Below are positions 1 through 64,000 of a stretch of DNA of 64,000 nucleotides, piece after piece (positions within the stretch are counted from its first letter, which is position 1; each line of letters opens with the position of its first letter). The notes beneath the pieces were generated by a model. The model did not search any database. It had not been told where the DNA came from and saw only the letters and a list, made by a program, of their open reading frames with translations. A program made the position numbers and the translations under genes. The stretch is taken from contig NZ_MKQR01000011.1 of the NCBI RefSeq assembly GCF_001940455.1, forward strand, positions 186,001 to 250,000, given 5' to 3'. The stretch is from Actinokineospora bangkokensis (GTDB lineage: Bacteria; Actinomycetota; Actinomycetes; Mycobacteriales; Pseudonocardiaceae).

Positions 1-476
1 CCCCACTTGGCGGTGGCGTAGGCGCCCATCCGGGGGACGGTGACGGAGCCGAGCAGGGAGTTCACGCCGATGAACGTGCCCTTGCGGTTGCGGCGCATGA
101 CCGGGAGCACCGCCCTGGCGAGGTGCAGGGTCCCGTGCACGGCCGTGTCCACGATCGTGGTGAACACGTCGGCGGGCATCTCCTCCACCGTGCCGTAACC
201 CATCACGGTGGCGGTGTGCACGACGACGTCCACGCGGTGGTGGCGGTCGAGGACGCGCGAGACGATGCGCTTGGCCGCGGCCGGGTCCGCGATGTCGTCC
301 GCGATGACGTCCACCTCACCCGGACCGGCAGCCCGGCACGCCGTCGCCGCCGCGGCGAGGGCGTCGGCGCTGCGGGAGACGAGGACGAGGTGGTCGCCGC
401 GGGCGGCGAAGGCCGTCGCGGAGGCCAGCCCGATGCCGCTGCTGGCCCCGACGACGAGCACGACCCGGCCGGTCAC
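1..476 (-). CDS. Short-chain dehydrogenase/reductase (SDR), C-terminus cut off by the window edge
   Basis: The N-terminal ~158 residues of a classical SDR oxidoreductase are visible. The Rossmann NAD(P)-binding motif VGASSGIG is at about residues 9-16, and the catalytic YATAK (YxxxK) lies at the very edge of the window. The substrate cannot be told. The GTG start overlaps the TGA stop of the upstream alcohol dehydrogenase (GTGA), so the two are probably translationally coupled and act on related alcohol/carbonyl substrates. The C-terminal substrate-specificity region is outside the window. Confidence 0.85.
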   Translation of the reverse strand, partial: MTGRVVLVVGASSGIGLASATAFAARGDHLVLVSRSADALAAAATACRAAGPGEVDVIADDIADPAAAKRIVSRVLDRHHRVDVVVHTATVMGYGTVEEMPADVFTTIVDTAVHGTLHLARAVLPVMRRNRKGTFIGVNSLLGSVTVPRMGAYATAKW

Positions 477-1660
477 GGGTTCAGCACCACCTTGACGCAG
501 CCGTCACGCTTCTCGCGGAACATCTCGTAGCCCCACGCCGCGTCGCTGAGCGGCAGGTGGTGGGTGGTCAGGTCGAGGGTGCCGAGCGGGTCGGCGGGGT
601 CGAGCACCAGCGGCAGGATCTCGTCGGTCCACCGGCGCACGTGCGCTTGGCCCATGCGCAGCTGGATGCCGCGGTCGAACATCTCCATCATCGGCATCGC
701 GTCGACCTCGCCACCGTACACACCGGACACCGACACGGTGCCGCCGCGCCGCACGCCCTTGATCGCGGCGTGCAGGGCGTCGAGCCGGTCAACGGCGAGC
801 TTGTCGGTCACCTTCTGCGCGATCGCGTCCGGGAGCAGCCCGGTCGCGCGCTGCGCCAAGGCCACCAGCCGACCACCGTGCGCCTCCATGCCGACCGCAT
901 CGATCGTGGCGTCCGGGCCGCGACCGTCCACCAGGTCGATCAGGGTGGCGGCGACGTCGTCGACCTCGTCGAGGTTCACCGTCTCGGCGCCGTAGCGGGC
1001 GGCGAGGGCCAAGCGCTCGGGGACGCGGTCGACACCGATGACCCGGCCCGCGCCGAGGTGCTTGGCGATGCGGACGGCGAACTGCCCGACCGGTCCGAGG
1101 CCCAGCACGGCGACCGAACCACCAGGCGGGACGTCGGCGTAGCGGACCGCCTGCCACGCCGTCGGCAGGATGTCCGACAGGAACAGGAACTGCTCGTCCG
1201 GGGTGCCGTCGGGGATCTTGATCGGCCCGAACTGCGCCTGCGGGACGCGCAGGTACTCCGCCTGTCCACCTGGGACGGACCCGTACAGGGACGTGTAGCC
1301 GAACAGGGTGGCGCCCTTGCCCTCCGCGCGCACCTGGGTGGTCTCGCACTGGGCGAACAGCCCGCGGCCGCACATCCAGCAGTGCCCGCAGGAGATGTTG
1401 AACGGCACCACCACGCGGTCCCCCACCGACAGGTGGCCCGCGGCCTCGGGCCCGACCTCCTCGACGATGCCCATCGCCTCGTGGCCGAGCACGTCGCCCG
1501 GGGACAGGTACGGGCCCAGCACCCCGTAGAGGTGCAGGTCGGAGCCGCAGATGGCGGTGGAGGTCACCTTGATGACGGCGTCGGTGGGATGCTCGATCCG
1601 CGGGTCGGGGACCTCGGTGACCTCGACGTTCGCGTTGCCCTGCCAGGTCAGTGCTTTGAT
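473..1660 (-). CDS. Zinc-dependent (MDR-family) alcohol dehydrogenase, probable ATC start
   Basis: About 395 residues of a glutathione-dependent formaldehyde/threonine-dehydrogenase-like zinc alcohol dehydrogenase. The catalytic zinc ligands are in AICGSDLH and the GHEAMG segment, a structural-zinc-like cysteine cluster is in SCGHCWMCGRGLFAQC, and the NAD-binding motif is VLGLGPVGQ. Homologues start MKALTW. Here the matching residues are encoded ATC-AAA-GCA-CTG, preceded by GAGGAG at 5-nt spacing. No ATG, GTG or TTG occurs in frame until an ATG at 1819, which would add a 53-residue low-complexity tail. I therefore place the start at ATC, which is unusual. The stop overlaps the start of the SDR gene. 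The enzyme probably oxidises an alcohol or aldehyde with NAD; substrate unknown. Confidence 0.85.
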   Translation of the reverse strand: MKALTWQGNANVEVTEVPDPRIEHPTDAVIKVTSTAICGSDLHLYGVLGPYLSPGDVLGHEAMGIVEEVGPEAAGHLSVGDRVVVPFNISCGHCWMCGRGLFAQCETTQVRAEGKGATLFGYTSLYGSVPGGQAEYLRVPQAQFGPIKIPDGTPDEQFLFLSDILPTAWQAVRYADVPPGGSVAVLGLGPVGQFAVRIAKHLGAGRVIGVDRVPERLALAARYGAETVNLDEVDDVAATLIDLVDGRGPDATIDAVGMEAHGGRLVALAQRATGLLPDAIAQKVTDKLAVDRLDALHAAIKGVRRGGTVSVSGVYGGEVDAMPMMEMFDRGIQLRMGQAHVRRWTDEILPLVLDPADPLGTLDLTTHHLPLSDAAWGYEMFREKRDGCVKVVLNP

Positions 1661-1828
1661 GTCGACTCCTCGGTCGCGGGTGTCGGGTGGTGGCCGCGGC
1701 GGTGCCCCGCGGGTGGCGGGTGCGATCCTCGCCGCGCCGCTTCGGCGGTCGACGGGCTGACAGCTGCCGTCGGTGCGCCCATGCCCCCTGGTACCCGTGC
1801 CCGGGGGGCTGGAAACCACTCCCCGGGG

Positions 1829-4723
1829 TCACCGGTGCGCCGGACCGCCCCCCGCGAGGTCGACTTCGGACACTTCCCAGCGCGAGCGCAGCCCGAGTTT
1901 GCGCAGCACCCGGGCCACATGCTGCTCGACGGTGCGGGGCGAGAGGAACAGCACCTCCGCGATCTCCCGGTTGGTGCGCCCGGCGGCCAGCAGGCCCGCC
2001 ACGTCCAGTTCGCGCGGGGACAGCTCGTTGCCGTAGCCGCGCCTGCCCCGGCCGGGGAGGGCGCCGGTCCCGGTGACGCGCAGGTGGTGGCGGAAGCGGG
2101 CGGCGTCGTGGGTGGCGCCGAGCGCGTCGAGGACCCCGGCCCGCTCGCGCAGCAGGGCGGTGGCGGCGTCGTGGTCGGTGGGGAGCAGGCACAGGGCGGC
2201 CCGTTCGGCGGCCAGGGCGGCGAGGTAGGGGGCGGGCAGTTCGGCGTAGCGCCGCTCGGCCTCGCGGTAGTGCGCCACGGCGCCGCCCACGTCGCCGTCG
2301 TGCTCGGCGAGGCGCCCCCGGCACTCGGCCAGGGCGGCGTCGGCCAGCGGGGTGTCGCGGCCCGCCAGGCCGTCGCCGATCTCGGCCACCAGGTCGGCGG
2401 CCGGGCCGCCGGTCTCCAGCAGCGCCGCGACGGCGGTGGTGGCGATCTCCCCCGACCACGACCAGATGCCCTTGGTGCGCAGCACGGCGACCCCGGCCCC
2501 GGCGATGGCCGCGGCCCGGACCGGGTCGGCCTGGTGCAGGGCCACCCTGGCCAACCCCGCGCAGCCCGCCACCGCGACCTGCGCGATCGCCGTGCGCGGG
2601 GTGTGCGCGCCGGTGCGGTCGAACCACCCGGCGGCCTCGGCCCACGCGCCCCGGGCGGCGGCGAGGCAGCCCAGGACGAGGGCGAACTCGCTGGCCACCG
2701 GGAACAGGTCGGCGTACTCGTCGAACTGGTCGGCGGTGCGCTCGGCCAGCCCCGCCCAGGCGCCGGTGAGCCAGTCCAGGCGGGCCCGGGTGGCCAGGGC
2801 GGTCGAGGCCACGAACGCCGCGCCCGCGTCGGTGGCCGAGGACAGCCCGGGGCGCAGCAGGTCGTCGGCGACGCGCAGGTGCCCGGTGTAGGCGGCGGCG
2901 TCGGCGGCGTTGCACCGGCAGCGGGCGATCTGGCGCTGCTCGCCGGTGGTGGCGCCGGAGTCGGGCAGCCGGTCGAGCTCGGCCAGCACCGCCACCTCGC
3001 CCAGGTGCGCCCTGGCCCCGAGCTGGTTGGCGGTGAGCCACAGCCACTGCTCGCGGTCGGTGGTGGCCGCCCGGATCCGCTCGGTCCGGTCGATCCACGG
3101 CCGCACCTGGGCCAGCGGCACGGTGCCGTGGTAGGGCTGGGCGAGCACGGCGATGCCGCGCGCGGCCAGGTCGGGCCGGGTCGCGGCCACCTCGGCCACG
3201 GCGCGCTCGGTCTGGGCGCGCGCGGCGGGCAGGCCGCCGTCGGCGCGCAGCAGGAGCAGCCCCAGGTACAGCCGCACCTCGCCGCGGGCGGCGGCGGACA
3301 GCCGCGCGTTGTCGAGCAGCCGCTCCAGCAGCTCGACGGGCGCGCGCTGGTCGAGGCCGAGGAAGGCGACGGTGCCGAGCTTGAGCGCGAGCCGGTCGAC
3401 GTGCTCGGCGGGCAGCGCGGGGGCGCGCAGCAGGCGCTGGAGCAGGGCGGTGGCGACGGGGGCGTCGCTGAGCTCGATGGCCCGGTCGGCGGCGGCCTCG
3501 GCGTAGTGCAGCCACTGCTCGTCGAGGCCCGCCCGCTCGCTGTGCTCGGCCAGCTGCACCAGCGGGGGCGGGTCGACGGCGGAGAGCATCGTGATCGCCC
3601 GGGTGTGCAGGTGGACGCGGTCCGGTGCGGGGAGGGTGTCGTAGGCGGCGGCGCGCGCCAGGGCGTGCCGGAAGCCGTAGCGGCCCGCGCCCACCTCGCA
3701 CAGGACACCGCCGTCGAGGGCGTGCGACACCGCCTCGCCCAGCCGGGGGTCCGGCACGCCCGCGAGCGTGCCCAGCAGCTCGGCAGGCGCGGGCACGCCC
3801 AGGACGGCGGCGGCGTGCGCCAGGCGGGCCGCGGTGACCGGCAGTCGGGCCAGCCGCTCGGCCATCCCGTCGCGCAGCAGCAGGGGCACCCCGGCGGCGT
3901 CGAGCAACCGGTGGGCGGCGTCGCTGTCGGCGTGCACGGCGCCGTGCGGGTCGCGCAGCGCGCGCAGGGTCTCCTCGATGACGAACGGGATCCCGGCCGT
4001 GCGCTCGTGCAGCTTCGCGGCGAACGCGGCCGACACCGCGGCACCGCCGAGCACCGACTCGGTGAGCGCGCGCGTGTCGTCCACGTCGAGCGGGGGCACG
4101 GGGATGTGCGCGCTCGCCATCCCTGGAGCAGGGCGGAAACCGGTTCCCAGCGGCGGGCAGGAGCGCGCGTGCTCGCGCCGGTACGACAGCAGCACGCGCA
4201 GGCCCGGTGGCGGGTCGCCGAGGAGGAACCGCACCAGGGCGCGGGTTCCGTCGTCGGCCCACTGCAGGTCCTCGATCACCAGGAGCACCTCGCCCAGCGC
4301 GGCGAGCAGTGCGCGCACCCCGCGGAACACCCGGTGCCGGTCGGCGCGGGCGTCCCCGGTGGGCGGTGGCGGCGGGGGCAGGTGCGCGGCGATCTCCGGC
4401 AGCAGCGGGGCGAGCGCCCCCGTCACCGGGTTGAGCGGCCCGCACCGCGCGAGCGCGGGCCCGGTGTCGCGCAACGACTCCAGCACCGCGCCGTACGGGA
4501 ACGGCTCCCCCACCTGCGCGCACACGCCCACCAGGGGCAGCGCGGCGGGCGAGCCCGCGGCCAGCACCTCCGCGACCAGCCTGCTCTTGCCGATCCCGGC
4601 CTCGCCCTCCAGCAGCACCACCGCGGGGCTGGGGTCCAGCGCGGCCAGCAGCGCGGCCCGCTCCCCCGCCCGGCCGACGAGCCTGCCCGCGCGCCCGCGC
4701 TGGTCGGTCGGGGGCACGGCCAC
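1829..4723 (-). CDS. LAL-type LuxR transcriptional regulator with AAA ATPase domain
   Basis: A 964-residue regulator of the large ATP-binding LuxR family. The N-terminus has a Walker A motif (GEAGIGKS, about residues 41-48) and a Walker B-like segment (LLVIEDLQWAD). A long helical TPR-like middle follows. The C-terminus is a LuxR HTH (LSPRELDVAGLLAAGRTNREIA, split by the usual turn, then SPRTVEQHVARVLRKLGL). It starts 223 bp from the divergently transcribed protease gene and reads toward the dehydrogenase pair. LAL proteins usually activate neighbouring operons on ligand binding, so the protease or dehydrogenase genes are candidate targets (inference). Confidence 0.93.
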   Translation of the reverse strand: MAVPPTDQRGRAGRLVGRAGERAALLAALDPSPAVVLLEGEAGIGKSRLVAEVLAAGSPAALPLVGVCAQVGEPFPYGAVLESLRDTGPALARCGPLNPVTGALAPLLPEIAAHLPPPPPPTGDARADRHRVFRGVRALLAALGEVLLVIEDLQWADDGTRALVRFLLGDPPPGLRVLLSYRREHARSCPPLGTGFRPAPGMASAHIPVPPLDVDDTRALTESVLGGAAVSAAFAAKLHERTAGIPFVIEETLRALRDPHGAVHADSDAAHRLLDAAGVPLLLRDGMAERLARLPVTAARLAHAAAVLGVPAPAELLGTLAGVPDPRLGEAVSHALDGGVLCEVGAGRYGFRHALARAAAYDTLPAPDRVHLHTRAITMLSAVDPPPLVQLAEHSERAGLDEQWLHYAEAAADRAIELSDAPVATALLQRLLRAPALPAEHVDRLALKLGTVAFLGLDQRAPVELLERLLDNARLSAAARGEVRLYLGLLLLRADGGLPAARAQTERAVAEVAATRPDLAARGIAVLAQPYHGTVPLAQVRPWIDRTERIRAATTDREQWLWLTANQLGARAHLGEVAVLAELDRLPDSGATTGEQRQIARCRCNAADAAAYTGHLRVADDLLRPGLSSATDAGAAFVASTALATRARLDWLTGAWAGLAERTADQFDEYADLFPVASEFALVLGCLAAARGAWAEAAGWFDRTGAHTPRTAIAQVAVAGCAGLARVALHQADPVRAAAIAGAGVAVLRTKGIWSWSGEIATTAVAALLETGGPAADLVAEIGDGLAGRDTPLADAALAECRGRLAEHDGDVGGAVAHYREAERRYAELPAPYLAALAAERAALCLLPTDHDAATALLRERAGVLDALGATHDAARFRHHLRVTGTGALPGRGRRGYGNELSPRELDVAGLLAAGRTNREIAEVLFLSPRTVEQHVARVLRKLGLRSRWEVSEVDLAGGGPAHR

Positions 4724-4946
4724 CAGCCCTCCTCGATCCGCTTCCCCACCGGGAACCGGGAAAGCACTGGGAAAATGGGAATGCGCGGGCGGAACGTTTT
4801 CTGCGTACGGCTACCTAACGATACCCGGATTGAACGCCCCCGCCGCAAGGCCAATCGTATTCGCGAGCAGCCCCCACCCCGACCGGCCCCGCCCCGCTGA
4901 CCTCGCCGGGGCGGGGCCGCCCGCCACCGTCCCGGGAGGACGAACC
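4724..4946. promoter_or_regulatory. Divergent intergenic region between LAL regulator and subtilisin-like protease
   Basis: This 223-bp spacer must hold both promoters. It is AT-richer than its surroundings around 4750-4860 and contains four closely spaced GGGAA words (about 4751, 4758, 4769 and 4777). I cannot assign a sigma-factor consensus. The last part carries the GGGAGGA ribosome binding site of the protease at 4934-4940. Confidence 0.4.
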
Positions 4947-6494
4947 GTGAAATCCCTGCCGCCCCTGGTGACCCTGGTCGCCCTCGCCGCCGCGCTGGTG
5001 ACGGCGCCGCAGGCCGCCGCAGCACCGGCCGCCGACTTCGTCCCCGCGCGCCACCCGGTGCCGGGCAGCTTCGTCGTCACCCTCAAGCCGCTCGCGACGG
5101 CGTCCGCCGTGCAGTCGCAGGCGACGTCGCTGGCCGCGAAGTACGGGGGTACCGCGAGCGCGGTGCTCACCGCGTCCATGCAGGGCTTCATCGCCAAGGA
5201 CCTCACCGACGGGGAGGCCCGCGCCCTGGCGGCCGACCCGTTCGTCAAGCGGGTGTACCAGGACGGCACCGCCCGCGCCGCCGACGTGCAGACCGGGGCC
5301 ACGTGGGGCCTGGACCGCGTCGACCAGGCGGACCTGCCGCTGGACTCCCGCTACAGCTACCCCTCCGGCGCGGCGGGCAACGTCACCGTCTACGTCACCG
5401 ACACCGGCGTCAAGACCACCCAGGCGGAGTTCGAGGACCGCGCCACCGTCGGCGCGGACTTCATCGGCGACGGCCAGAACGGCAGCGACTGCACCGGGCA
5501 CGGCACCCACGTCGCGGGCACGATCGGGTCGAAGACCTGGGGCGTGGCGAAGAAGGCCAAGCTGGTCTCGGTGCGCATGCTCGGCACGAACTGCACGCAG
5601 AACGGCCCCGACTCCGCGGGCGTGCAGGCGGTCGAGTGGGTCACCCGCAACGCGGTGAAGCCCGCGGTGGTCAACGCCTCGTGGACCTTCGACAACGCCG
5701 ACATCGGTGACGACGCCATCGCGGGCCTGCTGCGCTCGGGCGTGCAGTTCGTCGCGGCGTCGGGCAACAGCTCCGCCGACGCGTGCGCCACCGGCCCGGC
5801 GAACATCGCCGACGTCATCACCGTCAACGCCACCAGCCGCAACGACGCCCGCGCCTCCTTCTCCAACTACGGCACGTGCTCGGACCTGTTCGCCCCCGGC
5901 GACGGCATCACCTCGGTGGGGCTGTCCGGCACCGGCGGGGTGACCATGTCCGGCACGTCCATGGCGGCCCCGCACGTCACCGGCACCGCCGCCCTCTACC
6001 TCTCCGCCAACACCGGTGCGGGCCCGCAGCAGGTGCGCGACGCCCTCGTCGGCGGGGCGAGCTCCGGCAAGGTCACCAACCCCGGCTCCGGCTCGCCGAA
6101 CAAGCTGCTCAACACCGCCTTCGCCACCGGGTCGCCCACCCCCGGCTGCGACGGCGGCAGCACCACCGCCGACGTCGCCATCCCCGACGCCGGGACCGCG
6201 GTCACCTCCGACATCCCGCTGTCCGGCTGCACCGGCAACGCCACCGCGACCACGAAGGTGCAGGTCGACATCGCCCACACCTACACCGCCGACCTGCGGG
6301 TCGAGCTCGTCGGACCGTCCGGGCGCGCCTTCGCGCTGCACCAGCCCGGCGGCATCGGCGCGGCCACCGGCATCCACCAGACCTTCACCGTGGACGCCTC
6401 CGCCGAGACCCGCGCGGGCACCTGGCGGCTGCGCGCCACCGACGTCTACCGCTTCGACACCGGCGTCATCGACGCCTGGTCCCTCACCTTCTGA
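4947..6494 (+). CDS. Secreted subtilisin-like (S8) serine protease with proprotein-convertase P-domain
   Basis: About 515 residues from a GTG start with GGGAGGA 6 nt upstream. A Sec signal peptide (about 1-26, ending in an Ala-rich region) precedes an I9-type inhibitor propeptide (about 40-112). The S8 catalytic domain shows Asp152 in DTG, His185 in HGTH, oxyanion Asn274 in ASGN and Ser338 in GTSMAAPH. The C-terminal ~120 residues (after PTPGCDGG) look like a beta-rich P-domain of the kind found in kexin/furin-like and many actinobacterial proteases. It is secreted and self-processing. It lies 35 bp upstream of a trypsin-like protease in the same orientation, so the two are probably co-expressed for extracellular protein degradation. 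Confidence 0.95.
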   Translation: MKSLPPLVTLVALAAALVTAPQAAAAPAADFVPARHPVPGSFVVTLKPLATASAVQSQATSLAAKYGGTASAVLTASMQGFIAKDLTDGEARALAADPFVKRVYQDGTARAADVQTGATWGLDRVDQADLPLDSRYSYPSGAAGNVTVYVTDTGVKTTQAEFEDRATVGADFIGDGQNGSDCTGHGTHVAGTIGSKTWGVAKKAKLVSVRMLGTNCTQNGPDSAGVQAVEWVTRNAVKPAVVNASWTFDNADIGDDAIAGLLRSGVQFVAASGNSSADACATGPANIADVITVNATSRNDARASFSNYGTCSDLFAPGDGITSVGLSGTGGVTMSGTSMAAPHVTGTAALYLSANTGAGPQQVRDALVGGASSGKVTNPGSGSPNKLLNTAFATGSPTPGCDGGSTTADVAIPDAGTAVTSDIPLSGCTGNATATTKVQVDIAHTYTADLRVELVGPSGRAFALHQPGGIGAATGIHQTFTVDASAETRAGTWRLRATDVYRFDTGVIDAWSLTF

Positions 6495-6529
6495 CCAGCC
6501 CCCGACAGCACCACCCGAGAGGAACCACC

Positions 6530-8341
6530 ATGAGACACCTCGCACGCGCCGGGGGCGTCCTCGCCCTCCTGCTGGCCTCGGCGGCGGTGAGCGTCCCCCT
6601 CGCCCCCGCGGCCACCGCGGCGCCCAACGCCCGCGCCGCCACCTTCGAGGGTGACACCACCCCCACCCGCAGCGGCGACGCGCGGCCGTCGTTCTACAAC
6701 GGCCAGAACGCCACCGTCGACGAGTTCCCCGGCATCATCGCGGGGATCCGGGCAGGCGGCACCCGCCCGGAGGGCCAGACCTGCACCGGCACCGTCGTCG
6801 CCCCCCGCAAGATCCTCATCGCCGCGCACTGCGCCGACATCGCCGGGGAGAAGAAGTTCGTCTACGGCCTCGACGACCTCGCCGCCTACCAGGGCGGCGC
6901 CGGGTCCGGGTTCGCCGCGTCCGTGGTGGAGTACAAGAAGCACCCGAAGTACGTCAACTTCGACCAGGGCTACGACGTGGCGGTGGTGACCGTCGACCGC
7001 GACATCCGGCTCAAGGGCGGCGCCGCCTACCCCAAGGTCGCCACCTCCGCCGACAGCGGCCTGGCCACCCCGGGCAAGAGCGGCGTGGGCTACGGCTACG
7101 GCAAGAAGGACGTCGACGACGCGGCCAAGGACGTCACCCTGGACAAGGCGACCCTGCCCATCGTGGACGGCGCGAGCCGCTGCACCGGGGTGGGCGCGGG
7201 CTTCTCCCCCGCGACCATGATCTGCGCGGGCTACGGCGACGGCAGCACCACGATCCTGCCCGGCGACTCCGGCGGCCCGCTGGTCATCGGCGGCACGATC
7301 GTGGGGGTCGCGTCCTGGAGCCGCTCGGACTTCCGCTGGTACAGCATCTACGGCAGGCTCACCAACGACATGGGCGACTGGGTGCGCCAGGAGGTCGGCA
7401 GCCAGGAGCCGCCCGCGGGTGAGCTCGGCGTCGCCGTCGCCCCCGCCAGCGGGTCGGTGGCCGCGGGCCGCTCGCTGTCGGTGGCGGTGAACACCACCGC
7501 GGGCCCCGGTGGCCCCGAGTCCGCGACGCTGACCGCCTCGGGCCTGCCCGCGGGGGTCAAGGCGGTGCTGCAACCCACGTCCGTCACCACCGGCGGCTCC
7601 GCGAAGCTGACCTTCGACGTGGCCACCACCGCCACCAACGGCACCTCGGAGATCACCGTCACCGCCAAGACCGCCTCCGGCGCCACCGCCACGGGCAGGT
7701 TCACCCTCACCACCACCGGCGGCGGCACCCCGCAGCCCGGTGACTTCACCCTCGGCGCCTCCCCCGCCACGGCCAAGGTGGCCGCGGGCGCGTCCACGTC
7801 CACGACCATCACCAGCACCGGGTCCGGCACCCTGGCGCTCTCGGCCACCGGCCTGCCGACCGGTGTGCAGGCCGCGTTCCAGCCCGCCAGCATCACCGCG
7901 GGCGCCAACGCCAAGCTGACCTTCACGGCGAGCGCGTCGGCCCCCTCCGGCACCTCCACCGTCACCGTCGTCGGCACCGACCAGAGCGGCAAGACGGCCA
8001 CCACCACGGTCTCCCTCACCGTCGAGGGCAGCACCCCCACCCCGGACGTCCGGGTCACCCTGAGCCCCGCCTCCGGCTCGACCTGGCAGGGCGGGATCCT
8101 CACCACCACCCTGACCGCCACCGGGGGCACCGGCTCCCTCACCCTGTCGCAGACCGGCGCCCCCACCGGCACCCAGGTGTGGTTCCAGCCCACCACCATC
8201 GCCCAGGGCGCGTCGAGCAACATCACCGTCATCACCAGCGGCCAGACCCCGACGGGCACCTACCCCATCACCGTCAAGGCCACGTCCAGCGACGGCAAGA
8301 CCGGCACGGCGACGTTCACCCTGACCGTCACCCGCCTCTGA
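6530..8341 (+). CDS. Secreted trypsin-like (S1) serine protease with three C-terminal Ig-like repeats
   Basis: 603 residues from ATG with GAGAGGA upstream. Signal peptide about 1-31. The S1 domain has the catalytic triad His100 (AAHC), Asp149 (YDVAVV) and Ser247 (GDSGGPL). After residue ~295 there are three tandem ~100-residue Thr/Gly/Ala-rich beta-sandwich repeats, each with an LSVTASGLPxG-like core (ASGLPAGV, ATGLPTGV, QTGAPTGT), similar to Ig-like/PKD-like modules of secreted actinobacterial enzymes. They probably bind surface or substrate. Follows the S8 protease by 35 bp and ends just before a strong hairpin at 8348-8384. Confidence 0.94.
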   Translation: MRHLARAGGVLALLLASAAVSVPLAPAATAAPNARAATFEGDTTPTRSGDARPSFYNGQNATVDEFPGIIAGIRAGGTRPEGQTCTGTVVAPRKILIAAHCADIAGEKKFVYGLDDLAAYQGGAGSGFAASVVEYKKHPKYVNFDQGYDVAVVTVDRDIRLKGGAAYPKVATSADSGLATPGKSGVGYGYGKKDVDDAAKDVTLDKATLPIVDGASRCTGVGAGFSPATMICAGYGDGSTTILPGDSGGPLVIGGTIVGVASWSRSDFRWYSIYGRLTNDMGDWVRQEVGSQEPPAGELGVAVAPASGSVAAGRSLSVAVNTTAGPGGPESATLTASGLPAGVKAVLQPTSVTTGGSAKLTFDVATTATNGTSEITVTAKTASGATATGRFTLTTTGGGTPQPGDFTLGASPATAKVAAGASTSTTITSTGSGTLALSATGLPTGVQAAFQPASITAGANAKLTFTASASAPSGTSTVTVVGTDQSGKTATTTVSLTVEGSTPTPDVRVTLSPASGSTWQGGILTTTLTATGGTGSLTLSQTGAPTGTQVWFQPTTIAQGASSNITVITSGQTPTGTYPITVKATSSDGKTGTATFTLTVTRL

Positions 8342-8347
8342 GCGCCT

Positions 8348-8384
8348 GAGCGCGTGGCCCGGCGCGGTGCCGGGCCACGCGCTC
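8348..8384 (+). terminator. Strong hairpin terminator after the protease pair
   Basis: A perfect 16-bp stem (GAGCGCGTGGCCCGGC and its complement, 5-nt loop GCGGT) begins 7 bp after the trypsin-like protease stop. There is no U-run, as is common in high-GC actinomycetes. It also argues against starting the next gene at the in-frame GTG inside the stem. Confidence 0.85.
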
Positions 8385-8446
8385 CCTGGTGCGGGCGGCC
8401 GATCGTTGGTGGGATGGTCGGGGCGGTCGAGCGGGGAGGGCGGGTC

Positions 8447-9637
8447 GTGGCGGGTGGGGCGGGGCGGGGCATGTGGCCGCTGTACGCGGCGGGGTTCACG
8501 ACCGCGTTCGGGGCGCACGGGATCGCGGCGAACCTGGGCGGGTCCGCCGAGGGGGCGGTGACCTCGCTGCTGGTGCTCGGCGGGCTGCTCGCCCTGTACG
8601 ACGGCGCCGAGGTGCTGCTCAAACCGGTGTTCGGCAGCCTGGCCGACCGGGTGGGGGCCAAGCCGGTGCTGCTGGGTGGGCTCGCCGCCTTCGCCGCGGC
8701 GTCCGCGTTGTACGCCGTCGCGGACAGCCCCGGGTGGCTGTGGGCGGCGCGGTTGGGGCAAGGTGCGGCGGCGTCGGCCTTCTCGCCGTCCGCTTCGGCG
8801 ATGGTCGCGCGGCTCAGCCCGGCGGCCCAGCGCGGGAGCGCCTTCGGCGGGTACGGGTTCCACAAGTCGATCGGCTACACGTTGGGGCCGTTGCTCGGGG
8901 GCGTGTTGGTGTGGGCGGGCGGGTTGCGGTTGTTGTTCACCGTGATGGCGTTGTGCGCGGCGGGCGTCGCGGTGTGGGCCGCTGCCGCTGTCCCGGGGGT
9001 GCCGCCGTTGCCGCGCAAGCGGCAGACGGTGGCGGACCTCGCGCGTCGGTTGGCTGACCGCTCGTTCCTCGTGCCAACGGCGGCGCTCGCCGCGGCGACG
9101 GCCGCGCTGTCCGTGGGCGTGGGTTTCCTCCCCGTCTCGGGGGCCGCGGCCGGTCTCGGCACGATCGCCACCGGCGCGGCGGTCTCGGTCCTGGCCGCCG
9201 CGGCCGCGGCCGTGCAACCGCGGGCGGGCCGCGCGCTGGACGCGGGCAGGCTGTCCACGCGCACCGGGTTGCTGGTGGGGTTGGGGGTCACCGCCGCCGG
9301 GGTGGGTGCCGCGGTGGTGCCCGGGGTGGTGGGCGTCCTGGTGGCTGCCGCGCTCATCGGGGTGGGCACGGGGTTGATCACGCCGCTGGGCTTCGCCGCG
9401 CTGGCCGCCGCGACCCCCGAGGAGCGCATGGGGCAGACGATGGGGTCCGCTGAGCTGGGCCGGGAACTGGGGGACGCGGGCGGGCCCCTGCTCGTGGCCG
9501 GCGTCGCGACCGTCTCCGCGCTGGCCTTCGGCTACGCCGCCCTGGCCGTCCTGCTGGCGGTGGGTCCGCTGCTTGCGGTGGCGCTGAGGCTCCGCACGCG
9601 GGTTCCCCGGTCACGTCACCGGGGCCAGTTGCGCTGA
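8447..9637 (+). CDS. Major facilitator superfamily (MFS) transporter
   Basis: About 396 residues, roughly 12 hydrophobic segments. The MFS motif A-like loop is GSLADRVGAKPVLLGG between helices 2 and 3. Probably a drug or metabolite efflux permease; substrate unknown. The start is uncertain: GTG at 8447 has GGGGAGGG 6-7 nt upstream, ATG at 8414 would add 11 residues, and the first well-conserved residues begin at MWPLYAAGF (8471). It stands after a terminator, so it has its own promoter. Confidence 0.85.
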   Translation: MAGGAGRGMWPLYAAGFTTAFGAHGIAANLGGSAEGAVTSLLVLGGLLALYDGAEVLLKPVFGSLADRVGAKPVLLGGLAAFAAASALYAVADSPGWLWAARLGQGAAASAFSPSASAMVARLSPAAQRGSAFGGYGFHKSIGYTLGPLLGGVLVWAGGLRLLFTVMALCAAGVAVWAAAAVPGVPPLPRKRQTVADLARRLADRSFLVPTAALAAATAALSVGVGFLPVSGAAAGLGTIATGAAVSVLAAAAAAVQPRAGRALDAGRLSTRTGLLVGLGVTAAGVGAAVVPGVVGVLVAAALIGVGTGLITPLGFAALAAATPEERMGQTMGSAELGRELGDAGGPLLVAGVATVSALAFGYAALAVLLAVGPLLAVALRLRTRVPRSRHRGQLR

Positions 9638-9731
9638 TCGGGTGATGATCGCGGAACCGTCCGTGCGGGTGTGGGCGGGCTGGTGGGATGTGCGGCGGTT
9701 CGGGGACTCGGCAGATGTGCGAGGCGGTGTG

Positions 9732-10478
9732 GTGAAGCAGCGCAAAGGGCCTCCTGGGCCGCGGCCGTGGGTGAGCGCGGCGTGGTGGTTGTCGATGAAC
9801 GGGGTCGTGGCCGCGTTCAGCGCCGCGGTGGCGGTGGCGGCGCTGGTGGTGGCGATCGTCGCGATCCCCGCGTCGCCGGACGAGGCGGCCGTCTCGGACC
9901 TGCGCCGCACGCCGGACTTGGGGTTGTCGTTCTGGCAGGGCGACAAGGCGGCGGTGTTGCACGACACCAGCGTGGGCGCGGAGGGGCTGGTGCCGCGGGT
10001 GACGGTGGACCTGGGCTCCGGGCCGTTCGAGGTGCGGTTCCCGGAACTGGCCGAGGAGGACCTGCTCGCGCTGGACGTGCGGGAGGACGACAGCGGGTTC
10101 CACGTCGTCGAGGGCGCCGACACGAACGCGCCGGTCGACGGGGCGGCGTTCCTGCCCGGGAAGGGGCACGTCGACAGCGAGCAGGGCAGCGCGACGCTCT
10201 ACGTCTCCCACGACGGGCTCTTCAACGCCATCGGGGGCCAGCGCGCGGGCGACATCGGCAACCGCAAGGCGAGCGTCTACTACTCGCGGATCGACCTGCC
10301 CCAGGACACCACGCTGACCCAGTTCCCCACCGGGGTGTACGAGGTGTCGGAGGCATCCCTCGTGCCGCTGACCGAACTGCACAGGGACCTCTACGTCGTG
10401 GCCTGGCGCGACAACGACCACGACGACGTGGTCGACGGCGGGGAGTACGAGTACATCGTGCTCAATTTCCCCGGGTGA
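9732..10478 (+). CDS. Membrane-anchored protein of unknown function
   Basis: About 248 residues. One strong hydrophobic segment (about residues 18-45, GVVAAFSAAVAVAALVVAI) follows a basic N-terminus, so it is a signal anchor or uncleaved signal with a large extracytoplasmic domain rich in acidic residues. I recognise no family. GTG at 9732 is chosen because the hydrophobic segment then sits at the usual place; an ATG at 9642 would add 30 unlikely residues. Same orientation as the ATP-grasp gene 53 bp downstream. Confidence 0.65.
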   Translation: MKQRKGPPGPRPWVSAAWWLSMNGVVAAFSAAVAVAALVVAIVAIPASPDEAAVSDLRRTPDLGLSFWQGDKAAVLHDTSVGAEGLVPRVTVDLGSGPFEVRFPELAEEDLLALDVREDDSGFHVVEGADTNAPVDGAAFLPGKGHVDSEQGSATLYVSHDGLFNAIGGQRAGDIGNRKASVYYSRIDLPQDTTLTQFPTGVYEVSEASLVPLTELHRDLYVVAWRDNDHDDVVDGGEYEYIVLNFPG

Positions 10479-10531
10479 CACGGCCGGGCCTGCGCCGCTG
10501 GTGGGCGCGGGTCGGGCACCATGCCGGGGTG

Positions 10532-11371
10532 ATGATCCTGCTGCCCTGCGACGTCCTGAACCCCCGCCGGGTCGACGAGCACTTCGCCGCCGAGGCCGAG
10601 GCCGCTCGCGACGCCGGGCTGGAGGTCGCCCACGTCGACCACGACGCGTTGCAGCGCGGCGGTGGCGCCGACGACGGTGTGCGGCGGGTCCGCGGGGAGG
10701 GCGAGGCCGTCTACCGGGGGTGGATGCTGCGCAGCGAGCGGTACGCGGCGTTCGACGAGGCGCTGCGGCACCGCGGTGTCATCCTGCGCACGACCGCGGA
10801 GCAGTACAAGCAGGCGCATGAGCTGCCTGGGTGGTACTCGGCGCTGGAGGAGGTCACGCCGGAGTCGGTATGGACCGAGGGGGACGCGCGGGAGGCGTTC
10901 GAGCGCGCCCTGGCGGCGTTGGGCTCCGGAGCAGCGGTGCTGCGGGACTACACCAAGTCGATGAAGCACTACTGGCACGAAGCCGCCTACGTCCCCGACG
11001 TGACCGATGTGGAGGGCGCGTGGGCGGTGGCAACCCGCTTCCGCGAACTGCGCGACGACGACTTCACCGGCGGCTTCGTGCTGCGCCGCTTCGAGCGGTT
11101 CACCTCCGCCGAGGTGCGCACCTGGTGGGTGGGCGGCGAGTGCCGCCTGGTCGGCCCCCACCCCGACACCCCCGACGACCGGCACGAGCCGGGCCCGGAC
11201 CTGGCCGCGCTCACCCCCCTGGTGGCCGGTCTCGCCCTGCCCTTCGCCACCGTCGACCTCGCCCAGCGCGAGGACGGCGCGTGGCGGGTGGTCGAACTGG
11301 GCGACGGCCAGGTCAGCGACCGCCCCCGCACCGGCGACCCGGCGGAGTTCGTGCGGACCATCACGCGCTGA
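10532..11371 (+). CDS. ATP-grasp domain protein (DUF4343-like)
   Basis: 279 residues with an ATP-grasp-type carboxylate-amine ligase layout. The N-terminal part (DVLNPRRVDEHF...) is followed by a central nucleotide-binding region (AAVLRDYTKSMKHYW) and a C-terminal motif VVELGDGQVSD. This resembles stand-alone ATP-grasp proteins whose substrate is unknown. A GTG directly before the ATG (10529) is an alternative start. No partner enzyme such as a methyltransferase or precursor peptide is visible nearby. Confidence 0.75.
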   Translation: MILLPCDVLNPRRVDEHFAAEAEAARDAGLEVAHVDHDALQRGGGADDGVRRVRGEGEAVYRGWMLRSERYAAFDEALRHRGVILRTTAEQYKQAHELPGWYSALEEVTPESVWTEGDAREAFERALAALGSGAAVLRDYTKSMKHYWHEAAYVPDVTDVEGAWAVATRFRELRDDDFTGGFVLRRFERFTSAEVRTWWVGGECRLVGPHPDTPDDRHEPGPDLAALTPLVAGLALPFATVDLAQREDGAWRVVELGDGQVSDRPRTGDPAEFVRTITR

Positions 11372-11428
11372 ACTGCGGGTGCGACCACACCGTCGTCGGT
11401 GCGTGGGGGCACCAAAGACGGTGGGGCG

Positions 11429-11710
11429 CTACTGGCCGCTGTGGTCGAGGACGTTGCCGTTGACGCAGTGGTTGGTCTGGACGCCGTTCCAGGCGCCGCC
11501 GACGGGGACCACGGCGAGTTCCTGGAAGCAGACCGACGCGGCGGTGAAGTTCCAGTTGTTGGCCGCGTTGATGCCACCGCCGAAGTTGACGTGGTGGTCG
11601 GCGTCGACCGAGACCGGTGGGGTGACGTCGGCCAGCGCCGGGCTCGCCGCCAGCAGCGGTACCGCGACCGCGGAGACAGCGGTACCGACCCAGCGCAGAA
11701 CAGAAACCAT
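11429..11710 (-). CDS. Small secreted protein with two cysteines, unknown function
   Basis: 93 residues. A clear Sec signal peptide (about 1-27, ending SPALA) leaves a ~65-residue mature protein rich in Asn, Val and Gly. Its two cysteines (in ASVCFQEL and TNHCVNGN) could form one disulfide. Composition recalls small secreted surface proteins of actinomycetes such as chaplins and rodlins, but it has no chaplin motif I recognise. Lies alone on the minus strand, convergent with the ATP-grasp gene. Confidence 0.7.
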   Translation of the reverse strand: MVSVLRWVGTAVSAVAVPLLAASPALADVTPPVSVDADHHVNFGGGINAANNWNFTAASVCFQELAVVPVGGAWNGVQTNHCVNGNVLDHSGQ

Positions 11711-11894
11711 CGGGAATCCTCCTCCTCGACAACGAAGTCAAGGCAACGCTAGGAGCACCCCACGACAGGATTCCCCTGCGACACGGCCATGTCACCTGGT
11801 TGTGGGACGACCCTCCACCCTGGACTACACGTCGCGGGACGACGTAGGCGAGGTGGAGCGTGGCCGCGCTGCGCCCACCCAGCGGCGGGCGCGC

Positions 11895-11942
11895 GGAAGC
11901 CCCGGCTGTGCGAACCGGGGGTTCCGCGCAGCCGGGGCTTCC
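11895..11942 (-). terminator. Hairpin terminator of the DUF3618/holin-like operon
   Basis: An 18-bp stem with one mismatch (left arm 11895-11912, right arm 11925-11942, 12-nt loop) lies just downstream of the stop at 11949 of the minus-strand operon. Confidence 0.8.
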
Positions 11943-11948
11943 CGGTGG

Positions 11949-12566
11949 TCAGCTGCCGCTGGCCGCGTGCCGGACGCCTTCCTTGGCGTCCTGCGCGCCG
12001 GATTGGGCGCTGTCCTTGACCTCCTGGGCCGCGTCCACCGCGGTCTGCTTGACCTGCTCGGCCGCGTGCTGGGCCGACTCGCGCAGGTCGCCGCCGACGT
12101 TCGCGGCGGCCTCGGTCGCGGCGTGGCGCACCGGCTCGACGAGGTCCCCGGCCTGGTCGCGGACCTGGGCGGCGACGCGCTTCTCGGCCTGGGAGGTCGG
12201 GATGAGCGACGCGGTGAGCAGGCCTGCGCCGAAGGCGATGAGGCCCGCGGCCAGGGGGCTGCCCTGGGTCTGGCGCCGCACCGCGTCGGTGGTCTGGTGG
12301 GCGACCTGCTGGGTGGACTCGGCCACCGAGCGGGACTGCTCGCGCACCGCGTCCACGGCGCCGGATCCCCCGCCGCTGGGGGTCAGGTCGTCGGCCACAC
12401 CCATCACCTTGTCCTTCACCTTGCGCAGTCCGCCGCGAGCGCGCTCGACGCGCCGGTCGACGATGCGGCTGGGGCTGGTGCGGTCGACCAGGCGGTCGAC
12501 GTCACCGGTCAGGTCGGCCCTGGTCCGCTCGATCTCGTGCCTCAGCTGGTCGGGTGTCGCGCCCAT
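11949..12566 (-). CDS. DUF3618 family membrane-associated protein
   Basis: 205 residues. The N-terminal motif PDQLRHEIERTRADLTGDVD is typical of DUF3618 (the DLxxTxDxL pattern). A central hydrophobic segment (LAAGLIAFGAGLLTASLI, about 109-126) is followed by a long Ala/Gln/Glu-rich amphipathic tail resembling apolipoprotein-like or LEA-like helices. Together with the two upstream genes it forms the common actinobacterial DUF3618/holin-like cassette, thought to act at the cell envelope and often stress-induced. The start overlaps the end of the holin-like gene. Confidence 0.85.
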   Translation of the reverse strand: MGATPDQLRHEIERTRADLTGDVDRLVDRTSPSRIVDRRVERARGGLRKVKDKVMGVADDLTPSGGGSGAVDAVREQSRSVAESTQQVAHQTTDAVRRQTQGSPLAAGLIAFGAGLLTASLIPTSQAEKRVAAQVRDQAGDLVEPVRHAATEAAANVGGDLRESAQHAAEQVKQTAVDAAQEVKDSAQSGAQDAKEGVRHAASGS

Positions 12567-12961
12567 TCCGCGTCCTCCTTGAGCGTCTCGATCGTCTTCT
12601 CCGGCTTGGGCGAGACCTGGCGCATGGCCGTGCGGCCCCTCAGGAACAGCACCGCCCCGGCGATGGCCCAGACCAGGGCCACCAGCGCCGTCGCCCAGCC
12701 CAGGTCGATCACGTTGGACAGGCCGTAGGCCACGGCCAGGCTGGCCAGCACCGCCACCATGTACCCGGCGAACCCGGCGCCGCCGAGCATCCCGGCGGCC
12801 TTGCCCGCCTTGCGCGCCTCGGCGGTCAGCTCCACCCGCGCCAGCTCGATCTCCTGGCGCAGCAACCGGTTGAGGTCCGAGGTGATCTGGGTGACGATCT
12901 CGCCGAGGCTGGGCTCGGCGCCGGGCGCCCGCTCGTGGGCATCGGTGCGCGGGTCGGTCAC
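12542..12961 (-). CDS. Phage-holin superfamily (Phage_holin_3_6/DUF1469) membrane protein
   Basis: 139 residues. The N-terminal amphipathic helix LGEIVTQITSDLNRLLRQEIELARVELT is the family signature, followed by two transmembrane segments (about 60-83 and 88-108). It is not a phage gene: this is a chromosomal envelope protein that nearly always sits beside DUF3618. The GTG start overlaps the stop of the gene upstream (GTGA), and the end overlaps the next gene by 25 bp, so the three genes are one operon. Confidence 0.85.
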   Translation of the reverse strand: MTDPRTDAHERAPGAEPSLGEIVTQITSDLNRLLRQEIELARVELTAEARKAGKAAGMLGGAGFAGYMVAVLASLAVAYGLSNVIDLGWATALVALVWAIAGAVLFLRGRTAMRQVSPKPEKTIETLKEDAEWARHPTS

Positions 12962-13686
12962 GGCAGCCTCCGCTCGCCCTCGGTGTGGGGCAGGCCCGGC
13001 TGCGGCACGCCACCGGGGACCGCGGCGGGCTCGTACACCGGCGCCGTCACCGGGGGCTGGGGCGCCGGGGTCACCTGGCCCGCGGGCGGCGCGGGCGCCG
13101 GGACCTCCGGGGCGGTGGACGTCCACTGGCCACCGGCCGGGGTGGACCCGCCCGCGGGGCCGTCGCCGTTGGAGCTGCCGGTGCCCGCCGCGCTCAGGCC
13201 CTTGGCGAGCCTGCCGACGGCGAACCCGGCGAGGGCCGACCCGAGCAGGAACGCCGCGGGCCTGCGCCGGGCGAAGGCCCGCACGTCCTGCAGCACTTCC
13301 TCGGGGTGGTCACCGCTGAGCCGGTCGGCGAACTGCTTGCCGTGCTGCGACAGCTGGAGCACCGCGGTGCGCGCCGGGGAGTCCTGTTCGGACCGCTCCG
13401 CCATCGCGCTGAGGTCGTCGGCCCACCCGCGCAGCAGCTCACCCGCGCGGCCGGTCTGCGTCCTGGCCTCCTCGGCCAACCGCTGCTGCACGTCACCCGC
13501 GAGGTTCGCCGCCTGCCCCTTGGTCTCGGCCAGGACGTCGGCGGCCTTGTCCTTGGCCGTGCTCGCGACCTGGGCACCGGACTCCGCGACCGAGGACGCC
13601 GCGTCGGCGGCCCGGTCGGTCACCCCGCCCGCCCCGTCGGTCGAGCGGCCGTCCTGGCCGGTGACGGTGTGCGTTGGGTGGTTCAC
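12958..13686 (-). CDS. Ala-rich amphipathic membrane protein, first gene of the DUF3618 cassette
   Basis: 242 residues. The first ~150 are Ala/Glu/Gln-rich amphipathic helix with LEA/apolipoprotein-like composition (AKDKAADVLAETKGQAANLAG). A short hydrophobic segment (AFLLGSALAGFAVGRLAKGL) follows, then a Pro/Gly/Ala-rich disordered tail. The name is by position, as the counterpart of cell-envelope cassette proteins in relatives. First in the operon, so the promoter should lie in 13687-13933. Confidence 0.75.
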   Translation of the reverse strand: MNHPTHTVTGQDGRSTDGAGGVTDRAADAASSVAESGAQVASTAKDKAADVLAETKGQAANLAGDVQQRLAEEARTQTGRAGELLRGWADDLSAMAERSEQDSPARTAVLQLSQHGKQFADRLSGDHPEEVLQDVRAFARRRPAAFLLGSALAGFAVGRLAKGLSAAGTGSSNGDGPAGGSTPAGGQWTSTAPEVPAPAPPAGQVTPAPQPPVTAPVYEPAAVPGGVPQPGLPHTEGERRLP

Positions 13687-13933
13687 TGGCTCCTCCTCGA
13701 TAGCACCTGTCGCGCGCCACCCACCACCGACAAGTGCGTGGTCAGTGCCCGGAGGCCCTGCGGTCGCCTTCTCGGTGTGCGTGCGCGGAGTGGGTTCTGC
13801 GGATCGGGTGCCCGTGCTCCGGATTCTTATGCGTCCTTTTCCCGAACAATCTTTGCCGCCGTGCGGGGTTTACCTGGAAATGTTCCGATCTCGCCGCGTG
13901 GACTCCGCGTCCGCGTCCTTTCGGCCGACGCGC

Positions 13934-14452
13934 CTACCGCGGCCCGTACCCCGGCGGGGGTGGGAAAGCGGGGGGCCGGTAGCGCAGGAAGGCGAGGGTG
14001 GGCGAGAGCACCGACAGGGTGAACGTCGCCAAGGCGAACGCCCCGATGACGATGATCGGCAGGTCCAAGCCGAACTCGATGACGTAGTCGCGGATGTCCG
14101 CGATCGCGAAGAACAGCACGACCGGCACCAGCGGCAGCAGCGCCCCGAGCCCGGTCAGCACGGCTCCCGGCACCTTCTGGACGAAGATCAGCACGGCGCC
14201 GAGCACCAGCAGCAGCGCCGACACCGCCAGCAGCACCCCGCAGGCCAACGGCAGGGTGTGCAGCAGGGCCACGTTCCGCCTGCACGACCCATAGCACGCC
14301 GCCGACGCGGCGAAGGTGGTGTACGAACCCCACGCCGCTCCCAGGGACAGGAGCAGTGCCAACGCGGCTGTCGTGTACGCGGTCGCCCCACTCGGCCTCG
14401 GGCGAGCTGGGGGTGCGAACCCGCCGGGCGGGTAGGGCGGGTAGTAGCTCAC
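13934..14452 (-). CDS. Integral membrane protein, unknown function
   Basis: 172 residues from GTG. A Pro/Tyr-rich N-terminus (SYYPPYPPGG) and a similar Pro-rich C-terminus bracket four hydrophobic helices. Such proline-tailed four-helix proteins are common and uncharacterised in actinobacteria. Alternative upstream starts to 14545 exist but would read through the GC-rich leader. Divergent from the kinase-like gene at 14582. Confidence 0.7.
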   Translation of the reverse strand: MSYYPPYPPGGFAPPARPRPSGATAYTTAALALLLSLGAAWGSYTTFAASAACYGSCRRNVALLHTLPLACGVLLAVSALLLVLGAVLIFVQKVPGAVLTGLGALLPLVPVVLFFAIADIRDYVIEFGLDLPIIVIGAFALATFTLSVLSPTLAFLRYRPPAFPPPPGYGPR

Positions 14453-14581
14453 GGCGCCATCCAGGTCAGGTCTCGGCAGGAGTCCCACCGACCCCCGCCA
14501 GGCGCCGCGGATCCTATTGGCACTCATTTCCCCGTTCGTCGACAACTCGGAACCAGCTCGCGGTCGGACTACCCTGCGCGG

Positions 14582-15061
14582 ATGGCGCGGATCCTGGTCA
14601 CCGGCATGTCAGGCGCAGGGAAGTCGAGCGCCCTCAACGCTTTGGGCGCACGGGGGTACCGCGTGGTGGACACCGACTACGGCGAGTGGATCGAGGACGT
14701 CCCCGGACGCGAGCGGGTGTGGCGGGAAGAGGAGATGGAGGCGCTGCTGCGTGCTCACGAACAGTCGGGGGAACCGCTGATCGTCGCGGGCACCGTGCGC
14801 AACCAAGGGCGGTTCTACCCCCGGTTCGACCACGTCGTCCTGCTGACCGCTCCCCTGCCGGTGCTGCTGGACCGCGTCGCCCGGCGCACCGACAACGGGT
14901 TCGGGAAGGGCGACGGCGAACGAGCGCGCATCGCGGCGGACACGGCGGAGGTCGAGCCGCTGCTGCGCGCCTCGGCGAGCGTGGTGATCGACACCCGTGA
15001 GCCGCTGTCGGCCGTGGTCGAGCGGTTGGCCGCTCTCGCGGGACCCCCACCGCACCCGTGA
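14582..15061 (+). CDS. P-loop nucleotide kinase-like ATP-binding protein
   Basis: 159 residues. Walker A is GMSGAGKSS (about residues 8-16), followed by DTDYGEW, where kinases of the shikimate/adenylate-kinase type place a substrate Asp, and a C-terminal half (LLTAPLPVLLDRVARRTDNGFGK) with the LID-like arginines. It resembles broad AAA_18 kinase-like proteins; substrate unknown. Convergent with the next membrane protein gene. Confidence 0.8.
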   Translation: MARILVTGMSGAGKSSALNALGARGYRVVDTDYGEWIEDVPGRERVWREEEMEALLRAHEQSGEPLIVAGTVRNQGRFYPRFDHVVLLTAPLPVLLDRVARRTDNGFGKGDGERARIAADTAEVEPLLRASASVVIDTREPLSAVVERLAALAGPPPHP

Positions 15062-15071
15062 CGGCGGGCCG

Positions 15072-15512
15072 CTACTCCGGCGCTGTGGGGTTGGTGCCCT
15101 CACGGGCGCGGGCGGCCTTGGAAACCCGCCGGACCTCGCCGAAGTAGGCGACGAGGAAGACCAGGAACAGCAGGATGCCCGCGGCGCTCAACCAGAACAC
15201 CGACATGCCGAACAGGCGCAGGACCACGTGCGCGGTGAGGCTCAGGAAGGCGAGGGCACCCACGATGGCGATCGACATGCGGCCGGGGTCGCGGGGGTGC
15301 CGGAACGCCTGGGTCAAGCGCAGGCTCACCTGTTCCTGCGGCTTGTACCACCCCTTGCGCAGCCCCACTCCGACGCCCACGACGATGATCACGCCCATCA
15401 CCGCGTACGCCCAGATCACGGGTAGGTCCAGCACGCCGGTCGCGGCTCCGAGCGCGGCCGCGAGCACCACGGCGCCGACGGAGAACGCGGTGCGCGCACG
15501 AGCAGAAGGCAA
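15072..15512 (-). CDS. Small integral membrane protein, TTG start
   Basis: About 146 residues with four predicted transmembrane helices: VGAVVLAAALGAATGV, WAYAVMGVIIVVGVGVGL, IAIVGALAFLSLTAHVVL and AAGILLFLVFLVAYF. The best start is TTG at 15512 with a GGGGG stretch 6 nt upstream; no ATG or GTG occurs nearby in frame. Function unknown. A strong terminator separates it from the FAD monooxygenase operon. Confidence 0.65.
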   Translation of the reverse strand: MPSARARTAFSVGAVVLAAALGAATGVLDLPVIWAYAVMGVIIVVGVGVGLRKGWYKPQEQVSLRLTQAFRHPRDPGRMSIAIVGALAFLSLTAHVVLRLFGMSVFWLSAAGILLFLVFLVAYFGEVRRVSKAARAREGTNPTAPE

Positions 15513-15581
15513 GGTGGACCCCCAGTAGTCGACCGGCTGCCGGTAGCGGTTCCATGATCGCACCGGGGAGGGGCGCCCGCA

Positions 15582-15617
15582 CGGGGGCCGTTCCGACGCA
15601 GGTCGGAACGGCCCCCG
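15582..15617 (-). terminator. Terminator of the monooxygenase/hemerythrin/MFS operon
   Basis: A perfect 16-bp stem (left arm 15582-15597, right arm 15602-15617, 4-nt loop) lies immediately after the stop at 15620 of the minus-strand operon. Confidence 0.85.
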
Positions 15618-15619
15618 CG

Positions 15620-17032
15620 TCACGTGCCGACCGCGTCGACCACCGCTGCGCCGACCGCCGATGCCCCCGCCGCATCGGCTGCCCACGCGGCGTAGCCGTC
15701 CGGGCGGACGAGCAGCGCATCGGGGCGCGGGTCGCGCCAGTGCGCGGTGACCACGCGGTCCTGCGGCACCGCCACCTCCACCCCGGCGGGCAGCACGAGC
15801 ACGTGCTTGCCCGCGCGCAGCAGTTCGTAGAGCCTGCCCGTGGACAGGTCCTGGTCGGGGACCCTCCTGCCCACGAGCTTGTGCGACCCGCGCGGCGCCG
15901 GGTACGCGTAGCCGACGCCGGTGATCTCCCCGATCGCCGCGCGGCTGACCGGGCGCACGTGCTTGACGACGAACGAGCGCACCGCGCGCAGGGCGACCTC
16001 GGCGGGGTTCTTGGCCATGGCCAGGCGCAGGTTCAACCCGCTGCTGCGCAGCACCTTCGCGCCGACCGGGTGGCGTTCGGCGTGGTAGGTGTCGAGCAGC
16101 GACGGGGGTGACCAGCCCTTGACCACCGCGGCCAGCTTCCAGCTGAGGTTGGCCGCGTCCTGCAGGCCGGTGTTCATGCCCTGCCCGCCCGCGGGCGAGT
16201 GCTGGTGGGCGGCGTCGCCCGCGAGCAGGACGCGGTCGACGCGGTAGCGGGGGGCTTGGCGCTCGTCGCTGTGGAAGCGGCCGAGCCAGCGGGGCGAGTG
16301 CATGCCGTAGTCCGAGCCGAAGGCCCGCTCGGTGATCGAGCGCAGCTCCTCGAACTCCACCGGGGCGTCGTCGGGGACGTCGCGGTTGCGCCGGTCCCAG
16401 CCGCCGATGCGCCACCAGCCGTCGCCGAACGGGGCGATGAAGCCGAAGGCGTCCCCGATGCCGTGCACGCGGACGACGACGTCCGGTTCCGCGCGCAGGC
16501 GCACGTCGGCCAGCACCACCGACTTGATGACCGCGTGCCCGGGGAACGGCACCCCCACCGCGGCGCGGACGGCGCTGCGCACGCCGTCCGCGCCCACCAG
16601 GTAGTCCGCGCGGAACTCCCCCGCCGGGGTCACCGCGGTGACCCCGGCGCCGTCCTGCTCGACCGCGGTGACCTCGGTGCCGTGGTGCAACTCGACACCG
16701 AGGTCCCGGGCGCGGCGCAGCAGCAGCCGCTCCACCTCGTACTGCGGGGTGACCAGCAGGAAGGCGTAGCGGGAGTCCAGCGAGGTGATGTCGAACGGCA
16801 GCGAGCCGAACAGCCGCAGCTCACCGATGACCTGGCCGCGGGCGACCAGCTCGTCGGCGAGGCCGCGCGCGTCGAGCAGCTCCAGGGTGCGGGCGTGGAC
16901 GCCGAAGGCGCGGGAGAGGTTGCTCAGGCCCTCGGGCCGCTTGTCGAGCACGGTGACCGGGACGCCCGCGGCGGCGAGGTCGCCCGCCAGCAGCAGCCCG
17001 GTCGGGCCCGCGCCCACGACGAGCGCGCTCAC
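15620..17032 (-). CDS. FAD-dependent aromatic monooxygenase (PHBH fold)
   Basis: 470 residues from GTG. FAD ADP-binding GAGPTG (about 7-12), the DG motif (GADGVRSAVR) and the GD motif (LLAGDAAHQHSPAGGQGMN) are all present. The C-terminal ~100 residues form the thioredoxin-like domain typical of polyketide or phenol hydroxylases, ending in the [11 protein letters not shown] motif. It hydroxylates or inactivates an aromatic substrate with NAD(P)H and O2. It overlaps the oxidoreductase upstream by 4 bp and ends an operon with a DHA2 exporter. That context fits drug modification plus efflux, or a remote tailoring step of the PKS product. Confidence 0.92.
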   Translation of the reverse strand: MSALVVGAGPTGLLLAGDLAAAGVPVTVLDKRPEGLSNLSRAFGVHARTLELLDARGLADELVARGQVIGELRLFGSLPFDITSLDSRYAFLLVTPQYEVERLLLRRARDLGVELHHGTEVTAVEQDGAGVTAVTPAGEFRADYLVGADGVRSAVRAAVGVPFPGHAVIKSVVLADVRLRAEPDVVVRVHGIGDAFGFIAPFGDGWWRIGGWDRRNRDVPDDAPVEFEELRSITERAFGSDYGMHSPRWLGRFHSDERQAPRYRVDRVLLAGDAAHQHSPAGGQGMNTGLQDAANLSWKLAAVVKGWSPPSLLDTYHAERHPVGAKVLRSSGLNLRLAMAKNPAEVALRAVRSFVVKHVRPVSRAAIGEITGVGYAYPAPRGSHKLVGRRVPDQDLSTGRLYELLRAGKHVLVLPAGVEVAVPQDRVVTAHWRDPRPDALLVRPDGYAAWAADAAGASAVGAAVVDAVGT

Positions 17033-18114
17033 CGGTCCAGGTTCAGCAGCTCGACGTACGCGTCGACGCGCAGGCCCGCGCCCTTGATCTGCGCGGTCTG
17101 CTCGGCGCCGAGCACGCCCACCGACGCGGCGTAGGAGGCGCCGCCGGTCGGGCCCAGCGGCAGCGCGATGCCGGGCGGGGCCGCGGTGTACTCGACCAGC
17201 TCGCCCTCCCCGGTCGCCAGCGCCCGGATGTTGCGGGCGACGACGCCCGCGTGCTGCTCCGCGGACTTGGCCATCTTCGCCTCGGGGATGTCGGTGACGT
17301 CACCGATGGCGAACACCGTCGACTGCCCGGTGACGCGCAGGTGCGGGTCCACGCTGAGGTGGCCGCGGGCGTCGCGGGCGGCGGCGAGGTCGCCGTCGAG
17401 GTAGCCCGTGGTGGGCACCACGCCGTAGAGGCGGTACCAGAGGTCGCCGGTGACCTCCTCGCCCGAGGTGGTGCGCGCGGTGAAGGCGCCGGGCTCCCCC
17501 GGCTCGGTGGGCGGCTCCTCGGCCAAGGCGGAGCCGAGCACCAGCCGCACGCCCAGCGCGTCGAGCTGCTTGCGGATCTCGGCGCGCAGCTCGTCGGGCA
17601 GGTCGGTGGCGCCCAGCACGTCGGCGGCGGGGTCGACCAGGGTGACGCCCTTGTCCGGCCACACGTGCTTGATCTCGCCCGCCAGCTCCAGCCCGGCCGG
17701 GCCCGCGCCCAGCAGCACGACCTCGGTGGCGCCCGCCAGGGCGGTGTGCGCCGCCCGCAGGCGGGCCTCGGCAGCGGCGGTGTCGTGCTCGTCGACCTTG
17801 GCCGGGAACGGGTAGCCCGAGCCGGTGGCCAGCACGACGTAGTCGGCGTCGACCCGCCCGCCCGAGGCCAGGGTGACCCCGCCCGCGTCGACGTGCGCGG
17901 CCCGGTCGCGCACGACCTCGCCGCGGGTGAGCAGCCGGTCGTAGGGGAAGAACAGCCTGCCGGGCCAGTCCGGGTCCACCAGCACCCGCAGGATGGCGAC
18001 GTTGTGCACGAACGCCTCGCGCGGCTCGACGAGCACGACGTCGGCGAACTCGTCCAGGGCCTTCGCGGCGGTCGCCCCGCCGTAGCCGCCACCGACGACA
18101 ACGATCTTGGTCAT
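17029..18114 (-). CDS. FAD/NAD(P)-dependent oxidoreductase (AIF / NDH-2-like)
   Basis: 361 residues from ATG with GAGGAG upstream. Two Rossmann motifs are seen: the FAD-binding VVGGGYGG at 6-13 and the NAD(P)-binding VVLLGAGPAGLELAGE at about 132-147. A GD-type FAD motif (VFAIGDVTD) lies at about 269-277. It resembles AIF/FSP1 and type-II NADH dehydrogenase-like proteins and probably reduces a quinone with NAD(P)H, although no membrane helix is obvious. It is sandwiched between a monooxygenase and a hemerythrin-like protein with overlapping or near-overlapping ends, so it could supply electrons within this redox operon (inference). Confidence 0.9.
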   Translation of the reverse strand: MTKIVVVGGGYGGATAAKALDEFADVVLVEPREAFVHNVAILRVLVDPDWPGRLFFPYDRLLTRGEVVRDRAAHVDAGGVTLASGGRVDADYVVLATGSGYPFPAKVDEHDTAAAEARLRAAHTALAGATEVVLLGAGPAGLELAGEIKHVWPDKGVTLVDPAADVLGATDLPDELRAEIRKQLDALGVRLVLGSALAEEPPTEPGEPGAFTARTTSGEEVTGDLWYRLYGVVPTTGYLDGDLAAARDARGHLSVDPHLRVTGQSTVFAIGDVTDIPEAKMAKSAEQHAGVVARNIRALATGEGELVEYTAAPPGIALPLGPTGGASYAASVGVLGAEQTAQIKGAGLRVDAYVELLNLDR

Positions 18115-18121
18115 GGTCTCC

Positions 18122-18718
18122 TCAACCCCACAGGCGAGCCAGCGGCTCGACCAGTTCGTGTTCTTCGTAGGACAGGTGGGACAGCAGCGCGTCGGTCAGC
18201 AGGTCGACCGCGGCGCGCAGCCGGGCCGGGTCCAGCGGCTGCTCGACGAGCACCCGGTCGATGCGGTCGACCAGGCCGTGCAGCGCGGTGTGCTCGGCCT
18301 CCAGCCGGTCGACCACCGCGCCGAGGCGGGGGTCGAACCGGCGCAGGCCCGGGAAGACGTCGGTGTCCTCGCGGTGGTGGTGCAGCACGACGAGCCTGCA
18401 GAACGCCTGGCAGTACCCGCCGGTGGGCGTGCCCGCCCGGCGCAGCACCAGGGTGTGCAGGCGGTCGCGGGCCGCGGCGGCGCCGAGGACCCCGGACTCC
18501 AGGTCGGCCAGCAGCCCGCGCAGCTGCGCCAGCTCGGCCCGGATGAGGTCGTGCACCTCGATCAGCCGCCGCCCCGCGGCCTGCTGGCGGGGGGTGTAGC
18601 CGCGGCCGCCGGGGTCGTGGGGCGCGCGGGGGCGGGTGCCCTCGTCCCACAGCCGCTCCCGGCTCAGCCGCACCCCCGGGTCGGGGGTGGGCACCGCGGC
18701 CAGCTCACCCAGGGTCAT
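18122..18718 (-). CDS. Hemerythrin-like domain protein
   Basis: 198 residues. A four-helix HHE domain covers about 50-195, with putative di-iron ligands in EVHDLIR, LHHHREDTDVFP (HxxxE), EAEHTALHG and HLSYEEHELVEP. Such proteins bind O2, NO or iron, or act in redox sensing. The first ~45 residues are a Pro-rich extension. The ATG overlaps the stop of the MFS gene (ATGA). Its place between an exporter and two flavoproteins suggests O2/NO sensing or protection within one stress or resistance operon. Confidence 0.88.
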   Translation of the reverse strand: MTLGELAAVPTPDPGVRLSRERLWDEGTRPRAPHDPGGRGYTPRQQAAGRRLIEVHDLIRAELAQLRGLLADLESGVLGAAAARDRLHTLVLRRAGTPTGGYCQAFCRLVVLHHHREDTDVFPGLRRFDPRLGAVVDRLEAEHTALHGLVDRIDRVLVEQPLDPARLRAAVDLLTDALLSHLSYEEHELVEPLARLWG

Positions 18719-20130
18719 CCGGCCACCCGTTCCAGCGGCGCGGGCGCGGGCCTGCGCAGGGTGCCGGGTCCGGCGAGGGCGGCCAGGACGGCGACGCCCA
18801 TGGCGATCGTGGAGAGGGTGAACGCGGTGGTGTAGCCGGACTCGGCGGGGGTCCGGGTGCCCGGGATGGTGTTCGCGGTGACGATCGTCGAGGCGATCTG
18901 GGCGCCGAAGGTGCCGCCGATCGTCCGCATGATCGTGTTGATCCCGGTGGCCTCCCCGGTCTGGCGCGGGTCGACGGCGCTGACGACGAGGTTGGCCAGG
19001 GACGCGAAGGCGAACCCCACACCGATGCCGAGCACCCCGTTGGCCAGGTAGATCGTCCACGGGGTGTCGTGGGCGGTGGCGAACAGCAGGAACCCGAGCC
19101 CGCCGATCACGCAGGCCAGCACCAGCGGCAGCTTGAAGCCCACGGCCGCGCCCAGCCGCCCGGCCAGTGGGCTGGCGACGAGCATGGCGACCGCCATCGG
19201 GATGATGAACAGCCCCGCGCCGGTGACCGAGGCGCCGAAGCCGTACCCGGCCGAGGGCGGGGTCTGCACCAGCAGCGGCACCAGGGTGAAGGCGCCGTAC
19301 ATGCCCAGGCCGATGATCAGCGCGGTGGCGTTGGAGGTCAGCACCGCGGGGATGCGCAGCAGCCCGATGTCCACCAGCGGGGCGGCGGTGCGCCGCTCGA
19401 CCACCCCGAACACCACCAGCAGCGCCACGGCCGCGGCGAACAGGCCCAGCACCGGCGGCGACGCCCAGCCCCACACCCGGCCGTTGCTGATCGCCAGCAA
19501 CAGCGCGACCAGCCCGGCGGAGAGCAGCAGCGCCCCCACCCAGTCGACCCGGGCGGGCGAGGTCACCGGCGACTCGCGGATGAACAGCGCCACCGCGGCG
19601 ATGCCGACGACCGTGACCAGCAGCATGAGCCAGAAGACCCAGCGCCAGTCCAGGGCGTCGACGATGAGCCCGGGCACCACCAGCCCCACGCCGAAGCCGA
19701 TGCCGAAGGTGGAGCTGATCCAGCCGATCGCCACCGGCACCCGCTCGCGCGGGAACTGCTCCCTGGCCAGCCCGAAGGCCAGCGGGAAGGTGGCCGCGCC
19801 GACGCCCTGCACCGCCCGGGCGGCGATGAGCACGCCCAGCGAGGGCGCCAGCGCGGCCAGCAGGGTGCCCAGCGCGGTGACGGTGAGGCTGGCGATCAGC
19901 ACCCGCCGCTTGCCGAACATGTCGCCCAGCCGCCCGAGCAGCCCCGTCGCCACCGACGCGGTGAGCAGGAAGGCGCTGAGCACCCAGGACACCGAGGTCG
20001 TGGACGCGCCGAACGCCTGCTGCAACGTCGGCAGCGCGGGCACGGGCATGGTCTGGAGCAGGGAGAACGACAGCACGGCGATGAGCAGGGCGGCGAACGG
20101 TGCCGCCACCGCGCGCTCCTGGGTGGTCAT
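18715..20130 (-). CDS. DHA2-family MFS drug exporter (EmrB/QacA-like, 14 TM)
   Basis: 471 residues with about 14 hydrophobic helices. The motif A loop (GRLGDMFGKRRVLI) and the motif C-type helix 5 region (GIGFGVGLVVPGLIVDALDWRW) identify a proton-driven multidrug antiporter. First gene of the operon, divergent from a MarR regulator with a palindrome between the two starts, the classic arrangement for a drug-inducible pump. It could export the PKS product made ~10 kb away or an unrelated toxin. Confidence 0.93.
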   Translation of the reverse strand: MTTQERAVAAPFAALLIAVLSFSLLQTMPVPALPTLQQAFGASTTSVSWVLSAFLLTASVATGLLGRLGDMFGKRRVLIASLTVTALGTLLAALAPSLGVLIAARAVQGVGAATFPLAFGLAREQFPRERVPVAIGWISSTFGIGFGVGLVVPGLIVDALDWRWVFWLMLLVTVVGIAAVALFIRESPVTSPARVDWVGALLLSAGLVALLLAISNGRVWGWASPPVLGLFAAAVALLVVFGVVERRTAAPLVDIGLLRIPAVLTSNATALIIGLGMYGAFTLVPLLVQTPPSAGYGFGASVTGAGLFIIPMAVAMLVASPLAGRLGAAVGFKLPLVLACVIGGLGFLLFATAHDTPWTIYLANGVLGIGVGFAFASLANLVVSAVDPRQTGEATGINTIMRTIGGTFGAQIASTIVTANTIPGTRTPAESGYTTAFTLSTIAMGVAVLAALAGPGTLRRPAPAPLERVAG

Positions 20131-20185
20131 GGGTCCGCTCCTCGGGGGTGGGTCCAGAAATCGTGTCGCACCGATATCATTACAT

Positions 20186-20202
20186 GACGACACCATGTCG
20201 TC
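20186..20202. promoter_or_regulatory. Palindrome between MFS exporter and MarR gene, likely MarR operator
   Basis: GACGAC-ACCAT-GTCGTC, a perfect 6-bp inverted repeat with 5-bp spacer. It lies 56 bp from the exporter start and 20 bp from the MarR start, in the AT-rich core of the divergent promoter. MarR dimers bind sites of about this size. Confidence 0.6.
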
Positions 20203-20221
20203 CACCGCGTAGGATCGCCGC

Positions 20222-20689
20222 ATGGACCACCCCGGGACCCGACCGCCGTCGCTGCTGGCCCTGCCCTCCTACGTGGCCGGGCACCTGGCCCGCATCGCCC
20301 GCCGCGCGCTGGTGGACGCCCTGGCCGAGCACGACCTGCGGCTGCCGCACTTCGCGGTGCTCTCCGGGTTGGCCGACTTCGGCCCGCTGGCCCAGCACGA
20401 CCTGGCCGACCGCCTCGACCTCAACCGCAGCCACCTCGTCGGCTACCTCGACCTGGTGGAGGCGCGCGGGCTGGTCGAGCGCGAGCGCGACCCGGCCGAC
20501 CGGCGCAGGCAGCGGGTCACCCTCACCGAGCGGGGCCGGGCGCTGTGCCGGGAGCTGGCGGTGCGGGCGCGGCGGTCGCAGGAGGAGTGCCTGGCGGTGC
20601 TCAGCGAGCAGGAGCGGGACACCCTGCTGGCGCTGATGCTGCGCGTGGTCACCGCCGACGACGCCGAACGGGCCGGGCACGCGGTCTGA
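20222..20689 (+). CDS. MarR-family transcriptional regulator
   Basis: 155 residues with a winged-helix DNA-binding domain. The recognition helix region is LADRLDLNRSHLVGYLDLVEARGLV, followed by the wing RDPADRRRQRVTLTERG, a MarR signature. Divergently transcribed from the exporter operon, which it most likely represses and releases on binding a phenolic or drug ligand (family knowledge plus context). Confidence 0.93.
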   Translation: MDHPGTRPPSLLALPSYVAGHLARIARRALVDALAEHDLRLPHFAVLSGLADFGPLAQHDLADRLDLNRSHLVGYLDLVEARGLVERERDPADRRRQRVTLTERGRALCRELAVRARRSQEECLAVLSEQERDTLLALMLRVVTADDAERAGHAV

Positions 20690-20754
20690 CCCGGCCCCCG
20701 CGGCCCCGGTGCCGGGGCGCGGCGGCACGACCGCCGCACCCCGTTCTCCGGACC

Positions 20755-20932
20755 AGGGCCTGCCCTAGGGCCTGCCCTCAAAGCCTCGCCCAGCGATAGC
20801 CGCGCCAGATCGAACGCAGGCGGCACCGGCCGAGGGACCGAGTACATCCAGTACGAGGTCCCTCGTCCGGGCACCGCCTGCGTCCGATCTGATCACGACT
20901 CTCACAGAGCAGGCTTTGAGGACAGGCCCTAG
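20755..20932. mobile_element. MITE-like palindromic element (non-coding) with near-identical terminal repeats
   Basis: Both ends read CTAGGGCCTG(C/T)CCTCAAAGCCT inward (left from 20765, right from 20932), giving ~20-bp terminal inverted repeats. The core, about 20808-20892, is a long imperfect hairpin around GTAC-ATCCA-GTAC with arms such as CGAGGGACC and ACGCAGGCGG. It encodes no protein. The CTAG at each end could be part of the target-site duplication. A second 12-bp copy of the end (AGGGCCTGCCCT, 20755-20766) is repeated in tandem at 20767-20778. The right end supplies the TAG stop of the next gene. It resembles transposase-less IS derivatives scattered in actinomycete genomes. Confidence 0.75.
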
Positions 20933-21834
20933 CCGACCTCGGCGCGCACCGCCGGGAAGACCTCGCGCGCCAGCACCTCCTGCTCGGCCACGCTCTGCGG
21001 TGCGAGCTGGAGGAAGGTGAACCCGGCGCGCACGACCTCCACGACCTGGCGCACCACCTCGTCCACGCTGCCGGTCACCAACCCCGGCCGGGAGACCTGC
21101 CCCGGGTCGACCCGGGTGGTGAAGTTGGCCGCGCAGGTGATCGAGTCCGGGTCGCGGCCCGCCTCGACCGCGGCGGCGCGCACGACCTCGCGCATGGCCA
21201 CCGCCTGCGCCAGGTCGATCCGCCCGAACGAGGGCAGCCAGCCGTCGGCGACCTGCCCGGTCAGCTTCAGCGCGCGCGGCCCGTAGGAGCCCAGCCAGAT
21301 CGGGATCCGGTGCTCCGGCAGCGGGTCGATGCGCGCCCCGGACACCTGGAACTGCTCGCCGGTGAAGTCCACCGGTCCGCCCGCCCACAGCTCGCGCAGG
21401 ATCCGGATCGCCTCGCGCTGGGCGGTGATCTTCGCCCCGGGCGTGCGCACGGTGAGCCCGAACGCCTCGAACTCGTGGTCGTAGCCGCCCGCGCCCAGGC
21501 CGATCACCAACCTGCCCCCGGAGAGGCGGTCGAAGGTCTCCGCCGACTTGGCCAGCACCGCGGGCGCCCGGTAGGGCAGCCCGAGCACGTTGGTGCCCAG
21601 GCGGATGCGGGTGGTCTTGGCCGCCAGCCAGCTCAGTGCCGTCCACGGCTCCAGCGTCGGCTGCTCGGTGTGCAGGTGGTCGCTGAGGCTGAACAGGTCG
21701 AAGCCCAGCTCGTCCGCGCTCTGCGCCAGGTCCAGCAGCCGCGCCGGGTCGGCGCCGCGCAGCACCCCGCCCGCGCCGAAGCGCACGCCCTGCTCGTCGT
21801 TCTGGTCGTCGTTCTGGTCGTCGTTGTCGCTCAT
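20929..21834 (-). CDS. Luciferase-like (LLM) F420- or FMN-dependent oxidoreductase
   Basis: 301 residues with a TIM-barrel luciferase-like fold. Signature segments include LGFDLFSLSDHLHTEQPTLE, LGTNVLGLPYRAPAVLAK, LSGGRLVIGLGAGGYDHEFEA (split by the family's turn) and GSVDEVVRQVVEVVRAG, as in actinobacterial F420-dependent enzymes. The N-terminus MSDNDDQNDDQNDEQ is encoded by a 12-bp tandem repeat; a GTG at 21786 (VRFGAGG) is a plausible shorter start. The TAG stop lies inside the end of the MITE-like element, so the last codons may have been set by that insertion. Last gene of the ABC-importer operon. Confidence 0.88.
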   Translation of the reverse strand: MSDNDDQNDDQNDEQGVRFGAGGVLRGADPARLLDLAQSADELGFDLFSLSDHLHTEQPTLEPWTALSWLAAKTTRIRLGTNVLGLPYRAPAVLAKSAETFDRLSGGRLVIGLGAGGYDHEFEAFGLTVRTPGAKITAQREAIRILRELWAGGPVDFTGEQFQVSGARIDPLPEHRIPIWLGSYGPRALKLTGQVADGWLPSFGRIDLAQAVAMREVVRAAAVEAGRDPDSITCAANFTTRVDPGQVSRPGLVTGSVDEVVRQVVEVVRAGFTFLQLAPQSVAEQEVLAREVFPAVRAEVG

Positions 21835-21859
21835 GCCTGGTCCCCCGTCGTGCGGTCGG

Positions 21860-22699
21860 TCATGCCCGTGCCTGCTCTTCCTCGGAGTGCCCGTCGCCGG
21901 TGGCGATCGGGCGGGTGGTGTCGGCCGACCACGCCGACCAGCTGCCCGGGTACAGCGACGCGCGCACGCCGATCCGCTCCAGGGCCAGCAGGTCGTGGCA
22001 CGCGGTCACCCCGCTGCCGCAGTACACGGCCACGTCCGCGCCCGGCACCACCCCGAGTGCCGCGTAGTGCGCGCGCAGCCGCTCGACGGGGGCTAAGGTG
22101 CCGTCGCCGTTGAGGTTGTCGCCCCAGAAGGCGCTGCGCGCGCCGGGGATGTGCCCGGAGCGCACGTCGCTGGGCAGCACGTTCTGGCCGGTGTAGCGGT
22201 CGTGGGCGCGCGCGTCCAGCAGCACCTCGCTGTCCCGCACGGTGTCTGCCGTGCGGAAGGCTCCCGCAGGCCACTCGACGGCGGTGCGGGTCACCGGTTC
22301 CCTGGTGGTGGCGCCCGTCTCCAGCTCGCCCGGCCAGGCCTGGATGCCGCCGTCGAGCAGGTGCGCCCGCTGCCCCAGCAGGCGCAGCAGCCAGACCAGC
22401 CGGGCGGCGTAGGCGCCGCCGCTGTCGTCGTAGGCCACCACGACGGCGTCGTCGGCGATGCCGAGCCGCCCGAGCCGGTCCGCGAAGCCCTCCGGGGTGG
22501 GCAGCGGGTGCCGCCCACCCCCGGGGGTCGGCGGGGCGGACAGGTCGGTGTCGACATCGGCCCAGACCGCGCCGGGCAGGTGGCCGGACTCGTGCGCCGC
22601 GCGGCCGCTGCGGCCGTCGAGGTACCAGCGCACGTCGACCACCACGACCTCGTCAAGGTGCGCGCCGAGCCAGTCGGCGTCGACCAGTGGTCCGGTCAT
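21860..22699 (-). CDS. Rhodanese-type sulfurtransferase (tandem rhodanese domains)
   Basis: 279 residues. Two rhodanese domains, about 1-125 and 150-270. The catalytic loop in the C-terminal domain is YCGSGVTACHD with the persulfide-forming cysteine; the N-terminal domain has the usual non-catalytic loop (VVAYDDSGGAYAAR). It belongs to the thiosulfate/3-mercaptopyruvate sulfurtransferase family and transfers sulfane sulfur to cyanide or thiols. It starts 1 bp after the end of the PNPOx-like gene and sits between two LLM monooxygenases, pointing to sulfur-compound metabolism. Confidence 0.93.
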   Translation of the reverse strand: MTGPLVDADWLGAHLDEVVVVDVRWYLDGRSGRAAHESGHLPGAVWADVDTDLSAPPTPGGGRHPLPTPEGFADRLGRLGIADDAVVVAYDDSGGAYAARLVWLLRLLGQRAHLLDGGIQAWPGELETGATTREPVTRTAVEWPAGAFRTADTVRDSEVLLDARAHDRYTGQNVLPSDVRSGHIPGARSAFWGDNLNGDGTLAPVERLRAHYAALGVVPGADVAVYCGSGVTACHDLLALERIGVRASLYPGSWSAWSADTTRPIATGDGHSEEEQARA

Positions 22700-22700
22700 G

Positions 22701-23123
22701 TCACTCCTTGCGGTGGATGTGCTCGGCGCGCACGCGCAGCAGCACGCGCTCGCCCTCGGCCTGGCGGACCTGCGGGCTGCCGGTCCACTTGGTGAAGGTG
22801 GTGCGGGCCAGGGCGAGGGCCTCCTCGCCGCGCACCACCTGCACCACCCGGCCGCGGACCTCGATGTAGCGGCGGCTGTTGTCCGGGTCGAGCAGCAGGA
22901 TGTTCACCCGCGGGTCGCGGGCGACGTTGCGGTACTTCTGCCGGGAGTCGTTGGTGCCGACGAGGATGTGGCGCTCGTCGGCGTGCGGCCACACCGCGCT
23001 GGTCTGCGGCTGGCCGCCGGGCATGAGCGTGGTGAAGATGCCCAGGGTGCGGCCCGCCGCCAGGACCCGGACGTCCTCGGCCAGCACGTCCGCGAGCGGG
23101 TCGCCGGTGGCCGCCTCAGGCAA
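22701..23123 (-). CDS. PNPOx-like split-barrel flavin/F420-binding protein
   Basis: 140 residues. The pyridoxamine-oxidase-like split beta-barrel is recognisable from LGIFTTLMPGGQPQTSAVW, DSRQKYRNVARDPRVNILLLDPDN (in two halves) and RYIEVRGRVVQV, typical of the PPOX-class F420-dependent family. It probably binds F420 or FMN and may reduce a substrate or supply reduced cofactor to the luciferase-like enzymes on both sides. Overlaps the upstream LLM gene by 8 bp. Confidence 0.85.
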   Translation of the reverse strand: MPEAATGDPLADVLAEDVRVLAAGRTLGIFTTLMPGGQPQTSAVWPHADERHILVGTNDSRQKYRNVARDPRVNILLLDPDNSRRYIEVRGRVVQVVRGEEALALARTTFTKWTGSPQVRQAEGERVLLRVRAEHIHRKE

Positions 23124-24138
23124 CGGTGGTCACCTCGCTGCGGCGCACCTGCGGGAGCACCTGGTCCGCGATCAGCTCGGTGGCCGCGCGCACCTCGGCC
23201 GCGGGCACGCCGCCGATGTCCACCGACAGCAGGTGCAGCTCGTGGCCCCACAGCTGCTGGAGGTGGCCGAGCTTGTCGACGACCTCGGCCGGGCTGCCGC
23301 ACAGGGCGGGCCCGTTGGGGCCGATGTGCTCCTCGATGTCCGGTGCGCCGCCGGGCCGGGCGCTGAGGTAGCTGGCGATGTAGGTCGACCACAGCTCGCG
23401 CGCCCGCTGGGAGGTCTCGGCGACGAACGCGTGGCTGGCCCCGCCGAGGGTGCCCGGTTCGTCGGGGCGCCGCTCGCGCCACTGGGTGCGGTAGGCGTCG
23501 AAGTACGGCACGAACGCCGCGGGCTCGCGCGCGGTGGTGCCGAACACCATCGGCAGGCCGTGGTCGACCGCGAGCGCGATGGAGTCGGGGTTGGTGCCGC
23601 CGCTGATCCACAGCGGTGGGCGCGGTTGCAGCAGCCGGGGCTGCACGAGCACCTCGTGCAGCGGCGGGCGGAACTGCCCGCGCCAGGTGACGCTCTCCTC
23701 GGTCCAGAGCCGGATCAGCAGCTCCAGGTTCTCCCGCTTGCGCGCGCCCTTGGTCTCCTGGGCCTGGTCGAACACCACCCACGGCTCCGGGAAGAACGAC
23801 CCGCCCGCGATGACCTCCAGGCGCCCGCCGGAGAGCTGGTCGACCAGCGCGTAGTCCTCGGCCAGCAGCACCGGGTCGCGGTTGGCGACCAGGGTGGTGC
23901 CGGTGGCGAGCCGGATCGTGGTGGTGGTCTCGGCGATCGCGGCCAGCACCACCGCCGGGTGCGGGATGGTGTCGCGGTCGCGGAAGTGGTGCTCGCCCAC
24001 GGTGTACCAGGCGAAGCCGAGGTCCTCGGCCTCCTTGGCGGCGTCCACCACCTCGCGCAGGCGGTCGCGCTGGGTGGGGGTGGCGCCGGTGCGCGGGTCC
24101 GGCAGCAGGCTGCCGAAGGTGATCAGCCCTAGGTCCAT
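23116..24138 (-). CDS. Luciferase-like (LLM) flavin-dependent monooxygenase
   Basis: 340 residues with the bacterial luciferase/alkanesulfonate monooxygenase fold. Segments seen are LGFAWYTVGEHHFRD, IRLATGTTLVANRDPVLLAED, LSGGRLEVIAGGSFFPEP and PPLWISGGTNPDSIALAVDHG. It probably oxidises a carbon-sulfur or carbon-carbon bond with reduced flavin. The start overlaps the ABC ATPase end by 10 bp and its end overlaps the PNPOx-like gene by 8 bp, so uptake and oxidation are expressed together. Confidence 0.9.
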   Translation of the reverse strand: MDLGLITFGSLLPDPRTGATPTQRDRLREVVDAAKEAEDLGFAWYTVGEHHFRDRDTIPHPAVVLAAIAETTTTIRLATGTTLVANRDPVLLAEDYALVDQLSGGRLEVIAGGSFFPEPWVVFDQAQETKGARKRENLELLIRLWTEESVTWRGQFRPPLHEVLVQPRLLQPRPPLWISGGTNPDSIALAVDHGLPMVFGTTAREPAAFVPYFDAYRTQWRERRPDEPGTLGGASHAFVAETSQRARELWSTYIASYLSARPGGAPDIEEHIGPNGPALCGSPAEVVDKLGHLQQLWGHELHLLSVDIGGVPAAEVRAATELIADQVLPQVRRSEVTTVA

Positions 24139-25715
24139 GATGCTTCTTCCTCCGTGAGGCCGGGAATGGCGTCCAGCAGGCTGCGGGTGTAGGGGTGCCG
24201 GGCGGCGGTGAACACGTCCTCGGTGGGCCCGGTCTCGACGACCTCGCCGCGGCGCATCACCGCGACGCGGTCGCTGACGTGGCGCACCACCGCGAGGTCG
24301 TGGGAGATGAACAGGTAGGACAGACCGCGCTCGCGCTGCAACCGCACGAGCAGGTCGAGGATCTGCGCCTGCACCGTGACGTCGAGCGCGGACACCGGCT
24401 CGTCGCACACCACCAGCTCCGGGTCCAGCGACAGCGCGCGGGCGATCGCCACGCGCTGCCGCTGCCCGCCCGACAGCTCGCCCGCCTTGCGGTCGGCGGT
24501 GCCCGCGGGCAGGGCGACGCTGTCGAGCAGGTGCGCGACGGTGGGCCCGTCGGTGACGCCGAAGTTGCGCAGCGGCTCGGTGAGGATCTGCCGGACGGTG
24601 AAGCGCGGGTTCAGCGACGCGTACGGGTTCTGGTAGACCAGCTGCACCCGCCGGTGCAGCTGGCGCAGCTCGGCGCGGCCCGCGGTGGTGATCTCGGTGC
24701 CGCCCAGGCGCACGCTGCCCGAGGTCGCCCGCTCCAGGCCGAGCACGAGCCGGGCGGTGGTGGTCTTGCCCGACCCCGACTCCCCCACCACGCCCAAGGT
24801 CTCGCCGCGGCGGACGTGGAAGCTCACCGAGTCCACGGCGGTGCGGTGCCGCTTGCGCAGGCCGCTGCCGCGCACGGGGAACACCTTGGTCAGCTCCCGG
24901 ACCTCCAGCAGCACCTCCCGGCCGTCCTCCACCGGCGGGCGCGGCGCGGGCCGGGACGTGGACAGGTTGTCGGCCAGCAGCTGCCGGGTGTAGGCGTCGG
25001 CCGGGTCGCGCAGCACCCGCTCCGTCGGACCGGACTCCACGACCCTGCCCCGCGACATCACCACCGTGTCGTGGGCGCGGTCGCCCGCGACGGCGAGGTC
25101 GTGGGTGACCAGCAGGATCGCGGTGCCGGTGGTGTCGGCCAGGTGCTCCAGGTGGTCGAGGATGCGCCGCTGCACGGTGACGTCGAGCGCCGAGGTCGGC
25201 TCGTCGGCCACGAGCAGGGCGGGGCGCGCCGCGGTGGCCATGGCGATGAGCACCCGCTGGCGCATGCCGCCGGAGAGCTCGTGCGGGTACTGCTTGGCCC
25301 GCGAGCCCGCCTCCGGCAGGCCCGCCGCCTCCAGCAGCTCGACCACCCTGGCGGGCCCGCCGGGCAGCCCGTGCACCCTGAGCACCTCGCCGACCTGGCG
25401 GCCGACCGGCTTCGTGGGGTCCAGGGCGACACCCGGGTCCTGCGGCACGAACCCGATCCGGCGCCCGCGCACCGACCGCCACGCCTTCTCCGGCAGCCCG
25501 ACCAGCTCCTCGCCGTCGAGCCGGATGCTGCCGCCGAGCACCCGCCCGGTGCCGGGCAGCAGCCCGATCACCGCGTGCGCCATCGTCGACTTGCCCGACC
25601 CGGACTCCCCGACCACGGCCGTCACCCGGCCGCGCTCCAACTCCAGGTCCAGCCCCTCCACGGCCACGTGGTCGCCGTAGGCGACGCTCAGCCCCTCGAT
25701 CCGCAGCAGGGTCAC
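24129..25715 (-). CDS. Fused two-NBD ABC transporter ATPase (oligopeptide/nickel type, DppD-DppF fusion)
   Basis: 528 residues carrying two complete nucleotide-binding domains: Walker A GESGSGKST (about 34-42) and GESGSGKTT (about 310-318), ABC signatures LSGGMRQRV and LSGGQRQRVAIAR, and Walker B segments LLVADEPTSALDV and LVVCDEPVSALDV. Usually DppD and DppF are separate; here both halves are one polypeptide, an arrangement known in actinobacteria. GTG start overlaps the permease stop. Energises import by the two permeases upstream. Confidence 0.93.
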   Translation of the reverse strand: MTLLRIEGLSVAYGDHVAVEGLDLELERGRVTAVVGESGSGKSTMAHAVIGLLPGTGRVLGGSIRLDGEELVGLPEKAWRSVRGRRIGFVPQDPGVALDPTKPVGRQVGEVLRVHGLPGGPARVVELLEAAGLPEAGSRAKQYPHELSGGMRQRVLIAMATAARPALLVADEPTSALDVTVQRRILDHLEHLADTTGTAILLVTHDLAVAGDRAHDTVVMSRGRVVESGPTERVLRDPADAYTRQLLADNLSTSRPAPRPPVEDGREVLLEVRELTKVFPVRGSGLRKRHRTAVDSVSFHVRRGETLGVVGESGSGKTTTARLVLGLERATSGSVRLGGTEITTAGRAELRQLHRRVQLVYQNPYASLNPRFTVRQILTEPLRNFGVTDGPTVAHLLDSVALPAGTADRKAGELSGGQRQRVAIARALSLDPELVVCDEPVSALDVTVQAQILDLLVRLQRERGLSYLFISHDLAVVRHVSDRVAVMRRGEVVETGPTEDVFTAARHPYTRSLLDAIPGLTEEEASWT

Positions 25716-26509
25716 GCGCGGCTCCGTTCGCGTTCGAGGACCCGGGAGATCCGGTTGGCGGCCAGCACCACGACCATCACCGTGATGCCGGGCAGGGCGG
25801 TCAGCCACCAGGCCAGGCCCAGGTAGTCGCGCCCGTCGGAGACGAGCGCGCCCCACTCCGGGGCGGGCGGGGGCTGGCCGTAGCCGAGGAAGCTCAGCGA
25901 GGACACGCCGAGCACGACGATGCCGAAGTCCAGCGCCGCCAGCGCCAGCACCGGGCCCGCGGCCGCGGGCAGCACGTACCGGGGCAGCACCTGCCACCAG
26001 CGCGCACCGCACATCACCGCCGCCTCGACGTAGACCGCGGTGCGCACGCGGACCACCTCCGAGCGCATGACCCTGGCGAAGGCGGCGACGCTGGTGATGC
26101 CGACCGCCACCGCCACGTTGACCGTGCCGAACCCCAGCGCGCTGATCACCAGCAGCGACAGCAGCACCGGCGGGATGGCCAGCGCCACCTCCAGCACGCG
26201 CATGACCACCGCGTCGAGCCAGCCGCCGAAGTACCCGGCCACCAGGCCGAGCAGGGCACCGACGACCACGGCCAGGGCGATGGCGAGCACGGCGGCCTTG
26301 AGCGAGAGCGCCGCGCCCGCCACCACCCTGGCGTAGACGTCGCGGCCGAGGTGGTCGGTGCCGAACAGGTGCTCCCAGCTGGGCGGGAGGAACTTCTGCG
26401 CGGCCACCCCGGCCACCGGGTCCTGCCCGCTGAACAGGCCGGGGGCCAGCGCCCAGCCCAGCACAAGCAGCAGCACCGCGGCCGAGAGCAGGGAACCGGG
26501 TCGCCTCAC
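25712..26509 (-). CDS. ABC transporter permease (DppC-like)
   Basis: 265 residues. An N-terminal helix is followed by a periplasmic loop with FGTDHLGRDVYARVVAGAA, the hallmark of DppC/OppC/NikC, then five membrane helices. The EAA-like cytoplasmic loop EAAVMCGARWWQVLPRYVLP contacts the ATPase. The GTG start overlaps the DppB-like gene stop by 4 bp. Confidence 0.92.
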   Translation of the reverse strand: MRRPGSLLSAAVLLLVLGWALAPGLFSGQDPVAGVAAQKFLPPSWEHLFGTDHLGRDVYARVVAGAALSLKAAVLAIALAVVVGALLGLVAGYFGGWLDAVVMRVLEVALAIPPVLLSLLVISALGFGTVNVAVAVGITSVAAFARVMRSEVVRVRTAVYVEAAVMCGARWWQVLPRYVLPAAAGPVLALAALDFGIVVLGVSSLSFLGYGQPPPAPEWGALVSDGRDYLGLAWWLTALPGITVMVVVLAANRISRVLERERSRA

Positions 26510-27462
26510 CGCGCCACCGCCGCCCGGCCGGTGGACCTGATGCGCGGGTCGAGCACGGGGTAGAGCAGGTCGACCGCGAGGTTGACCACCACGAAGGCCA
26601 GCGAGGCGACCACGACCACCCCCTGCACCACCGGCAGGTCCTGGGTGCTGACGGCGAAGAAGATGTCGCGGCCCATGCCCGGGCGGGCGAACACCGTCTC
26701 CACCAGCACCGACCCGCCGATCACCGACCCGGTGAGCAGCCCGAACACCGTCACCGCCGGGATGGCGGCGTTGCGCAGCCCGTGCCCGAGCAGCACCCGC
26801 AACCGGCTCGCGCCGACGGCGCGGGCGGTGTCGGCGTACGGCTCGTGCAGGGTGGCGTGCAGGCTCTTGCTGAGCACCTGCCCCACCAGCGCCGTGCCCG
26901 GGATGGCCAGGGTGCACGCGGGCAGCACCAGGCTCGCGAACCCGTCGTCGCCCAGCGAGGGCAGCAGGCCCAGGTCGAGCGAGAACACCTGGATCAGCAT
27001 CAGCCCCACCCAGAACGAGGGCATCGACACCGCGATCGAGGGCACCGAGCGCAGCACCTGGCGCCCCAGCGGGCTGCGCACGTGGTTGGCCGCCACCGCC
27101 AGCGCCGTCCCGGCCAGCAGGGCCAGCACGAGCGCGGCGGCGCCCAGGCGCAGGGTTCCGGGCAGCGCGGCGGAGATCATCGCCGACACCGGCTGCCCGG
27201 TCTGGATGGAGCGGCCGAAGTCGCCGTGCAGCGCCTCGACCAGCGCGCCGAGGTACTGGTCCAGGACCGGGCGGTCGAAGCCCAGCTCCGCGCTCACCCT
27301 GGCGACCTCCGCCGGGGAGGCGGACTCGCCGTCACCGCGGCCGTTGAGCATGAGCGCCACCGGGTCGCCCGGCAGCAGGCGGACGGCGATGAAGGTGGTG
27401 GTGAACGCGGCCCACACCACGAACAGCGCCTGGGCCACCCGTCCGGCGAGGTAGGTCAGCAC
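26506..27462 (-). CDS. ABC transporter permease (DppB-like)
   Basis: 318 residues. The typical DppB/OppB/NikB N-terminus (TYLAGRVAQALFVVWAAFTTTF) and RLLPGDPVALML are followed by the periplasmic DRPVLDQYLGALVEALHGDFGRS region and five helices. The EAA loop is ARAVGASRLRVLLGHGLRNA. It starts 4 bp downstream of the substrate-binding protein gene. Confidence 0.92.
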   Translation of the reverse strand: MLTYLAGRVAQALFVVWAAFTTTFIAVRLLPGDPVALMLNGRGDGESASPAEVARVSAELGFDRPVLDQYLGALVEALHGDFGRSIQTGQPVSAMISAALPGTLRLGAAALVLALLAGTALAVAANHVRSPLGRQVLRSVPSIAVSMPSFWVGLMLIQVFSLDLGLLPSLGDDGFASLVLPACTLAIPGTALVGQVLSKSLHATLHEPYADTARAVGASRLRVLLGHGLRNAAIPAVTVFGLLTGSVIGGSVLVETVFARPGMGRDIFFAVSTQDLPVVQGVVVVASLAFVVVNLAVDLLYPVLDPRIRSTGRAAVAR

Positions 27463-27466
27463 GTCG

Positions 27467-29023
27467 TCACCCCAGTTCCGCCTCGTGCAGGTTCAGCCGC
27501 AGCGAGGCGTCGAACGCGAGGTCGGTGACCTTGTCCGAGACCGCGCTGACGAGCGAGCCCTCGTAGAGCGGCACCGTGTCGGCGTGGTCGAGGATCCAAT
27601 TCACGGCGTTGGTGACTGCGGTCTGCCGCTCGGCGGCGGTGGCGGCGGACAGCTGCTGCTCCAGGTAGGTGTCGAGCTGGCTGGCGGGCAGGTGCCAGAG
27701 GTTCTGACCCTTGCTGTAGAACAGGTTGCGCAGCACGTCCGGGTCGGCCCGGGAGACCGCGACGGCGGTGATGTCGAAGTTGCCCGCGCTCTGCTGCTCG
27801 ACGTACTTGGCGGGCGGCACCGCGTTGAGCTGGAGCTCCACGCCGATCTTCTTCAGCTGGGCCTGCACCTGCTCGTTGGCCGCGGGCATGGGCGCGGGGA
27901 TGAGCCAGTTCAGGGTCAACCGCGCCCCGTCCTTGACGCGGACGCCGTCGGCGCCCTTGACCCACCCGGCCTCGTCGAGCAGCCGCTCCGCGCCCGCCTG
28001 GTCGAACTTGATCTGGGTCGTCGGCTGGTAGAACGGGGTGGACGAGGACAGCACGCTCGTGGCGGGCTTGGCGCGGGAGCCGAGGACCGTGGAGACCAGT
28101 TCCTCGCGGTTGATGCCGATCAGCAGCGCCTTGCGGACCCGCTCGTCGGCCAAGGCGCCCTTGTGGTTGAGCGACAGCGGGGCGACCACACCCGGCGACG
28201 GCGCGGACAGCAGCCGGAAGCCGCCGCTGGAGAAGGAGTCCTGGTCGGTGGGCTGGACCTGCGTGGCGACCTGCACCTGCCCCGAGCGCAGCGCGGTGGA
28301 GCGGGCGCCGTTCTCCGGGACGAAGACGAACTTCACCTGGTCGAGGTGGGCCGCGCCCTTCGTGGTCGCCAGCGAGGACGGCCAGGCGTAGTCGGGCCGC
28401 TTCTTGATGACGACTTCCTGGTTGGCGGTGTAGTGGTCGAGTACGAACGGCCCGGAGCCGACAAAGTCACCGCGGCAGCGGTCGGCCAGCGGCTTGGCGG
28501 CGGTGGCCTTGGACAGGATGCCCAGGCCCGCGCCGGAGGTGGCCTGCAGGAACTGCGCGTTGGGCTTGTCGAAGCCGATGGTGAACGTGCGCGCGTCGGT
28601 GATGGTGGTGCCGGTGTAGCCGCGGATGTAGGCGGGGGCGCCGTTGGCGGGCAGCTTCACCAGGTTGTCGTAGGTGGCCTTGACCGACTCGGAGTCCACC
28701 GGGGACCCGTCGGAGAAGGTGGCGCCCGCGCGCAGGGTGAACTGGAAGCGCTTGCCGCCGTCGAGGGCGGTGAACGACTCGGCCAGCCAGGGCACGACCT
28801 TGCCGGTCTTGGGGTCCTGGTCGGTCAGGGTGTCCACCAGGGACCGGGAGATGTCCAGCGACACCAGTTGGCCGGTCTGCTGCGGGTCGAGGCAGGTCGG
28901 GTCCGCGGGGGTCGCGATGGTCAGCGCGCCGCCCCCGGTCGTCGCGGCACCGGAGGCGCAGGCGGCGGTGGCGGTGACGGCGAGGAGGGCTACTGCGGTC
29001 CCGAGCGTTCGGGGGGTGGACAT
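27467..29023 (-). CDS. Solute-binding lipoprotein of the ABC importer (SBP_bac_5)
   Basis: 518 residues. Lipoprotein signal with lipobox ending TATAAC (Cys about residue 25). Family-5 motifs include PADPTCLDPQQTG near the N-terminus, VVPWLAESFTALDGGKRFQF and FTLRAGATFSDGSPVDSESV. The family binds oligopeptides, nickel or other small molecules; the ligand cannot be read from sequence. First gene of the eight-gene operon, preceded by the palindrome at 29086-29105 and divergent from TetR. The monooxygenase and rhodanese genes downstream suggest an organosulfur or similar ligand (inference). Confidence 0.92.
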   Translation of the reverse strand: MSTPRTLGTAVALLAVTATAACASGAATTGGGALTIATPADPTCLDPQQTGQLVSLDISRSLVDTLTDQDPKTGKVVPWLAESFTALDGGKRFQFTLRAGATFSDGSPVDSESVKATYDNLVKLPANGAPAYIRGYTGTTITDARTFTIGFDKPNAQFLQATSGAGLGILSKATAAKPLADRCRGDFVGSGPFVLDHYTANQEVVIKKRPDYAWPSSLATTKGAAHLDQVKFVFVPENGARSTALRSGQVQVATQVQPTDQDSFSSGGFRLLSAPSPGVVAPLSLNHKGALADERVRKALLIGINREELVSTVLGSRAKPATSVLSSSTPFYQPTTQIKFDQAGAERLLDEAGWVKGADGVRVKDGARLTLNWLIPAPMPAANEQVQAQLKKIGVELQLNAVPPAKYVEQQSAGNFDITAVAVSRADPDVLRNLFYSKGQNLWHLPASQLDTYLEQQLSAATAAERQTAVTNAVNWILDHADTVPLYEGSLVSAVSDKVTDLAFDASLRLNLHEAELG

Positions 29024-29085
29024 GGCGGACCTCACGTGGGGGGTGCGGGGTGGGGATCTCGGCACGGGGCCGGTTCTGAGGGTAA

Positions 29086-29105
29086 AGTACAACGTGCATT
29101 GCACT
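29086..29105. promoter_or_regulatory. Likely TetR operator between importer operon and TetR gene
   Basis: On the minus strand the site reads AGTGCAA-TGCACG-TTGTACT, a 7-6-7 inverted repeat with one mismatch. It overlaps the perfect 11-bp palindrome GTGCATTGCAC at 29094-29104. It lies midway between the divergent starts in an otherwise GC-rich stretch, where a TetR dimer would block both promoters. Confidence 0.65.
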
Positions 29106-29149
29106 CAGCGGCCACCACCGGGCCGGGTTCTCGGAGGATGGGAGCGGAC

Positions 29150-29791
29150 TTGACAGCGCAGAAGGTCGTCGAACCGCGCGTGGCCCGCAAGCGCCGCTCG
29201 ATCCTGGCGGGCGCGCTGACCGTGTTCGGCCGGGTGGGCTACCTCAGCGCGAGCATCGAGATGATCGCCGCGGAGGCGGGCGCGTCCACCCGCACCATCT
29301 ACAACCACTTCGAGAACAAGGAGCAGCTGTTCATCACGGTGCTCATGGAGAGCTCGACGCGGGTGGCGGTGACCAGGGAGGCGCTGATCGAGCGGCACCT
29401 CGGCGGCCCGGTCGAGGACCTGGAGGCCGCGCTGGTGGCGCTGGCGAAGGAGTGGGTGCGGCCCAGCCAGGACTTCGACGACCACTTCCGCATCGTGCGC
29501 AGGTTGCGCGGGGAGGCCGACCGGTTCCCCCCGGAGGTCGTGCGCAGCTGGCAGGAGGCGGGCCCGCACCGGGCGCGGCGGGCGCTGGCGGCCAGGATGG
29601 CGACGCTGGCCGAGCGCGGGGCGATCGCGGTGGCGGACCCGGAACTGGCCGCGCAGCAGTTCATGGCGCTGGTGACCGACACCACGATCAGCCGGGCGGA
29701 GTTCAGCGCGACCGCGCTGGAGTCGGAGATCGACCGCATCGCCCGCGCCGGGGTGCACACCTTCCTGCACGGCTACCTGCCGCGCCGCTGA
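29150..29791 (+). CDS. TetR-family transcriptional regulator
   Basis: About 213 residues from TTG 29150 (GGGAG 5 nt upstream); ATG 29138 would add four residues but has its Shine-Dalgarno sequence directly abutting. The N-terminal HTH is recognisable (IEMIAAEAGASTRTIYNHFENKEQLF), as is a TetR C-terminal ligand domain with FMALVTDTTISRAEF. Divergent from the importer/LLM operon, which it probably represses. Its 3' end meets the PKS operon at a shared terminator. Confidence 0.9.
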   Translation: MTAQKVVEPRVARKRRSILAGALTVFGRVGYLSASIEMIAAEAGASTRTIYNHFENKEQLFITVLMESSTRVAVTREALIERHLGGPVEDLEAALVALAKEWVRPSQDFDDHFRIVRRLRGEADRFPPEVVRSWQEAGPHRARRALAARMATLAERGAIAVADPELAAQQFMALVTDTTISRAEFSATALESEIDRIARAGVHTFLHGYLPRR

Positions 29792-29806
29792 CCGCCCCGG
29801 GGGGCA

Positions 29807-29852
29807 CCGCTGGGGCCTGCCCGGGGCGAGACCCCCGGGCAGGCCCCAGCGG
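29807..29852. terminator. Bidirectional terminator between TetR and the PKS operon
   Basis: A perfect 20-bp stem (left arm 29807-29826, right arm 29833-29852) with 6-nt loop lies between two converging genes, 15 bp after the TetR stop and 17 bp after the SDR stop. It ends transcription from both sides. Confidence 0.9.
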
Positions 29853-29868
29853 CCCGTGTGGACGGTCC

Positions 29869-30693
29869 TCAGGTGCGGTCCGCGACGTTGCCCGCGTCCG
29901 CGCCGGGGGGCGCGAGCTTGGCCAGCGTGGGCAGGTGGGACAGGAACCCGCCGTCGACCGAGATGGTCTGCCCGGTGACGAAGCCCGCCGCGTCCGAGGC
30001 CAGGAACACCACGAACGCCGCCACGTCGGCGGGGGTGCCCAGGCGCGGGATGAGGTTGTGCTCCTTGATCTTGTCCTGCACGAACGGGGGCATGTCCGCG
30101 TCCAGCGCCGGGGTCTTGACGAGGCCGGGCGCCAGGGTGTTGCACCGGATGCCGTGCTCGCCGTAGGCGGCGGCGATGAACCGGGTGAGCGCGATCAGCC
30201 CGCCCTTGGAGCTGCCGTAGGCCACCATCGTCCGGTCGCCGGACAGGCCCTGCCCGCTGGCGATGTTGATGATGGAGCCGCCACCGCGCTCGATGAGGAC
30301 GGGCACGGTGTGCTTGGCCAGCAGCATCGGCCCGCGCAGGTTCACCGCCATGACCTCGTCCCACAGCTCGACGGGCATGGCCACCACGTCGCGGTCCTTC
30401 TTGATGGCCGAGACGAGCGCGGCGTTGTTGTCCACCACGTCGACGCCGCCGAAGGTGTCCACGGTGAACCGGACCAGCGAGCGGACGCTGTCCTCGGAGG
30501 ACACGTCCACCACGCGCCCGGCCACCTTGTGCCCCTGCGCGGTCAGGGTGTCGACCACCTCCCCCACCGCGTCCTCGGCGACGTCGGCGACGACGACGCG
30601 CGCACCCGCCTCCGCCAGCGCCGCGACGGTGGCGGCGCCGATGCCCCCGGCGCCGCCGGTGACGATCGCGACCTTGCCCTCCAGGGAGCTCAT
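29869..30693 (-). CDS. SDR oxidoreductase, last gene of the type II PKS operon
   Basis: 274 residues. NAD(P)-binding TGGAGGIG at about 13-20, the NNAA motif (here VDNNAALV), catalytic Ser in INIASGQG and YGSSK as the YxxxK. Classical SDR distinct from the ActIII-type ketoreductase at 33749-34540. As a tailoring reductase it could reduce a carbonyl on the polyketide scaffold after ring formation. The ATG overlaps the O-methyltransferase stop by 4 bp. The C-terminal tail after SVDGGFL (about 25 residues, Pro/Ala-rich) is longer than usual. Confidence 0.9.
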   Translation of the reverse strand: MSSLEGKVAIVTGGAGGIGAATVAALAEAGARVVVADVAEDAVGEVVDTLTAQGHKVAGRVVDVSSEDSVRSLVRFTVDTFGGVDVVDNNAALVSAIKKDRDVVAMPVELWDEVMAVNLRGPMLLAKHTVPVLIERGGGSIINIASGQGLSGDRTMVAYGSSKGGLIALTRFIAAAYGEHGIRCNTLAPGLVKTPALDADMPPFVQDKIKEHNLIPRLGTPADVAAFVVFLASDAAGFVTGQTISVDGGFLSHLPTLAKLAPPGADAGNVADRT

Positions 30694-31697
30694 GCCCGCA
30701 CCGCCTCCACCACGCTGCAGAACCCGGTGGGCACGATGCGCGAGAGCGCCAGCCCCGAGGCCGCGAACAGGTCCGCGAACTCCGCCTCGGTGCGCTGCTT
30801 GCCGTCGCAGAGCACCAGCATGTTCAGGTCCATCAGCTTCACCGTGGGGGCAGGCTCGGCCTTGCCCGGCATGATGACCTCGGCCAGCAGCACCCGGGCG
30901 CCGGGGTTCATCGCGGCGCGCACGTTGGACAGGATCCTGGTGGACTTCTCGTCGTCCCAGTCGTGGATGACGTTGGACAGCAGGTAGGCGTCGCCGCCGC
31001 CGGGCACGCTGTCGAAGAAGGACCCGCCCGCGGTGGTGAACCGGTCGGCCACGTCCGGGTGCGACACCCCCGCGACGACCTCGGGCTGGTCGTAGAGCAC
31101 CCCGCGCACGCCGGGGTTGCGGCGCAGCACCTCGGCCAGCAGCGCGCCGTGCCCGCCGCCGACGTCGACCACCGTGCCGAAGGCGCTGAAGTCGTAGGCG
31201 GCGACGACCGGCTTGATCATCTGGTTGGACGCGCCGGTCATGGCGTTGTTGAACACCGCGGCGGTGTCGGTGTGGGTGGCCATGTACTCCCACACGTCCT
31301 GGCCGTGCACCGCCTCGAACGCCGAGCGGCCGGTGCGCACCGAGTCGGCCAGCCCGGACCAGCTGTAGCGGTCGGCCGGGTCCCCGACCCACTGGGCGAA
31401 CCCGCGCATCGACAGCGGGCTGTCGGCGCGCAGGGCGTCCCCGAGCTCGGTGAGGGCGAAGACCTGGTCGTCGTGCTCGGTGAACAGGTCGAAGTCCGCG
31501 CACGCCCGCAGCAGCCGGTACAGGGTGGGGGCGTGCGCGCCGATCTCCTCGGCGAGGTCGTCGACCCGGCGCGGGCCCGCCGCGAGGGCGTCGGCGACGC
31601 CCAGCGAGGCCGCGGCGCTCACCGCCGCGGACATCCAGCCGGCCGTGGCCAGCTGGAGGATGCGGGCGGGGATCGGGATCTGCGGAGGGGTGGTCAT
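30690..31697 (-). CDS. SAM-dependent O-methyltransferase (polyketide-type, COMT fold)
   Basis: 335 residues. An N-terminal winged-helix dimerisation domain (PTLYRLLRACADFDLF) is followed by a SAM-binding motif VVDVGGGHGALL (about 171-182) and the family motif SNVIHDWDDEKSTRIL with the His used as base in plant COMT and in TcmO/DnrK relatives. It methylates a phenolic hydroxyl of the aromatic polyketide (inference from operon). Overlaps both neighbours by 4 bp. Confidence 0.93.
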   Translation of the reverse strand: MTTPPQIPIPARILQLATAGWMSAAVSAAASLGVADALAAGPRRVDDLAEEIGAHAPTLYRLLRACADFDLFTEHDDQVFALTELGDALRADSPLSMRGFAQWVGDPADRYSWSGLADSVRTGRSAFEAVHGQDVWEYMATHTDTAAVFNNAMTGASNQMIKPVVAAYDFSAFGTVVDVGGGHGALLAEVLRRNPGVRGVLYDQPEVVAGVSHPDVADRFTTAGGSFFDSVPGGGDAYLLSNVIHDWDDEKSTRILSNVRAAMNPGARVLLAEVIMPGKAEPAPTVKLMDLNMLVLCDGKQRTEAEFADLFAASGLALSRIVPTGFCSVVEAVRA

Positions 31698-32782
31698 GCG
31701 CTGCTCCTAACACCGCTGAATCGGGTGGCGAGGTGGGTTTGGACCTGCGGGAGGGCGACCAGCTCGGCCAGCACCGAGCGCACCGGCTCGACCTCGGGCC
31801 CGCCGAGCAGCAGGTCCTCCTGCGCCGCCACCCAGCGCAGGACCTCGGCCCCGGCGGGGTGGCGTTCGTCGTGGTAGCCGTCGAGCGAGCCGCCGGGGCC
31901 CAGCGCGCGGCCCAGGCTGACCGCGTCGGCCAGGCCGGTGTTGAGCGCCTGGCCGCCGATGGGCAGGTGCCGGTGGGCGGCGTCGCCCGCCAGGAACACC
32001 CGCCCGCGCCGGTACCGGCGGGCGTGCCCGCGGGCGTTGTCGAAGGCGTCGACCCACAGCGGGGTGCCGCCGGAGATGTCCTCCCCGGTGACCCGAGCCC
32101 AGGTGCGCGCCACCTCCGCGAAGTCGGGTCGACCGCCGGTGACCCCGCGGTCGTGGGCGTGCACCATCACCCGGGTCACCCCGCCGCGGGTGGCGGCCAC
32201 GGCGAGGCCGCCGGGCAGCCGCTCGAACCGGCGGTCGGGCACGGTGATCCCGGTGACGTCGGCGCGCAGCAGCTCGCGGGTGGCGGGGACCAGGTCGTAG
32301 TCGAACCCCGCCAGCCCGCGCACCGCGCTGTCCTGCCCGTCGGCGCCGACCAGGTACTCCGCGCGCAGCGGGTCCCGGCCCGCGAACCGCGCGAGCACGT
32401 GGTCGTCGTGCTGGGTGAGGCCGACCAGCTGGTGCCCGCGCAGCAGCCGGGCGCCGCGGTCGAGCGCCCAGCGGGTGAGCGCGGCCTCGGTGCGGTGCTG
32501 GGCGACCTTCCAGTTCCCGGCCAGCGGGCTGTCCACACCGGACAGGTCGAACCCGAGCCCGGCGAAGTGCGACCGCGGCTCGGGCACCGCCTCGGCGAGC
32601 AGGTCGCGCAGGCCGCGCTCGGCCAGCAGCTCGGCGGAGCGGGTGGACAGCTGGGAGGCGCGGGACTCGGTCATGGGCTCGGTGAGCCGGTCGACCACGG
32701 TCGCCCCCACCCCGGCACCGGCCAGCTCCCCCGCCAGCAGCAGCCCGACCGGGCCCGCGCCCACCACCAGGACGTCGGTCAC
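31694..32782 (-). CDS. FAD-dependent aromatic monooxygenase lacking the C-terminal domain
   Basis: 362 residues from GTG. FAD motifs GAGPVG (8-13), GADGQDSAVR and FLAGDAAHRHLPIGGQALN are intact, but the protein stops about 100 residues short of the usual 470-540 because the thioredoxin-like C-terminal domain is absent. Shortened members of this family do occur in aromatic polyketide clusters. Probably a ring hydroxylase or oxidative-rearrangement enzyme acting on the tailored scaffold. It starts 1 bp after the aromatase/cyclase stop. Confidence 0.9.
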   Translation of the reverse strand: MTDVLVVGAGPVGLLLAGELAGAGVGATVVDRLTEPMTESRASQLSTRSAELLAERGLRDLLAEAVPEPRSHFAGLGFDLSGVDSPLAGNWKVAQHRTEAALTRWALDRGARLLRGHQLVGLTQHDDHVLARFAGRDPLRAEYLVGADGQDSAVRGLAGFDYDLVPATRELLRADVTGITVPDRRFERLPGGLAVAATRGGVTRVMVHAHDRGVTGGRPDFAEVARTWARVTGEDISGGTPLWVDAFDNARGHARRYRRGRVFLAGDAAHRHLPIGGQALNTGLADAVSLGRALGPGGSLDGYHDERHPAGAEVLRWVAAQEDLLLGGPEVEPVRSVLAELVALPQVQTHLATRFSGVRSSA

Positions 32783-32783
32783 C

Positions 32784-33713
32784 TCAGCGGCCCTCGGCGT
32801 GCTTCTTGGCGTGGCCCAGGGTGGCCAGGCTGTTGGTGCCCAGGGCGTTGCGGATGAACGCCCTGGCCTCGTCGACGCCCTTGCCCTCACCCAGCACGGC
32901 GGTGATGTTGTCCTCGTTGATGCGCACGGTGTGCCGGGAGGTGGCGGTGACGCCCCCACCGGGGCGGTCCTCGAACAGCCAGTGCCCGGTGTGCAGGGAC
33001 AGCAGGGCGGGCAGCGCCGTCTGCTTGTAGACGATCTTGCGCGGGGGCAGCGCCACCCGGATGGACTCGGTGGTGTGGGTGGAGCCGTCCTTGGTCAGGG
33101 TGTCCATCGCCAGCACCTGCAACCCCGGGGTGTCCTCGGTGAACCGCACCCGCGCCACGTGCGGCAGCCGCTCCTGCCACAGCTGCGCCTGGTTGATGAA
33201 GTCGAACACGTCCTCGGCGCGGCCGTCGACGTCGACGGCGTCCTCGAAGCTGAACACCAGGTCACCCGCGGCCTCGGCGTTCTCCTTCAGCGCGGCCAGC
33301 TCGACCCGGCTGTTGCGGTCGACGGCCTCGTCGATCCACTCCAGGTCGGCGGGGTCGTCGGTGGCGGCGCGGTAGTCGTGCAGCAGCCGCACCCGGGAGG
33401 TCTCCTCGGTCAGCGGCTCCACCACCCACGCCCCGCCCATGCCGCCCACCGGCGGCTGGGACACCTCCTGGCGGAAGTCGACGCGCAGCCCGGCGGGGTC
33501 GAGCTCGCGGCGCGAGGTCCAGGTCTTGGCGGTGCCGTTGGCGGTGGCCCAGAGCCGGATGCGCTCGGAGCGCTCGTCGCGGGCCAGGTGCTCGACGTGC
33601 ACGGTGGGGGTGAACAGCTGCGGCCAGTTCTGCACGTCGGCGACGAGCTGGTAGACCGCCTTGGCGGGGGCGGCGACGGTGATCTCGTGCTCGACGGCGC
33701 GCTCGGTGGGCAT
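32784..33713 (-). CDS. Di-domain aromatase/cyclase (SRPBCC/START fold)
   Basis: 309 residues in two START-like halves (about 1-150 and 155-309). Each begins with the polyketide cyclase hallmark: HEITVAAPAKAVYQLVADVQNWPQLF, and FEDAVDVDGRAEDVFDFINQAQLW. Di-domain enzymes partner ActIII-type ketoreductases and close and aromatise the C7-C12 first ring of C9-reduced poly-beta-ketones. Both a KR and a di-domain ARO/CYC are in this operon, as expected for reduced scaffolds. Confidence 0.94.
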   Translation of the reverse strand: MPTERAVEHEITVAAPAKAVYQLVADVQNWPQLFTPTVHVEHLARDERSERIRLWATANGTAKTWTSRRELDPAGLRVDFRQEVSQPPVGGMGGAWVVEPLTEETSRVRLLHDYRAATDDPADLEWIDEAVDRNSRVELAALKENAEAAGDLVFSFEDAVDVDGRAEDVFDFINQAQLWQERLPHVARVRFTEDTPGLQVLAMDTLTKDGSTHTTESIRVALPPRKIVYKQTALPALLSLHTGHWLFEDRPGGGVTATSRHTVRINEDNITAVLGEGKGVDEARAFIRNALGTNSLATLGHAKKHAEGR

Positions 33714-33748
33714 GGCTCTCCTCGGGGCGGGGGTGCGGGGTGGGTGGG

Positions 33749-34540
33749 TCAGAAGTTGCCGAGCCCGCCGCAGACGTTGAGCGCCTGCGCGGCGATGGAG
33801 CCCGCGACGTCGCTGGCCAGGTAGCCGATGAGGCCCGCGACCTCCTCGGCGGTGGCGTAGCGGCCCAGCGGGATCTTGGCCTCGAAGCGGGTGAGGATGT
33901 CGCCCTCGGTGGTGTCCCACGCCGCGGCGTAGCCCTGGCGGACCCGCTGCGCCATCGGCGTCTCGACGTAGCCGGGGCACACGGCGTTGACGGTGATGCC
34001 GGTCTTGGCCAGCTCGTTGCCCAGCGCCTTGGTGAAGCCCACGACGCCGTGCTTGGACGCGGAGTAGGGCGCGCCGAGCACCACGCCCTGCTTGCCCGCG
34101 GTCGAGGCGACGTTGATGATCCGCCCCCAGCCCTTGTCCCGCATCCCGCCGACCGAGAGCACGTCGCGGGTGGTGAGGAAGACGCTGTTGAGGTTGGTGT
34201 TGATCACGTCGAACCACAGGTCGTCGGCGATGTCGGCGGTGACCCCGCCACCGCTGCGGCCCGCGTTGTTGACCAGGATGTCGATGGTGCCGTAGCGGTC
34301 GACCGCGCTGGTGACCAGCGAGCGCACCTGCTCGGGCGAGCCGACGTCGGCGGTGGTGCCGTCGACCTCGTAGCCCTTGTCGCGCAGCTGCTTGACGGTC
34401 AGCGCGACGTTGTCGGCGTTGCGCGCGTTGATGAAGACGCGGTGGCCCCTGGCCGCCAGCAGCTCGGCGGTGGCCAGGCCGATGCCGCTGGTGGCACCGG
34501 TGACGATGGCGGTCTTGGCGGTGTCCTGCGTGCCGGTCAC
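33749..34540 (-). CDS. Type II PKS ketoreductase (ActIII-like, C9 ketoreductase)
   Basis: 263 residues from GTG. TGATSGIG nucleotide-binding motif, NNAG, catalytic Ser in NVASTAGKQG, and YSASK. The substrate-orienting PGG motif of ActIII-type enzymes (NNAGRPGGG) reads NNAGRSGGG here, a Pro-to-Ser change at the position known to influence stereochemistry. Reduces the ACP-bound poly-beta-ketone, normally at C9, using NADPH. Located between ACP and aromatase/cyclase. Confidence 0.95.
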   Translation of the reverse strand: MTGTQDTAKTAIVTGATSGIGLATAELLAARGHRVFINARNADNVALTVKQLRDKGYEVDGTTADVGSPEQVRSLVTSAVDRYGTIDILVNNAGRSGGGVTADIADDLWFDVINTNLNSVFLTTRDVLSVGGMRDKGWGRIINVASTAGKQGVVLGAPYSASKHGVVGFTKALGNELAKTGITVNAVCPGYVETPMAQRVRQGYAAAWDTTEGDILTRFEAKIPLGRYATAEEVAGLIGYLASDVAGSIAAQALNVCGGLGNF

Positions 34541-34560
34541 GTGTGCTCCTCCTGTCCCGG

Positions 34561-34836
34561 TCAGCCCGCGTTGACCAGCGCCAGGAACTCCCGCGGGGTC
34601 CGGGAGGTGGCGGCGGCGTCGTCGTCGAAGGTGATGCGGTGCTCGCGGGTGATGCGGGCCACCGCCTCCAGCAGGGCCAGCGAGTCGTAGCCCAGGTCGT
34701 CGAAGGGGGTGTCGAGGATGTCGGCGTCGAGGTCGACGCCCGCCTGCACGCCCGCGCTCTCGACGAGCACGCGCTTGAGGTCGTCGAGCGAGAGCGCGCC
34801 GGTGGTCGGCTGGGCGGTGGTCTCGGTGGTGGTCAC
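34561..34836 (-). CDS. Acyl carrier protein of the type II PKS
   Basis: 91 residues. The phosphopantetheine attachment site is Ser52 in DDLGYDSLALLE. The ~15-residue Thr-rich N-terminal tail before the four-helix core is longer than usual. It carries the growing chain for the KS-alpha/KS-beta pair. It needs a PPTase and malonyl-CoA:ACP transacylase from elsewhere in the genome. Gene gaps of 9 bp to KS-beta and 20 bp to the ketoreductase confirm the operon. Confidence 0.96.
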   Translation of the reverse strand: MTTTETTAQPTTGALSLDDLKRVLVESAGVQAGVDLDADILDTPFDDLGYDSLALLEAVARITREHRITFDDDAAATSRTPREFLALVNAG

Positions 34837-34845
34837 GGGTTCCTC

Positions 34846-36051
34846 CTAGTGGGACGGTGCCCGCACGACGACGGCGGAGTTGAAGCCGCCGTGGCCGCGG
34901 GCGAGGACGAGGGCGGTGCGGACCGCGGCCTCGCGGGGTTGGTCGGTGACGAGGTCGAGCCGGTGCGCCGGGTCGGGCTCGACCCGGGTGGTGGGCGGGA
35001 TCAGGCCGTCGCGGATGGACAGCAGCGCGTAGGCCACGTCCACCGGCGCGGCACCGGCGTACAACCGGCCGGTGGTGGTCTTGGGCGCGGTGACCGGCAC
35101 CCCGGCGGGGCCGAACACCGCGGCGAGCGCGTCGGACTCCACCCGGTCGAGCTCGGGGACCCCGGCGGCGTCGGCGAACACGACGTCGACCTGGTCGGGG
35201 CGCACGCCCGCGTCGTCGAGGGCGCCGGTGATCGCCCGGCCGAGCGCGGGGCCGCGGTCGCTGCCCGGGCGGGGGTCGAAGGTCGCGGCGTAGCCCGCCA
35301 GCTCGCCGTAGGGCCTGCGCTCGGTGGCGGCGTCCTCGACGATGAGGATCGCCCCGCCCTCGCCCGCCACGTGCCCGTCGGCGCGGGCGTCGAAGGGCAG
35401 GTACGCGGTGGCGGGGTCCTCGGCGGTGGTGAGCCGCCCGCCTGCCAGCTGCGCCACCCAGCCCCAGGGGCAGATCGAGCCGTCGACCCCGCCGGAAACG
35501 ATGAGCTTGCTGCCCCTGCGCAGGTGGCGGCGGGCCTGGCCGAGGGCGTCGAGGCCGCCCGCCTGGTCGGTGACGACGACCCCGCTGGGGCCCTTGAGCC
35601 CGTTGCGGATGGAGATCTGCCCGGTGTTGACGGCGTAGAACCAGGCGAAGGACTGGTAGGCGCTGACGTACTGGCTGCCCCGGCTCCACAGGTTCTGCAG
35701 CTCGCGCTGGCCGAACTCGAACCCGCCCGCGGAGCTCGCGGTGACCACTCCCATGTCGAAGGCGGGCAGCTGCCGCGGGGTGATGCCCGCGTCGGCCAGC
35801 GCCCAGTCGGCGGCGACGAGGGCGAAGCGGGTCATGTAGTCGGTCTGCGGGAGCAGCCGGTTCTCCAGGTGGTCCTCGGCGACGAAGTCGGGCACCTCCC
35901 CGGCGAGGGTGGCCGGGTAGCCGCCCGCGTCGAACCGGCGCACCGGGCCGATGGCGTCCTTGCCCGCGAGCGCGGCCTGCCAGACCGCCTCGGTGCCCAG
36001 CCCGGTGGGCGCCACGACCCCGATGCCGGTGATGACGGCGCGCGCGCTCAC
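34846..36051 (-). CDS. Ketosynthase beta / chain length factor (KS-beta, CLF)
   Basis: 401 residues from GTG, overlapping KS-alpha by 4 bp. Thiolase fold like KS-alpha, but the active-site Cys is replaced by Gln ([13 protein letters not shown]), the defining mark of CLF, which decarboxylates malonyl-ACP and sets chain length. Residues lining the chain tunnel would be needed to predict the number of extensions; I cannot assign this reliably by eye. Confidence 0.96.
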
Positions 36052-37304
36052 GACGGGTCCCGCAGCACGATCGCGCTCTGGAAGCCGCCGAAGCCGCTGC
36101 CGACGCTGAGCACCGTGCGCACCGGCCACTCCCGGGCGGTCAGCGGCACGTAGTCCAGGTCGCACTCGGGGTCGGGGGTGTGCAGGTTCGCCGTGGGCGG
36201 CACCACGTCGTGCTGGATGGCCAGGACCGACGCGGCGACCTCCAGCGAGCCGATGGCGCCGAGGGAGTGGCCGATCATCGATTTGATGGAGCTGACCGGT
36301 ACGTCGTGGGCGTGGTGCCCGAGCGAGAGCTTGAAGGCGGCGGTCTCGTGCCGGTCGTTCTGCTTGGTGCCCGAGCCGTGCGCGTTGACGTAGTCGACCT
36401 CGGTGGGGTCGAGCCGGGCCTCGTCGAGCGCGCGGGTGATGGCCTCGGCCATCTCGGCGCCGTCGGGGCGCAGCCCGGTCATGTGGTAGGCGTTGCAGCG
36501 CGAGGCGAACCCGGCGACCTCGGCGTAGACGCGCGCACCGCGGGCGCGGGCCCGCTCCAGGTCCTCCAGGACGAACACCGCGGCGCCCTCACCCAGGACG
36601 AACCCGTTGCGGGTGGCGTCGAAGGGCCGGGAGGCGTGCTCGGGGTCGTCGTTGCGCGGGGTGGTGGCCTTGATCGCGTCGAAGCAGGCCAGGGTGATCG
36701 GGGAGATCGGCGCGTCGGTGGCCCCGGCGACCACGACGTCGACCGCGCCCTCGCGCACCAGTTCGGCGGCGTAGCCGAGGGAGTCCAACCCGGACGTGCA
36801 CCCGGCCGAGACCACCGAGGCCGGGCCCTCGGCGCCCACCGCCCACGCCACCTCGGTGGCGAAGGAGCTGGGGACCAGGAAGTTGTACAGGTGCGGGGCG
36901 CCGTAGCGGTGGTCGACCTCGTGCAGGCGCCCGTCGTCGCTGACGACCCGGTACTCCTGCTCCAGGCCGGTGGTGGCGCCCACGGCGGTGCCGATGGTGA
37001 CGCCCAGCCTGCCCGGGTCGAGGTCGTCGAAGGCCAGGCCGCTGTCGGCGACGGCCTCGCGGGCGGCGACCACGGCGAACTGCGCGGCCCGGTCCATCCG
37101 CCGGATCTCCTGCGGGGTCAGCCCGGCCAGTTCGGGGTCGAAGTCGGCCTCGGCCGCCACCCGGGAGCGGAACGGCGCCGGGTCGAAGAAGCTGATGCCC
37201 CGGGTGGCGGTGCGCCCGGCCGTGAGCAGGTCCCAGAACGCCTTGGTGCCGTTGCCGCCGGGGGCGATGACGCCGACCCCGGTGATCACCACCCGGCGGC
37301 TCAC
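36048..37304 (-). CDS. Ketosynthase alpha (KS-alpha) of the type II PKS
   Basis: 418 residues from GTG. Catalytic Cys169 in [14 protein letters not shown], His in [11 protein letters not shown] and the Lys/His pair in [15 protein letters not shown] match the actinorhodin enzyme spacing. Forms the heterodimer with KS-beta that builds the poly-beta-ketone from malonyl units. Overlaps the TcmI-like cyclase by 4 bp. Confidence 0.97.
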
Positions 37305-37630
37305 TTGTCCTCCCAGTGGTAGAAGCGGGTCGCCATGGCGTCCTTGGGCGAGCGCCAGGTGACCGGGTCGTAGGCCTCGATGAACGGCTTGAGGTCGTCG
37401 GAGATCCGCACGAACCGCGGGTGCTCGCGGGTCTGCTGGATGGCGTCGCTGCCGTGCTCGCCGTCGAAGTCCTGGAGGTGGAAGTACAGGCCGCGGTAGT
37501 GGAACAGCTCGCGCCTGCGGGTGCCCATCAGCTGCGGCAGCTCGCTGCGGTCGAACTCGTCGAACAGCTCGGCCACCTCGGCGTGCGAGCCGGGGTCCAT
37601 CCTGGCCACGATCAGGGTGCTGTAGCTCAC
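37301..37630 (-). CDS. TcmI-family polyketide cyclase
   Basis: 109 residues of the small ferredoxin-like dimeric cyclase family: [21 protein letters not shown] at the start, [18 protein letters not shown] in the middle (in two halves) and the C-terminal [11 protein letters not shown], which is the TcmI signature. In tetracenomycin and pentangular pathways such enzymes close a late ring. Its presence beside a di-domain ARO/CYC suggests at least four fused rings. The start overlaps the upstream monooxygenase stop (4 bp). Confidence 0.93.
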
Positions 37631-39048
37631 GCTGGTTGCCTCTCGGTCTCGGTGGGTGCGGCGGCGGGGGTGGGGGCGGGCGCGCCGAACCAGCGGCGCA
37701 ACGCGGTGTCCAGGCCGTCGGCGGCGCCGTCCCCGGCCCAGGCCACGTAGCCGTCGGGGCGCACCAGCAGCGGCGGGCCGCCGGGGCGGTGGTCGACCCG
37801 GTCCGCCCAGCCCGCGACGGCGCCCGCGGGCACCCCGGTGGCCAGGCCGCGGGCGGTGGGCAGGTCGGCCCCGGGCAACCGGCGGCCCAGCAGCGGGTGG
37901 TCGCCGGGGCCGACGTCGTAGCGCACGTCCAGGCCACTGACCATGCCGGACAGGTGCCTGCCGACCTCGGGGATCTCGATCAGCTCGGCCACCACCGACC
38001 GCAGCGGCTCGACCTCCTCACCGCTGAGGTAGAGGTGGCCCTGGGCCCGGGTGTTGCGCAGCACGCGCGCGCCCACCGGGTGCCGCTCGGCGTGGTAGGT
38101 GTCGAGCAGGTCCGGCGGGGCCCAGCCGCGCACCACCGCGGCGAGCTTCCAGCCCAGGTTGGCCGCGTCCTGCACGCCCAGGCTCAGGCCCTGCCCGCCC
38201 GCGGGCAGGTGGGTGTGCGCGGCGTCGCCCGCGATGAGCACGCGCCCGCGCCGGTACTCGGTGACCTGCCGGGTGGCGTCGGTGAAGGCGCTGACCCAGC
38301 GGACCTCGGCGTCGTGCAGGCTCTCCCCGGTCAGCCGCTGCCAGGCGTCGGCGACCTCCGACCACCCGGGGGCGGTGCGCCGCTCCCGGTGCGGGGTGCC
38401 GCGCTCGCAGACGATGATGCGGTCCACTCCCCCGCCCAGCGGCGCGGACATGACCATGCCGCCGGGCACCCGCTCCCCGATGAACCGGGGCTTGATGCCC
38501 CGGCCCACGACGTCGGCCAGGTACATCTCCCGGCTGGCCGGGGTGCCGGGGAAGTCGAACCCGGCGAGGCCGCGCACGGTGCTGCGACCGCCGTCGGCGG
38601 CGACGAGGTGGGAGCCCTCGAACTCCACCCGGCCGTCCGGCCCGGCCACGGCGGCGACCACGCCGTCGGCGTCCTGGTGCAGGCCGACGACCTCGTGCCC
38701 GCGCAGCACCCGGGCGCCCAGCTCGACCGCCCACCGCTCCAGCAGCCGTTCCGTGCGGTCCTGCGGGATGCCGCGCACGCCGAAGTGCGACCCCTCCAGG
38801 ACGCTGTAGTCCATGGGGATGCCGCCGAAGTGCCCCTGCGGGCTGGTCTCCACGTCGCCGAAGCGGCGCAGCAGCCCGCGCTGGGCGAACACCTCCGCGG
38901 CGCGGGCGGTGAAGCCCAGCCCGCGCGACTCGCCGCTGGGTCGCGGCGCGCGCTCCAGCACGAGCACGTCGGCGCCGCCGAGGCGCAGCTCGCCCGCGAG
39001 CAGCAGGCCCACCGGGCCCGCGCCCACCACGATGACCGGGCGGCTCAC
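37627..39048 (-). CDS. FAD-dependent aromatic polyketide monooxygenase (full length, PHBH fold)
   Basis: 473 residues from GTG. FAD motifs [15 protein letters not shown] and [24 protein letters not shown] (in two parts), plus a C-terminal thioredoxin-like domain ending [13 protein letters not shown]. It belongs with PgaE/RdmE/Rox-like hydroxylases. It likely hydroxylates the cyclised scaffold or forms a quinone. The two FAD enzymes of this operon (this and 31694-32782) are not close copies, so they probably act at different steps. Overlaps the ABM gene stop by 4 bp. Confidence 0.93.
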
Positions 39049-39737
39049 GGCTGCGCGGGTGCGGGCTCGGCCGACCGCGTGTGCACGGGCCGGTAGGTGT
39101 TGTAGTCGTGCGAGGTCAGCAGGGAGCGGGCGCGCTCGCGCATCCGGCGCACGCCCTCGGGGCGCTCGACCTCGGGCAGGGTGTGGAAGTGGTCGTAGGC
39201 GGCCTCGCTCTCCCACTGCGCGAAGTTGACGACCGCGGAGCCGTCGGTGGCGCGCAGGATGCTGTTGGAGCGGAACCCCGGGAACCCCTCCAGCCACTCG
39301 TCGTCCTGGGAGAACAGGTCCACCAGCTCGGCCTGGTCCTGCTGCTGCACGCCCATCACCGCGATGACGGTCAGGGTGTCGTTCTGCGGGCCGATCTCGA
39401 TGGCGCCCACCGACGGGTGCGTCCTGGTGTAGACCACCTCCGTCTGGATGAGCCGGACCTGGGTGGCCAGCTCGTCGAACAGCGGGACGATCTCCTTCTG
39501 GAACTTCTCGCCGTGGTAGCGGTTCTGCAGGTCCTCGGCGCTGCGCCACTGGATGTAGTTCGCGGTGCCGGGGCCGCCGACCCCGCCGAACAGCGTCGAG
39601 GAGATCCAGCCGGGGAAGTCGGCGGAGTCGATGATCCCGGTCATCGTGGTCAGCAGCCGCTGCTGGGCCGCCTGCGACGTGGCGCCGAACAGGTTCAGCA
39701 CCGTCAGGCGGTCGTCGGCCGCGGAAATGAACGCCAT
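39045..39737 (-). CDS. Di-domain antibiotic biosynthesis monooxygenase (ABM fold)
   Basis: About 230 residues from ATG 39737 (GGAGGAAAC just upstream; ATG 39776 would add 13 residues). Two ferredoxin-like ABM domains, about 5-110 and 118-215: NLFGATSQAAQQRLLTTMT...FPGWISSTLFGG, and VIAVMGVQQQDQAELVDLF...FPGFRSNSILRA. The family includes cofactor-free anthrone oxygenases such as ActVA-Orf6 that make quinones. First gene of the PKS operon, so it is controlled by the promoter in 39738-39915. Confidence 0.9.
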   Translation of the reverse strand: MAFISAADDRLTVLNLFGATSQAAQQRLLTTMTGIIDSADFPGWISSTLFGGVGGPGTANYIQWRSAEDLQNRYHGEKFQKEIVPLFDELATQVRLIQTEVVYTRTHPSVGAIEIGPQNDTLTVIAVMGVQQQDQAELVDLFSQDDEWLEGFPGFRSNSILRATDGSAVVNFAQWESEAAYDHFHTLPEVERPEGVRRMRERARSLLTSHDYNTYRPVHTRSAEPAPAQP

Positions 39738-39915
39738 GTTTCCTCCGGCGTGCTCGGTGGGGTGTTCGCCGCGCATTCCACGCGGATCGGTCGATTCCCG
39801 GCTCCAAATGCCGGACCGATTACCGCGGCGCGCTCTGCTATCTATTCAACCGAGGCACCCACCCGGGGTCAACGGCGCCCATTCCAAGATTGCGGCAAGT
39901 CTGTGTCAGAGAACT
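39738..39915 (-). promoter_or_regulatory. Promoter region of the type II PKS operon
   Basis: 178 bp, locally AT-rich, between the ABM start and the downstream end of the regulator gene. On the minus strand it contains GACTTGCCGCAATC (about 39888-39901), closely matching GACTTGTCTGCAATC upstream of the regulator at 40709-40723. The small inverted repeat TCTG-TGT-CAGA (39900-39910) adjoins it. Confidence 0.5.
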
Positions 39916-40611
39916 TCAAGAGCCTGCGGAGGCGCGCGCGCCGACCCCGGCCGGGTATCCCAGGCGGAATCCGACGCCGCGCACGGTGGCGATCACCGCG
40001 GGGTCGCCGACCTTGCCGCGGATGCTGCTGACGTGCGTGTCGATGGTGCGGTCGGAGCGCGCCCACTCATCGCCCCACACCCTGGCCATGATGTCGCGGC
40101 GGGCGAAGACCTCGCCGGGCTCGGCGGCCAGCAGCCGCAGCAGGTCGAACTCCTTGCGGGTCAGCGGCACCAGCTCGGTGCAGCGGAAGACCTCGCGGGT
40201 GCGCGGGTCGATGCGCAGCGGGCCGCAGGAGATCACGTCCCAGCCCTGCCCGCCGTCGAGGGTGCGGCGCAGGATGGCGTCGGCGCGCGCCACCAGCTCG
40301 CGCACCCCCACCGGTCGCACCAGGTAGGCGTCCAGGCCCGCGCGCAGACCGGTGACCAGGTCGATGCCGCAGTCGCGGGGCGCGGTGCCGATCACCGGCA
40401 CCGGCCCCACCGCGTGCAGCGCCGCGCACACGTCCAGCCCGGGCGCCCCGGGTAAGCGCAGGTCGAGCACCACCAGGTCGGCCTCGGTGCCGCGGGCGAC
40501 GGCGTCGACGGCGCAGGAGACCACCTCGACCTCGTAGCCGTGCCTGCGCAGCGCGCCCGCCACCACCAGCGCCTCGACCGCGTCGCCGTCGGCCACCAGC
40601 ACCCTCGCCAT
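39916..40611 (-). CDS. Atypical OmpR-family response regulator, PKS cluster
   Basis: 231 residues from ATG with GGAGGACGG upstream. A receiver domain (about 1-115) precedes an OmpR winged helix (about 130-220: LTRKEFDLLRLLAAEPGEV, TIDTHVSSIRGKVGDPAVIATVRGVGFRLG). Phospho-acceptor Asp50 (LVVLDLRLP) and Thr76 are kept, but the nearly invariant receiver Lys is Arg99 (YLVRPVG) and one of the acidic-pocket pair is Gly9. No histidine kinase is nearby. This pattern resembles JadR1-type regulators that sense pathway products instead of phosphate. Last of the two regulator genes, reading toward the PKS operon. Confidence 0.9.
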   Translation of the reverse strand: MARVLVADGDAVEALVVAGALRRHGYEVEVVSCAVDAVARGTEADLVVLDLRLPGAPGLDVCAALHAVGPVPVIGTAPRDCGIDLVTGLRAGLDAYLVRPVGVRELVARADAILRRTLDGGQGWDVISCGPLRIDPRTREVFRCTELVPLTRKEFDLLRLLAAEPGEVFARRDIMARVWGDEWARSDRTIDTHVSSIRGKVGDPAVIATVRGVGFRLGYPAGVGARASAGS

Positions 40612-40708
40612 CCGTCCTCCAGCCACCGTCGAACAAGGGGGTGACCGCAGCGCCGCGATCGGGTCGATCGTGGCGGACGGGCGCGCGGGCATCAACCGCT
40701 CCCAAAAT

Positions 40709-40723
40709 GATTGCAGACAAGTC
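40709..40723 (-). promoter_or_regulatory. Motif upstream of regulator gene, repeated in the PKS promoter
   Basis: On the minus strand GACTTGTCTGCAATC, about 98 bp before the regulator ATG, nearly matches the motif in the PKS operon promoter (39888-39901). The intergenic region 40612-40740 also shows AT-rich words such as CCAAAATGATTG. Possible shared regulator site. Confidence 0.4.
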
Positions 40724-40740
40724 CGAAATTGGTGCAAAAC

Positions 40741-41415
40741 CTAAGCGCGGCCCAGCTTGAAACCGGTTCCGTGGACGGTGACGACCCATGACCGGGCACC
40801 CAATTTCGCGCGCAGCGCACCGACGTGGGTGTCGATTGTCCTGGTGGACTGGCCGCTGGAATCGTCCCAGACCTCGGCCATGATCCGGCCCCGGGTGAAC
40901 ACCGTTCCCGGTTCGGCCGCCAAGAGGGCGAGCAGGTCGAATTCCTTCGGCGTAAGCGCTATCCGCCGATCGCCGAGGTGCACCTCCCTGGCCCGGGTGT
41001 TGACCCGCAGGTCGCCGCGCACGACGACCTCGGCCGGGGGCGCGGGCTCCTCGGCGGGCGCGCCGCGCACCCGCCGCATCACCGCGTGGATGCGCGCGAC
41101 CAGCTCGGCCACCGGCACCGGCGTGCCCACGTAGTCGTCGAGCCCGGCCTGGAAGCCCAGCACCCGGTCGAGCTCGGAGTCCCGCGCGGACAGCGCGATC
41201 ACCGGCACCCGGCTGCGGGCCCGCAGCCTGCGGCACACCTCCAGGCCGTCGAGGTCGGGCAGGTCCAACCCGAGCAGCACCAGGTCGGCGCGCACCGGGC
41301 CGTCGAGCAGCGCGGCGCCGGTGCCTGCCAGCTCGACGGCGAAACCCCGGTCGCGCAGGCCGCCCGCCACGGCCCCCGCGGCGGTGGGATCGGCGTCCAC
41401 CAGCAGCAAGCGCAT
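40741..41415 (-). CDS. Atypical OmpR-family response regulator without phospho-acceptor Asp
   Basis: 224 residues. Receiver-like domain (1-120) plus OmpR winged helix (LTPKEFDLLALLAAEPGTV, TIDTHVGALRAKLGARSWVVTVHGTGFKLG). The phosphorylation-site Asp is replaced by Gly49 (ADLVLLGLDLPD) and the conserved Lys by Thr98 (YVGTPVP), so phosphorylation by a kinase is not expected. It is paralogous to the adjacent regulator and probably the pathway's activator or repressor, with ligand- or partner-dependent control (inference). Confidence 0.9.
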   Translation of the reverse strand: MRLLLVDADPTAAGAVAGGLRDRGFAVELAGTGAALLDGPVRADLVLLGLDLPDLDGLEVCRRLRARSRVPVIALSARDSELDRVLGFQAGLDDYVGTPVPVAELVARIHAVMRRVRGAPAEEPAPPAEVVVRGDLRVNTRAREVHLGDRRIALTPKEFDLLALLAAEPGTVFTRGRIMAEVWDDSSGQSTRTIDTHVGALRAKLGARSWVVTVHGTGFKLGRA

Positions 41416-41672
41416 CGCTCCCCCCTCACCGAAGCGCGGACCACGGCCCTGCCCCGGCCGCGGCCCGCTCCACCCGACGCCCCGCGACGAGGGATGCTAT
41501 CCGGCCACCAGCGCGCCTCCCACGATTCACCTCGCCGTCCCACCCACTGGACCGCGAGCGCGCTCACACCCCTGTTGCCTGCCCGACTTCTGGACAATAC
41601 CGACTATTCGCGCGGCGCGATCGACCCGACCGGCCATTGTGGAGGGTGTTCGTCGAGGCGAGCGGGGTCCGG

Positions 41673-42776
41673 CTACGCGCGGTCGAGGGTGTCCAGCAGA
41701 CCCGAGCCCGCGCTGTCGGTGTCGACCCCGGTCCCGCTCGCCAGGACGACCACAGCGGTGCGCGTGGACGGGCTGAACCCGGCGAAGCTGCGGAACCCGC
41801 CGGTCTCGCCGTTGTGCCACACCATCGTGTTGCCGGTGGTGGGCAGCGGCAGCAGGTGCCAGGCGAGCCCGAGCCGCAGGCCGGGGATCTCGGGCGGGCT
41901 GAACCGGGGCTGCTGCACCAGGCGCAGGGCCGGGCGCAGCGAACCCGGGGTGGCGTCGAGGTGGTCGCGCAGGTAGCGCAGCACGTCCTGAGCTGTGCCG
42001 TAGAGCGCGCCCGCTCCGGCGAGGGTGGGGATCTCCCAGTCGGGAACGGGCTTGCCCGTCCCGTCGTGGCCGGTGGCCTTGCGCCCGGACTGGTCGCGGG
42101 TGAGCGTGGTCGTGATGTCCCGGAGGCCGAGCGGGTGGGTGATGTGGCGCTGCACGGCGGTCGGGTAGTCCGCGCGGTACACGTTGGACAGCGCTTGCCC
42201 CAGCAGGCCCATGGCCAGGTTGGAGTACAGGTAAGACGTTCCGGGCTCGGAAACCGGCACGGTGGCGGGCAGGCCCGCGGCGAGGTCCTGCCGCGTGTAG
42301 TGGGCGTACGGGTTGGCCGGGTCGAACCCCGGCGCGGTGGCGAGGTTGGGGGGCAGGGCGGGCAGGCCGGAACTGTGCGTCGCCGCCTGCTCGACCGTGA
42401 TGTCCGCGCGCGGCAGGACGAGGTCGGGCGGGAGGTAGCGCTGGAGCGGCGCGTCGAGCGCCACCCGACCCCCCTGCACGGCACGGGCGAGCAGCAGCGC
42501 GGTGAAGGTCTTGGTGACGGAACCGATCTGGAACACCGTCCGCGCGTCGGGCGTGCGCTTGTCCTGCGGCCCGAGGCTGCCGATACCGGCGATGTGCTGC
42601 CCGCCGCGGCCGATGGCGCCGATGACGGCCCCGGGCGCGCCCGCGTCGGCCAACCGCCGCAGGTGGTCTGCGACGATCGCGGGAAGCTTGCTGCCCTGGG
42701 CCGCGGCCGGTGTCGGCAGCAGTGCCAGTGCGGCACCGCCCAGGGCGGTCTTGAGGACGGTTCGTCGGCTGGTCAT
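41673..42776 (-). CDS. Exported serine hydrolase of the class C beta-lactamase / D-Ala-D-Ala carboxypeptidase fold
   Basis: 367 residues. A twin-arginine-like signal (MTSRRTVLKTALGG) and Ala-rich cleavage region (~26) point to Tat export. Catalytic SxxK is SVTK (about 85-88), the YSN tyrosine motif is YLYSNLAMG, and the KTG equivalent is HNGETGG. Esterase or peptidase rather than true beta-lactamase is possible. The gap of 257 bp to the regulator and 84 bp to the ArsR-like gene leaves its operon unclear. Confidence 0.9.
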   Translation of the reverse strand: MTSRRTVLKTALGGAALALLPTPAAAQGSKLPAIVADHLRRLADAGAPGAVIGAIGRGGQHIAGIGSLGPQDKRTPDARTVFQIGSVTKTFTALLLARAVQGGRVALDAPLQRYLPPDLVLPRADITVEQAATHSSGLPALPPNLATAPGFDPANPYAHYTRQDLAAGLPATVPVSEPGTSYLYSNLAMGLLGQALSNVYRADYPTAVQRHITHPLGLRDITTTLTRDQSGRKATGHDGTGKPVPDWEIPTLAGAGALYGTAQDVLRYLRDHLDATPGSLRPALRLVQQPRFSPPEIPGLRLGLAWHLLPLPTTGNTMVWHNGETGGFRSFAGFSPSTRTAVVVLASGTGVDTDSAGSGLLDTLDRA

Positions 42777-42860
42777 CGTGCCCCTCCCTCGGTGTGGATT
42801 CCCTCGGTGTTGATTCCCTCGGTGGCGATCCCTTTGGCGTGGGTGCCCATGGTGTCGACC

Positions 42861-43379
42861 TCAGTCCGCGGACGGCGGGAGCGCGGCGGCGAGCACGGCC
42901 AGCAGCGGGACGACCCGGTCGCCCGGCACGCGGTAGCGCCCGCGCCCGGCGTTCTGCAACCACCCAGCCGCCACCAGCGGTTTCAGGTGGTGGTACAGCT
43001 GCCCGGTGGTGCCCACGTCGTCCAGTTCCTGTAGGGCGGCGGTGGTCCCGGTGCCGCCCAGCACCGCGCGGAGCAGGCGCAGCCGGACCGGGTGCCCCAG
43101 CGCGCCGAAGACCTCGGCGGCCGACGCCCAGTCCAGGCCGAGGAGCCCACCGGTCGAGGCGCCCTGCTGCCACTCGTAGTGCTCCCCGGTGGGCAGCCGC
43201 ACCGCGCCCGTGAACAGCACGGCACCCGCGGGGTCGGTGACCCGCTCCCGCAGGCCGTTGAGCGCCCAAAACACCTCGGGGTCCAGCGCGGGGGCGGCGG
43301 GACGGGCTTGCCCACCGCCCTCCAACCGGGCGATGCGCTCGGCGAGGTCGTCGAGCCGCCGCTGCACGTCGTCGTCCAC
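42861..43379 (-). CDS. ArsR-type winged-helix regulator with N-terminal extension
   Basis: 172 residues from GTG. The C-terminal ~85 residues form the HTH (FGALGHPVRLRLLRAVLGG, DVGTTGQLYHHLKPLVAAGWL, GRGRYRVPG). The N-terminal ~80 residues contain a heptad-like helix and an unassigned sensor-like part, so this is not a simple metal sensor. A perfect 12-bp palindrome sits 13 bp before the start. Upstream of the beta-lactamase-fold hydrolase in the same orientation, which may be its target. Confidence 0.85.
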   Translation of the reverse strand: MDDDVQRRLDDLAERIARLEGGGQARPAAPALDPEVFWALNGLRERVTDPAGAVLFTGAVRLPTGEHYEWQQGASTGGLLGLDWASAAEVFGALGHPVRLRLLRAVLGGTGTTAALQELDDVGTTGQLYHHLKPLVAAGWLQNAGRGRYRVPGDRVVPLLAVLAAALPPSAD

Positions 43380-43391
43380 GAGTCCACTATT

Positions 43392-43403
43392 ACGTAATTA
43401 CGT
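43392..43403. promoter_or_regulatory. Perfect palindrome upstream of the ArsR-type regulator
   Basis: ACGTAATTACGT, a perfect 12-bp palindrome in the only AT-rich stretch of the intergenic region. A partial half-site TACGT recurs at 43406-43410. Likely autoregulatory operator. Confidence 0.6.
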
Positions 43404-43436
43404 TCTACGTGCAACTGCGCTGGTAGAAGACGGGTT

Positions 43437-43468
43437 CGGGCGGCCGGGGGCGCACCCCCGACCGCCCG
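43437..43468 (-). terminator. Hairpin terminator after the SDR gene
   Basis: A 14-bp stem with one mismatch (43437-43450 with 43455-43468, loop CGCA), 11 bp past the stop of the minus-strand SDR gene at 43480. Confidence 0.75.
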
Positions 43469-43479
43469 GAGGGGGTCGT

Positions 43480-44298
43480 TCAGCCGTGGTCGGCGGAGCG
43501 GGTGGCGTCCTCCCACTCGGCCCAGGTCTTCAAGCGCTCGGCATAGAGGTTCTGGGCGATGTCGTAGGCGCGACCGGACAGCAGCAGCCGCAGCGGCGGG
43601 TTCTCCGCGTCGACGGCGGCGAACACGGCGGCGACCGTGGCGTCGGGACCCGGCGTCACGTAGGACCCGCGCTGGGCGGCGCGGGCTTCGCGCAGCTGCT
43701 GGTACGCCGGGTTCGGCTCGGAGTGCACGGCGGAGTCGGTGCTCCAGTCGGTCGCGTAGCCGCCCGGCTCGACCAGGGTGACCTTGACGCCGAACGGCGC
43801 GACCTCGTGCGACAACGCCTCGGAGAAGCCCTCCAGCGCCCACTTCGAGGCGTGGTAGGCGCCCAGGCCCGCGAAGGCGCCGACCCCGCCGATGCTGGAG
43901 ATCTGCACGACGTGCCCCGAGCCCTGCTCGCGCAACAGCGGGATGGCGGCCTGGGTCACCCACAGCGCGCCCAGGACGTTGGTCTCCAGCTGCGCGCGGA
44001 CCTCGGCCTCGGTCAGCTCCTCGATGAAGCCGAAGTGCCCGTAGCCCGCGTTGTTGACCACCACGTCGAGGCGGCCGAAGTGCTCGTGCGCCCGCTGCAC
44101 GGCGGCGAAGGCGGCGTCGCGGTCGGTGACGTCGAGGGCGATCGGCAGCAGGGCGTCGCCGAACTGCTCCGCGAGATCCTTGAGGGAGTCGGTGTCGCGC
44201 GCGGTGGCGGCCACCTTGTCGCCGCGCTCCAGCGCGGCCTTGGTCCAGCTGCGGCCGAAGCCCCGGGAGGTGCCGGTGATGAACCACGTCTTGCTCAT
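43480..44298 (-). CDS. SDR-family oxidoreductase
   Basis: 272 residues. TGTSRGFG nucleotide-binding motif (about 9-16), NNAG at 87-90, catalytic Ser in QISSIGGVG and YHASK as the YxxxK. It belongs to the 17-beta-HSD-like SDR group common beside TetR regulators. The substrate is unknown. A TetR gene lies 82 bp upstream in the same orientation, suggesting co-transcription and TetR control. Confidence 0.88.
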   Translation of the reverse strand: MSKTWFITGTSRGFGRSWTKAALERGDKVAATARDTDSLKDLAEQFGDALLPIALDVTDRDAAFAAVQRAHEHFGRLDVVVNNAGYGHFGFIEELTEAEVRAQLETNVLGALWVTQAAIPLLREQGSGHVVQISSIGGVGAFAGLGAYHASKWALEGFSEALSHEVAPFGVKVTLVEPGGYATDWSTDSAVHSEPNPAYQQLREARAAQRGSYVTPGPDATVAAVFAAVDAENPPLRLLLSGRAYDIAQNLYAERLKTWAEWEDATRSADHG

Positions 44299-44380
44299 GG
44301 GGGCGTGTCCTTACCGCGCCGCGGATTCGCGGCGCTGGGTGGTGTGCTGATGTGTCCGTTGTGGTCGGTGTCCGTTGTGG

Positions 44381-44965
44381 TCAGTCGGGGGCGAAACCGC
44401 GCCCGGCGCGGTCGAAGCAGTCCCGGGCGATCTCCAGCAGCCGGTCGATGCCGTCGTCGATCGACCACGTCGAGTACGCCGTGCCGACGGTCGCGCGGAC
44501 GACGTTGTACGTCAGCAGGGCTTCCACGCCGTCGGGGACGCGGCTGACGGCGAAGTCGAGCAGCTCCCCGGCGAACTGCTCGCTCAGCTCCCGGGTGGAC
44601 TCCGCGAGCTTGGGCGAGGACGCCTTGAGCCGCTTCTGCACCGGGAGCCGGTCGCCCACGGCTTCCAGGTACCCGAGCTGCACGGCGCGCAGCGCGTCCC
44701 ACAGCGGTTCGCCCGCGGGTCGGGCGCGCATGAGGGCGCGCCACACCTCGGGCTCGTCCGGGTCCGGGTCGAGGACGACCGCTTCCTTGCTCGCGAAGTA
44801 GTTGAACAGCGTGCTGCGCGAGACCCCGGCCGCCGCGGCGATCTCGTCCACGCTCACCGCGTCGAACCCGCGTTCGTCGATCAGGCGGATGGCGGCGTCC
44901 CTGATGGCGTGCCAGGTCCGCCTCTTCTTCCGCTCGCGCAGCCCGTCCCGTTCGCCGTCGACCAC
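44381..44965 (-). CDS. TetR-family transcriptional regulator
   Basis: 194 residues. HTH DEIAAAAGVSRSTLFNYFASKEAVV (in two parts) after the positively charged N-terminus RERKKRRTWHAIRDAA. The C-terminal ligand domain includes VVRATVGTAYSTWSIDDG. Likely represses itself and the downstream SDR gene through the palindrome at 44984-45002. Confidence 0.9.
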   Translation of the reverse strand: MVDGERDGLRERKKRRTWHAIRDAAIRLIDERGFDAVSVDEIAAAAGVSRSTLFNYFASKEAVVLDPDPDEPEVWRALMRARPAGEPLWDALRAVQLGYLEAVGDRLPVQKRLKASSPKLAESTRELSEQFAGELLDFAVSRVPDGVEALLTYNVVRATVGTAYSTWSIDDGIDRLLEIARDCFDRAGRGFAPD

Positions 44966-44983
44966 GGCACAAGCGTAGGTCGA

Positions 44984-45002
44984 ACTTGGACTCCGTGCAA
45001 GT
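44984..45002. promoter_or_regulatory. Likely TetR operator
   Basis: ACTTGGAC-TCC-GTGCAAGT, an 8-3-8 inverted repeat with one mismatch, 18 bp upstream of the TetR start. A second half-like copy GTGCAAATT follows at about 45012-45020. Confidence 0.6.
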
Positions 45003-45035
45003 TTAGACGCAGTGCAAATTTCCCTCGCGGACCCG

Positions 45036-45464
45036 TCAGCGGGAGTAGGACTGCTCGGCGTCGGGGTCGATCGGGCGCTGGGCCTTCGGCAACGTGCGGA
45101 CCACCAGCAGGTAGGAGTCGGTCACCAGGTCTTCCACTAGGTCCTCCGTGAGCGTGCCGCCCGGGTTGAGGGTGATCCAGTGGCGCTTGTTCATGTGGTA
45201 GCCCGGGACGATGTCCGCGTGGGCGCCGCGCAGGGCCACGCCGTCCTCGGGAGCGCACTTGACGTTGACGATCGGCCTGCCCGCCAGCTCGGTCAGCAGG
45301 ACGAACACCTTGCCTTTGACCTTGTAGACCTGCGAGCCGGGGCCGAACGGCTGCTCGGCCACCGCCGCGGGCAACTGCTCTGCGCGGGACCGCGCGCACC
45401 GGTGCAGGGCCTCACCCTCCACGTCGACCTCCTCCGGCGTCGCACTCCCCCTCGGGGCCACCAT
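45036..45464 (-). CDS. MmcQ/YjbR family protein
   Basis: 142 residues. Typical MmcQ/YjbR elements are VYKVKGKVFVLLTEL, INVKCAPED (here VNVKCAPED) and VPGYHMNKRHWITL, the double-wing CyaY-like fold. Functions of this family are not firmly known. Divergent from the PucR gene with a palindrome between them. Confidence 0.85.
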   Translation of the reverse strand: MVAPRGSATPEEVDVEGEALHRCARSRAEQLPAAVAEQPFGPGSQVYKVKGKVFVLLTELAGRPIVNVKCAPEDGVALRGAHADIVPGYHMNKRHWITLNPGGTLTEDLVEDLVTDSYLLVVRTLPKAQRPIDPDAEQSYSR

Positions 45465-45516
45465 CCTGCCCGGCCCGCGGGCGGCTTGACACCCGGGGCG
45501 GCGGCTGCGACCGTCA

Positions 45517-45532
45517 CCTAACGACCGTTAGG
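45517..45532. promoter_or_regulatory. Palindrome in front of PucR gene, same type as at 50249
   Basis: CCTAACG-AC-CGTTAGG, a perfect 7-2-7 inverted repeat immediately overlapping the GGGAGGT Shine-Dalgarno region of the PucR gene. The same motif with one mismatch is at 50249-50264. The position would allow repression of the PucR gene and perhaps of the divergent MmcQ gene. Confidence 0.7.
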
Positions 45533-45543
45533 GAGGTGCCGCC

Positions 45544-46716
45544 GTGCGGGTGGACGTGCAGGCCGGCCGGACGATCTGGGACAGCATCCCCGTCCGGTTC
45601 GCGGTGGAGCTGCGCGGGCGCGTCGACCGGATCGCCGCCGAGATGGTGGACGCGGTGCGCCGCGAGGTCCCCGACTACCGCCAGCCGCTGGGCTCGCCCC
45701 TGGGCCGCGACCTGGTCGTCGCGTGCACCCGGGCGCTGCACCAGTTCGCCGACCTGGTGTCGAGCCCGCACCCGGCCCTGGTGCCACCGGACCCGTTCTT
45801 CGCCGGGCTCGGGCGCGCCGAGTACCGCAACGGCCGCGTCCTCGACAGCCTGCAGGCCGCCTACCGGGTGGGCGCGCGGGTGGCGTGCCGGGCCTACACC
45901 ACCCTGGCGCGGGAGTCCGACCTGCCCGCCGACGCCGTGGTCGTGCTGGGCGAGGCCGTGCTGGTGCACATCGACGCGCTGGCCGGGGCGTCGGCGGAGG
46001 GCTACGCCCAGGAGCGCGACCGCGACGAGCCGGACCGGCAGGCGGCCGCGCGCCGGGCCCTGGGCGAGCAGCTGCTCGACCGGCACGCCCCCGCCCCGAG
46101 CCCGGCCGCGGCGGCCGCCGCCCGCTGGCCGCTGCCGCGCAGGCTCGCCTGCGCCGTCGTCGCCCGGGCGGTGGACCACCCCGGCGTGCTGGTGGTGGCC
46201 CAGGGGCACGACCACGTGCTGATCGCCGCCCCGGACGTGCTCGTCGACGCGGTCCGCGACCGCTCGGCCGTGGTCGGGCCCGCGGTGCCGCTCGACCAGG
46301 GGTGGTTGTCGCTGGCGTGCGCGCGGTCGGTGGCCCGCCTGGTGCGCGAGGGCGCGATCGAGGCGCGCGGCCACGAGGTCGTGCTGGCCGAGGAGCACCT
46401 GGCCGACGTCCTGCTGGTCACGGCCCCGGCGCTGGGCGGGCTGCTGGCGGGGTCGGTGCTCGCGCGCGTGGACGCCCTGGGCGGGTCGAGCGCGCTGCGC
46501 ATGGTGGAGACGCTGGACGCGCTGCTGGGCTCGTGGGGGCGGACGGCGCCGGAGGTGGCCGAGCGGCTGGGCATCCACCCGCAGACCGCGCGCACCCGGC
46601 TGCGCAGGCTCGACGAGGTGCTGGGCGACCAGCTCAAGGACCCGGACTCCCGCCTGGCGGTGGAGATGGCCCTGCGGCTGCGCGCCCTCTCGCGCGGGGA
46701 CGCCGGGGGCCGGTGA
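45544..46716 (+). CDS. PucR/CdaR-type transcriptional regulator
   Basis: 390 residues from GTG with GGAGGT 6 nt before. An N-terminal helical sensor region (about 1-165, resembling the RsbT-antagonist-like helical domain often fused to PucR HTH) is followed by a middle domain and a C-terminal HTH_30: LDALLGSWGRTAPEVAERLG, IHPQTARTRLRRLDEVLG. The 3' end is only 1 bp from the converging second PucR gene. Both together suggest a duplicated regulatory pair. Confidence 0.88.
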   Translation: MRVDVQAGRTIWDSIPVRFAVELRGRVDRIAAEMVDAVRREVPDYRQPLGSPLGRDLVVACTRALHQFADLVSSPHPALVPPDPFFAGLGRAEYRNGRVLDSLQAAYRVGARVACRAYTTLARESDLPADAVVVLGEAVLVHIDALAGASAEGYAQERDRDEPDRQAAARRALGEQLLDRHAPAPSPAAAAAARWPLPRRLACAVVARAVDHPGVLVVAQGHDHVLIAAPDVLVDAVRDRSAVVGPAVPLDQGWLSLACARSVARLVREGAIEARGHEVVLAEEHLADVLLVTAPALGGLLAGSVLARVDALGGSSALRMVETLDALLGSWGRTAPEVAERLGIHPQTARTRLRRLDEVLGDQLKDPDSRLAVEMALRLRALSRGDAGGR

Positions 46717-46717
46717 C

Positions 46718-47788
46718 TCAGCGCCCGTCGACCAGCCCGCTGTTGAGGGCCAGGCGCCAGACCAGTGCGGTGTCCGGGGAGCGGGCGGCGGGGCCGACGA
46801 GCCCGTCGAGGTGGCGGAGCCTGCTGCGGACGGTCTCGGTGTGCAGGTCGAGGTGGTCGGCGACCGCGCGGACGTCACCGTGCAGGTCCAGCCACGCCGC
46901 GAGGGTCCGCACCAGCCGGTCCCTGCGCGCGGGCGACTGCGCCGCGAGCGGCCCCAGGTCCTCGCGGAGCACCAGCCGCGCCAGGTCGCGGTCGGACCTG
47001 GCCACGAGCGCGCCCAGGTGGTCAGCGGCGTGCACGACCGGCGGCGGGCTGCCCGCGGCGCGCGCGAGCTCGACCACCTGCCTGGCGTAGTGCGCCGAGC
47101 GGTGCGCCAGGTGGACGGGCACGGGCAGGCCGACGCCAACCGGCGCGCCGGCCGCGAGCGCGGTGACCGCCGCCGCGACGGCCTCCGGCGGGAGCAGCGC
47201 GCAGGAGCAGGGGCGCGTCGTGTCCACCAGCACGCGCTCGTCGAGGTCCCCGGCGTCGACGTAGACCGGGTGCGCCGGGACGACGGCGACGACCCGGTCC
47301 GGCAGCGACCAGCCCGCGGCGGCGGCGCGCCGCGGCATGTCGCCGGCGGGCACGCCGTGCGCCAAGTCGCGCAGCAGTGCGGCGCGCTCGCTGACCCGGT
47401 CGGCGCTCAGGACGTGGCCCGCGGTGATCGCCCGCAGCAGGGCCTCGGTGAACTCGAACACCCGGTCGGCCATCGGCAGCAGGTCCTCGGGTGGGGTCCC
47501 GGACGCCGCCGCCAGCGCGGTGAGGCGGTGCCACCCGGCGCGCGCGGCCCGGCCCACCACCACGTGCACGTCGTCGACGGGGCGCCCCGCCCGGCGCTCG
47601 GCCATGCCGAAGCCCGCCGCGAGCCGCCGCCACCCGGAGTCCTGCGCCGCGCCCGGCTGCACGACCGCGGCGAACCCCGCCTCGGCGAGCACGGCCGCGG
47701 TCGTGGCCGCCGCCCTGGGCAGCGGCCCCACCGCGTCGAGCGCCGCGCGGACCACCTCGGCCCGCGCGGCGCTCAGCGGCGCGTTCAC
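46718..47788 (-). CDS. PucR/CdaR-type transcriptional regulator (second copy)
   Basis: 356 residues from GTG. Same architecture as the converging gene: N-terminal helical domain, a middle domain, then C-terminal HTH_30 (LAAWLDLHGDVRAVADHL, DLHTETVRSRLRHLDGLVG). The start overlaps the stop of the PET-hydrolase-like gene (GTGA), so both are one transcript. It may regulate hydrolase expression in response to a substrate-derived ligand. Confidence 0.88.
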   Translation of the reverse strand: MNAPLSAARAEVVRAALDAVGPLPRAAATTAAVLAEAGFAAVVQPGAAQDSGWRRLAAGFGMAERRAGRPVDDVHVVVGRAARAGWHRLTALAAASGTPPEDLLPMADRVFEFTEALLRAITAGHVLSADRVSERAALLRDLAHGVPAGDMPRRAAAAGWSLPDRVVAVVPAHPVYVDAGDLDERVLVDTTRPCSCALLPPEAVAAAVTALAAGAPVGVGLPVPVHLAHRSAHYARQVVELARAAGSPPPVVHAADHLGALVARSDRDLARLVLREDLGPLAAQSPARRDRLVRTLAAWLDLHGDVRAVADHLDLHTETVRSRLRHLDGLVGPAARSPDTALVWRLALNSGLVDGR

Positions 47789-48684
47789 ACCGGGCAGGTC
47801 AGCTGGAAGCGGACGAAGGTGCCGTCCGGCTGCGGGGTCGGGCACAGGAACGCGCTGTAGCGGCTGTCGCCGTCGACGTAGCGCTTGAGCCACGACACGG
47901 TGAACCGGGTGGTGGTGGCGGTGTAGCGGTTGGTGGTGAAGTGGTCGGCGCCCTTGAGCTTGAGGTAGGCCTCGTCCGGCTTGGCCTTGAGCGAGGCGTA
48001 CATCGGGTCGGCGTGGTTGGCCACCGGCGCGATCGCGTCCCGGTCCGCACCGATGATCATCGTCGGCACGGTGACGTCGGAGAAGTCGGCGTAGAGGCTC
48101 CACGGCGCGAGCGGGATCGCCGCCTTGAGCGAGGGGTCCTTCGACGCGGCGATCAGCGTGCCGCCACCACCCATGGAGTGCCCCATCACCGCCAGGCGCG
48201 CGGGGTCGACGCGGTCCTTGACCGGGGACTGCGTCGCGACCCACCGCACCGCGGCGAGCAGCTGGTCGGACCGGGGCTCGGGGAAGTCGGTCACGGCGTT
48301 GGGCTGCAGGGTGATCACGACGAACCCGTGCGAGGCCAGGGTGGGGCCGTACCAGGAGATCGCGCTCTGGTTCTCCAGGAAGCCGGGGATCACCGCGACG
48401 GCGCCGAAGGTGCCCTGGGAGGTGTCGTCGGGGTAGTAGATCGTGCCCTTGTTGAACCCGCGCCCCGCCTTGGCCGCCACGGCGACCTGCTTGACGGCGA
48501 AGGGGCCGCGTTGGGCGCGCACCGACTCCTCGGTGGGGTCCGGGCCCTTGACCGTCGAGCTGACCTGGACCGCGGCGGGGGTGGCGGTCTGCCCCGCGAT
48601 CGCCTGGGGCCCCAGGAACGCGACCGCCCCCGCGGTGGCCACGGCGGCGAGCGCCATCCCGGTTCTCTTCGCAACACTGCGCAC
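47785..48684 (-). CDS. Secreted polyester hydrolase / cutinase-like enzyme (PET-hydrolase family)
   Basis: 299 residues from GTG with GGGAG upstream. Signal peptide about 1-33. The mature sequence follows actinobacterial cutinases such as TfCut2/LCC throughout: catalytic Ser170 in GHSMGGGG, Asp216 in GADRDAIAP, His248 in GADHF, the PW tryptophan and the C-terminal Cys281-Cys297 disulfide pair (FLCP, TCPV). The aromatic oxyanion-hole residue is Phe102 (PGFLENQS) instead of the usual Tyr. It should hydrolyse polyesters, cutin or lipids outside the cell; action on PET is an untested inference. Confidence 0.93.
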   Translation of the reverse strand: MRSVAKRTGMALAAVATAGAVAFLGPQAIAGQTATPAAVQVSSTVKGPDPTEESVRAQRGPFAVKQVAVAAKAGRGFNKGTIYYPDDTSQGTFGAVAVIPGFLENQSAISWYGPTLASHGFVVITLQPNAVTDFPEPRSDQLLAAVRWVATQSPVKDRVDPARLAVMGHSMGGGGTLIAASKDPSLKAAIPLAPWSLYADFSDVTVPTMIIGADRDAIAPVANHADPMYASLKAKPDEAYLKLKGADHFTTNRYTATTTRFTVSWLKRYVDGDSRYSAFLCPTPQPDGTFVRFQLTCPV

Positions 48685-48792
48685 GTGAACTCCCTCGACT
48701 AGGCCAAGCGGGATCGGTGATCGGGACGGTATGCGGGCCGCGCGGCACCGGGAAGGCGTCGTGGCGCCGACGCGCACCCGCGTTCGCGTCGA

Positions 48793-48830
48793 GCGGGCGG
48801 GGGCACTCACCCCCGTGAGCGCCCGCCCGC
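48793..48830 (-). terminator. Hairpin terminator between M28-like gene and hydrolase
   Basis: An imperfect ~16-bp stem of GC-rich arms around CTCAC-cccc-GTGAG, downstream of the minus-strand gene that ends at 48902 and upstream of the hydrolase start. Confidence 0.6.
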
Positions 48831-48901
48831 CCGCACCAGGACACCGTCGTCCATTCAGGACCGCTCGCCGGACAGCCCGCCGCGCGCTGACAACGCGGCG
48901 A

Positions 48902-50197
48902 TCACCGCAGGGCTCCCGGGAGCTTCACCGCGATGCGGCCCACCGCCTTGGCCTTGTCCCACGCACCGGCCGGTTCGACGACGCCGAGGTCGTCGGCCTC
49001 GTCGCAGCGGCGCAGCAGGGCGCGGAAGCTGTCGACGTGGCGGTGCAGCAGGTCGAGGTCGACCGGTTGCGGCTCGGTGGACAGCAGCCCCACCGGGGAG
49101 CTGACCAGGGAGATGGTCGGGATCCCCGCCTGGTGCAGGGGTTCGCCCTCGCCGAACTGGATGAGCGGGCCCGGCTTGGACACCCGCAGCGGGGTCGTGC
49201 CGCTCCAGTGCGCGGCGACCAGGTCGCGCATCGCGGCGGTGGAGGCGTAGAGCAGGTCGGGGGCCACCGCGCCGAGGTGCTCGACGCCGAGCCCGGCGAC
49301 CGCGCGGCCGCGCCACAGCTCGGGGTGGTCGGCCAGCCACCGGCTCGCGGCCTGGCCGTGGTCGCTCACCGCCGGGATGCGCAGGTGCCCGGCGACGAAG
49401 GCGAGCACGACGGTGCGGCGGGGCGGGGTGCGCACCAGGTCGCGCGCCATGGCCAGCATCGCGATGTGCCCGTTCTCCTCCACCTCGTTCGTGCCGTCGG
49501 TGTGCGTCACCACGAGCACGGTCTCCCGCGGCGCGCTGGTGCCCTCGACGACCGTCCACACCGTCTTCATCTCCGCGTCCACCAGGTCGGCGGGCACGTC
49601 CAGCTCGCCGTCACCGGCGACGTCCTCGGTGACGAACACGGCGGGGATGTCCTGGTAGGGCAGGGTGAACGGCACGTACTGGCCACGCGCCGCGTCCTCT
49701 GTGAGCCCCTTCCACACGAACACCACCCCCCGCACGCCCGCGCGCTTGGCGCGGCCCAGGCCCAACCCGGCCAGGGTCGCGGCGATGAGCGGGTGGGCCA
49801 GCGCGCCCCAGGGGGCGCTGCCCTTCCACACCGGCACGATGGCGTCCAAGGGCAGCTCGCGGTTGCGCACGTGCACCACGGCGATCGCGTCGCGCGCCGC
49901 CGACCAGCGCCCGCGCCGCACCCGCACGAGCGGCCCGCGCACCCGGCCCGCGCCCGAGTACGGGAACACCGAGGCGATGGGCACGGCGCGCCCGCCAGCG
50001 GTGAGCCGCGGCGCGGCGGGCGGGTCCCAGCGGGTGAACCGGTGCCGGTCCTCGGCCACCACCAGCCCGGCGCCGCGCAGGTCGGCGGCGATGTGCTCGA
50101 CGAGCGCGGCGTGCTCGGCCGACCCGCTCAGCCGCGGCCCCAGCCGCCGCAGCAGCTCCAGCTCCGCGGCGACCCGCTCCTGGTCGATGGTGCCCAC
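48902..50197 (-). CDS. M28 peptidase-like protein with degraded metal-binding residues
   Basis: 431 residues from GTG with GGAGG 4 nt upstream. The overall M28 layout is visible: a PA-like insert, LVVTHTDGTNEVEENGHIA (where active enzymes have HxD...DN.SG), RRTVVLAFVAGHLR (where the FFGGEE catalytic Glu pair is normal) and AGLGVEHLGA (normally NLDMIG). The Glu-Glu pair is replaced by His-Leu and the last His is not seen, so it is probably non-peptidase or inactive. Divergent from the second hydrolase gene, with the palindrome at 50249 between them. Confidence 0.75.
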   Translation of the reverse strand: MGTIDQERVAAELELLRRLGPRLSGSAEHAALVEHIAADLRGAGLVVAEDRHRFTRWDPPAAPRLTAGGRAVPIASVFPYSGAGRVRGPLVRVRRGRWSAARDAIAVVHVRNRELPLDAIVPVWKGSAPWGALAHPLIAATLAGLGLGRAKRAGVRGVVFVWKGLTEDAARGQYVPFTLPYQDIPAVFVTEDVAGDGELDVPADLVDAEMKTVWTVVEGTSAPRETVLVVTHTDGTNEVEENGHIAMLAMARDLVRTPPRRTVVLAFVAGHLRIPAVSDHGQAASRWLADHPELWRGRAVAGLGVEHLGAVAPDLLYASTAAMRDLVAAHWSGTTPLRVSKPGPLIQFGEGEPLHQAGIPTISLVSSPVGLLSTEPQPVDLDLLHRHVDSFRALLRRCDEADDLGVVEPAGAWDKAKAVGRIAVKLPGALR

Positions 50198-50248
50198 ATG
50201 GCCTCCCGATCGGTTGACATCCGCCCCACCAGCCCCCATGCTCGTCAG

Positions 50249-50264
50249 CCTAACGAGTGTTAGG
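50249..50264. promoter_or_regulatory. Palindrome in divergent promoter, matches site at 45517
   Basis: CCTAACG-AG-TGTTAGG, 7-2-7 with one mismatch, right before the GGGAGGA Shine-Dalgarno of the alpha/beta hydrolase and 52 bp from the M28-like start. Likely bound by the TetR encoded just downstream of the hydrolase. Confidence 0.7.
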
Positions 50265-50277
50265 GAGGATTTCACCG

Positions 50278-51078
50278 ATGAAACTCCGCGCCCTGCTGCT
50301 GGCCACCGCGACGATGGCCGCGGCCCTGGTCGCCACCACACCCCCGGCCCAGGCGGTCGCCCCGTCGTGGTCGGCCCCCGGCCCCTACGCCGTGACCGTC
50401 GAGATCGGCCTGGTCACCACCGTCTACCGGCCCGCGCGCATGCAGGGCAGGCACCCGGTCATCATCTGGGGCAACGGCACCGGCGGGATCCCCGGCGTCT
50501 ACACCGGCCTGCTGCGGCACCTGGCCTCGCACGGGTTCATCGTCGCCGCGGCCAACACCCCGATGTCGAACTCCGGGCTCGAGATGCTGGCGGGCGCGGC
50601 GTGGCTGCGCGCGGAGGACTCCCGGCGCGGCAGCGCCTACTACGGCCACGTCGACATCGAGCACGTGGGCGCGGCGGGGCACTCCCAGGGCGGCGCCGGG
50701 GCCATCGTCGCGGGCGCCGACCCGCTGGTGGACACCACCGTGGCGCTGGAGCCGGGCCCGCTGGCCGACCCGGCGAAGCTGCACGGGCCCGCGCTGTACC
50801 TGGCGGGCTCGGAGGACACCATCGTCAACCCGGACCTGCTGGTGAAGCCCCTCTACGCGCGGACGACGCAGGTCCCGGCGGTCTACGCGGAACTGGCCGG
50901 GGCCGACCACTTCACCCCGCTGCCCGACGGCGGGGGCTTCCGCGGCGTCATCACGGCGTGGTTCCGGTACAACTTGTCGGGTGACCAGCAAGCCGCGGCC
51001 GAGTTCACCACCCCGTGCGGGCTCTGCACCTCCCCGGGGTGGACCGAGGTCGACCGCAACGCCCTCGCCGGGGGCTGA
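50278..51078 (+). CDS. Secreted alpha/beta hydrolase (cutinase/lipase-like)
   Basis: 266 residues. Signal peptide about 1-27. Alpha/beta hydrolase with oxyanion region WGNGTGGIPGVYTG, nucleophile GHSQGGAG (Ser about 136), acid in AGSEDTIVNP and His in GADHFTPL. It is more distantly related to the polyester hydrolase at 47785. A C-terminal PCGLC pair may form a disulfide. Secreted esterase or lipase. TetR gene follows 43 bp downstream, in the same operon. Confidence 0.88.
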   Translation: MKLRALLLATATMAAALVATTPPAQAVAPSWSAPGPYAVTVEIGLVTTVYRPARMQGRHPVIIWGNGTGGIPGVYTGLLRHLASHGFIVAAANTPMSNSGLEMLAGAAWLRAEDSRRGSAYYGHVDIEHVGAAGHSQGGAGAIVAGADPLVDTTVALEPGPLADPAKLHGPALYLAGSEDTIVNPDLLVKPLYARTTQVPAVYAELAGADHFTPLPDGGGFRGVITAWFRYNLSGDQQAAAEFTTPCGLCTSPGWTEVDRNALAGG

Positions 51079-51121
51079 CGGGCGCTCGCGGGACTTCACC
51101 GCGCTGGCCAGGGTCCGCGCG

Positions 51122-51724
51122 GTGGAGCCCGTGCTGCCCCCGGGCAACGGCACCGGCACCGAGCTGCGCATCCTGCTGGAGTCGCTGCGGCTGTTCGCCC
51201 ACCAGGGCTACCCGGCCACCAGCACCCGGCAGATCGCGGCGGCGGTGGGCATCCGGGCCCCGAGCATCTACGAGCACTTCCCGTCCAAGGAGCACATCCT
51301 CGCCCGGCTCGTGCTGATCGGGCACCGCGACCTGCACGCCGCGTTCGAGCGGACCCTGTCCGCGTGCGACCCGGACGACCCGGTGGCGCAGGTGCGCGAG
51401 CTGACCAGGACGCACGTGCTGACGCACGTGACGCACCCGCTGCTGGCGATCGTCACCAACGACGAGATGCACCACCTGTCCCCCGAACTGGCGGCGGAGG
51501 CGCTGGAGCTGCGGCGGCGCTCGGAGGTCATGGCCACCGGGGCCGGGGCCAGGGGGGTGGCGGCGGGCCTGTTCGCCCCGACCGACGCGGTGGTCACCGC
51601 CGCGGCGATCGCCAGCATGGGGGTCCGGGCGCCCTACTGGTTCGTGCCGACCGACGACTACGGCCCCGCCGACCTGGCCGACAGCTACGCCAACCTGGCC
51701 GTGCGGATGCTGCGCCCGTCCTGA
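51122..51724 (+). CDS. TetR-family transcriptional regulator
   Basis: About 200 residues from GTG 51122; GTG 51131 is an alternative and no good Shine-Dalgarno separates them. HTH: STRQIAAAVGIRAPSIYEHFPSKEHIL (two halves). C-terminal ligand domain with THVTHPLLAIVTNDEMHHL, similar to TetR proteins that regulate fatty-acid or lipid genes. In one transcript with the upstream hydrolase; probable repressor through the CCTAACG-type palindromes. Confidence 0.88.
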   Translation: MEPVLPPGNGTGTELRILLESLRLFAHQGYPATSTRQIAAAVGIRAPSIYEHFPSKEHILARLVLIGHRDLHAAFERTLSACDPDDPVAQVRELTRTHVLTHVTHPLLAIVTNDEMHHLSPELAAEALELRRRSEVMATGAGARGVAAGLFAPTDAVVTAAAIASMGVRAPYWFVPTDDYGPADLADSYANLAVRMLRPS

Positions 51725-51760
51725 CCCGCGCGCCCGCCCCGGGGCCTGTCCTAGGCCCGG

Positions 51761-52204
51761 TCAGCGCGCGCGGTCGAACTGGTCCAGCGCGGCGTCGAGG
51801 TCGGGCAGGGCGAGCACGCGCTCGACGGCACCGCAGGCGTCGATGGCCCGCCGCGCCGACCCGCCCGCGGGCGCCACCACCAGCGCCCAGCCGCCCGCCT
51901 CCACCGCCGCCGAGCGCACCGCCAGCAGCAGGTTCACCCCGGCGACGCCGAAGAAGCCCGCCCCGGTCAGGTCCACCACCAGGGAGGTGATCCGCCGCCA
52001 CGGCCACAGCACGCCGTCGGCGGGGTCGGCGCGCAGGGGGTCGCGGCCGCGGGTCAGCGACACCGCGGGGGCGCCGATCGGCTCCCCGATCCGGTCCACC
52101 GCCCCGAGCAGCACGGCCCGCCAGCGGGGTGCGGTCGCCATGTCCACATCACCGGTGACGCCCACCACGAGCCTGGTACCCACTGCCACGACTTCATCAC
52201 GCAT
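51761..52204 (-). CDS. Atypical STAS-domain protein (anti-anti-sigma-like)
   Basis: 147 residues. The fold is clear: LVVGVTGDVDMATAPRWRAVLL at the start, SLVVDLTGAGFFGVAGVNLLL in the core and AIDACGAVERVLALPDLDAAL at the end, as in anti-sigma factor antagonists. In the core the usual FxDSSG with phosphorylatable Ser is FFGVAG, so phospho-switching is lost, and a ~25-residue insertion precedes it. The SpoIIE-type phosphatase 1.2 kb away would suit a regular STAS partner, but this one lacks the target Ser. Confidence 0.82.
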   Translation of the reverse strand: MRDEVVAVGTRLVVGVTGDVDMATAPRWRAVLLGAVDRIGEPIGAPAVSLTRGRDPLRADPADGVLWPWRRITSLVVDLTGAGFFGVAGVNLLLAVRSAAVEAGGWALVVAPAGGSARRAIDACGAVERVLALPDLDAALDQFDRAR

Positions 52205-52720
52205 GGCGCACCTACCACCGGTATCCGAGTTGTCGGTGACAATTCTGCGCGGTGCACGACCCCGGGTGCAAGCGTTCCCAGACCGCGGTTCCCGAGGGCG
52301 GACGGCGAGAACCGCCTGCGTGGTGGGTGCCTGCGGGACGGGCGGTCCCGCGGCGAATCCCCACTGGACGGACGACCGGCAGAACAGTTGAAGATTCGAC
52401 ATCACCCTGTTGGCGATCACCCGCGCCGACCGGGCGCGGATCCGCCGACCAGACGGGGAATCCTCCACCACAGCCGCACCAGGTGTGAGGACGGACACCC
52501 CCCGGGACGAGGTGCCGCAGGGACCGGTCACGCCGCCTCCCGTCAGGTGCCGACCGCGCGGGCGAGGGGCGATCAGCCCGTTGTCACCCTTCGACAGCCG
52601 CCCCTCACGCACATTTCCCGTTCGGACAAGTTCGCGCCGGACAATTGCCCGGAACGCCCCGCGCGTGCTTCGCTCCAGCTCTAGGAACACCGATGTTCCC
52701 AAGGAGAAGGAGTTTCACGA
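52205..52720. other. 516-bp intergenic region
   Basis: No supportable gene. It contains two inverted repeats: TTGTC-GGT-GACAA (52230-52242), just upstream of the STAS gene, and the perfect GGAACA-CCGA-TGTTCC (52684-52699), just before the Shine-Dalgarno AAGGAGAAGGAG of the secreted protein gene. The stretch 52610-52665 is AT-richer and probably holds the promoter for the secreted protein. The reading frame that continues upstream of the STAS gene on the minus strand has no coding character. Confidence 0.5.
52684..52699. promoter_or_regulatory. Perfect inverted repeat in the leader of the secreted protein gene
   Basis: GGAACA-CCGA-TGTTCC, 6-4-6, directly before the ribosome binding site at about 52702-52712. 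It could be an operator or a small leader hairpin that affects translation. Confidence 0.45.
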
Positions 52721-53326
52721 ATGCGTGCTCGGAACAAGCGGGCGGCCGTCGTCGCCGTCGCCGGAGCGGCCGCCGTCGGGGCGCTGTTCGCCACCGCCGC
52801 CCCGTCCACCGCGGCGACCGTGCGGCTGAGCTACGCCGCCACGGGGTCCACCGCCCTGACCGGCCTGGGGGCCACGCTGCCGCTCGGGCCGGGCACCGCC
52901 ACGGTCGAGGGCGACCTGCAGCAGGGCGCCATCACCGGGTCGGTGGACCTGCCCGAGAGCAGGACGAAGTTCCTGCTCGGCGGCTTCCTCGACACCCACG
53001 CGAAGGTGAAGGTCACCCCCACCACCCCGCTCACCGGCACCATCAAGGCCGGTGTCGTGGACGTCAGCGGTCAGTTCCAGGTGCAGATCACCGAGGTCGG
53101 CCACTTCGACATCGGCATCCCCCTGCAGAACTGCAAGACCACCGAGCCGGTCACCATCGCGCTCAAGTCCGGGGCGGGCTTCAACCCCAGCACCGGCGGC
53201 ACCCTGACCGGCACCTACAAGCTGCCCCGCTTCGCGGACTGCTTCGTCGACACCGAGATCATCAACCTGCTCGTCGTCGGCAAGGACAACACCATCTCCA
53301 TCGACCTCAAGGGCGACAACCGCTAG
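52721..53326 (+). CDS. Secreted protein of unknown function
   Basis: 201 residues. A basic N-terminus (MRARNKRAAVV) and hydrophobic core form a signal peptide of about 32 residues (ending STAA). The mature part is beta-rich, Thr/Gly-rich, with two cysteines (LQNCKTT, ADCFVDT). It resembles uncharacterised secreted actinobacterial proteins; no catalytic motif seen. The strong Shine-Dalgarno, dedicated 5' region and terminator suggest a well-expressed single gene. Confidence 0.75.
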   Translation: MRARNKRAAVVAVAGAAAVGALFATAAPSTAATVRLSYAATGSTALTGLGATLPLGPGTATVEGDLQQGAITGSVDLPESRTKFLLGGFLDTHAKVKVTPTTPLTGTIKAGVVDVSGQFQVQITEVGHFDIGIPLQNCKTTEPVTIALKSGAGFNPSTGGTLTGTYKLPRFADCFVDTEIINLLVVGKDNTISIDLKGDNR

Positions 53327-53357
53327 CCGGTCCGGACCACCCCGGGCAGCGGCAGGC

Positions 53358-53397
53358 GCGGGCCCGATCCCCCGCCCGGAAGGGGGATCGGGCCCGC
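53358..53397 (+). terminator. Terminator of the secreted protein gene
   Basis: A perfect 16-bp stem GCGGGCCCGATCCCCC (53358-53373) with its complement (53382-53397) and an 8-nt loop, 31 bp after the stop. Confidence 0.9.
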
Positions 53398-53456
53398 ACC
53401 CGCGCGGGCGCGCGTCGCCGGCGCGCGGGTGCGCCGGGTGCCTCTAGGCTCCAGGG

Positions 53457-54677
53457 ATGAGCGCTGAGCGGCCCTCGTGGCAGGCGGTCTTCTCCGAGGC
53501 GCTGGACCGCGCGCACCTGGCGACCCCGGAGCAGGTGGTCGCGCTGGTCGACGACGCCGCAGCGTCGCTGGGGGTGGCCGTCGAGGTCTACCTGACCGAC
53601 CTGGGGCAGCGCGAACTGCGACCGGTGCGCGACCTGGGCGGGGCACCGCTGGACGCGGAGGGCTCCCCCGGCGGGCACGCCTTCACCCGGGTCGAGATCA
53701 CCGCGGTGCGCGACGGCGACCGGGCCGCGCTGTGGGTGCCCGTGCTCGACGGCACCGAGCGGCTGGGGGTGGCGCGGGTGGCCCTGCCCGCGGGGACCGA
53801 CCCGGCGGACCCGGACGTGCGCAGGCACGGCTGGACGCTGGCCAGCCTCATCGCGCACCTGGTGGTGAGCAAGCAGCACTACGGCGACCGGTTCCACCGG
53901 GTGCGGCGCGCGAAGCCGCTGTCGGTGGCCTCCGAGCTGCTGTGGCAGTTGCTGCCGCCCGCGGTGTTCGCCTGCGACCGGGCCGTGGTCGCCGCGCTGA
54001 TGGAGCCCTACGACCAGGTGGGCGGTGACGGCTACGACTACGCCGTCGACGACGACCACGCCTACGTCGCGGTGTTCGACGCGATGGGCCACGACCTGCC
54101 CGCCGGGCTGACCACCTCGATCGCGCTGGCCGCCACCCGCAACGCCCGCCGCTCGGGGGCGGGCCTGCTCGCCGCGGCGGACCTGGCCGACAGGAACATC
54201 GCCGGGCACCGCCAGGGCGCGCTGATGCCGTTCGCCACCGCGTTCCTGGCCCGGTTGGACCTGGAGACCGGGGAGCTGGAACACCTCAGCGCCGGGCACC
54301 CGCCGCCCGCGGTGGTGCGCGACGGCCGGGTGGTGCGCATGCTGGAGGGCGGCGGCCGGACCCCGCTCGGGATGGGCCCGCCCTCGGGTCCCCCGACCAG
54401 CACGAGCACCACCCGGCTCGAACCCGGCGACCGGGTGCTGTTCTACACCGACGGCGTCACCGAGGCCCGCGACCCGCACGGCGTCGAGTTCGGCCTCGAC
54501 CGGCTCGCGGAGCTGATCGAGCACCACGAGCGCGCGGGCCTGCCCGCGCCGGAGACACTGCGCCGCGTCATGCGCGCCGTCCTCGACCACCAGCACGGCA
54601 AACTCCAGGACGACGCGACCCTGCTGATGCTGGAGTGGACGACCACCGGGCAGGCGCGCCTGCTGCCCGAGCCATGA
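53457..54677 (+). CDS. PP2C-type (SpoIIE-like) serine/threonine phosphatase with GAF-like sensor
   Basis: 406 residues. The N-terminal half (about 1-150) resembles a GAF sensor domain. The C-terminal half is the SpoIIE/PP2C domain with metal-binding Asps in GGDGYDY, VFDAMGHDLPAG, FYTDGVTEAR and QDDATLLML. Such enzymes dephosphorylate anti-anti-sigma (STAS) proteins and so control sigma factors. No RsbW-like kinase or normal STAS protein is next to it; the nearest STAS gene has lost its phospho-Ser. Confidence 0.9.
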   Translation: MSAERPSWQAVFSEALDRAHLATPEQVVALVDDAAASLGVAVEVYLTDLGQRELRPVRDLGGAPLDAEGSPGGHAFTRVEITAVRDGDRAALWVPVLDGTERLGVARVALPAGTDPADPDVRRHGWTLASLIAHLVVSKQHYGDRFHRVRRAKPLSVASELLWQLLPPAVFACDRAVVAALMEPYDQVGGDGYDYAVDDDHAYVAVFDAMGHDLPAGLTTSIALAATRNARRSGAGLLAAADLADRNIAGHRQGALMPFATAFLARLDLETGELEHLSAGHPPPAVVRDGRVVRMLEGGGRTPLGMGPPSGPPTSTSTTRLEPGDRVLFYTDGVTEARDPHGVEFGLDRLAELIEHHERAGLPAPETLRRVMRAVLDHQHGKLQDDATLLMLEWTTTGQARLLPEP

Positions 54678-54715
54678 CAGCGGTTCCTGTCGGTGGGCGC
54701 CGCTACGGTTCCGGT

Positions 54716-55228
54716 GTGGACGAGAACACCTTCTGGTCGCTGGTCGACCGCGCCCGGCAGTCCGATCCCGACGAGGTCGGGGAGGCCTTGGAAGTGGTGC
54801 TGCGGGACGTGGGCACCGCGGACCTGGTCTCCTTCGAGCAGACCTACCACCGCGTCGCCGCCCGCGCCTACACCTGGGAGGTCTGGGGCGCGGCGTACGT
54901 GGCGATGGGCGGCTGCTCGGACGACAGCTTCGACTACTTCCGCGCCTGGCTGGTCGGCCGCGGCGAGGACGCCTTCCACCGCGTCGTGGCCGACCCCGAT
55001 TCCCTGGCCGACCTCGTCGCGGGCTCGGGGGACGCCGGAGATCCCGAGGACTGGATGGAGGACGAAGCACTCCTGGGCGCCGCCGACACCGTCCACGAGG
55101 ATCGCACCGGCGACCACATCACCTTCACCGAACCCCTGCCGGACCCGGACCTGGGCGAGGAGTGGGACTTCGACGACGAGCCCGAGATGCGCCGCCGCTA
55201 CCCGCGCCTGGCCGCCCAGTTCCTCTGA
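54716..55228 (+). CDS. DUF4240 family protein
   Basis: 170 residues from GTG. The N-terminal motif MDENTFWSLVDRAR and the W-GAAYVAMGGCSDDSFDYFRAWLVGRG segment are the DUF4240 hallmark. Cytoplasmic and acidic, function unknown; relatives are often linked to contact-dependent or immunity-like genes, but no toxin partner is seen here. It starts 38 bp after the phosphatase and converges with the VOC gene. Confidence 0.85.
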   Translation: MDENTFWSLVDRARQSDPDEVGEALEVVLRDVGTADLVSFEQTYHRVAARAYTWEVWGAAYVAMGGCSDDSFDYFRAWLVGRGEDAFHRVVADPDSLADLVAGSGDAGDPEDWMEDEALLGAADTVHEDRTGDHITFTEPLPDPDLGEEWDFDDEPEMRRRYPRLAAQFL

Positions 55229-55250
55229 CCGCTCCCGGCGGTCGCCGGGC

Positions 55251-55940
55251 TCAGCGCAGGTGGAACTCGTTGCCGTCCGGGTCCACCAGGGTGGCGGCGC
55301 CCGCCTCCTCGGTGCGGGCGGTGGCGCCGAGGGCGACGAGCCGGGCGAGTTCGGTGGGGAGGTCGGTGTCGAGCGGGGCGAGGTCGAAGCGGACCCGGTC
55401 GCGGCCCACCCGGGGGTCCAGCGGCGGGCCACCCCAGGTGATCTTGGTGCCGCCGCGCGGGGAGCGGATGGCGGTCTCCTCGCCCTGGTCCCACACCAGC
55501 GGCCAGTCCAGCGCGGCCTGCCAGAACAGGCCGACCGCGCGGGTGCCGTCGCAGGCGAGCGCGCCCACGGGGCCGCAGTCGGCGAGGAACTGGTTGCCCG
55601 CCTCGATGACGCAGAACTCGTTGCCCTCGGGGTCCGCGAGCACCACGTGCTGCTCGTCCGGGCGCTGGCCGATGTCGACGTGCCCACCGCCGAGCGCGAT
55701 CGCCTTCTCGACCGTGGCCCGCTGGTCGTCCGGGGTGGCGCTGGTGAGGTCGAAGTGCATGCGGTTCTTGGTGGCCTTGGGGTCACGCGCCCGGGTGAAC
55801 CGCAGGCCGAACCCGGTGTCGTCGGTGGGGGTCAGCTCACCGCGCCCGGTGGTCTCCCACCCGAGCAGCGCTGCCCAGAACCGGGCAAGACCCGCGGGGT
55901 CATGGGCGTCGACGCACAGCGCGCGCAGCACGCAAGCCAT
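55251..55940 (-). CDS. Tandem VOC (glyoxalase/bleomycin-resistance-like) protein
   Basis: 229 residues with two vicinal-oxygen-chelate modules (about 1-115 and 118-229), each ending in a DPEGNEF or DPDGNEFHL motif. The second starts after GNQFLADCG. Members can be binding proteins, metalloenzymes or resistance proteins. No function can be given. Lies head-on to the DUF4240 gene. Confidence 0.85.
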   Translation of the reverse strand: MACVLRALCVDAHDPAGLARFWAALLGWETTGRGELTPTDDTGFGLRFTRARDPKATKNRMHFDLTSATPDDQRATVEKAIALGGGHVDIGQRPDEQHVVLADPEGNEFCVIEAGNQFLADCGPVGALACDGTRAVGLFWQAALDWPLVWDQGEETAIRSPRGGTKITWGGPPLDPRVGRDRVRFDLAPLDTDLPTELARLVALGATARTEEAGAATLVDPDGNEFHLR

Positions 55941-56065
55941 CCCGCGCACCTCCCCTCCGGCGGTCAGGAGCCGACCGTAGCCACCGGGGCAGGCGCGGGC
56001 CACCGCATTTCGGCGGACCCGGGCGCGGCGACGCCGTGGCGAGGTCCGCCACGGCGTCGTGGTCG

Positions 56066-57088
56066 TCAGCGCCAGCCGAGGGCCGGGGCGACGTGGGTGA
56101 GGACGTCGGCCAGCACGTGCGCGTTGTACTCCACGCCGAGCTGGTTGGGGATGGTCAGCAGCAGCGTGTCCGCGGCCTCGACCGCCTCGTCCTCCTTGAG
56201 CGCGCGCACCAGCTCCTCCGGCTCGCCCGCGTAGGAGCGGCCGAAGATGGCCCGGGTGCTCTCGTCGATCATGCCGACCTGGTCGCGGGAGTGGCGGTCG
56301 CGGCCGAAGTAGGCGCGGTCGAGGTCGGTGGTGATCGGGAAGATGCTCCGGCTGACCGACACGCGCGGCTCGCGGGCGTGCCCGGCCGCCTTCCACGCCT
56401 CGCGGTAGGCCTCGATCTGCTTGCGCTGCTGGACGTGCAGCGGCTCGCCGGACTCGTCGGTCTTCAGCGTGGAGCTCTGCAGGTTCATGCCCAGCTCGGC
56501 CGCCCACACCCCGGTGGCGTTGGAGCTCGACCCCCACCAGATCCGCTCGCGCAGGCCCTCGGAGTGCGGCTCGACGCGCAGCAGGCCGGGCGGGTTGGCG
56601 AACATCGGGCGCGGGTTGGGCTCGGCGAACCCCTCGCCCTCGATCACCTTGAGGAACACCTCGGCGTGCGCGCGGGCCATGTCGGCGTCGGTCTGGCCCT
56701 CGGCGGGGGCGTAGCCGAAGTAGCGCCACCCGTCGATGACCTGCTCGGGTGACCCCCGGCTGATGCCCAGCTGCAACCGGCCGCCGGAGATGAGGTCCGC
56801 CGCCCCGGCCTCCTCGGCCATGTACAGCGGGTTCTCGTAGCGCATGTCGATCACGCCGGTGCCCAGCTCGATGGTCGAGGTGCGCGCCCCGATCGCCGAC
56901 AGCAGCGGGAACGGGCTCCCGGCCTGGCGGGCGAAGTGGTGCACCCGGAAGTAGGCCCCGTCGACGCCCAGCTCCTCGGCCGCGACCGCGAGGTCGATCG
57001 ACTGGTGCAGGAAGTCGGCGGCCGACCGGGTCCCGGAGTGCCCTTCCGGCGACCAGTGCCCGAACGAGAGGAAACCAATCTTCTTCAC
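56066..57088 (-). CDS. Luciferase-like (LLM) monooxygenase
   Basis: 340 residues. Typical segments: KIGFLSFGHWSPEGHSGTRS, LGVDGAYFRVHHFARQ, LGTGVIDMRYENPLYMAEEA and LISGGRLQLGISRGSPEQVIDG (in two parts). Belongs to the FMN-dependent LLM group with the conserved ISGGRLQLG barrel strand; oxidises an unknown substrate. A WYL-type regulator gene lies 42 bp upstream on the same strand. Confidence 0.9.
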   Translation of the reverse strand: MKKIGFLSFGHWSPEGHSGTRSAADFLHQSIDLAVAAEELGVDGAYFRVHHFARQAGSPFPLLSAIGARTSTIELGTGVIDMRYENPLYMAEEAGAADLISGGRLQLGISRGSPEQVIDGWRYFGYAPAEGQTDADMARAHAEVFLKVIEGEGFAEPNPRPMFANPPGLLRVEPHSEGLRERIWWGSSSNATGVWAAELGMNLQSSTLKTDESGEPLHVQQRKQIEAYREAWKAAGHAREPRVSVSRSIFPITTDLDRAYFGRDRHSRDQVGMIDESTRAIFGRSYAGEPEELVRALKEDEAVEAADTLLLTIPNQLGVEYNAHVLADVLTHVAPALGWR

Positions 57089-57130
57089 ACCCGTGCAAGC
57101 GCCCGGGCCCGCCGTTTGATTCCCGCCCGA

Positions 57131-58099
57131 CTAACCCTCCCCCGCCCACGCGGTGAGCCGGGCGGCGAACCCGCGCACGCGGTCGCGCAGCTCGGCGGGC
57201 TCCTCGACGGCGAACGGGCGGTCGAGCGCGGCCAGGGCGGCGGGCACCCAGTCCAGGCTCTCCACCTGGAACCGGGCGCGCAGCCACGACCCCTCGCCTG
57301 TCACGGGCTCCAGGGTGGCGACGGTGGGCGGGAACACCGCCCGGACCCGCTCCGGGGTCGCGTTGACGCGCACGACCACGCGGTGCCGGTGGGGCGCGGC
57401 GGCGAGGGCGGAGACCAGGTGCTCACCGGCGTCGAAGTCCTCGGGCGCGGTGAAGGCCCCGGCGCGCACCTGGACCGCGCTGATCCGGTCGACGCGGAAG
57501 GTGCGCAGGTCGGAGCTGGCGGAGTCGTGGCCGGTGACGTACCAGCGCCCGGAGTGGGCGACCACGCCGTAGGGGTGCACCACCCGTTCGCTGGTGCGAC
57601 CGTGCCCCGCGGTGTAGGTCAGCGCCACGGGGTGCCGGTCGCGCGCGGCCCGGGCCAGGGTGAGCAGCACCTCGGTCTCGGCGGTGAGGCCCGGGCGGGC
57701 GGGCGCGGTGAAGGCGGCGACCTCCAGCAGCGCGTCGAGCCGGGCACCGAGCGCTTCGGGCAGCACCCGCCGCACCTTGGCCGCCGCCCCCTCGGCCGCC
57801 GACGCCGACGTGCTGAGCAGCCCGGCGCGACGGCTCGCGACCAGCCCGAGCAGCACGGCCAGGGCCTCGTCGTCGGTCAGCATCAGCGGGGGCATCCGGT
57901 ACCCCGGCGCCAACCGGTACCCGCCGTGGCGCCCGCGCACCGACCGGACCGGGACGTCGAGGTCCACCAGGTGCTCGACGTAGCGGCGCACCGTGCGCTC
58001 GTCGACCTCCAGGCGCCGGGCGAGGTCGGCGACGGTGCGGGTGCCGCCGTTCTGCAGGATCGCCAGCAGGGCCAGCACCCGGGCGGTGGGTCGGGTCAC
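57131..58099 (-). CDS. WYL-domain transcriptional regulator (HTH-WYL, YafY-like)
   Basis: 322 residues from GTG. N-terminal HTH (TVADLARRLEVDERTVRRYVEHL in two pieces) and a WYL ligand domain with VVAHSGRWYVTGHDSASSDLRTFRVDRI at the heart. Members of this family often repress themselves and a divergent gene. A perfect 9-7-9 palindrome is in the divergent promoter shared with the VOC protein gene. Confidence 0.92.
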   Translation of the reverse strand: MTRPTARVLALLAILQNGGTRTVADLARRLEVDERTVRRYVEHLVDLDVPVRSVRGRHGGYRLAPGYRMPPLMLTDDEALAVLLGLVASRRAGLLSTSASAAEGAAAKVRRVLPEALGARLDALLEVAAFTAPARPGLTAETEVLLTLARAARDRHPVALTYTAGHGRTSERVVHPYGVVAHSGRWYVTGHDSASSDLRTFRVDRISAVQVRAGAFTAPEDFDAGEHLVSALAAAPHRHRVVVRVNATPERVRAVFPPTVATLEPVTGEGSWLRARFQVESLDWVPAALAALDRPFAVEEPAELRDRVRGFAARLTAWAGEG

Positions 58100-58113
58100 G
58101 GGTGCACGCTCCC

Positions 58114-58138
58114 ATACCGGGCGGAACCTGCCCGGTAT
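58114..58138. promoter_or_regulatory. Operator-like inverted repeat between WYL regulator and VOC gene
   Basis: ATACCGGGC-GGAACCT-GCCCGGTAT, perfect 9-bp arms with 7-bp spacer, 15 bp from the regulator start and 51 bp from the VOC start. Likely WYL-regulator binding site. Confidence 0.75.
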
Positions 58139-58189
58139 CGCCCCTAGCGTCTCCGGTGACCCCGTACGACCACCCGGGAAGGCCCCACC

Positions 58190-58594
58190 GTGCGCTTCGC
58201 CTCGATCCGCGTCATCACCGACGACCCCACCCGGCTCGTCACCTTCTACGAGCAGGTCACCGGCACCGGCGCCCGCTGGCTCACCGACCAGTTCGCCGAG
58301 CTGCTGCTGCCCTCCTGCACCCTGGCCATCGGCGCCACCGCCACCGTCGCCCTGTTCGGCGCGGGCGCCGCGACCCCCGCGAGCAACCGCAGCGCCATCC
58401 TCGAATTCCTCGTCGACGACGTCGACAGGGAGCACGCCCGCCTCAGCGCCCAGGGCCTGCTGACCGACGTGGTGCAGCACCCCACGACGATGCCGTGGGG
58501 CAACCGCTCCCTGCTCTTCCGCGACCCCGACGGCGCACTGGTCAACCTCTTCACCCCGGTCACCGAGCAGGCCCGCGCCCGCAACACCGGGTGA
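58190..58594 (+). CDS. VOC (glyoxalase-like) domain protein
   Basis: 134 residues from GTG. One VOC module: FASIRVITDDPTRLVTFYEQV, AILEFLVDDVDREHARLSAQG and LLFRDPDGALVNLFTPV. Probably controlled by the divergent WYL regulator. Substrate unknown; such pairs are often linked to resistance to electrophiles or antibiotics. Confidence 0.9.
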   Translation: MRFASIRVITDDPTRLVTFYEQVTGTGARWLTDQFAELLLPSCTLAIGATATVALFGAGAATPASNRSAILEFLVDDVDREHARLSAQGLLTDVVQHPTTMPWGNRSLLFRDPDGALVNLFTPVTEQARARNTG

Positions 58595-58601
58595 CCACGC
58601 C

Positions 58602-59291
58602 CTATGCGCTGACGCGGTCCAACTCGGGCACGACCCAGGCGTCCTGGGGTTGGTGGCGCAGCAGGTAGCCGTTCTCCTGGAAGGAGGTCAGCCCGAACTT
58701 CTCCACCATCCGGTGCTCCGGCTTCGGCTCGGCGAACACCTGCTCGACGGCGAAGGACGCGCCGAACCGCTCGCGCACCTCGGCCAGCCCCACGGAGAAC
58801 GGCGGCGTGGGCAGCAGCGGCGCGTACTCCAGGGTGTTGAGGAACCACGCCGCCCCCGGCCGCAGCAGGCGCGCGACGGACTCGACGTAGCGCTCCCGCA
58901 TGTCCGCGGGGAACGCGATCAGCGACGCCCGGTCGAACACCACGTCCGCCTGCCCGACCTCCTCGGCGGTCAGCTCGAACAGGTCCTGGTTGCGCATCAC
59001 GACGTTGCCCGCGCGCAGCACCCCGGGCGCCTCCCGCACGGGGTCCAGCCCGTTCTCGCTGAAGAACTGGTCGACGGCGTCCGCCACCAGCTCCACCCCG
59101 ACCACCTCGCGGGCGTGCTCGGCGAAGAACAGCAGGTCGACGCTCTTGCCGCACAGCGGCACCAGCACCCGCGCGTCGCGGAGCAGGCCGGTCTCGGCCA
59201 GCCACCGCGCGTGCGGGTGCACCTTGGGCAGGTGGAAGCTGGTCTTGGTGCCGCCCTCGCGCCAGGAGTCGAACCAGAAGTCGGGTTCCAC
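58602..59291 (-). CDS. Thiopurine S-methyltransferase (TPMT) family methyltransferase
   Basis: 229 residues with the family signature at the N-terminus (FWFDSWREGGTKTSFHLPKV, split by family-typical spacing), the SAM site LVPLCGKSVDLLFFAEHAREVVG (in two stretches) and the DRASLIAFPADMRERYVES region. Bacterial members methylate thiol, selenium or tellurium compounds. The last ~25 residues are a short Pro/Asp-rich tail. Convergent with the VOC gene (7-bp gap). Confidence 0.92.
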   Translation of the reverse strand: MEPDFWFDSWREGGTKTSFHLPKVHPHARWLAETGLLRDARVLVPLCGKSVDLLFFAEHAREVVGVELVADAVDQFFSENGLDPVREAPGVLRAGNVVMRNQDLFELTAEEVGQADVVFDRASLIAFPADMRERYVESVARLLRPGAAWFLNTLEYAPLLPTPPFSVGLAEVRERFGASFAVEQVFAEPKPEHRMVEKFGLTSFQENGYLLRHQPQDAWVVPELDRVSA

Positions 59292-59455
59292 CGGTGTCCC
59301 TCTCCGTGCTCAGCGCCACCCGTCGCGGGCAGCCGTCGTGAACCTCATCGGCCCCGACCCCGCGAACGTGAGGCCCCTGCCGGGACTGCGTGAGGCGGCA
59401 GGCGCGGGCATGATGGACGGGATGTCAGCGCGGTTGACTACTGGGGGTCACCACG

Positions 59456-59665
59456 ATGTCCCGTCGAACCGGTTGGTGGGTGCTCGTCGTCGTCGCGTTG
59501 GTCGGGGTGGCGATCAACGTCACCCTGGGGTTGCTGGGGTTCAGCAGGGCGCTGTCGCCCGTCGTCGCGGGGTTGGTGACCGCCGTGTCCGTCGGGGTCG
59601 TCGTGGCGAAGGGGTGGTCTCCCTTCAAGGGATCAGGCGAGAGGAAGGGCGCGCGGCCGGACTAG
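59456..59665 (+). CDS. Small two-helix membrane protein
   Basis: 69 residues from ATG. Two hydrophobic helices (WVLVVVALVGVAINVTLGLL and VVAGLVTAVSVGVVVA) with a basic C-terminus. Function unknown. 28 bp upstream of the PUA/EVE-like gene on the same strand, possibly co-transcribed. Confidence 0.55.
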   Translation: MSRRTGWWVLVVVALVGVAINVTLGLLGFSRALSPVVAGLVTAVSVGVVVAKGWSPFKGSGERKGARPD

Positions 59666-59692
59666 GCTTGCCTGGTTCGGGGAGGAGTGGGT

Positions 59693-60238
59693 GTGCCGAT
59701 CTCGGCAGCGGGTGTGGACGGGGCTCGGGTGGTCATCCAGCCGTCGTTCGGGAACCGGCACGCACGCAGGCACTGGGCGGACACCCTCGACACCTGCGTG
59801 GACTTCCACGCGCCACGCCTCGCGGGCGCGCTGACCGAGCAGCAGCGCGCGGCGCTCGACGAGCAGCACCCCGCGGGGTCGGCGTGGTTCTGGGGAGCCT
59901 CGGACAAGCACGACAAGCGGGCGGACCTGTTGACCGCCGGGGACGTCGTGCTGCTCACCGGGCAGAAGCACGTCCTGGCCATCGGGGAGGTCGGGCACTG
60001 CTTCCGCAACCACGAGTTCGCCCGCCGCCTGTGGCGCCCCGACCCGACGCGGTGCCTGTGGAGCAACGTCTACAGCTTCCGCGCCCTGCGGCACACCCGG
60101 ATCCCCTACGAGCAGGTGTGGGCGCTGCCGGGCTTCAACCCGGGCGACAACTTCATGGGTCTGCGCCTGCTCTCCCCGGACAAGGCCGCCGCGGTCCTGG
60201 CCGGCCTCGACGTCCGCCGACGCCTGCGCGAGCGGTGA
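59693..60238 (+). CDS. Stand-alone EVE/PUA-like fold protein, unknown function
   Basis: 181 residues. The start at GTG 59693 places the GGAGGA ribosome binding site at a proper distance; GTG 59687 is too close. The segments GSAWFWGASDKHDKRADLLTAGDVVLLTGQ (in parts), IGEVGHCFRNHEFAR and LWSNVYSFRALRHTRIPYEQV follow the layout of PUA-like/EVE domains that sense modified bases: a tryptophan near the start, a GDxVLLY-like strand, an xIGEV strand and a late aromatic cage residue. The assignment is by pattern only and weak. Could be a DNA-modification sensor. Confidence 0.5.
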   Translation: MPISAAGVDGARVVIQPSFGNRHARRHWADTLDTCVDFHAPRLAGALTEQQRAALDEQHPAGSAWFWGASDKHDKRADLLTAGDVVLLTGQKHVLAIGEVGHCFRNHEFARRLWRPDPTRCLWSNVYSFRALRHTRIPYEQVWALPGFNPGDNFMGLRLLSPDKAAAVLAGLDVRRRLRER

Positions 60239-60253
60239 CCGCCGCCCGGTCGG

Positions 60254-61159
60254 TCACCTGTCCCAGTGGCGGAGCAAGCGCGCCCGGACGTCCACGAGGC
60301 GGTCGACGGCGCGGGCGCCCGCGACGGGGTCGGGGGCCTCGGACGTGAAGACGAGGGCGAGCATCAGCGCGGCGTCCAACCGGTAGAGCCAGTAACGAGC
60401 GCCGGTCGGTTCAGGGGTGCCGTAGGCGGCGAGGACGCGGTGGAAGTCGATGCCGTTGGCGGGCAGGAGGGCGAACTCGGCCACCCTCGCCAGTTCCAGC
60501 AGCGGTTCGGAGATGAGGGCGTTCGACCAGTCCAGCAGACCGCGGACGGTGCCGCCGACGCAGCGGAGGTTGGCGGCGCGGACGTCGAGGTGGACGAGGC
60601 TGGTCACACGGGCACCGGCGAGGGTCGCGCGCAGCGCCGGAACGGCGGGCGCGGCGGGCAGGTCGGGCACGATGGCGCGCAGCCCGGCCCAGCGCTGCGT
60701 GATCCGCCGCACCAGGAAGTCCACTGTAGACATCTTCGCCGGGTGCGGCGGTGCCGCGGTGGGCGGCGGGATGTCGTGCAAGCGGCGCAGGAGCGCGCCC
60801 AGCCCGGCCTGGCCGGCGCCGGTGCCGTCGTCCGGGAGGTAGTCGCTGATCAGCACGTCGCGGTCACCCAGCACGAGCGCGCGCGGGGTCGCCACCGGGA
60901 TCCCGAAACCCGCGACGTGCTTCGTGACCGCGTTTTCCCACCGCAGCAGGGCGCGGGTGTCGACGACGGGATCGTTGGCGTTGCCCTGGAAACGCCCGCC
61001 GACCGGGGTGCGCAGGACGACCCCCGACCCGTCGGCGGCCGTGGCGCGGAAGACAGCGAACTCCAAGCCGCTGCCCACGGGCACGAGCCCCGAGCAGCCG
61101 TGGCGGGACGCGATCTCGACCAGGTCAGGCGGGGGCAGCTCAGACGGGGGCAGGTCCAC
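60254..61159 (-). CDS. Aminoglycoside phosphotransferase-like kinase
   Basis: 301 residues. APH/choline-kinase-fold motifs: LVHLDVRAANLRCVGG (HxDxxxxN catalytic loop) and GLLDWSNALISEP (metal-binding DW). The N-terminal glycine-rich loop is GSGLEFAVFRA. It could phosphorylate a small molecule or aminoglycoside; function not predicted more precisely. Ends convergent with the EVE-like gene, starts inside the TetR gene end (20-bp overlap), so the two are one transcript. Confidence 0.88.
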   Translation of the reverse strand: MDLPPSELPPPDLVEIASRHGCSGLVPVGSGLEFAVFRATAADGSGVVLRTPVGGRFQGNANDPVVDTRALLRWENAVTKHVAGFGIPVATPRALVLGDRDVLISDYLPDDGTGAGQAGLGALLRRLHDIPPPTAAPPHPAKMSTVDFLVRRITQRWAGLRAIVPDLPAAPAVPALRATLAGARVTSLVHLDVRAANLRCVGGTVRGLLDWSNALISEPLLELARVAEFALLPANGIDFHRVLAAYGTPEPTGARYWLYRLDAALMLALVFTSEAPDPVAGARAVDRLVDVRARLLRHWDR

Positions 61160-61706
61160 CCACGCCCGCCATGGCGATCTCGAACAGCCGATGCGCGCGC
61201 GGCAGCGGGTCGGGCCCGTGCTCGGTCGCCAGCGTCACCCCGACGGCCAAGGCGATCAGGTCGAGCACGCTCACGCCGCCAGCCACTCCCCCGTCGGCCA
61301 CCGCGCGCTCCAGCAACGGCGTGCCCGCTTGGGCGAGCGTGGCCGCGCAGGTGTTGTCTCCCAGCGGGTCGGACTCCCGGTACGCGAGGGCGACGGCGAG
61401 GCCGCGGGCGGTGACGCAGTAGGTGACGACCTCCGACAGCCACTCCATCAGGGCGGCCCGGCTGTCGTCGTGGGCGGCGAGGTCCGCCGCGCGGGCGCAC
61501 AGGGCCGCGATGCGCTTGCCCGACACGGCTTCCAGCAGGGCGTGGCGGGTCGGGAAGTGGCGGCGCACGGTCGCGGAGCCGACGCCCGCGGTGCGGGCGA
61601 TCTGCTCCAGGGAGGCCTCGGCGCCGCGCCGGGCGACCTCGTCCTCCGCGACGGCGAGGATCAGCGCGTGGTTGCGCCGGGCGTCGGCGCGCAGGCGGTC
61701 GGCGAT
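61140..61706 (-). CDS. TetR-family regulator with apparent ATC start
   Basis: About 188 residues. HTH: SLEQIARTAGVGSATVRRHFPTRHALL (in halves); C-terminal region TARGLAVALAYRESDPLG. The N-terminal residues fitting the family (xADRLRADARRNHALI) start at codon ATC 61706, preceded by GGAGGGAGG with 7-nt spacing. The only standard in-frame alternative is GTG 61781, which would lie inside the operator palindrome and add 25 odd residues. Divergent from the NmrA-like gene with a perfect 17-bp inverted repeat between. Confidence 0.82.
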   Translation of the reverse strand: MADRLRADARRNHALILAVAEDEVARRGAEASLEQIARTAGVGSATVRRHFPTRHALLEAVSGKRIAALCARAADLAAHDDSRAALMEWLSEVVTYCVTARGLAVALAYRESDPLGDNTCAATLAQAGTPLLERAVADGGVAGGVSVLDLIALAVGVTLATEHGPDPLPRAHRLFEIAMAGVGGPAPV

Positions 61707-61727
61707 GGCCGGACCTCCCTCCTTGCC

Positions 61728-61783
61728 AAGTGGCGGGGTCCGCCATATCGTACCGGACAGCAAAACGGCGGACCCCGCCACTT
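61728..61783. promoter_or_regulatory. Double operator between TetR and NmrA-like genes
   Basis: Two perfect 17-bp inverted copies of AAGTGGCGGGGTCCGCC (61728-61744, complement at 61767-61783) separated by 22 bp. Each copy contains the smaller palindrome TGGCGG-GGT-CCGCC(A/G). This gives two adjacent TetR-type sites covering both promoters. Confidence 0.8.
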
Positions 61784-61800
61784 AGCTCCCCGGAGGAACC

Positions 61801-62706
61801 ATGCCCCCCGCTCCCGTGCTCGTCACCGGCGCCACCGGCAGGCAGGGCGGCGCGGTCGCCCGCGCCCTGCTGGCCGCGGGCGCCCCCGTGCGCGCCCTCG
61901 TCCGCGACCAGGCCAAGGCCGGGCCGCTGCGCGACCTCGGCGTCGAGGTCGTGCCCGGCGACCTGCTCGACCTCGACTCGGTGACCAGGGCCGCGCGCGG
62001 CGCCGCGGCGGTGTTCTCGGTGCAGATGGCGCCCTTCGCCGACGGCCGGTTCGACTTCGACGCCGAGGTGGCGCAGGCGAGCACCCTCATCGCGGGCGCC
62101 GGGGCCGCGGGCGTCACCCGGTTCGTGCACACGTCGGTGTCCGGGGCGGGCCAGCACGCCGACTCCCCCGCCTGGGACTGGGGGCGCACGTCCCCGGTCG
62201 CGCCGTCGCTGAACGCCAAGGCCGAGATCCAGGACCGCGTGCGCGCCGCGGGCTTCGACCGCTGGACGATCATCAAGCCCGCGTTCTTCATGGACAACTT
62301 CCGCCCCGCCATGGGCTTCCTGTTCCCGCGCGGGGTCGAGGGCGGGATCGTGAGCGTGCTGAAGCCCTCGACCCAGGTCGCCCTCGTGGCCACCGCGGAC
62401 ATCGGGGCCGCCGCGGCCGCGGCGCTGCTCGACCCGGACCGCTTCCACGGCGTCGAACTGGAACTGGCGTCGGACCGGCTGCCCATGTCCCGGATCGCGG
62501 AGGTGCTGTCGGAGGCGCTGGGCACCCCGCTGCGCGCGCCGGAGATGACCGAGGCGGAGGCGTTGGCGGCCGGGATGCCCGGCATGGGGGCCTCGCACGA
62601 GTGGATGAACCGGCAGGGGCAACCGGCCCTGCCGGAGTTCGCGCGGGCGCTCGGCATCCCGCTCACCAGCTTCGCCGACTGGGCGCGCGCGAGCCTGCCG
62701 GAGTGA
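61801..62706 (+). CDS. NmrA-like NAD(P)-binding oxidoreductase
   Basis: 301 residues. The Rossmann motif is TGATGRQGG (about 9-17), followed by PVRALVRD, VVPGDLLDLDSV and VTRFVHTSVSGAG. It belongs to the NmrA/atypical SDR group without a regular YxxxK. Such proteins sense or reduce quinones. The TetR operator lies directly before it, so expression is probably induced by a TetR ligand. Confidence 0.9.
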   Translation: MPPAPVLVTGATGRQGGAVARALLAAGAPVRALVRDQAKAGPLRDLGVEVVPGDLLDLDSVTRAARGAAAVFSVQMAPFADGRFDFDAEVAQASTLIAGAGAAGVTRFVHTSVSGAGQHADSPAWDWGRTSPVAPSLNAKAEIQDRVRAAGFDRWTIIKPAFFMDNFRPAMGFLFPRGVEGGIVSVLKPSTQVALVATADIGAAAAAALLDPDRFHGVELELASDRLPMSRIAEVLSEALGTPLRAPEMTEAEALAAGMPGMGASHEWMNRQGQPALPEFARALGIPLTSFADWARASLPE

Positions 62707-62739
62707 GGCGCCGGGCAGGCCCCTCGGACCGGTCACGGC

Positions 62740-63297
62740 CTACCCGTGCGCGGTGGCGGCGGTCATGAGGCGGTCCGCGGCGATGGCGCAGAGGCCGCGG
62801 GTGGTGTCGGCGTCGACGGCGTGGGTGATGGCGCCCTCAAGGGTGAAGGTGGCGGCGGCGACCTCGGCGACGCGGCGGTCGGCGGGGATGGGGTGCGGCA
62901 GGTTGGCGGCGAAGACCTGCTCCAGGGTGCGGTGGAAGCCGGTGTGCCACTCGTCGATGACCGGGGAGACGGCGAGGCGGTTGTGCACCGTGGCGACGAG
63001 GTGCTTGACCGGGCGCAGGCGGTCGACGAGCCAGTGGAACTGCTCGGCCAGCGGCTCGGCCGTGACCGTCCCCAGCTCCGCCAGCAGGGTGTGCAGGTAG
63101 CGGTCGGCCACCGCGACGAGCAGGTCGTCCTTGTCCTGGAAGTACCAGTAGAGGGTGTTCGGGGCCACACCGGCGTGCTGTGCCAGCTTGCTCATCGAGG
63201 TCGCCTCGTAGCCGTCGCGCACCAACAACAGTGCGGCTGCCACCAGCAGCTCATCCCGTTTTTGTTCCTTCGGCACAAGCACGCGGTTTCGGGGCAC
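62740..63297 (-). CDS. TetR-family transcriptional regulator
   Basis: About 185 residues from GTG 63297. HTH: SMSKLAQHAGVAPNTLYWYFQDKDDLL (in two pieces). ORF upstream to 63363 exists but would include the operator region. It has an ordinary TetR ligand-binding C-terminus with EWHTGFHRTLEQVFAANL. Divergent from the alpha/beta hydrolase, which it likely represses. Confidence 0.85.
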   Translation of the reverse strand: MPRNRVLVPKEQKRDELLVAAALLLVRDGYEATSMSKLAQHAGVAPNTLYWYFQDKDDLLVAVADRYLHTLLAELGTVTAEPLAEQFHWLVDRLRPVKHLVATVHNRLAVSPVIDEWHTGFHRTLEQVFAANLPHPIPADRRVAEVAAATFTLEGAITHAVDADTTRGLCAIAADRLMTAATAHG

Positions 63298-63336
63298 ACC
63301 CCATCTTGACAGGTGTTCCGGATGCCGCCAACCTCC

Positions 63337-63355
63337 TCTTGAACAGCAATCAAGA
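63337..63355. promoter_or_regulatory. Likely TetR operator before the alpha/beta hydrolase
   Basis: TCTTGA-ACAGCAA-TCAAGA, a perfect 6-bp inverted repeat with 7-bp spacer, 11 bp before the hydrolase ATG. A half-site ATCTTGA recurs at 63303-63309. Confidence 0.65.
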
Positions 63356-63365
63356 AGGGTCACCG

Positions 63366-64000
63366 ATGAGCGACGCTCCCCCGCGCAGCGACGTGCGCTT
63401 CACCTCCGGCGCCGACCGCTGCCACGCCTGGCTCTACCTGCCCACCCCCACCCCCGCCCCCGACGCGGGCGCGCCGCCGGTGGTGGTGATGGCGCACGGG
63501 CTCGGGGGCGTCAAGGCGCTGCGGCTCGCGGCGTTCGCCGAGCGGTTCCAGGCCGCGGGCTACGCCTGCCTCGTCTTCGACTACCGGCACTTCGGCGACA
63601 GCGAGGGCCAGCCGCGCGAGCTGTTGAGCATCCGCCGCCAGCGCGAGGACTGGCACGCCGCGGTCGCCTTCGCCCGCTCGCTGCCCGAGGTCGACGGCGA
63701 CCGGGTGGTGGTGTGGGGGACCTCGTTCGCGGGTGGGCACGCGATCACCACCGCCGCCGAGGACGCCGACGTGGTGGCGGCGATCGCCCAGTGCCCGTTC
63801 ACCGACGGCTTCGCCTCGGCGCGCACCATCTCGCCGCTGGCCACGGTGCGCGTGGGGTTCGCGGCCTTCGCGGACCACCTCGCGCGGCTGCTGCGCCGCC
63901 CGCCGGTGCGGGTCAAGGTGGCCGGGCGCCCCGGCGAGGTCGCGCTGATGAACGCGCCCGACGCGCTCGACGGCATCCACGAGCTGCTCAAGGCCTCCGA
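63366..64000 (+). CDS. Alpha/beta hydrolase, C-terminus cut off by the window edge
   Basis: 211 residues visible. HGLGG oxyanion-type motif at about 39-43 (VVVMAHGLGGVKALRL), FDYRHFGDSEGQPR typical of acetyl-xylan-esterase/S15-like enzymes and nucleophile motif GTSFAGG (Ser about residue 120). The rest, including the Asp and His, is outside. Controlled by the divergent TetR (inference). Confidence 0.88.
   Translation, partial: MSDAPPRSDVRFTSGADRCHAWLYLPTPTPAPDAGAPPVVVMAHGLGGVKALRLAAFAERFQAAGYACLVFDYRHFGDSEGQPRELLSIRRQREDWHAAVAFARSLPEVDGDRVVVWGTSFAGGHAITTAAEDADVVAAIAQCPFTDGFASARTISPLATVRVGFAAFADHLARLLRRPPVRVKVAGRPGEVALMNAPDALDGIHELLKAS

Follow-up and report, generated by a model that had tools for sequence, protein, structure and literature searches.

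Among the closest neighbourhoods of the locus described here is a known cluster for the WS-5995 compounds, wsd. The wsm cluster of Streptomyces sp. S1502 (about 30 kb, 29 ORFs) is reported to direct synthesis of WS-5995 A-E, based on deletion of wsmA and on its expression in S. lividans, from which WS-5995 B-E were obtained and A was not (PMC11122949). The wsmO-R genes serve as a signature cassette of this cluster type. The same report describes the sister cluster wsd (MIBiG 2712) from S. yanglinensis CGMCC 4.2023, which led to WS-5995 D (PMC11122949), and production of WS-5995 B and C is reported for Streptomyces sp. AcH 505 (PMC3487804). In wsm the methyltransferase WsmH and the GilOII/JadG-type WsmI stand in one cluster, as in the present locus, a likeness drawn by description only. 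Oxygenases of the AlpJ family, which include AlpJ and Flu17 in the same group, are reported to catalyse ring opening in angucycline intermediates (PMC11181247).

We analyzed a 64,000-nucleotide stretch of Actinokineospora bangkokensis (contig NZ_MKQR01000011.1, positions 186,001 to 250,000; hereafter the window), in which an operon of eleven type II polyketide synthase (PKS) genes is the core of a 27-gene cluster at 15620-41415, composed of a PKS half of 13 genes and an accessory half of 14. Based on gene content, protein families, catalytic residues, boundaries and co-distribution with the known WS-5995 cluster, the product is quite probably a WS-5995-like, O-methylated, ring-opened (atypical) angucyclinone. 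The genes are as follows.

15620..17032, minus, g15: FAD aromatic hydroxylase, one end of the conserved cluster (nearest PDB entry rifampin monooxygenase, 5kow, E 2.3e-93)
17029..18114, minus, g16: FAD/NAD(P) oxidoreductase (PF07992)
18122..18718, minus, g17: hemerythrin-domain protein (PF01814)
18715..20130, minus, g18: MFS exporter, DHA2-like (PF07690; TIGR00711 below cut-off)
20222..20689, plus, g19: MarR regulator (Pfam)
20929..21834, minus, g20: F420-dependent LLM-class oxidoreductase family (TIGR03619, 170.5 bits vs cut-off 166.9)
21860..22699, minus, g21: mercaptopyruvate-type sulfurtransferase (rhodanese), with the motif CGSGVTA, which we take to be a sign of that type (PF00581 twice; PRK11493 4.1e-35, below cut-off)
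22701..23123, minus, g22: PPOX-class F420-dependent oxidoreductase family (TIGR03618, 87.4 bits vs cut-off 79.05)
23116..24138, minus, g23: luciferase-like oxidoreductase, marker of the accessory block (PF00296 1.3e-52)
24129..25715, minus, g24: ABC subunit carrying a pair of ATPase stretches (PF00005 twice)
25712..26476, minus, g25: ABC permease (NF045474 Opp2C, below cut-off)
26506..27462, minus, g26: ABC permease (NF045470 Opp2B, below cut-off)
27467..29023, minus, g27: solute-binding protein, Opp/Nik-type ABC importer (PF00496 4.4e-71; nearest NCBIfam TIGR04028, below cut-off)
29138..29791, plus, g28: TetR regulator (Pfam; 78% in G141, 80% in G724)
29869..30693, minus, g29: SDR (PF13561; 74% to wsd)
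30690..31697, minus, g30: O-methyltransferase (PF00891, Methyltransf_2, 1.1e-50; 65% to wsd, 61% to AcH 505)
31694..32782, minus, g31: short FAD oxygenase, 362 aa, in the position of wsd's post-aromatase FAD oxygenase (FAD_binding_3, without Rng_hyd_C)
32784..33713, minus, g32: di-domain aromatase/cyclase, BexL type (two Polyketide_cyc2 stretches; PDB BexL E 1e-122)
33749..34540, minus, g33: ketoreductase (KR), C9 proposed (Pfam/NCBIfam; 74% to the wsd ketoreductase)
34561..34836, minus, g34: ACP (PF00550)
34846..36051, minus, g35: KS-beta (chain length factor), Gln163 replacing Cys (Pfam/NCBIfam, residue check)
36048..37304, minus, g36: KS-alpha, active-site Cys169 (Pfam/NCBIfam, residue check)
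37301..37630, minus, g37: TcmI-fold cyclase, proposed fourth-ring cyclase (PF04673, Cyclase_polyket, 1.5e-43; PDB 8is2, 1tuw)
37627..39048, minus, g38: FAD oxygenase, PgaE/CabE type, C12 hydroxylation proposed (PDB CabE E 2.9e-170, PgaE E 1.1e-169; FAD_binding_3)
39045..39737, minus, g39: two-domain ABM oxygenase, proposed ring-opening enzyme (Pfam ABM 1.1e-10; PDB 9kdp, 5f9p)
39916..40611, minus, g40: OmpR-type response regulator (Pfam, cross-genome matches)
40741..41415, minus, g41: OmpR-type response regulator, at the end of the conserved cluster opposite g15 (Pfam, cross-genome matches)

Gene calling placed eleven minus-strand genes at 29869-39737, with 4-bp overlaps at six of the ten junctions and gaps of 1, 9, 20 and 35 bp at the remaining four. 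Their classes were borne out by Pfam and NCBIfam, and the residues of KS-alpha (Cys169) and KS-beta (Gln163) were confirmed; the ACP carries a DSL motif, read by eye, with its serine at residue 52. The first-pass annotation, which had described an eleven-gene operon with these domains and residues, overlapping at many junctions and directed to a reduced, oxygenated, O-methylated aromatic polyketide, is judged right on all of these points. It had also seen neither a glycosyltransferase nor a starter-unit gene, in agreement with Pfam and NCBIfam scans of every called gene from 15620 to 47788, which named no starter-unit gene and no glycosyltransferase, sugar or deoxysugar gene. Its two different FAD monooxygenases both have FAD_binding_3, with the correction that the C-terminal Rng_hyd_C domain is present in g38 and absent from g31. 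The operon had been called complete, but the cluster extends beyond 29869 and 39737, and 11 of its 27 genes had been seen. All 27 were matched in G724, a genome of the same family, at 66-86% identity, and the flanking genes g8-g14 and g42-g49 went unmatched across 16 sets, which include some that break off within the cluster.

The operon has features of an angucycline cassette: a KS-alpha bearing the active Cys, a KS-beta in which Gln takes its place, an ACP, a KR, a BexL-type di-domain aromatase/cyclase and a TcmI-fold cyclase. Its gene order, with the PgaE-type oxygenase followed by cyclase, KS-alpha, KS-beta, ACP, KR and aromatase, is the canonical one for such cassettes. The cyclase had been called TcmI-like, and this family assignment stands; because g37 lies between the PgaE-type oxygenase and KS-alpha, it is better read as a putative angucycline fourth-ring cyclase, a type that we take to be LanF/JadI. 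BE-7585A/PgaE-type cassettes (BexL being presumably linked to BE-7585A) share the BexL-type aromatase and PgaE/CabE-type oxygenase with the window operon, which differs in its extra ABM enzyme and in the lack of named sugar or glycosyltransferase genes. KS-beta is 72% identical to that of wsd and 67% to that of an M. rosaria locus. Since the CabE/PgaE, BexL and TcmI-fold relatives point to an angucycline cassette and the ABM enzyme resembles AlpJ/JadG/GilOII, the scaffold appears predictable, and the earlier view of it as beyond prediction and possibly new was not supported.

The wsd stretches were taken from the locus carrying strain number CGMCC 4.2023 (L023) with L148, L149 and L202. In the window-to-wsd direction, 21 of the 27 window genes were matched (mean identity 57%; 17 genes at 45% or above), made up of 10 of the 13 PKS-half genes (51-80% identity) and 11 of the 14 accessory-half genes. 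Shared are the PKS core, KR, aromatase, cyclase, ABM enzyme, O-methyltransferase, SDR and FAD oxygenases, together with the sulfurtransferase, luciferase-like enzymes and importer-type genes, these last at 36-53% identity. At 33% for the exporter, 36% for the solute-binding protein, 44% for one permease and 43% for the TetR regulator, four matches were too weak for an orthologue call, and g17, g19, g22, g31, g40 and g41 had no match in the wsd stretches fetched. The first-pass annotation had reasoned that novelty would vanish with a MIBiG cluster of the same order and high identity throughout; wsd has most of the genes, but differs in gene order and some tailoring genes, its own post-aromatase FAD oxygenase being 520 aa. 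For AcH 505 (L027, L153, L199) 20 of 27 genes were matched, 19 of these at 45% identity or above (mean 62%), with no match to g15, g16, g22, g28, g29, g31 and g40 in the stretches fetched. The genomes of the wsd strain and of AcH 505 each have one ABM match. The MarR gene g19, absent from the wsd matches, was matched in the other seven of eight Streptomycetaceae WS-5995-type sets (AcH505, ADI95, Kaureo, Sardes, Shumi, Sspino and Ru62). Five streptomycete loci in which it was sized (L023, L024, L152, L156, L157) have, close to the methyltransferase, a gene of 150-171 aa, and L149, L151 and L154 have one of about 300 aa; both are unmatched in the window, so the end product may differ. The cluster is most likely a further case of the WS-5995 kind, with a skeleton that would be no mystery.

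The accessory half might instead be an independent island for catabolism or uptake that is only a neighbour of the PKS operon, as suggested by genome G141, where all 14 accessory genes but none of the 13 PKS-half genes were matched in the 40 kb fetched, and where the whole genome gave no ABM match and only distant KS matches (KS-alpha 40%, KS-beta 33%). However, the g15 match of G141 starts at base 92 of its contig, at the very point from which G724 continues into the PKS half, and an assembly gap may therefore explain this genome. In addition, accessory genes flank the PKS genes on both sides in Pseudonocardia endophytica, and all four streptomycetes with a g23 orthologue (one being the centre chosen for the draw) have an ABM gene, compared to 39 of 392 overall. 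An independent island is, on this evidence, unlikely.

The ring-opening assignment centers on g39. An ordinary angucyclinone cluster, with rings intact and an ABM enzyme that only makes a quinone like ActVA-Orf6 or TcmH, would agree with Pfam, which names g39 merely ABM, and with the reported resemblance of AlpJ-family enzymes to ActVA-Orf6 and TcmH (PMC11181247). By contrast, ActVA-Orf6 matched g39 over a short stretch only (E 2.7e-8), whereas two-domain PDB entries matched it nearly full length (9kdp, E 6e-66; 5f9p, E 2e-49), and wsd lies among the closest neighbourhoods, its sister wsm having a reported GilOII/JadG homologue; intact rings are thus improbable. By its two-domain ABM architecture, common to the AlpJ, JadG and GilOII oxygenases of kinamycin, jadomycin and gilvocarcin, as well as its PDB relatives and neighbourhood, g39 resembles these ring-opening enzymes.

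A benzofluorene cluster with ring contraction following ring opening was also considered, taking the Salinispora and M. rosaria ABM loci to represent the kinamycin/fluostatin/lomaiviticin product types. AlpJ and Flu17 do fall in one oxygenase group (PMC11181247), and g31 is 63% identical to its Salinispora counterpart. Yet g39 grouped in a 22-row clade separate from the Salinispora and M. rosaria copies (support 100/100), in a tree built without JadG, AlpJ and GilOII in which its branch is long (0.62) and long rows are flagged unsure by the program; the methyltransferase is 39% identical to that of Salinispora compared to 65% for wsd, the accessory genes are unmatched in these loci (one of each), and none of the genes scanned was assigned a hydrazine or diazo function, making this product type very improbable. 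Cleavage of the C ring in the manner of lugdunomycin, for which C8 O-methylation is typical (PMC10728087), has the slightest of chances: that route is reported to require two ABM proteins (the LugOIII/LugOV pair, known here by description), and a profile of the ABM set (E up to 10, proteins searched including window positions 29001-42000, L021) gave no second, weaker kind of match, and Pfam and NCBIfam named no ABM among g15-g28. A jadomycin- or gilvocarcin-type glycoside was ruled against by the absence of named glycosyltransferase and deoxysugar genes from 15620 to 47788.

For the favored WS-5995-like product, KS-alpha, KS-beta and ACP would assemble acetyl and malonyl units into a decaketide, with C9 reduced by g33 and ring closure by g32 and g37 leading to prejadomycin/UWM6. 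C12 hydroxylation by g38 (CR1/dehydrorabelomycin stage), presumably assisted by g31 in its dehydratase-like place, would precede oxidative ring opening by g39 to an aldehyde/acid stage. The methyltransferase g30 may act on the D-ring hydroxyl, by analogy with WsmH; since ring-B cleavage is reported not to proceed in the presence of an 8-methoxy group (PMC10728087), methylation before cleavage fits badly. The SDR g29 and the accessory redox enzymes g15, g16 and g20-g23 could process the ring-opened product further, giving a quinone acid, aldehyde or lactone, with g18 predicted to serve in export, g19, g28, g40 and g41 in regulation and the importer g24-g27 in uptake of some substrate.

An open guess about a new scaffold is thus turned into a testable product prediction, and the comparison defines which 27 genes belong to the cluster. 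WS-5995-type gene sets are found outside of Streptomycetaceae, in A. bangkokensis, G724, Pseudonocardia endophytica and Frankia canadensis. The link of one ABM clade to a methyltransferase close by is relevant to the order of O-methylation and ring opening, a point on which two papers seemingly disagree. It is unusual to find an aromatic polyketide cluster accompanied by such a conserved importer-plus-oxidoreductase block. One speculative joint proposal, which we regard as doubtful, is that the g39 clade accepts O-methylated substrates and that the accessory half works as a self-contained module for importing the ring-opened naphthoquinone or its thiol adducts and for their oxidative conversion or detoxification, G141 being a non-producer that carries it. 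If true, the cluster would link making a quinone antibiotic with taking it back up.

Gene calling and family searches bore out the eleven-gene minus-strand operon for a type II polyketide synthase (PKS) that the first-pass annotation had described, within a cluster of the following parts.

15620-29791, accessory half (g15 to g28)
29869-39737, minus strand, PKS operon (g29 to g39)
39916-41415, minus strand, two OmpR-type regulators (g40 and g41), which complete the PKS half

The operon was found to carry, in order, an ABM oxygenase (g39), FAD oxygenase (g38), cyclase, KS-alpha, KS-beta, ACP, KR, aromatase/cyclase, FAD oxygenase (g31), O-methyltransferase (g30) and SDR (g29), with 4 bp overlaps at six of the ten junctions, Cys169 in KS-alpha and Gln163 in KS-beta. 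The canonical angucycline arrangement is oxygenase, cyclase, KS-alpha, KS-beta, ACP, KR, aromatase and oxygenase, in that order. The nearest PDB relatives were CabE and PgaE for g38 (E about 1e-170) and BexL for the aromatase (E 1e-122), those of the small cyclase included 8is2 and TcmI, and g39 aligned near full length with the two-domain entries 9kdp and 5f9p, with ActVA-Orf6 as only a partial match. The scaffold had been judged not predictable by eye and possibly new; by contrast, these solved relatives and comparison with the WS-5995 D cluster (wsd, MIBiG 2712) point to a WS-5995-type angucycline. Lugdunomycin-type, benzofluorene-type and glycosylated angucycline identities were rejected. 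A reading of g29 as the detached reductase part of an UrdM/LanM-type fusion was without support; 3tzq and PtmO8 were its best PDB relatives, and none of the best 60 of its 143 PDB matches bears the name LanV or UrdM.

Both regulators look atypical by eye, as the usual phospho-acceptor Asp of g41 is apparently replaced by Gly and the Lys that normally precedes Pro is missing from g40 and g41; a possible parallel is JadR1-like ligand sensing. A second type II PKS set lies outside the window in the same genome (G000:C32, L020:8749-18945) and compares with that of the window at 77% for KS-alpha, 68% for KS-beta and 45% for ACP. Its neighbours are an odd mixture, with matches to indole-3-glycerol phosphate synthase, PRA isomerase, tryptophan synthase alpha, Glycos_transf_3 and ectoine synthase as well as an acyl-CoA dehydrogenase, an AMP-binding enzyme, a weak carrier-protein match and a cyclase. 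On the same contig as the window (G000:C11:2779-106120), very long open frames form a ketosynthase-domain array of about 100 kb that is type I PKS by appearance.

Window genes g8 to g49 were compared with 16 locus sets, where a match was one tblastn stretch (E ≤1e-8, >35% of the query) assigned to the best-scoring window gene and does not in itself prove orthology. Matches were found to start at g15 and stop at g41; g8 to g14 and g42 to g49 were unmatched in all 16 sets, some of which end inside the cluster. In G724, a single-contig genome from another genus of the window's family, all 27 genes were matched at 66-86% identity, first a single run from g41 to g29 and after it a block from g15 to g28, and no further window gene was matched within the 60 kb read. 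Based on these match limits and the G724 gene set, the cluster therefore spans 15620-41415 and is real and well-bounded. A beta-lactamase-family gene (PF00144) just beyond it, at 41673-42776, was without match in the 16 sets.

Streptomyces sp. S1502 is reported to make WS-5995 A-E, with production lost on deletion of wsmA in its wsm cluster, and expression of wsm in S. lividans to yield WS-5995 B-E without A (PMC11122949). The locus of Actinacidiphila yanglinensis CGMCC 4.2023 (L023) has the same strain number as wsd. With its flanks, it had matches for 11 of the 14 accessory genes and 10 of the 13 in the PKS half, or 21 of the 27 in all, at a mean identity of 57%, of which 17 were at least 45% identical and the weak matches were MFS (33%), solute-binding protein (36%), TetR (43%) and one permease (44%). 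Streptomyces sp. AcH 505, for which WS-5995 B and C production is reported (PMC3487804), matched 20 of the 27, 19 of these at ≥45%. Pseudonocardia endophytica matched 26 of 27 (four below 45%, one of them the SDR with 38%), and 18 of 27 were matched in Frankia canadensis, whose contigs end inside the cluster. By contrast, one locus each of M. rosaria and Salinispora, which we take to be fluostatin-type and lomaiviticin-type, matched nine and seven of the 27 genes, respectively, and none of the accessory half. Taken together, these gene-by-gene comparisons suggest that the 27-gene cluster quite probably encodes a WS-5995-like atypical angucyclinone. The novelty proposed for the scaffold thus falls after comparison with wsd, and a WS-5995-type cluster here lies outside Streptomycetaceae.

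Differences from the known clusters were also detected. The short FAD oxygenase g31 is 362 aa and without an Rng_hyd_C domain, whereas the post-aromatase enzyme of wsd is 520 aa and is 54% identical to g31 over 377 positions and 48% identical to g38 over 505 positions, the latter alignment scoring slightly higher because it is longer. Stop-to-stop, the g31 counterpart is short in G724 (375 aa) and long in P. endophytica (528 aa) and Frankia (585 aa). A frameshift in g31 was dropped as an explanation, given the 4 bp that the end of g31 shares with the start of the following gene and the equally short form in G724; shortness is not unique, with ≤401 aa found in five of 15 other loci whose called protein best matches g31. 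Some streptomycete loci have a gene of 150-171 aa near the methyltransferase, and some a roughly 300-aa gene, neither of them matched in the window. Three genes absent from the window are inserted between ACP and KR in Frankia and Pseudonocardia, one with an N-terminus like biotin carboxylase by eye. Thus, based on the short g31 and these gene differences, the product may be a congener and not WS-5995 itself.

The ABM gene is rare: of 249 family genomes 6 have it (the window's own included), and it was not detected in the 15 further genomes of the window's genus listed in the family draw. From a scan of named genomes 80 of 148 relatives were kept, and the ABM tree of 86 rows compares g39 solely with loci obtained through similarity. 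In this tree g39 paired with the Frankia copy (100/96) on a long branch, a position of the kind that the tree program rates as unsure. A two-domain ABM gene 47% identical to g39 was observed at L016:12644-13291 (genome G072), with no window PKS gene matched within the 20 kb fetched. The protein of L012:1501-2169 (G110) equals the 9kdp sequence by eye, and this entry seems to derive from that species or a near relative. The ABM of a Rhodococcus rhodnii NRRL B-16535 record (L082) is identical to that of G093 (L019), a genome of the window's family, and the Rhodococcus record may be wrongly named; a Kibdelosporangium aridum record (L089) pairs likewise with G147 (L018).

By neighbourhood comparison, many of the loci closest in ABM share the PKS genes and a second gene group, equivalent to window 15620-29791, of an FAD hydroxylase, FAD/NAD oxidoreductase, hemerythrin protein, MFS, MarR, two luciferase-like oxidoreductases, sulfurtransferase, PPOX protein, four-gene ABC importer and TetR. 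The luciferase-like gene g23 was used as marker of this accessory half, with at most eight (family) or five (streptomycetes, phylum) candidates scored per genome, such that an orthologue may have been missed. It was found at high identity (83%) in one of 248 other family genomes (next best 44%), in two of 80 genomes of the genus that holds G141 and G724 (those two), and not in any of 395 further genomes sampled across the phylum. Among 392 streptomycetes, in a draw centred on the cluster-bearing genome G251, g23 was present in four, G251 included, all with the ABM gene (39/392; Fisher 8e-5, relatedness ignored); without G251 the values were 3/3 and 38/391 (Fisher 9e-4, relatedness ignored). 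The named ABM genomes tested (41 of the 80 loci) carried g23 in ten cases, eight of them Streptomycetaceae, and these represented 10 of 18 genomes in the ABM clade of g39 vs. 0 of 23 outside it (Fisher 4e-5, relatedness ignored). As the other 8 of the 18 are without g23, the accessory block marks a sub-group and not the whole clade.

In the 40 kb fetched from G141, all 14 accessory genes were matched but none of the 13 genes of the PKS half, and its genome has no ABM match and only distant KS matches, which stands against full dependence of the accessory half on the PKS half. The g15 match of G141, however, starts at contig base 92, the very point at which G724 continues into the PKS half, and thus the absence may be an assembly gap. 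Among the matches listed in a literature search, no paper joined atypical angucyclines with luciferase-like monooxygenases.

The analysis showed the gene content and protein families of the cluster, its key residues, its boundaries and its co-distribution, and the following route is proposed. A decaketide would give prejadomycin/UWM6; g38 would then hydroxylate C12, g39 open the ring and g30 add the O-methyl group, with late oxidation by accessory enzymes. AlpJ-family oxygenases (AlpJ, JadG, GilOII, Flu17) open an angucycline ring, and the substrate determines whether flavin is needed (PMC11181247). The wsm authors propose that WsmH methylates the D-ring hydroxyl and WsmI then opens the ring, named C there (PMC11122949), and the GilOII reaction is described as B-ring cleavage in PMC10728087. 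Of the 21 primary loci of the g39 clade, 12 hold a methyltransferase with 55% or higher identity to g30, vs. 2 of 62 others, with the window excluded and L082 and L089 dropped as duplicates of L019 and L018; an uneven comparison, with extra flanks for clade members only, gave 15/21 vs. 2/62. An 8-methoxy group is said to block ring-B cleavage (PMC10728087); either the methyl is added later, or the g39 clade accepts methylated substrates. What keeps this cluster of interest is its accessory module and the question of whether methylation or ring opening comes first.
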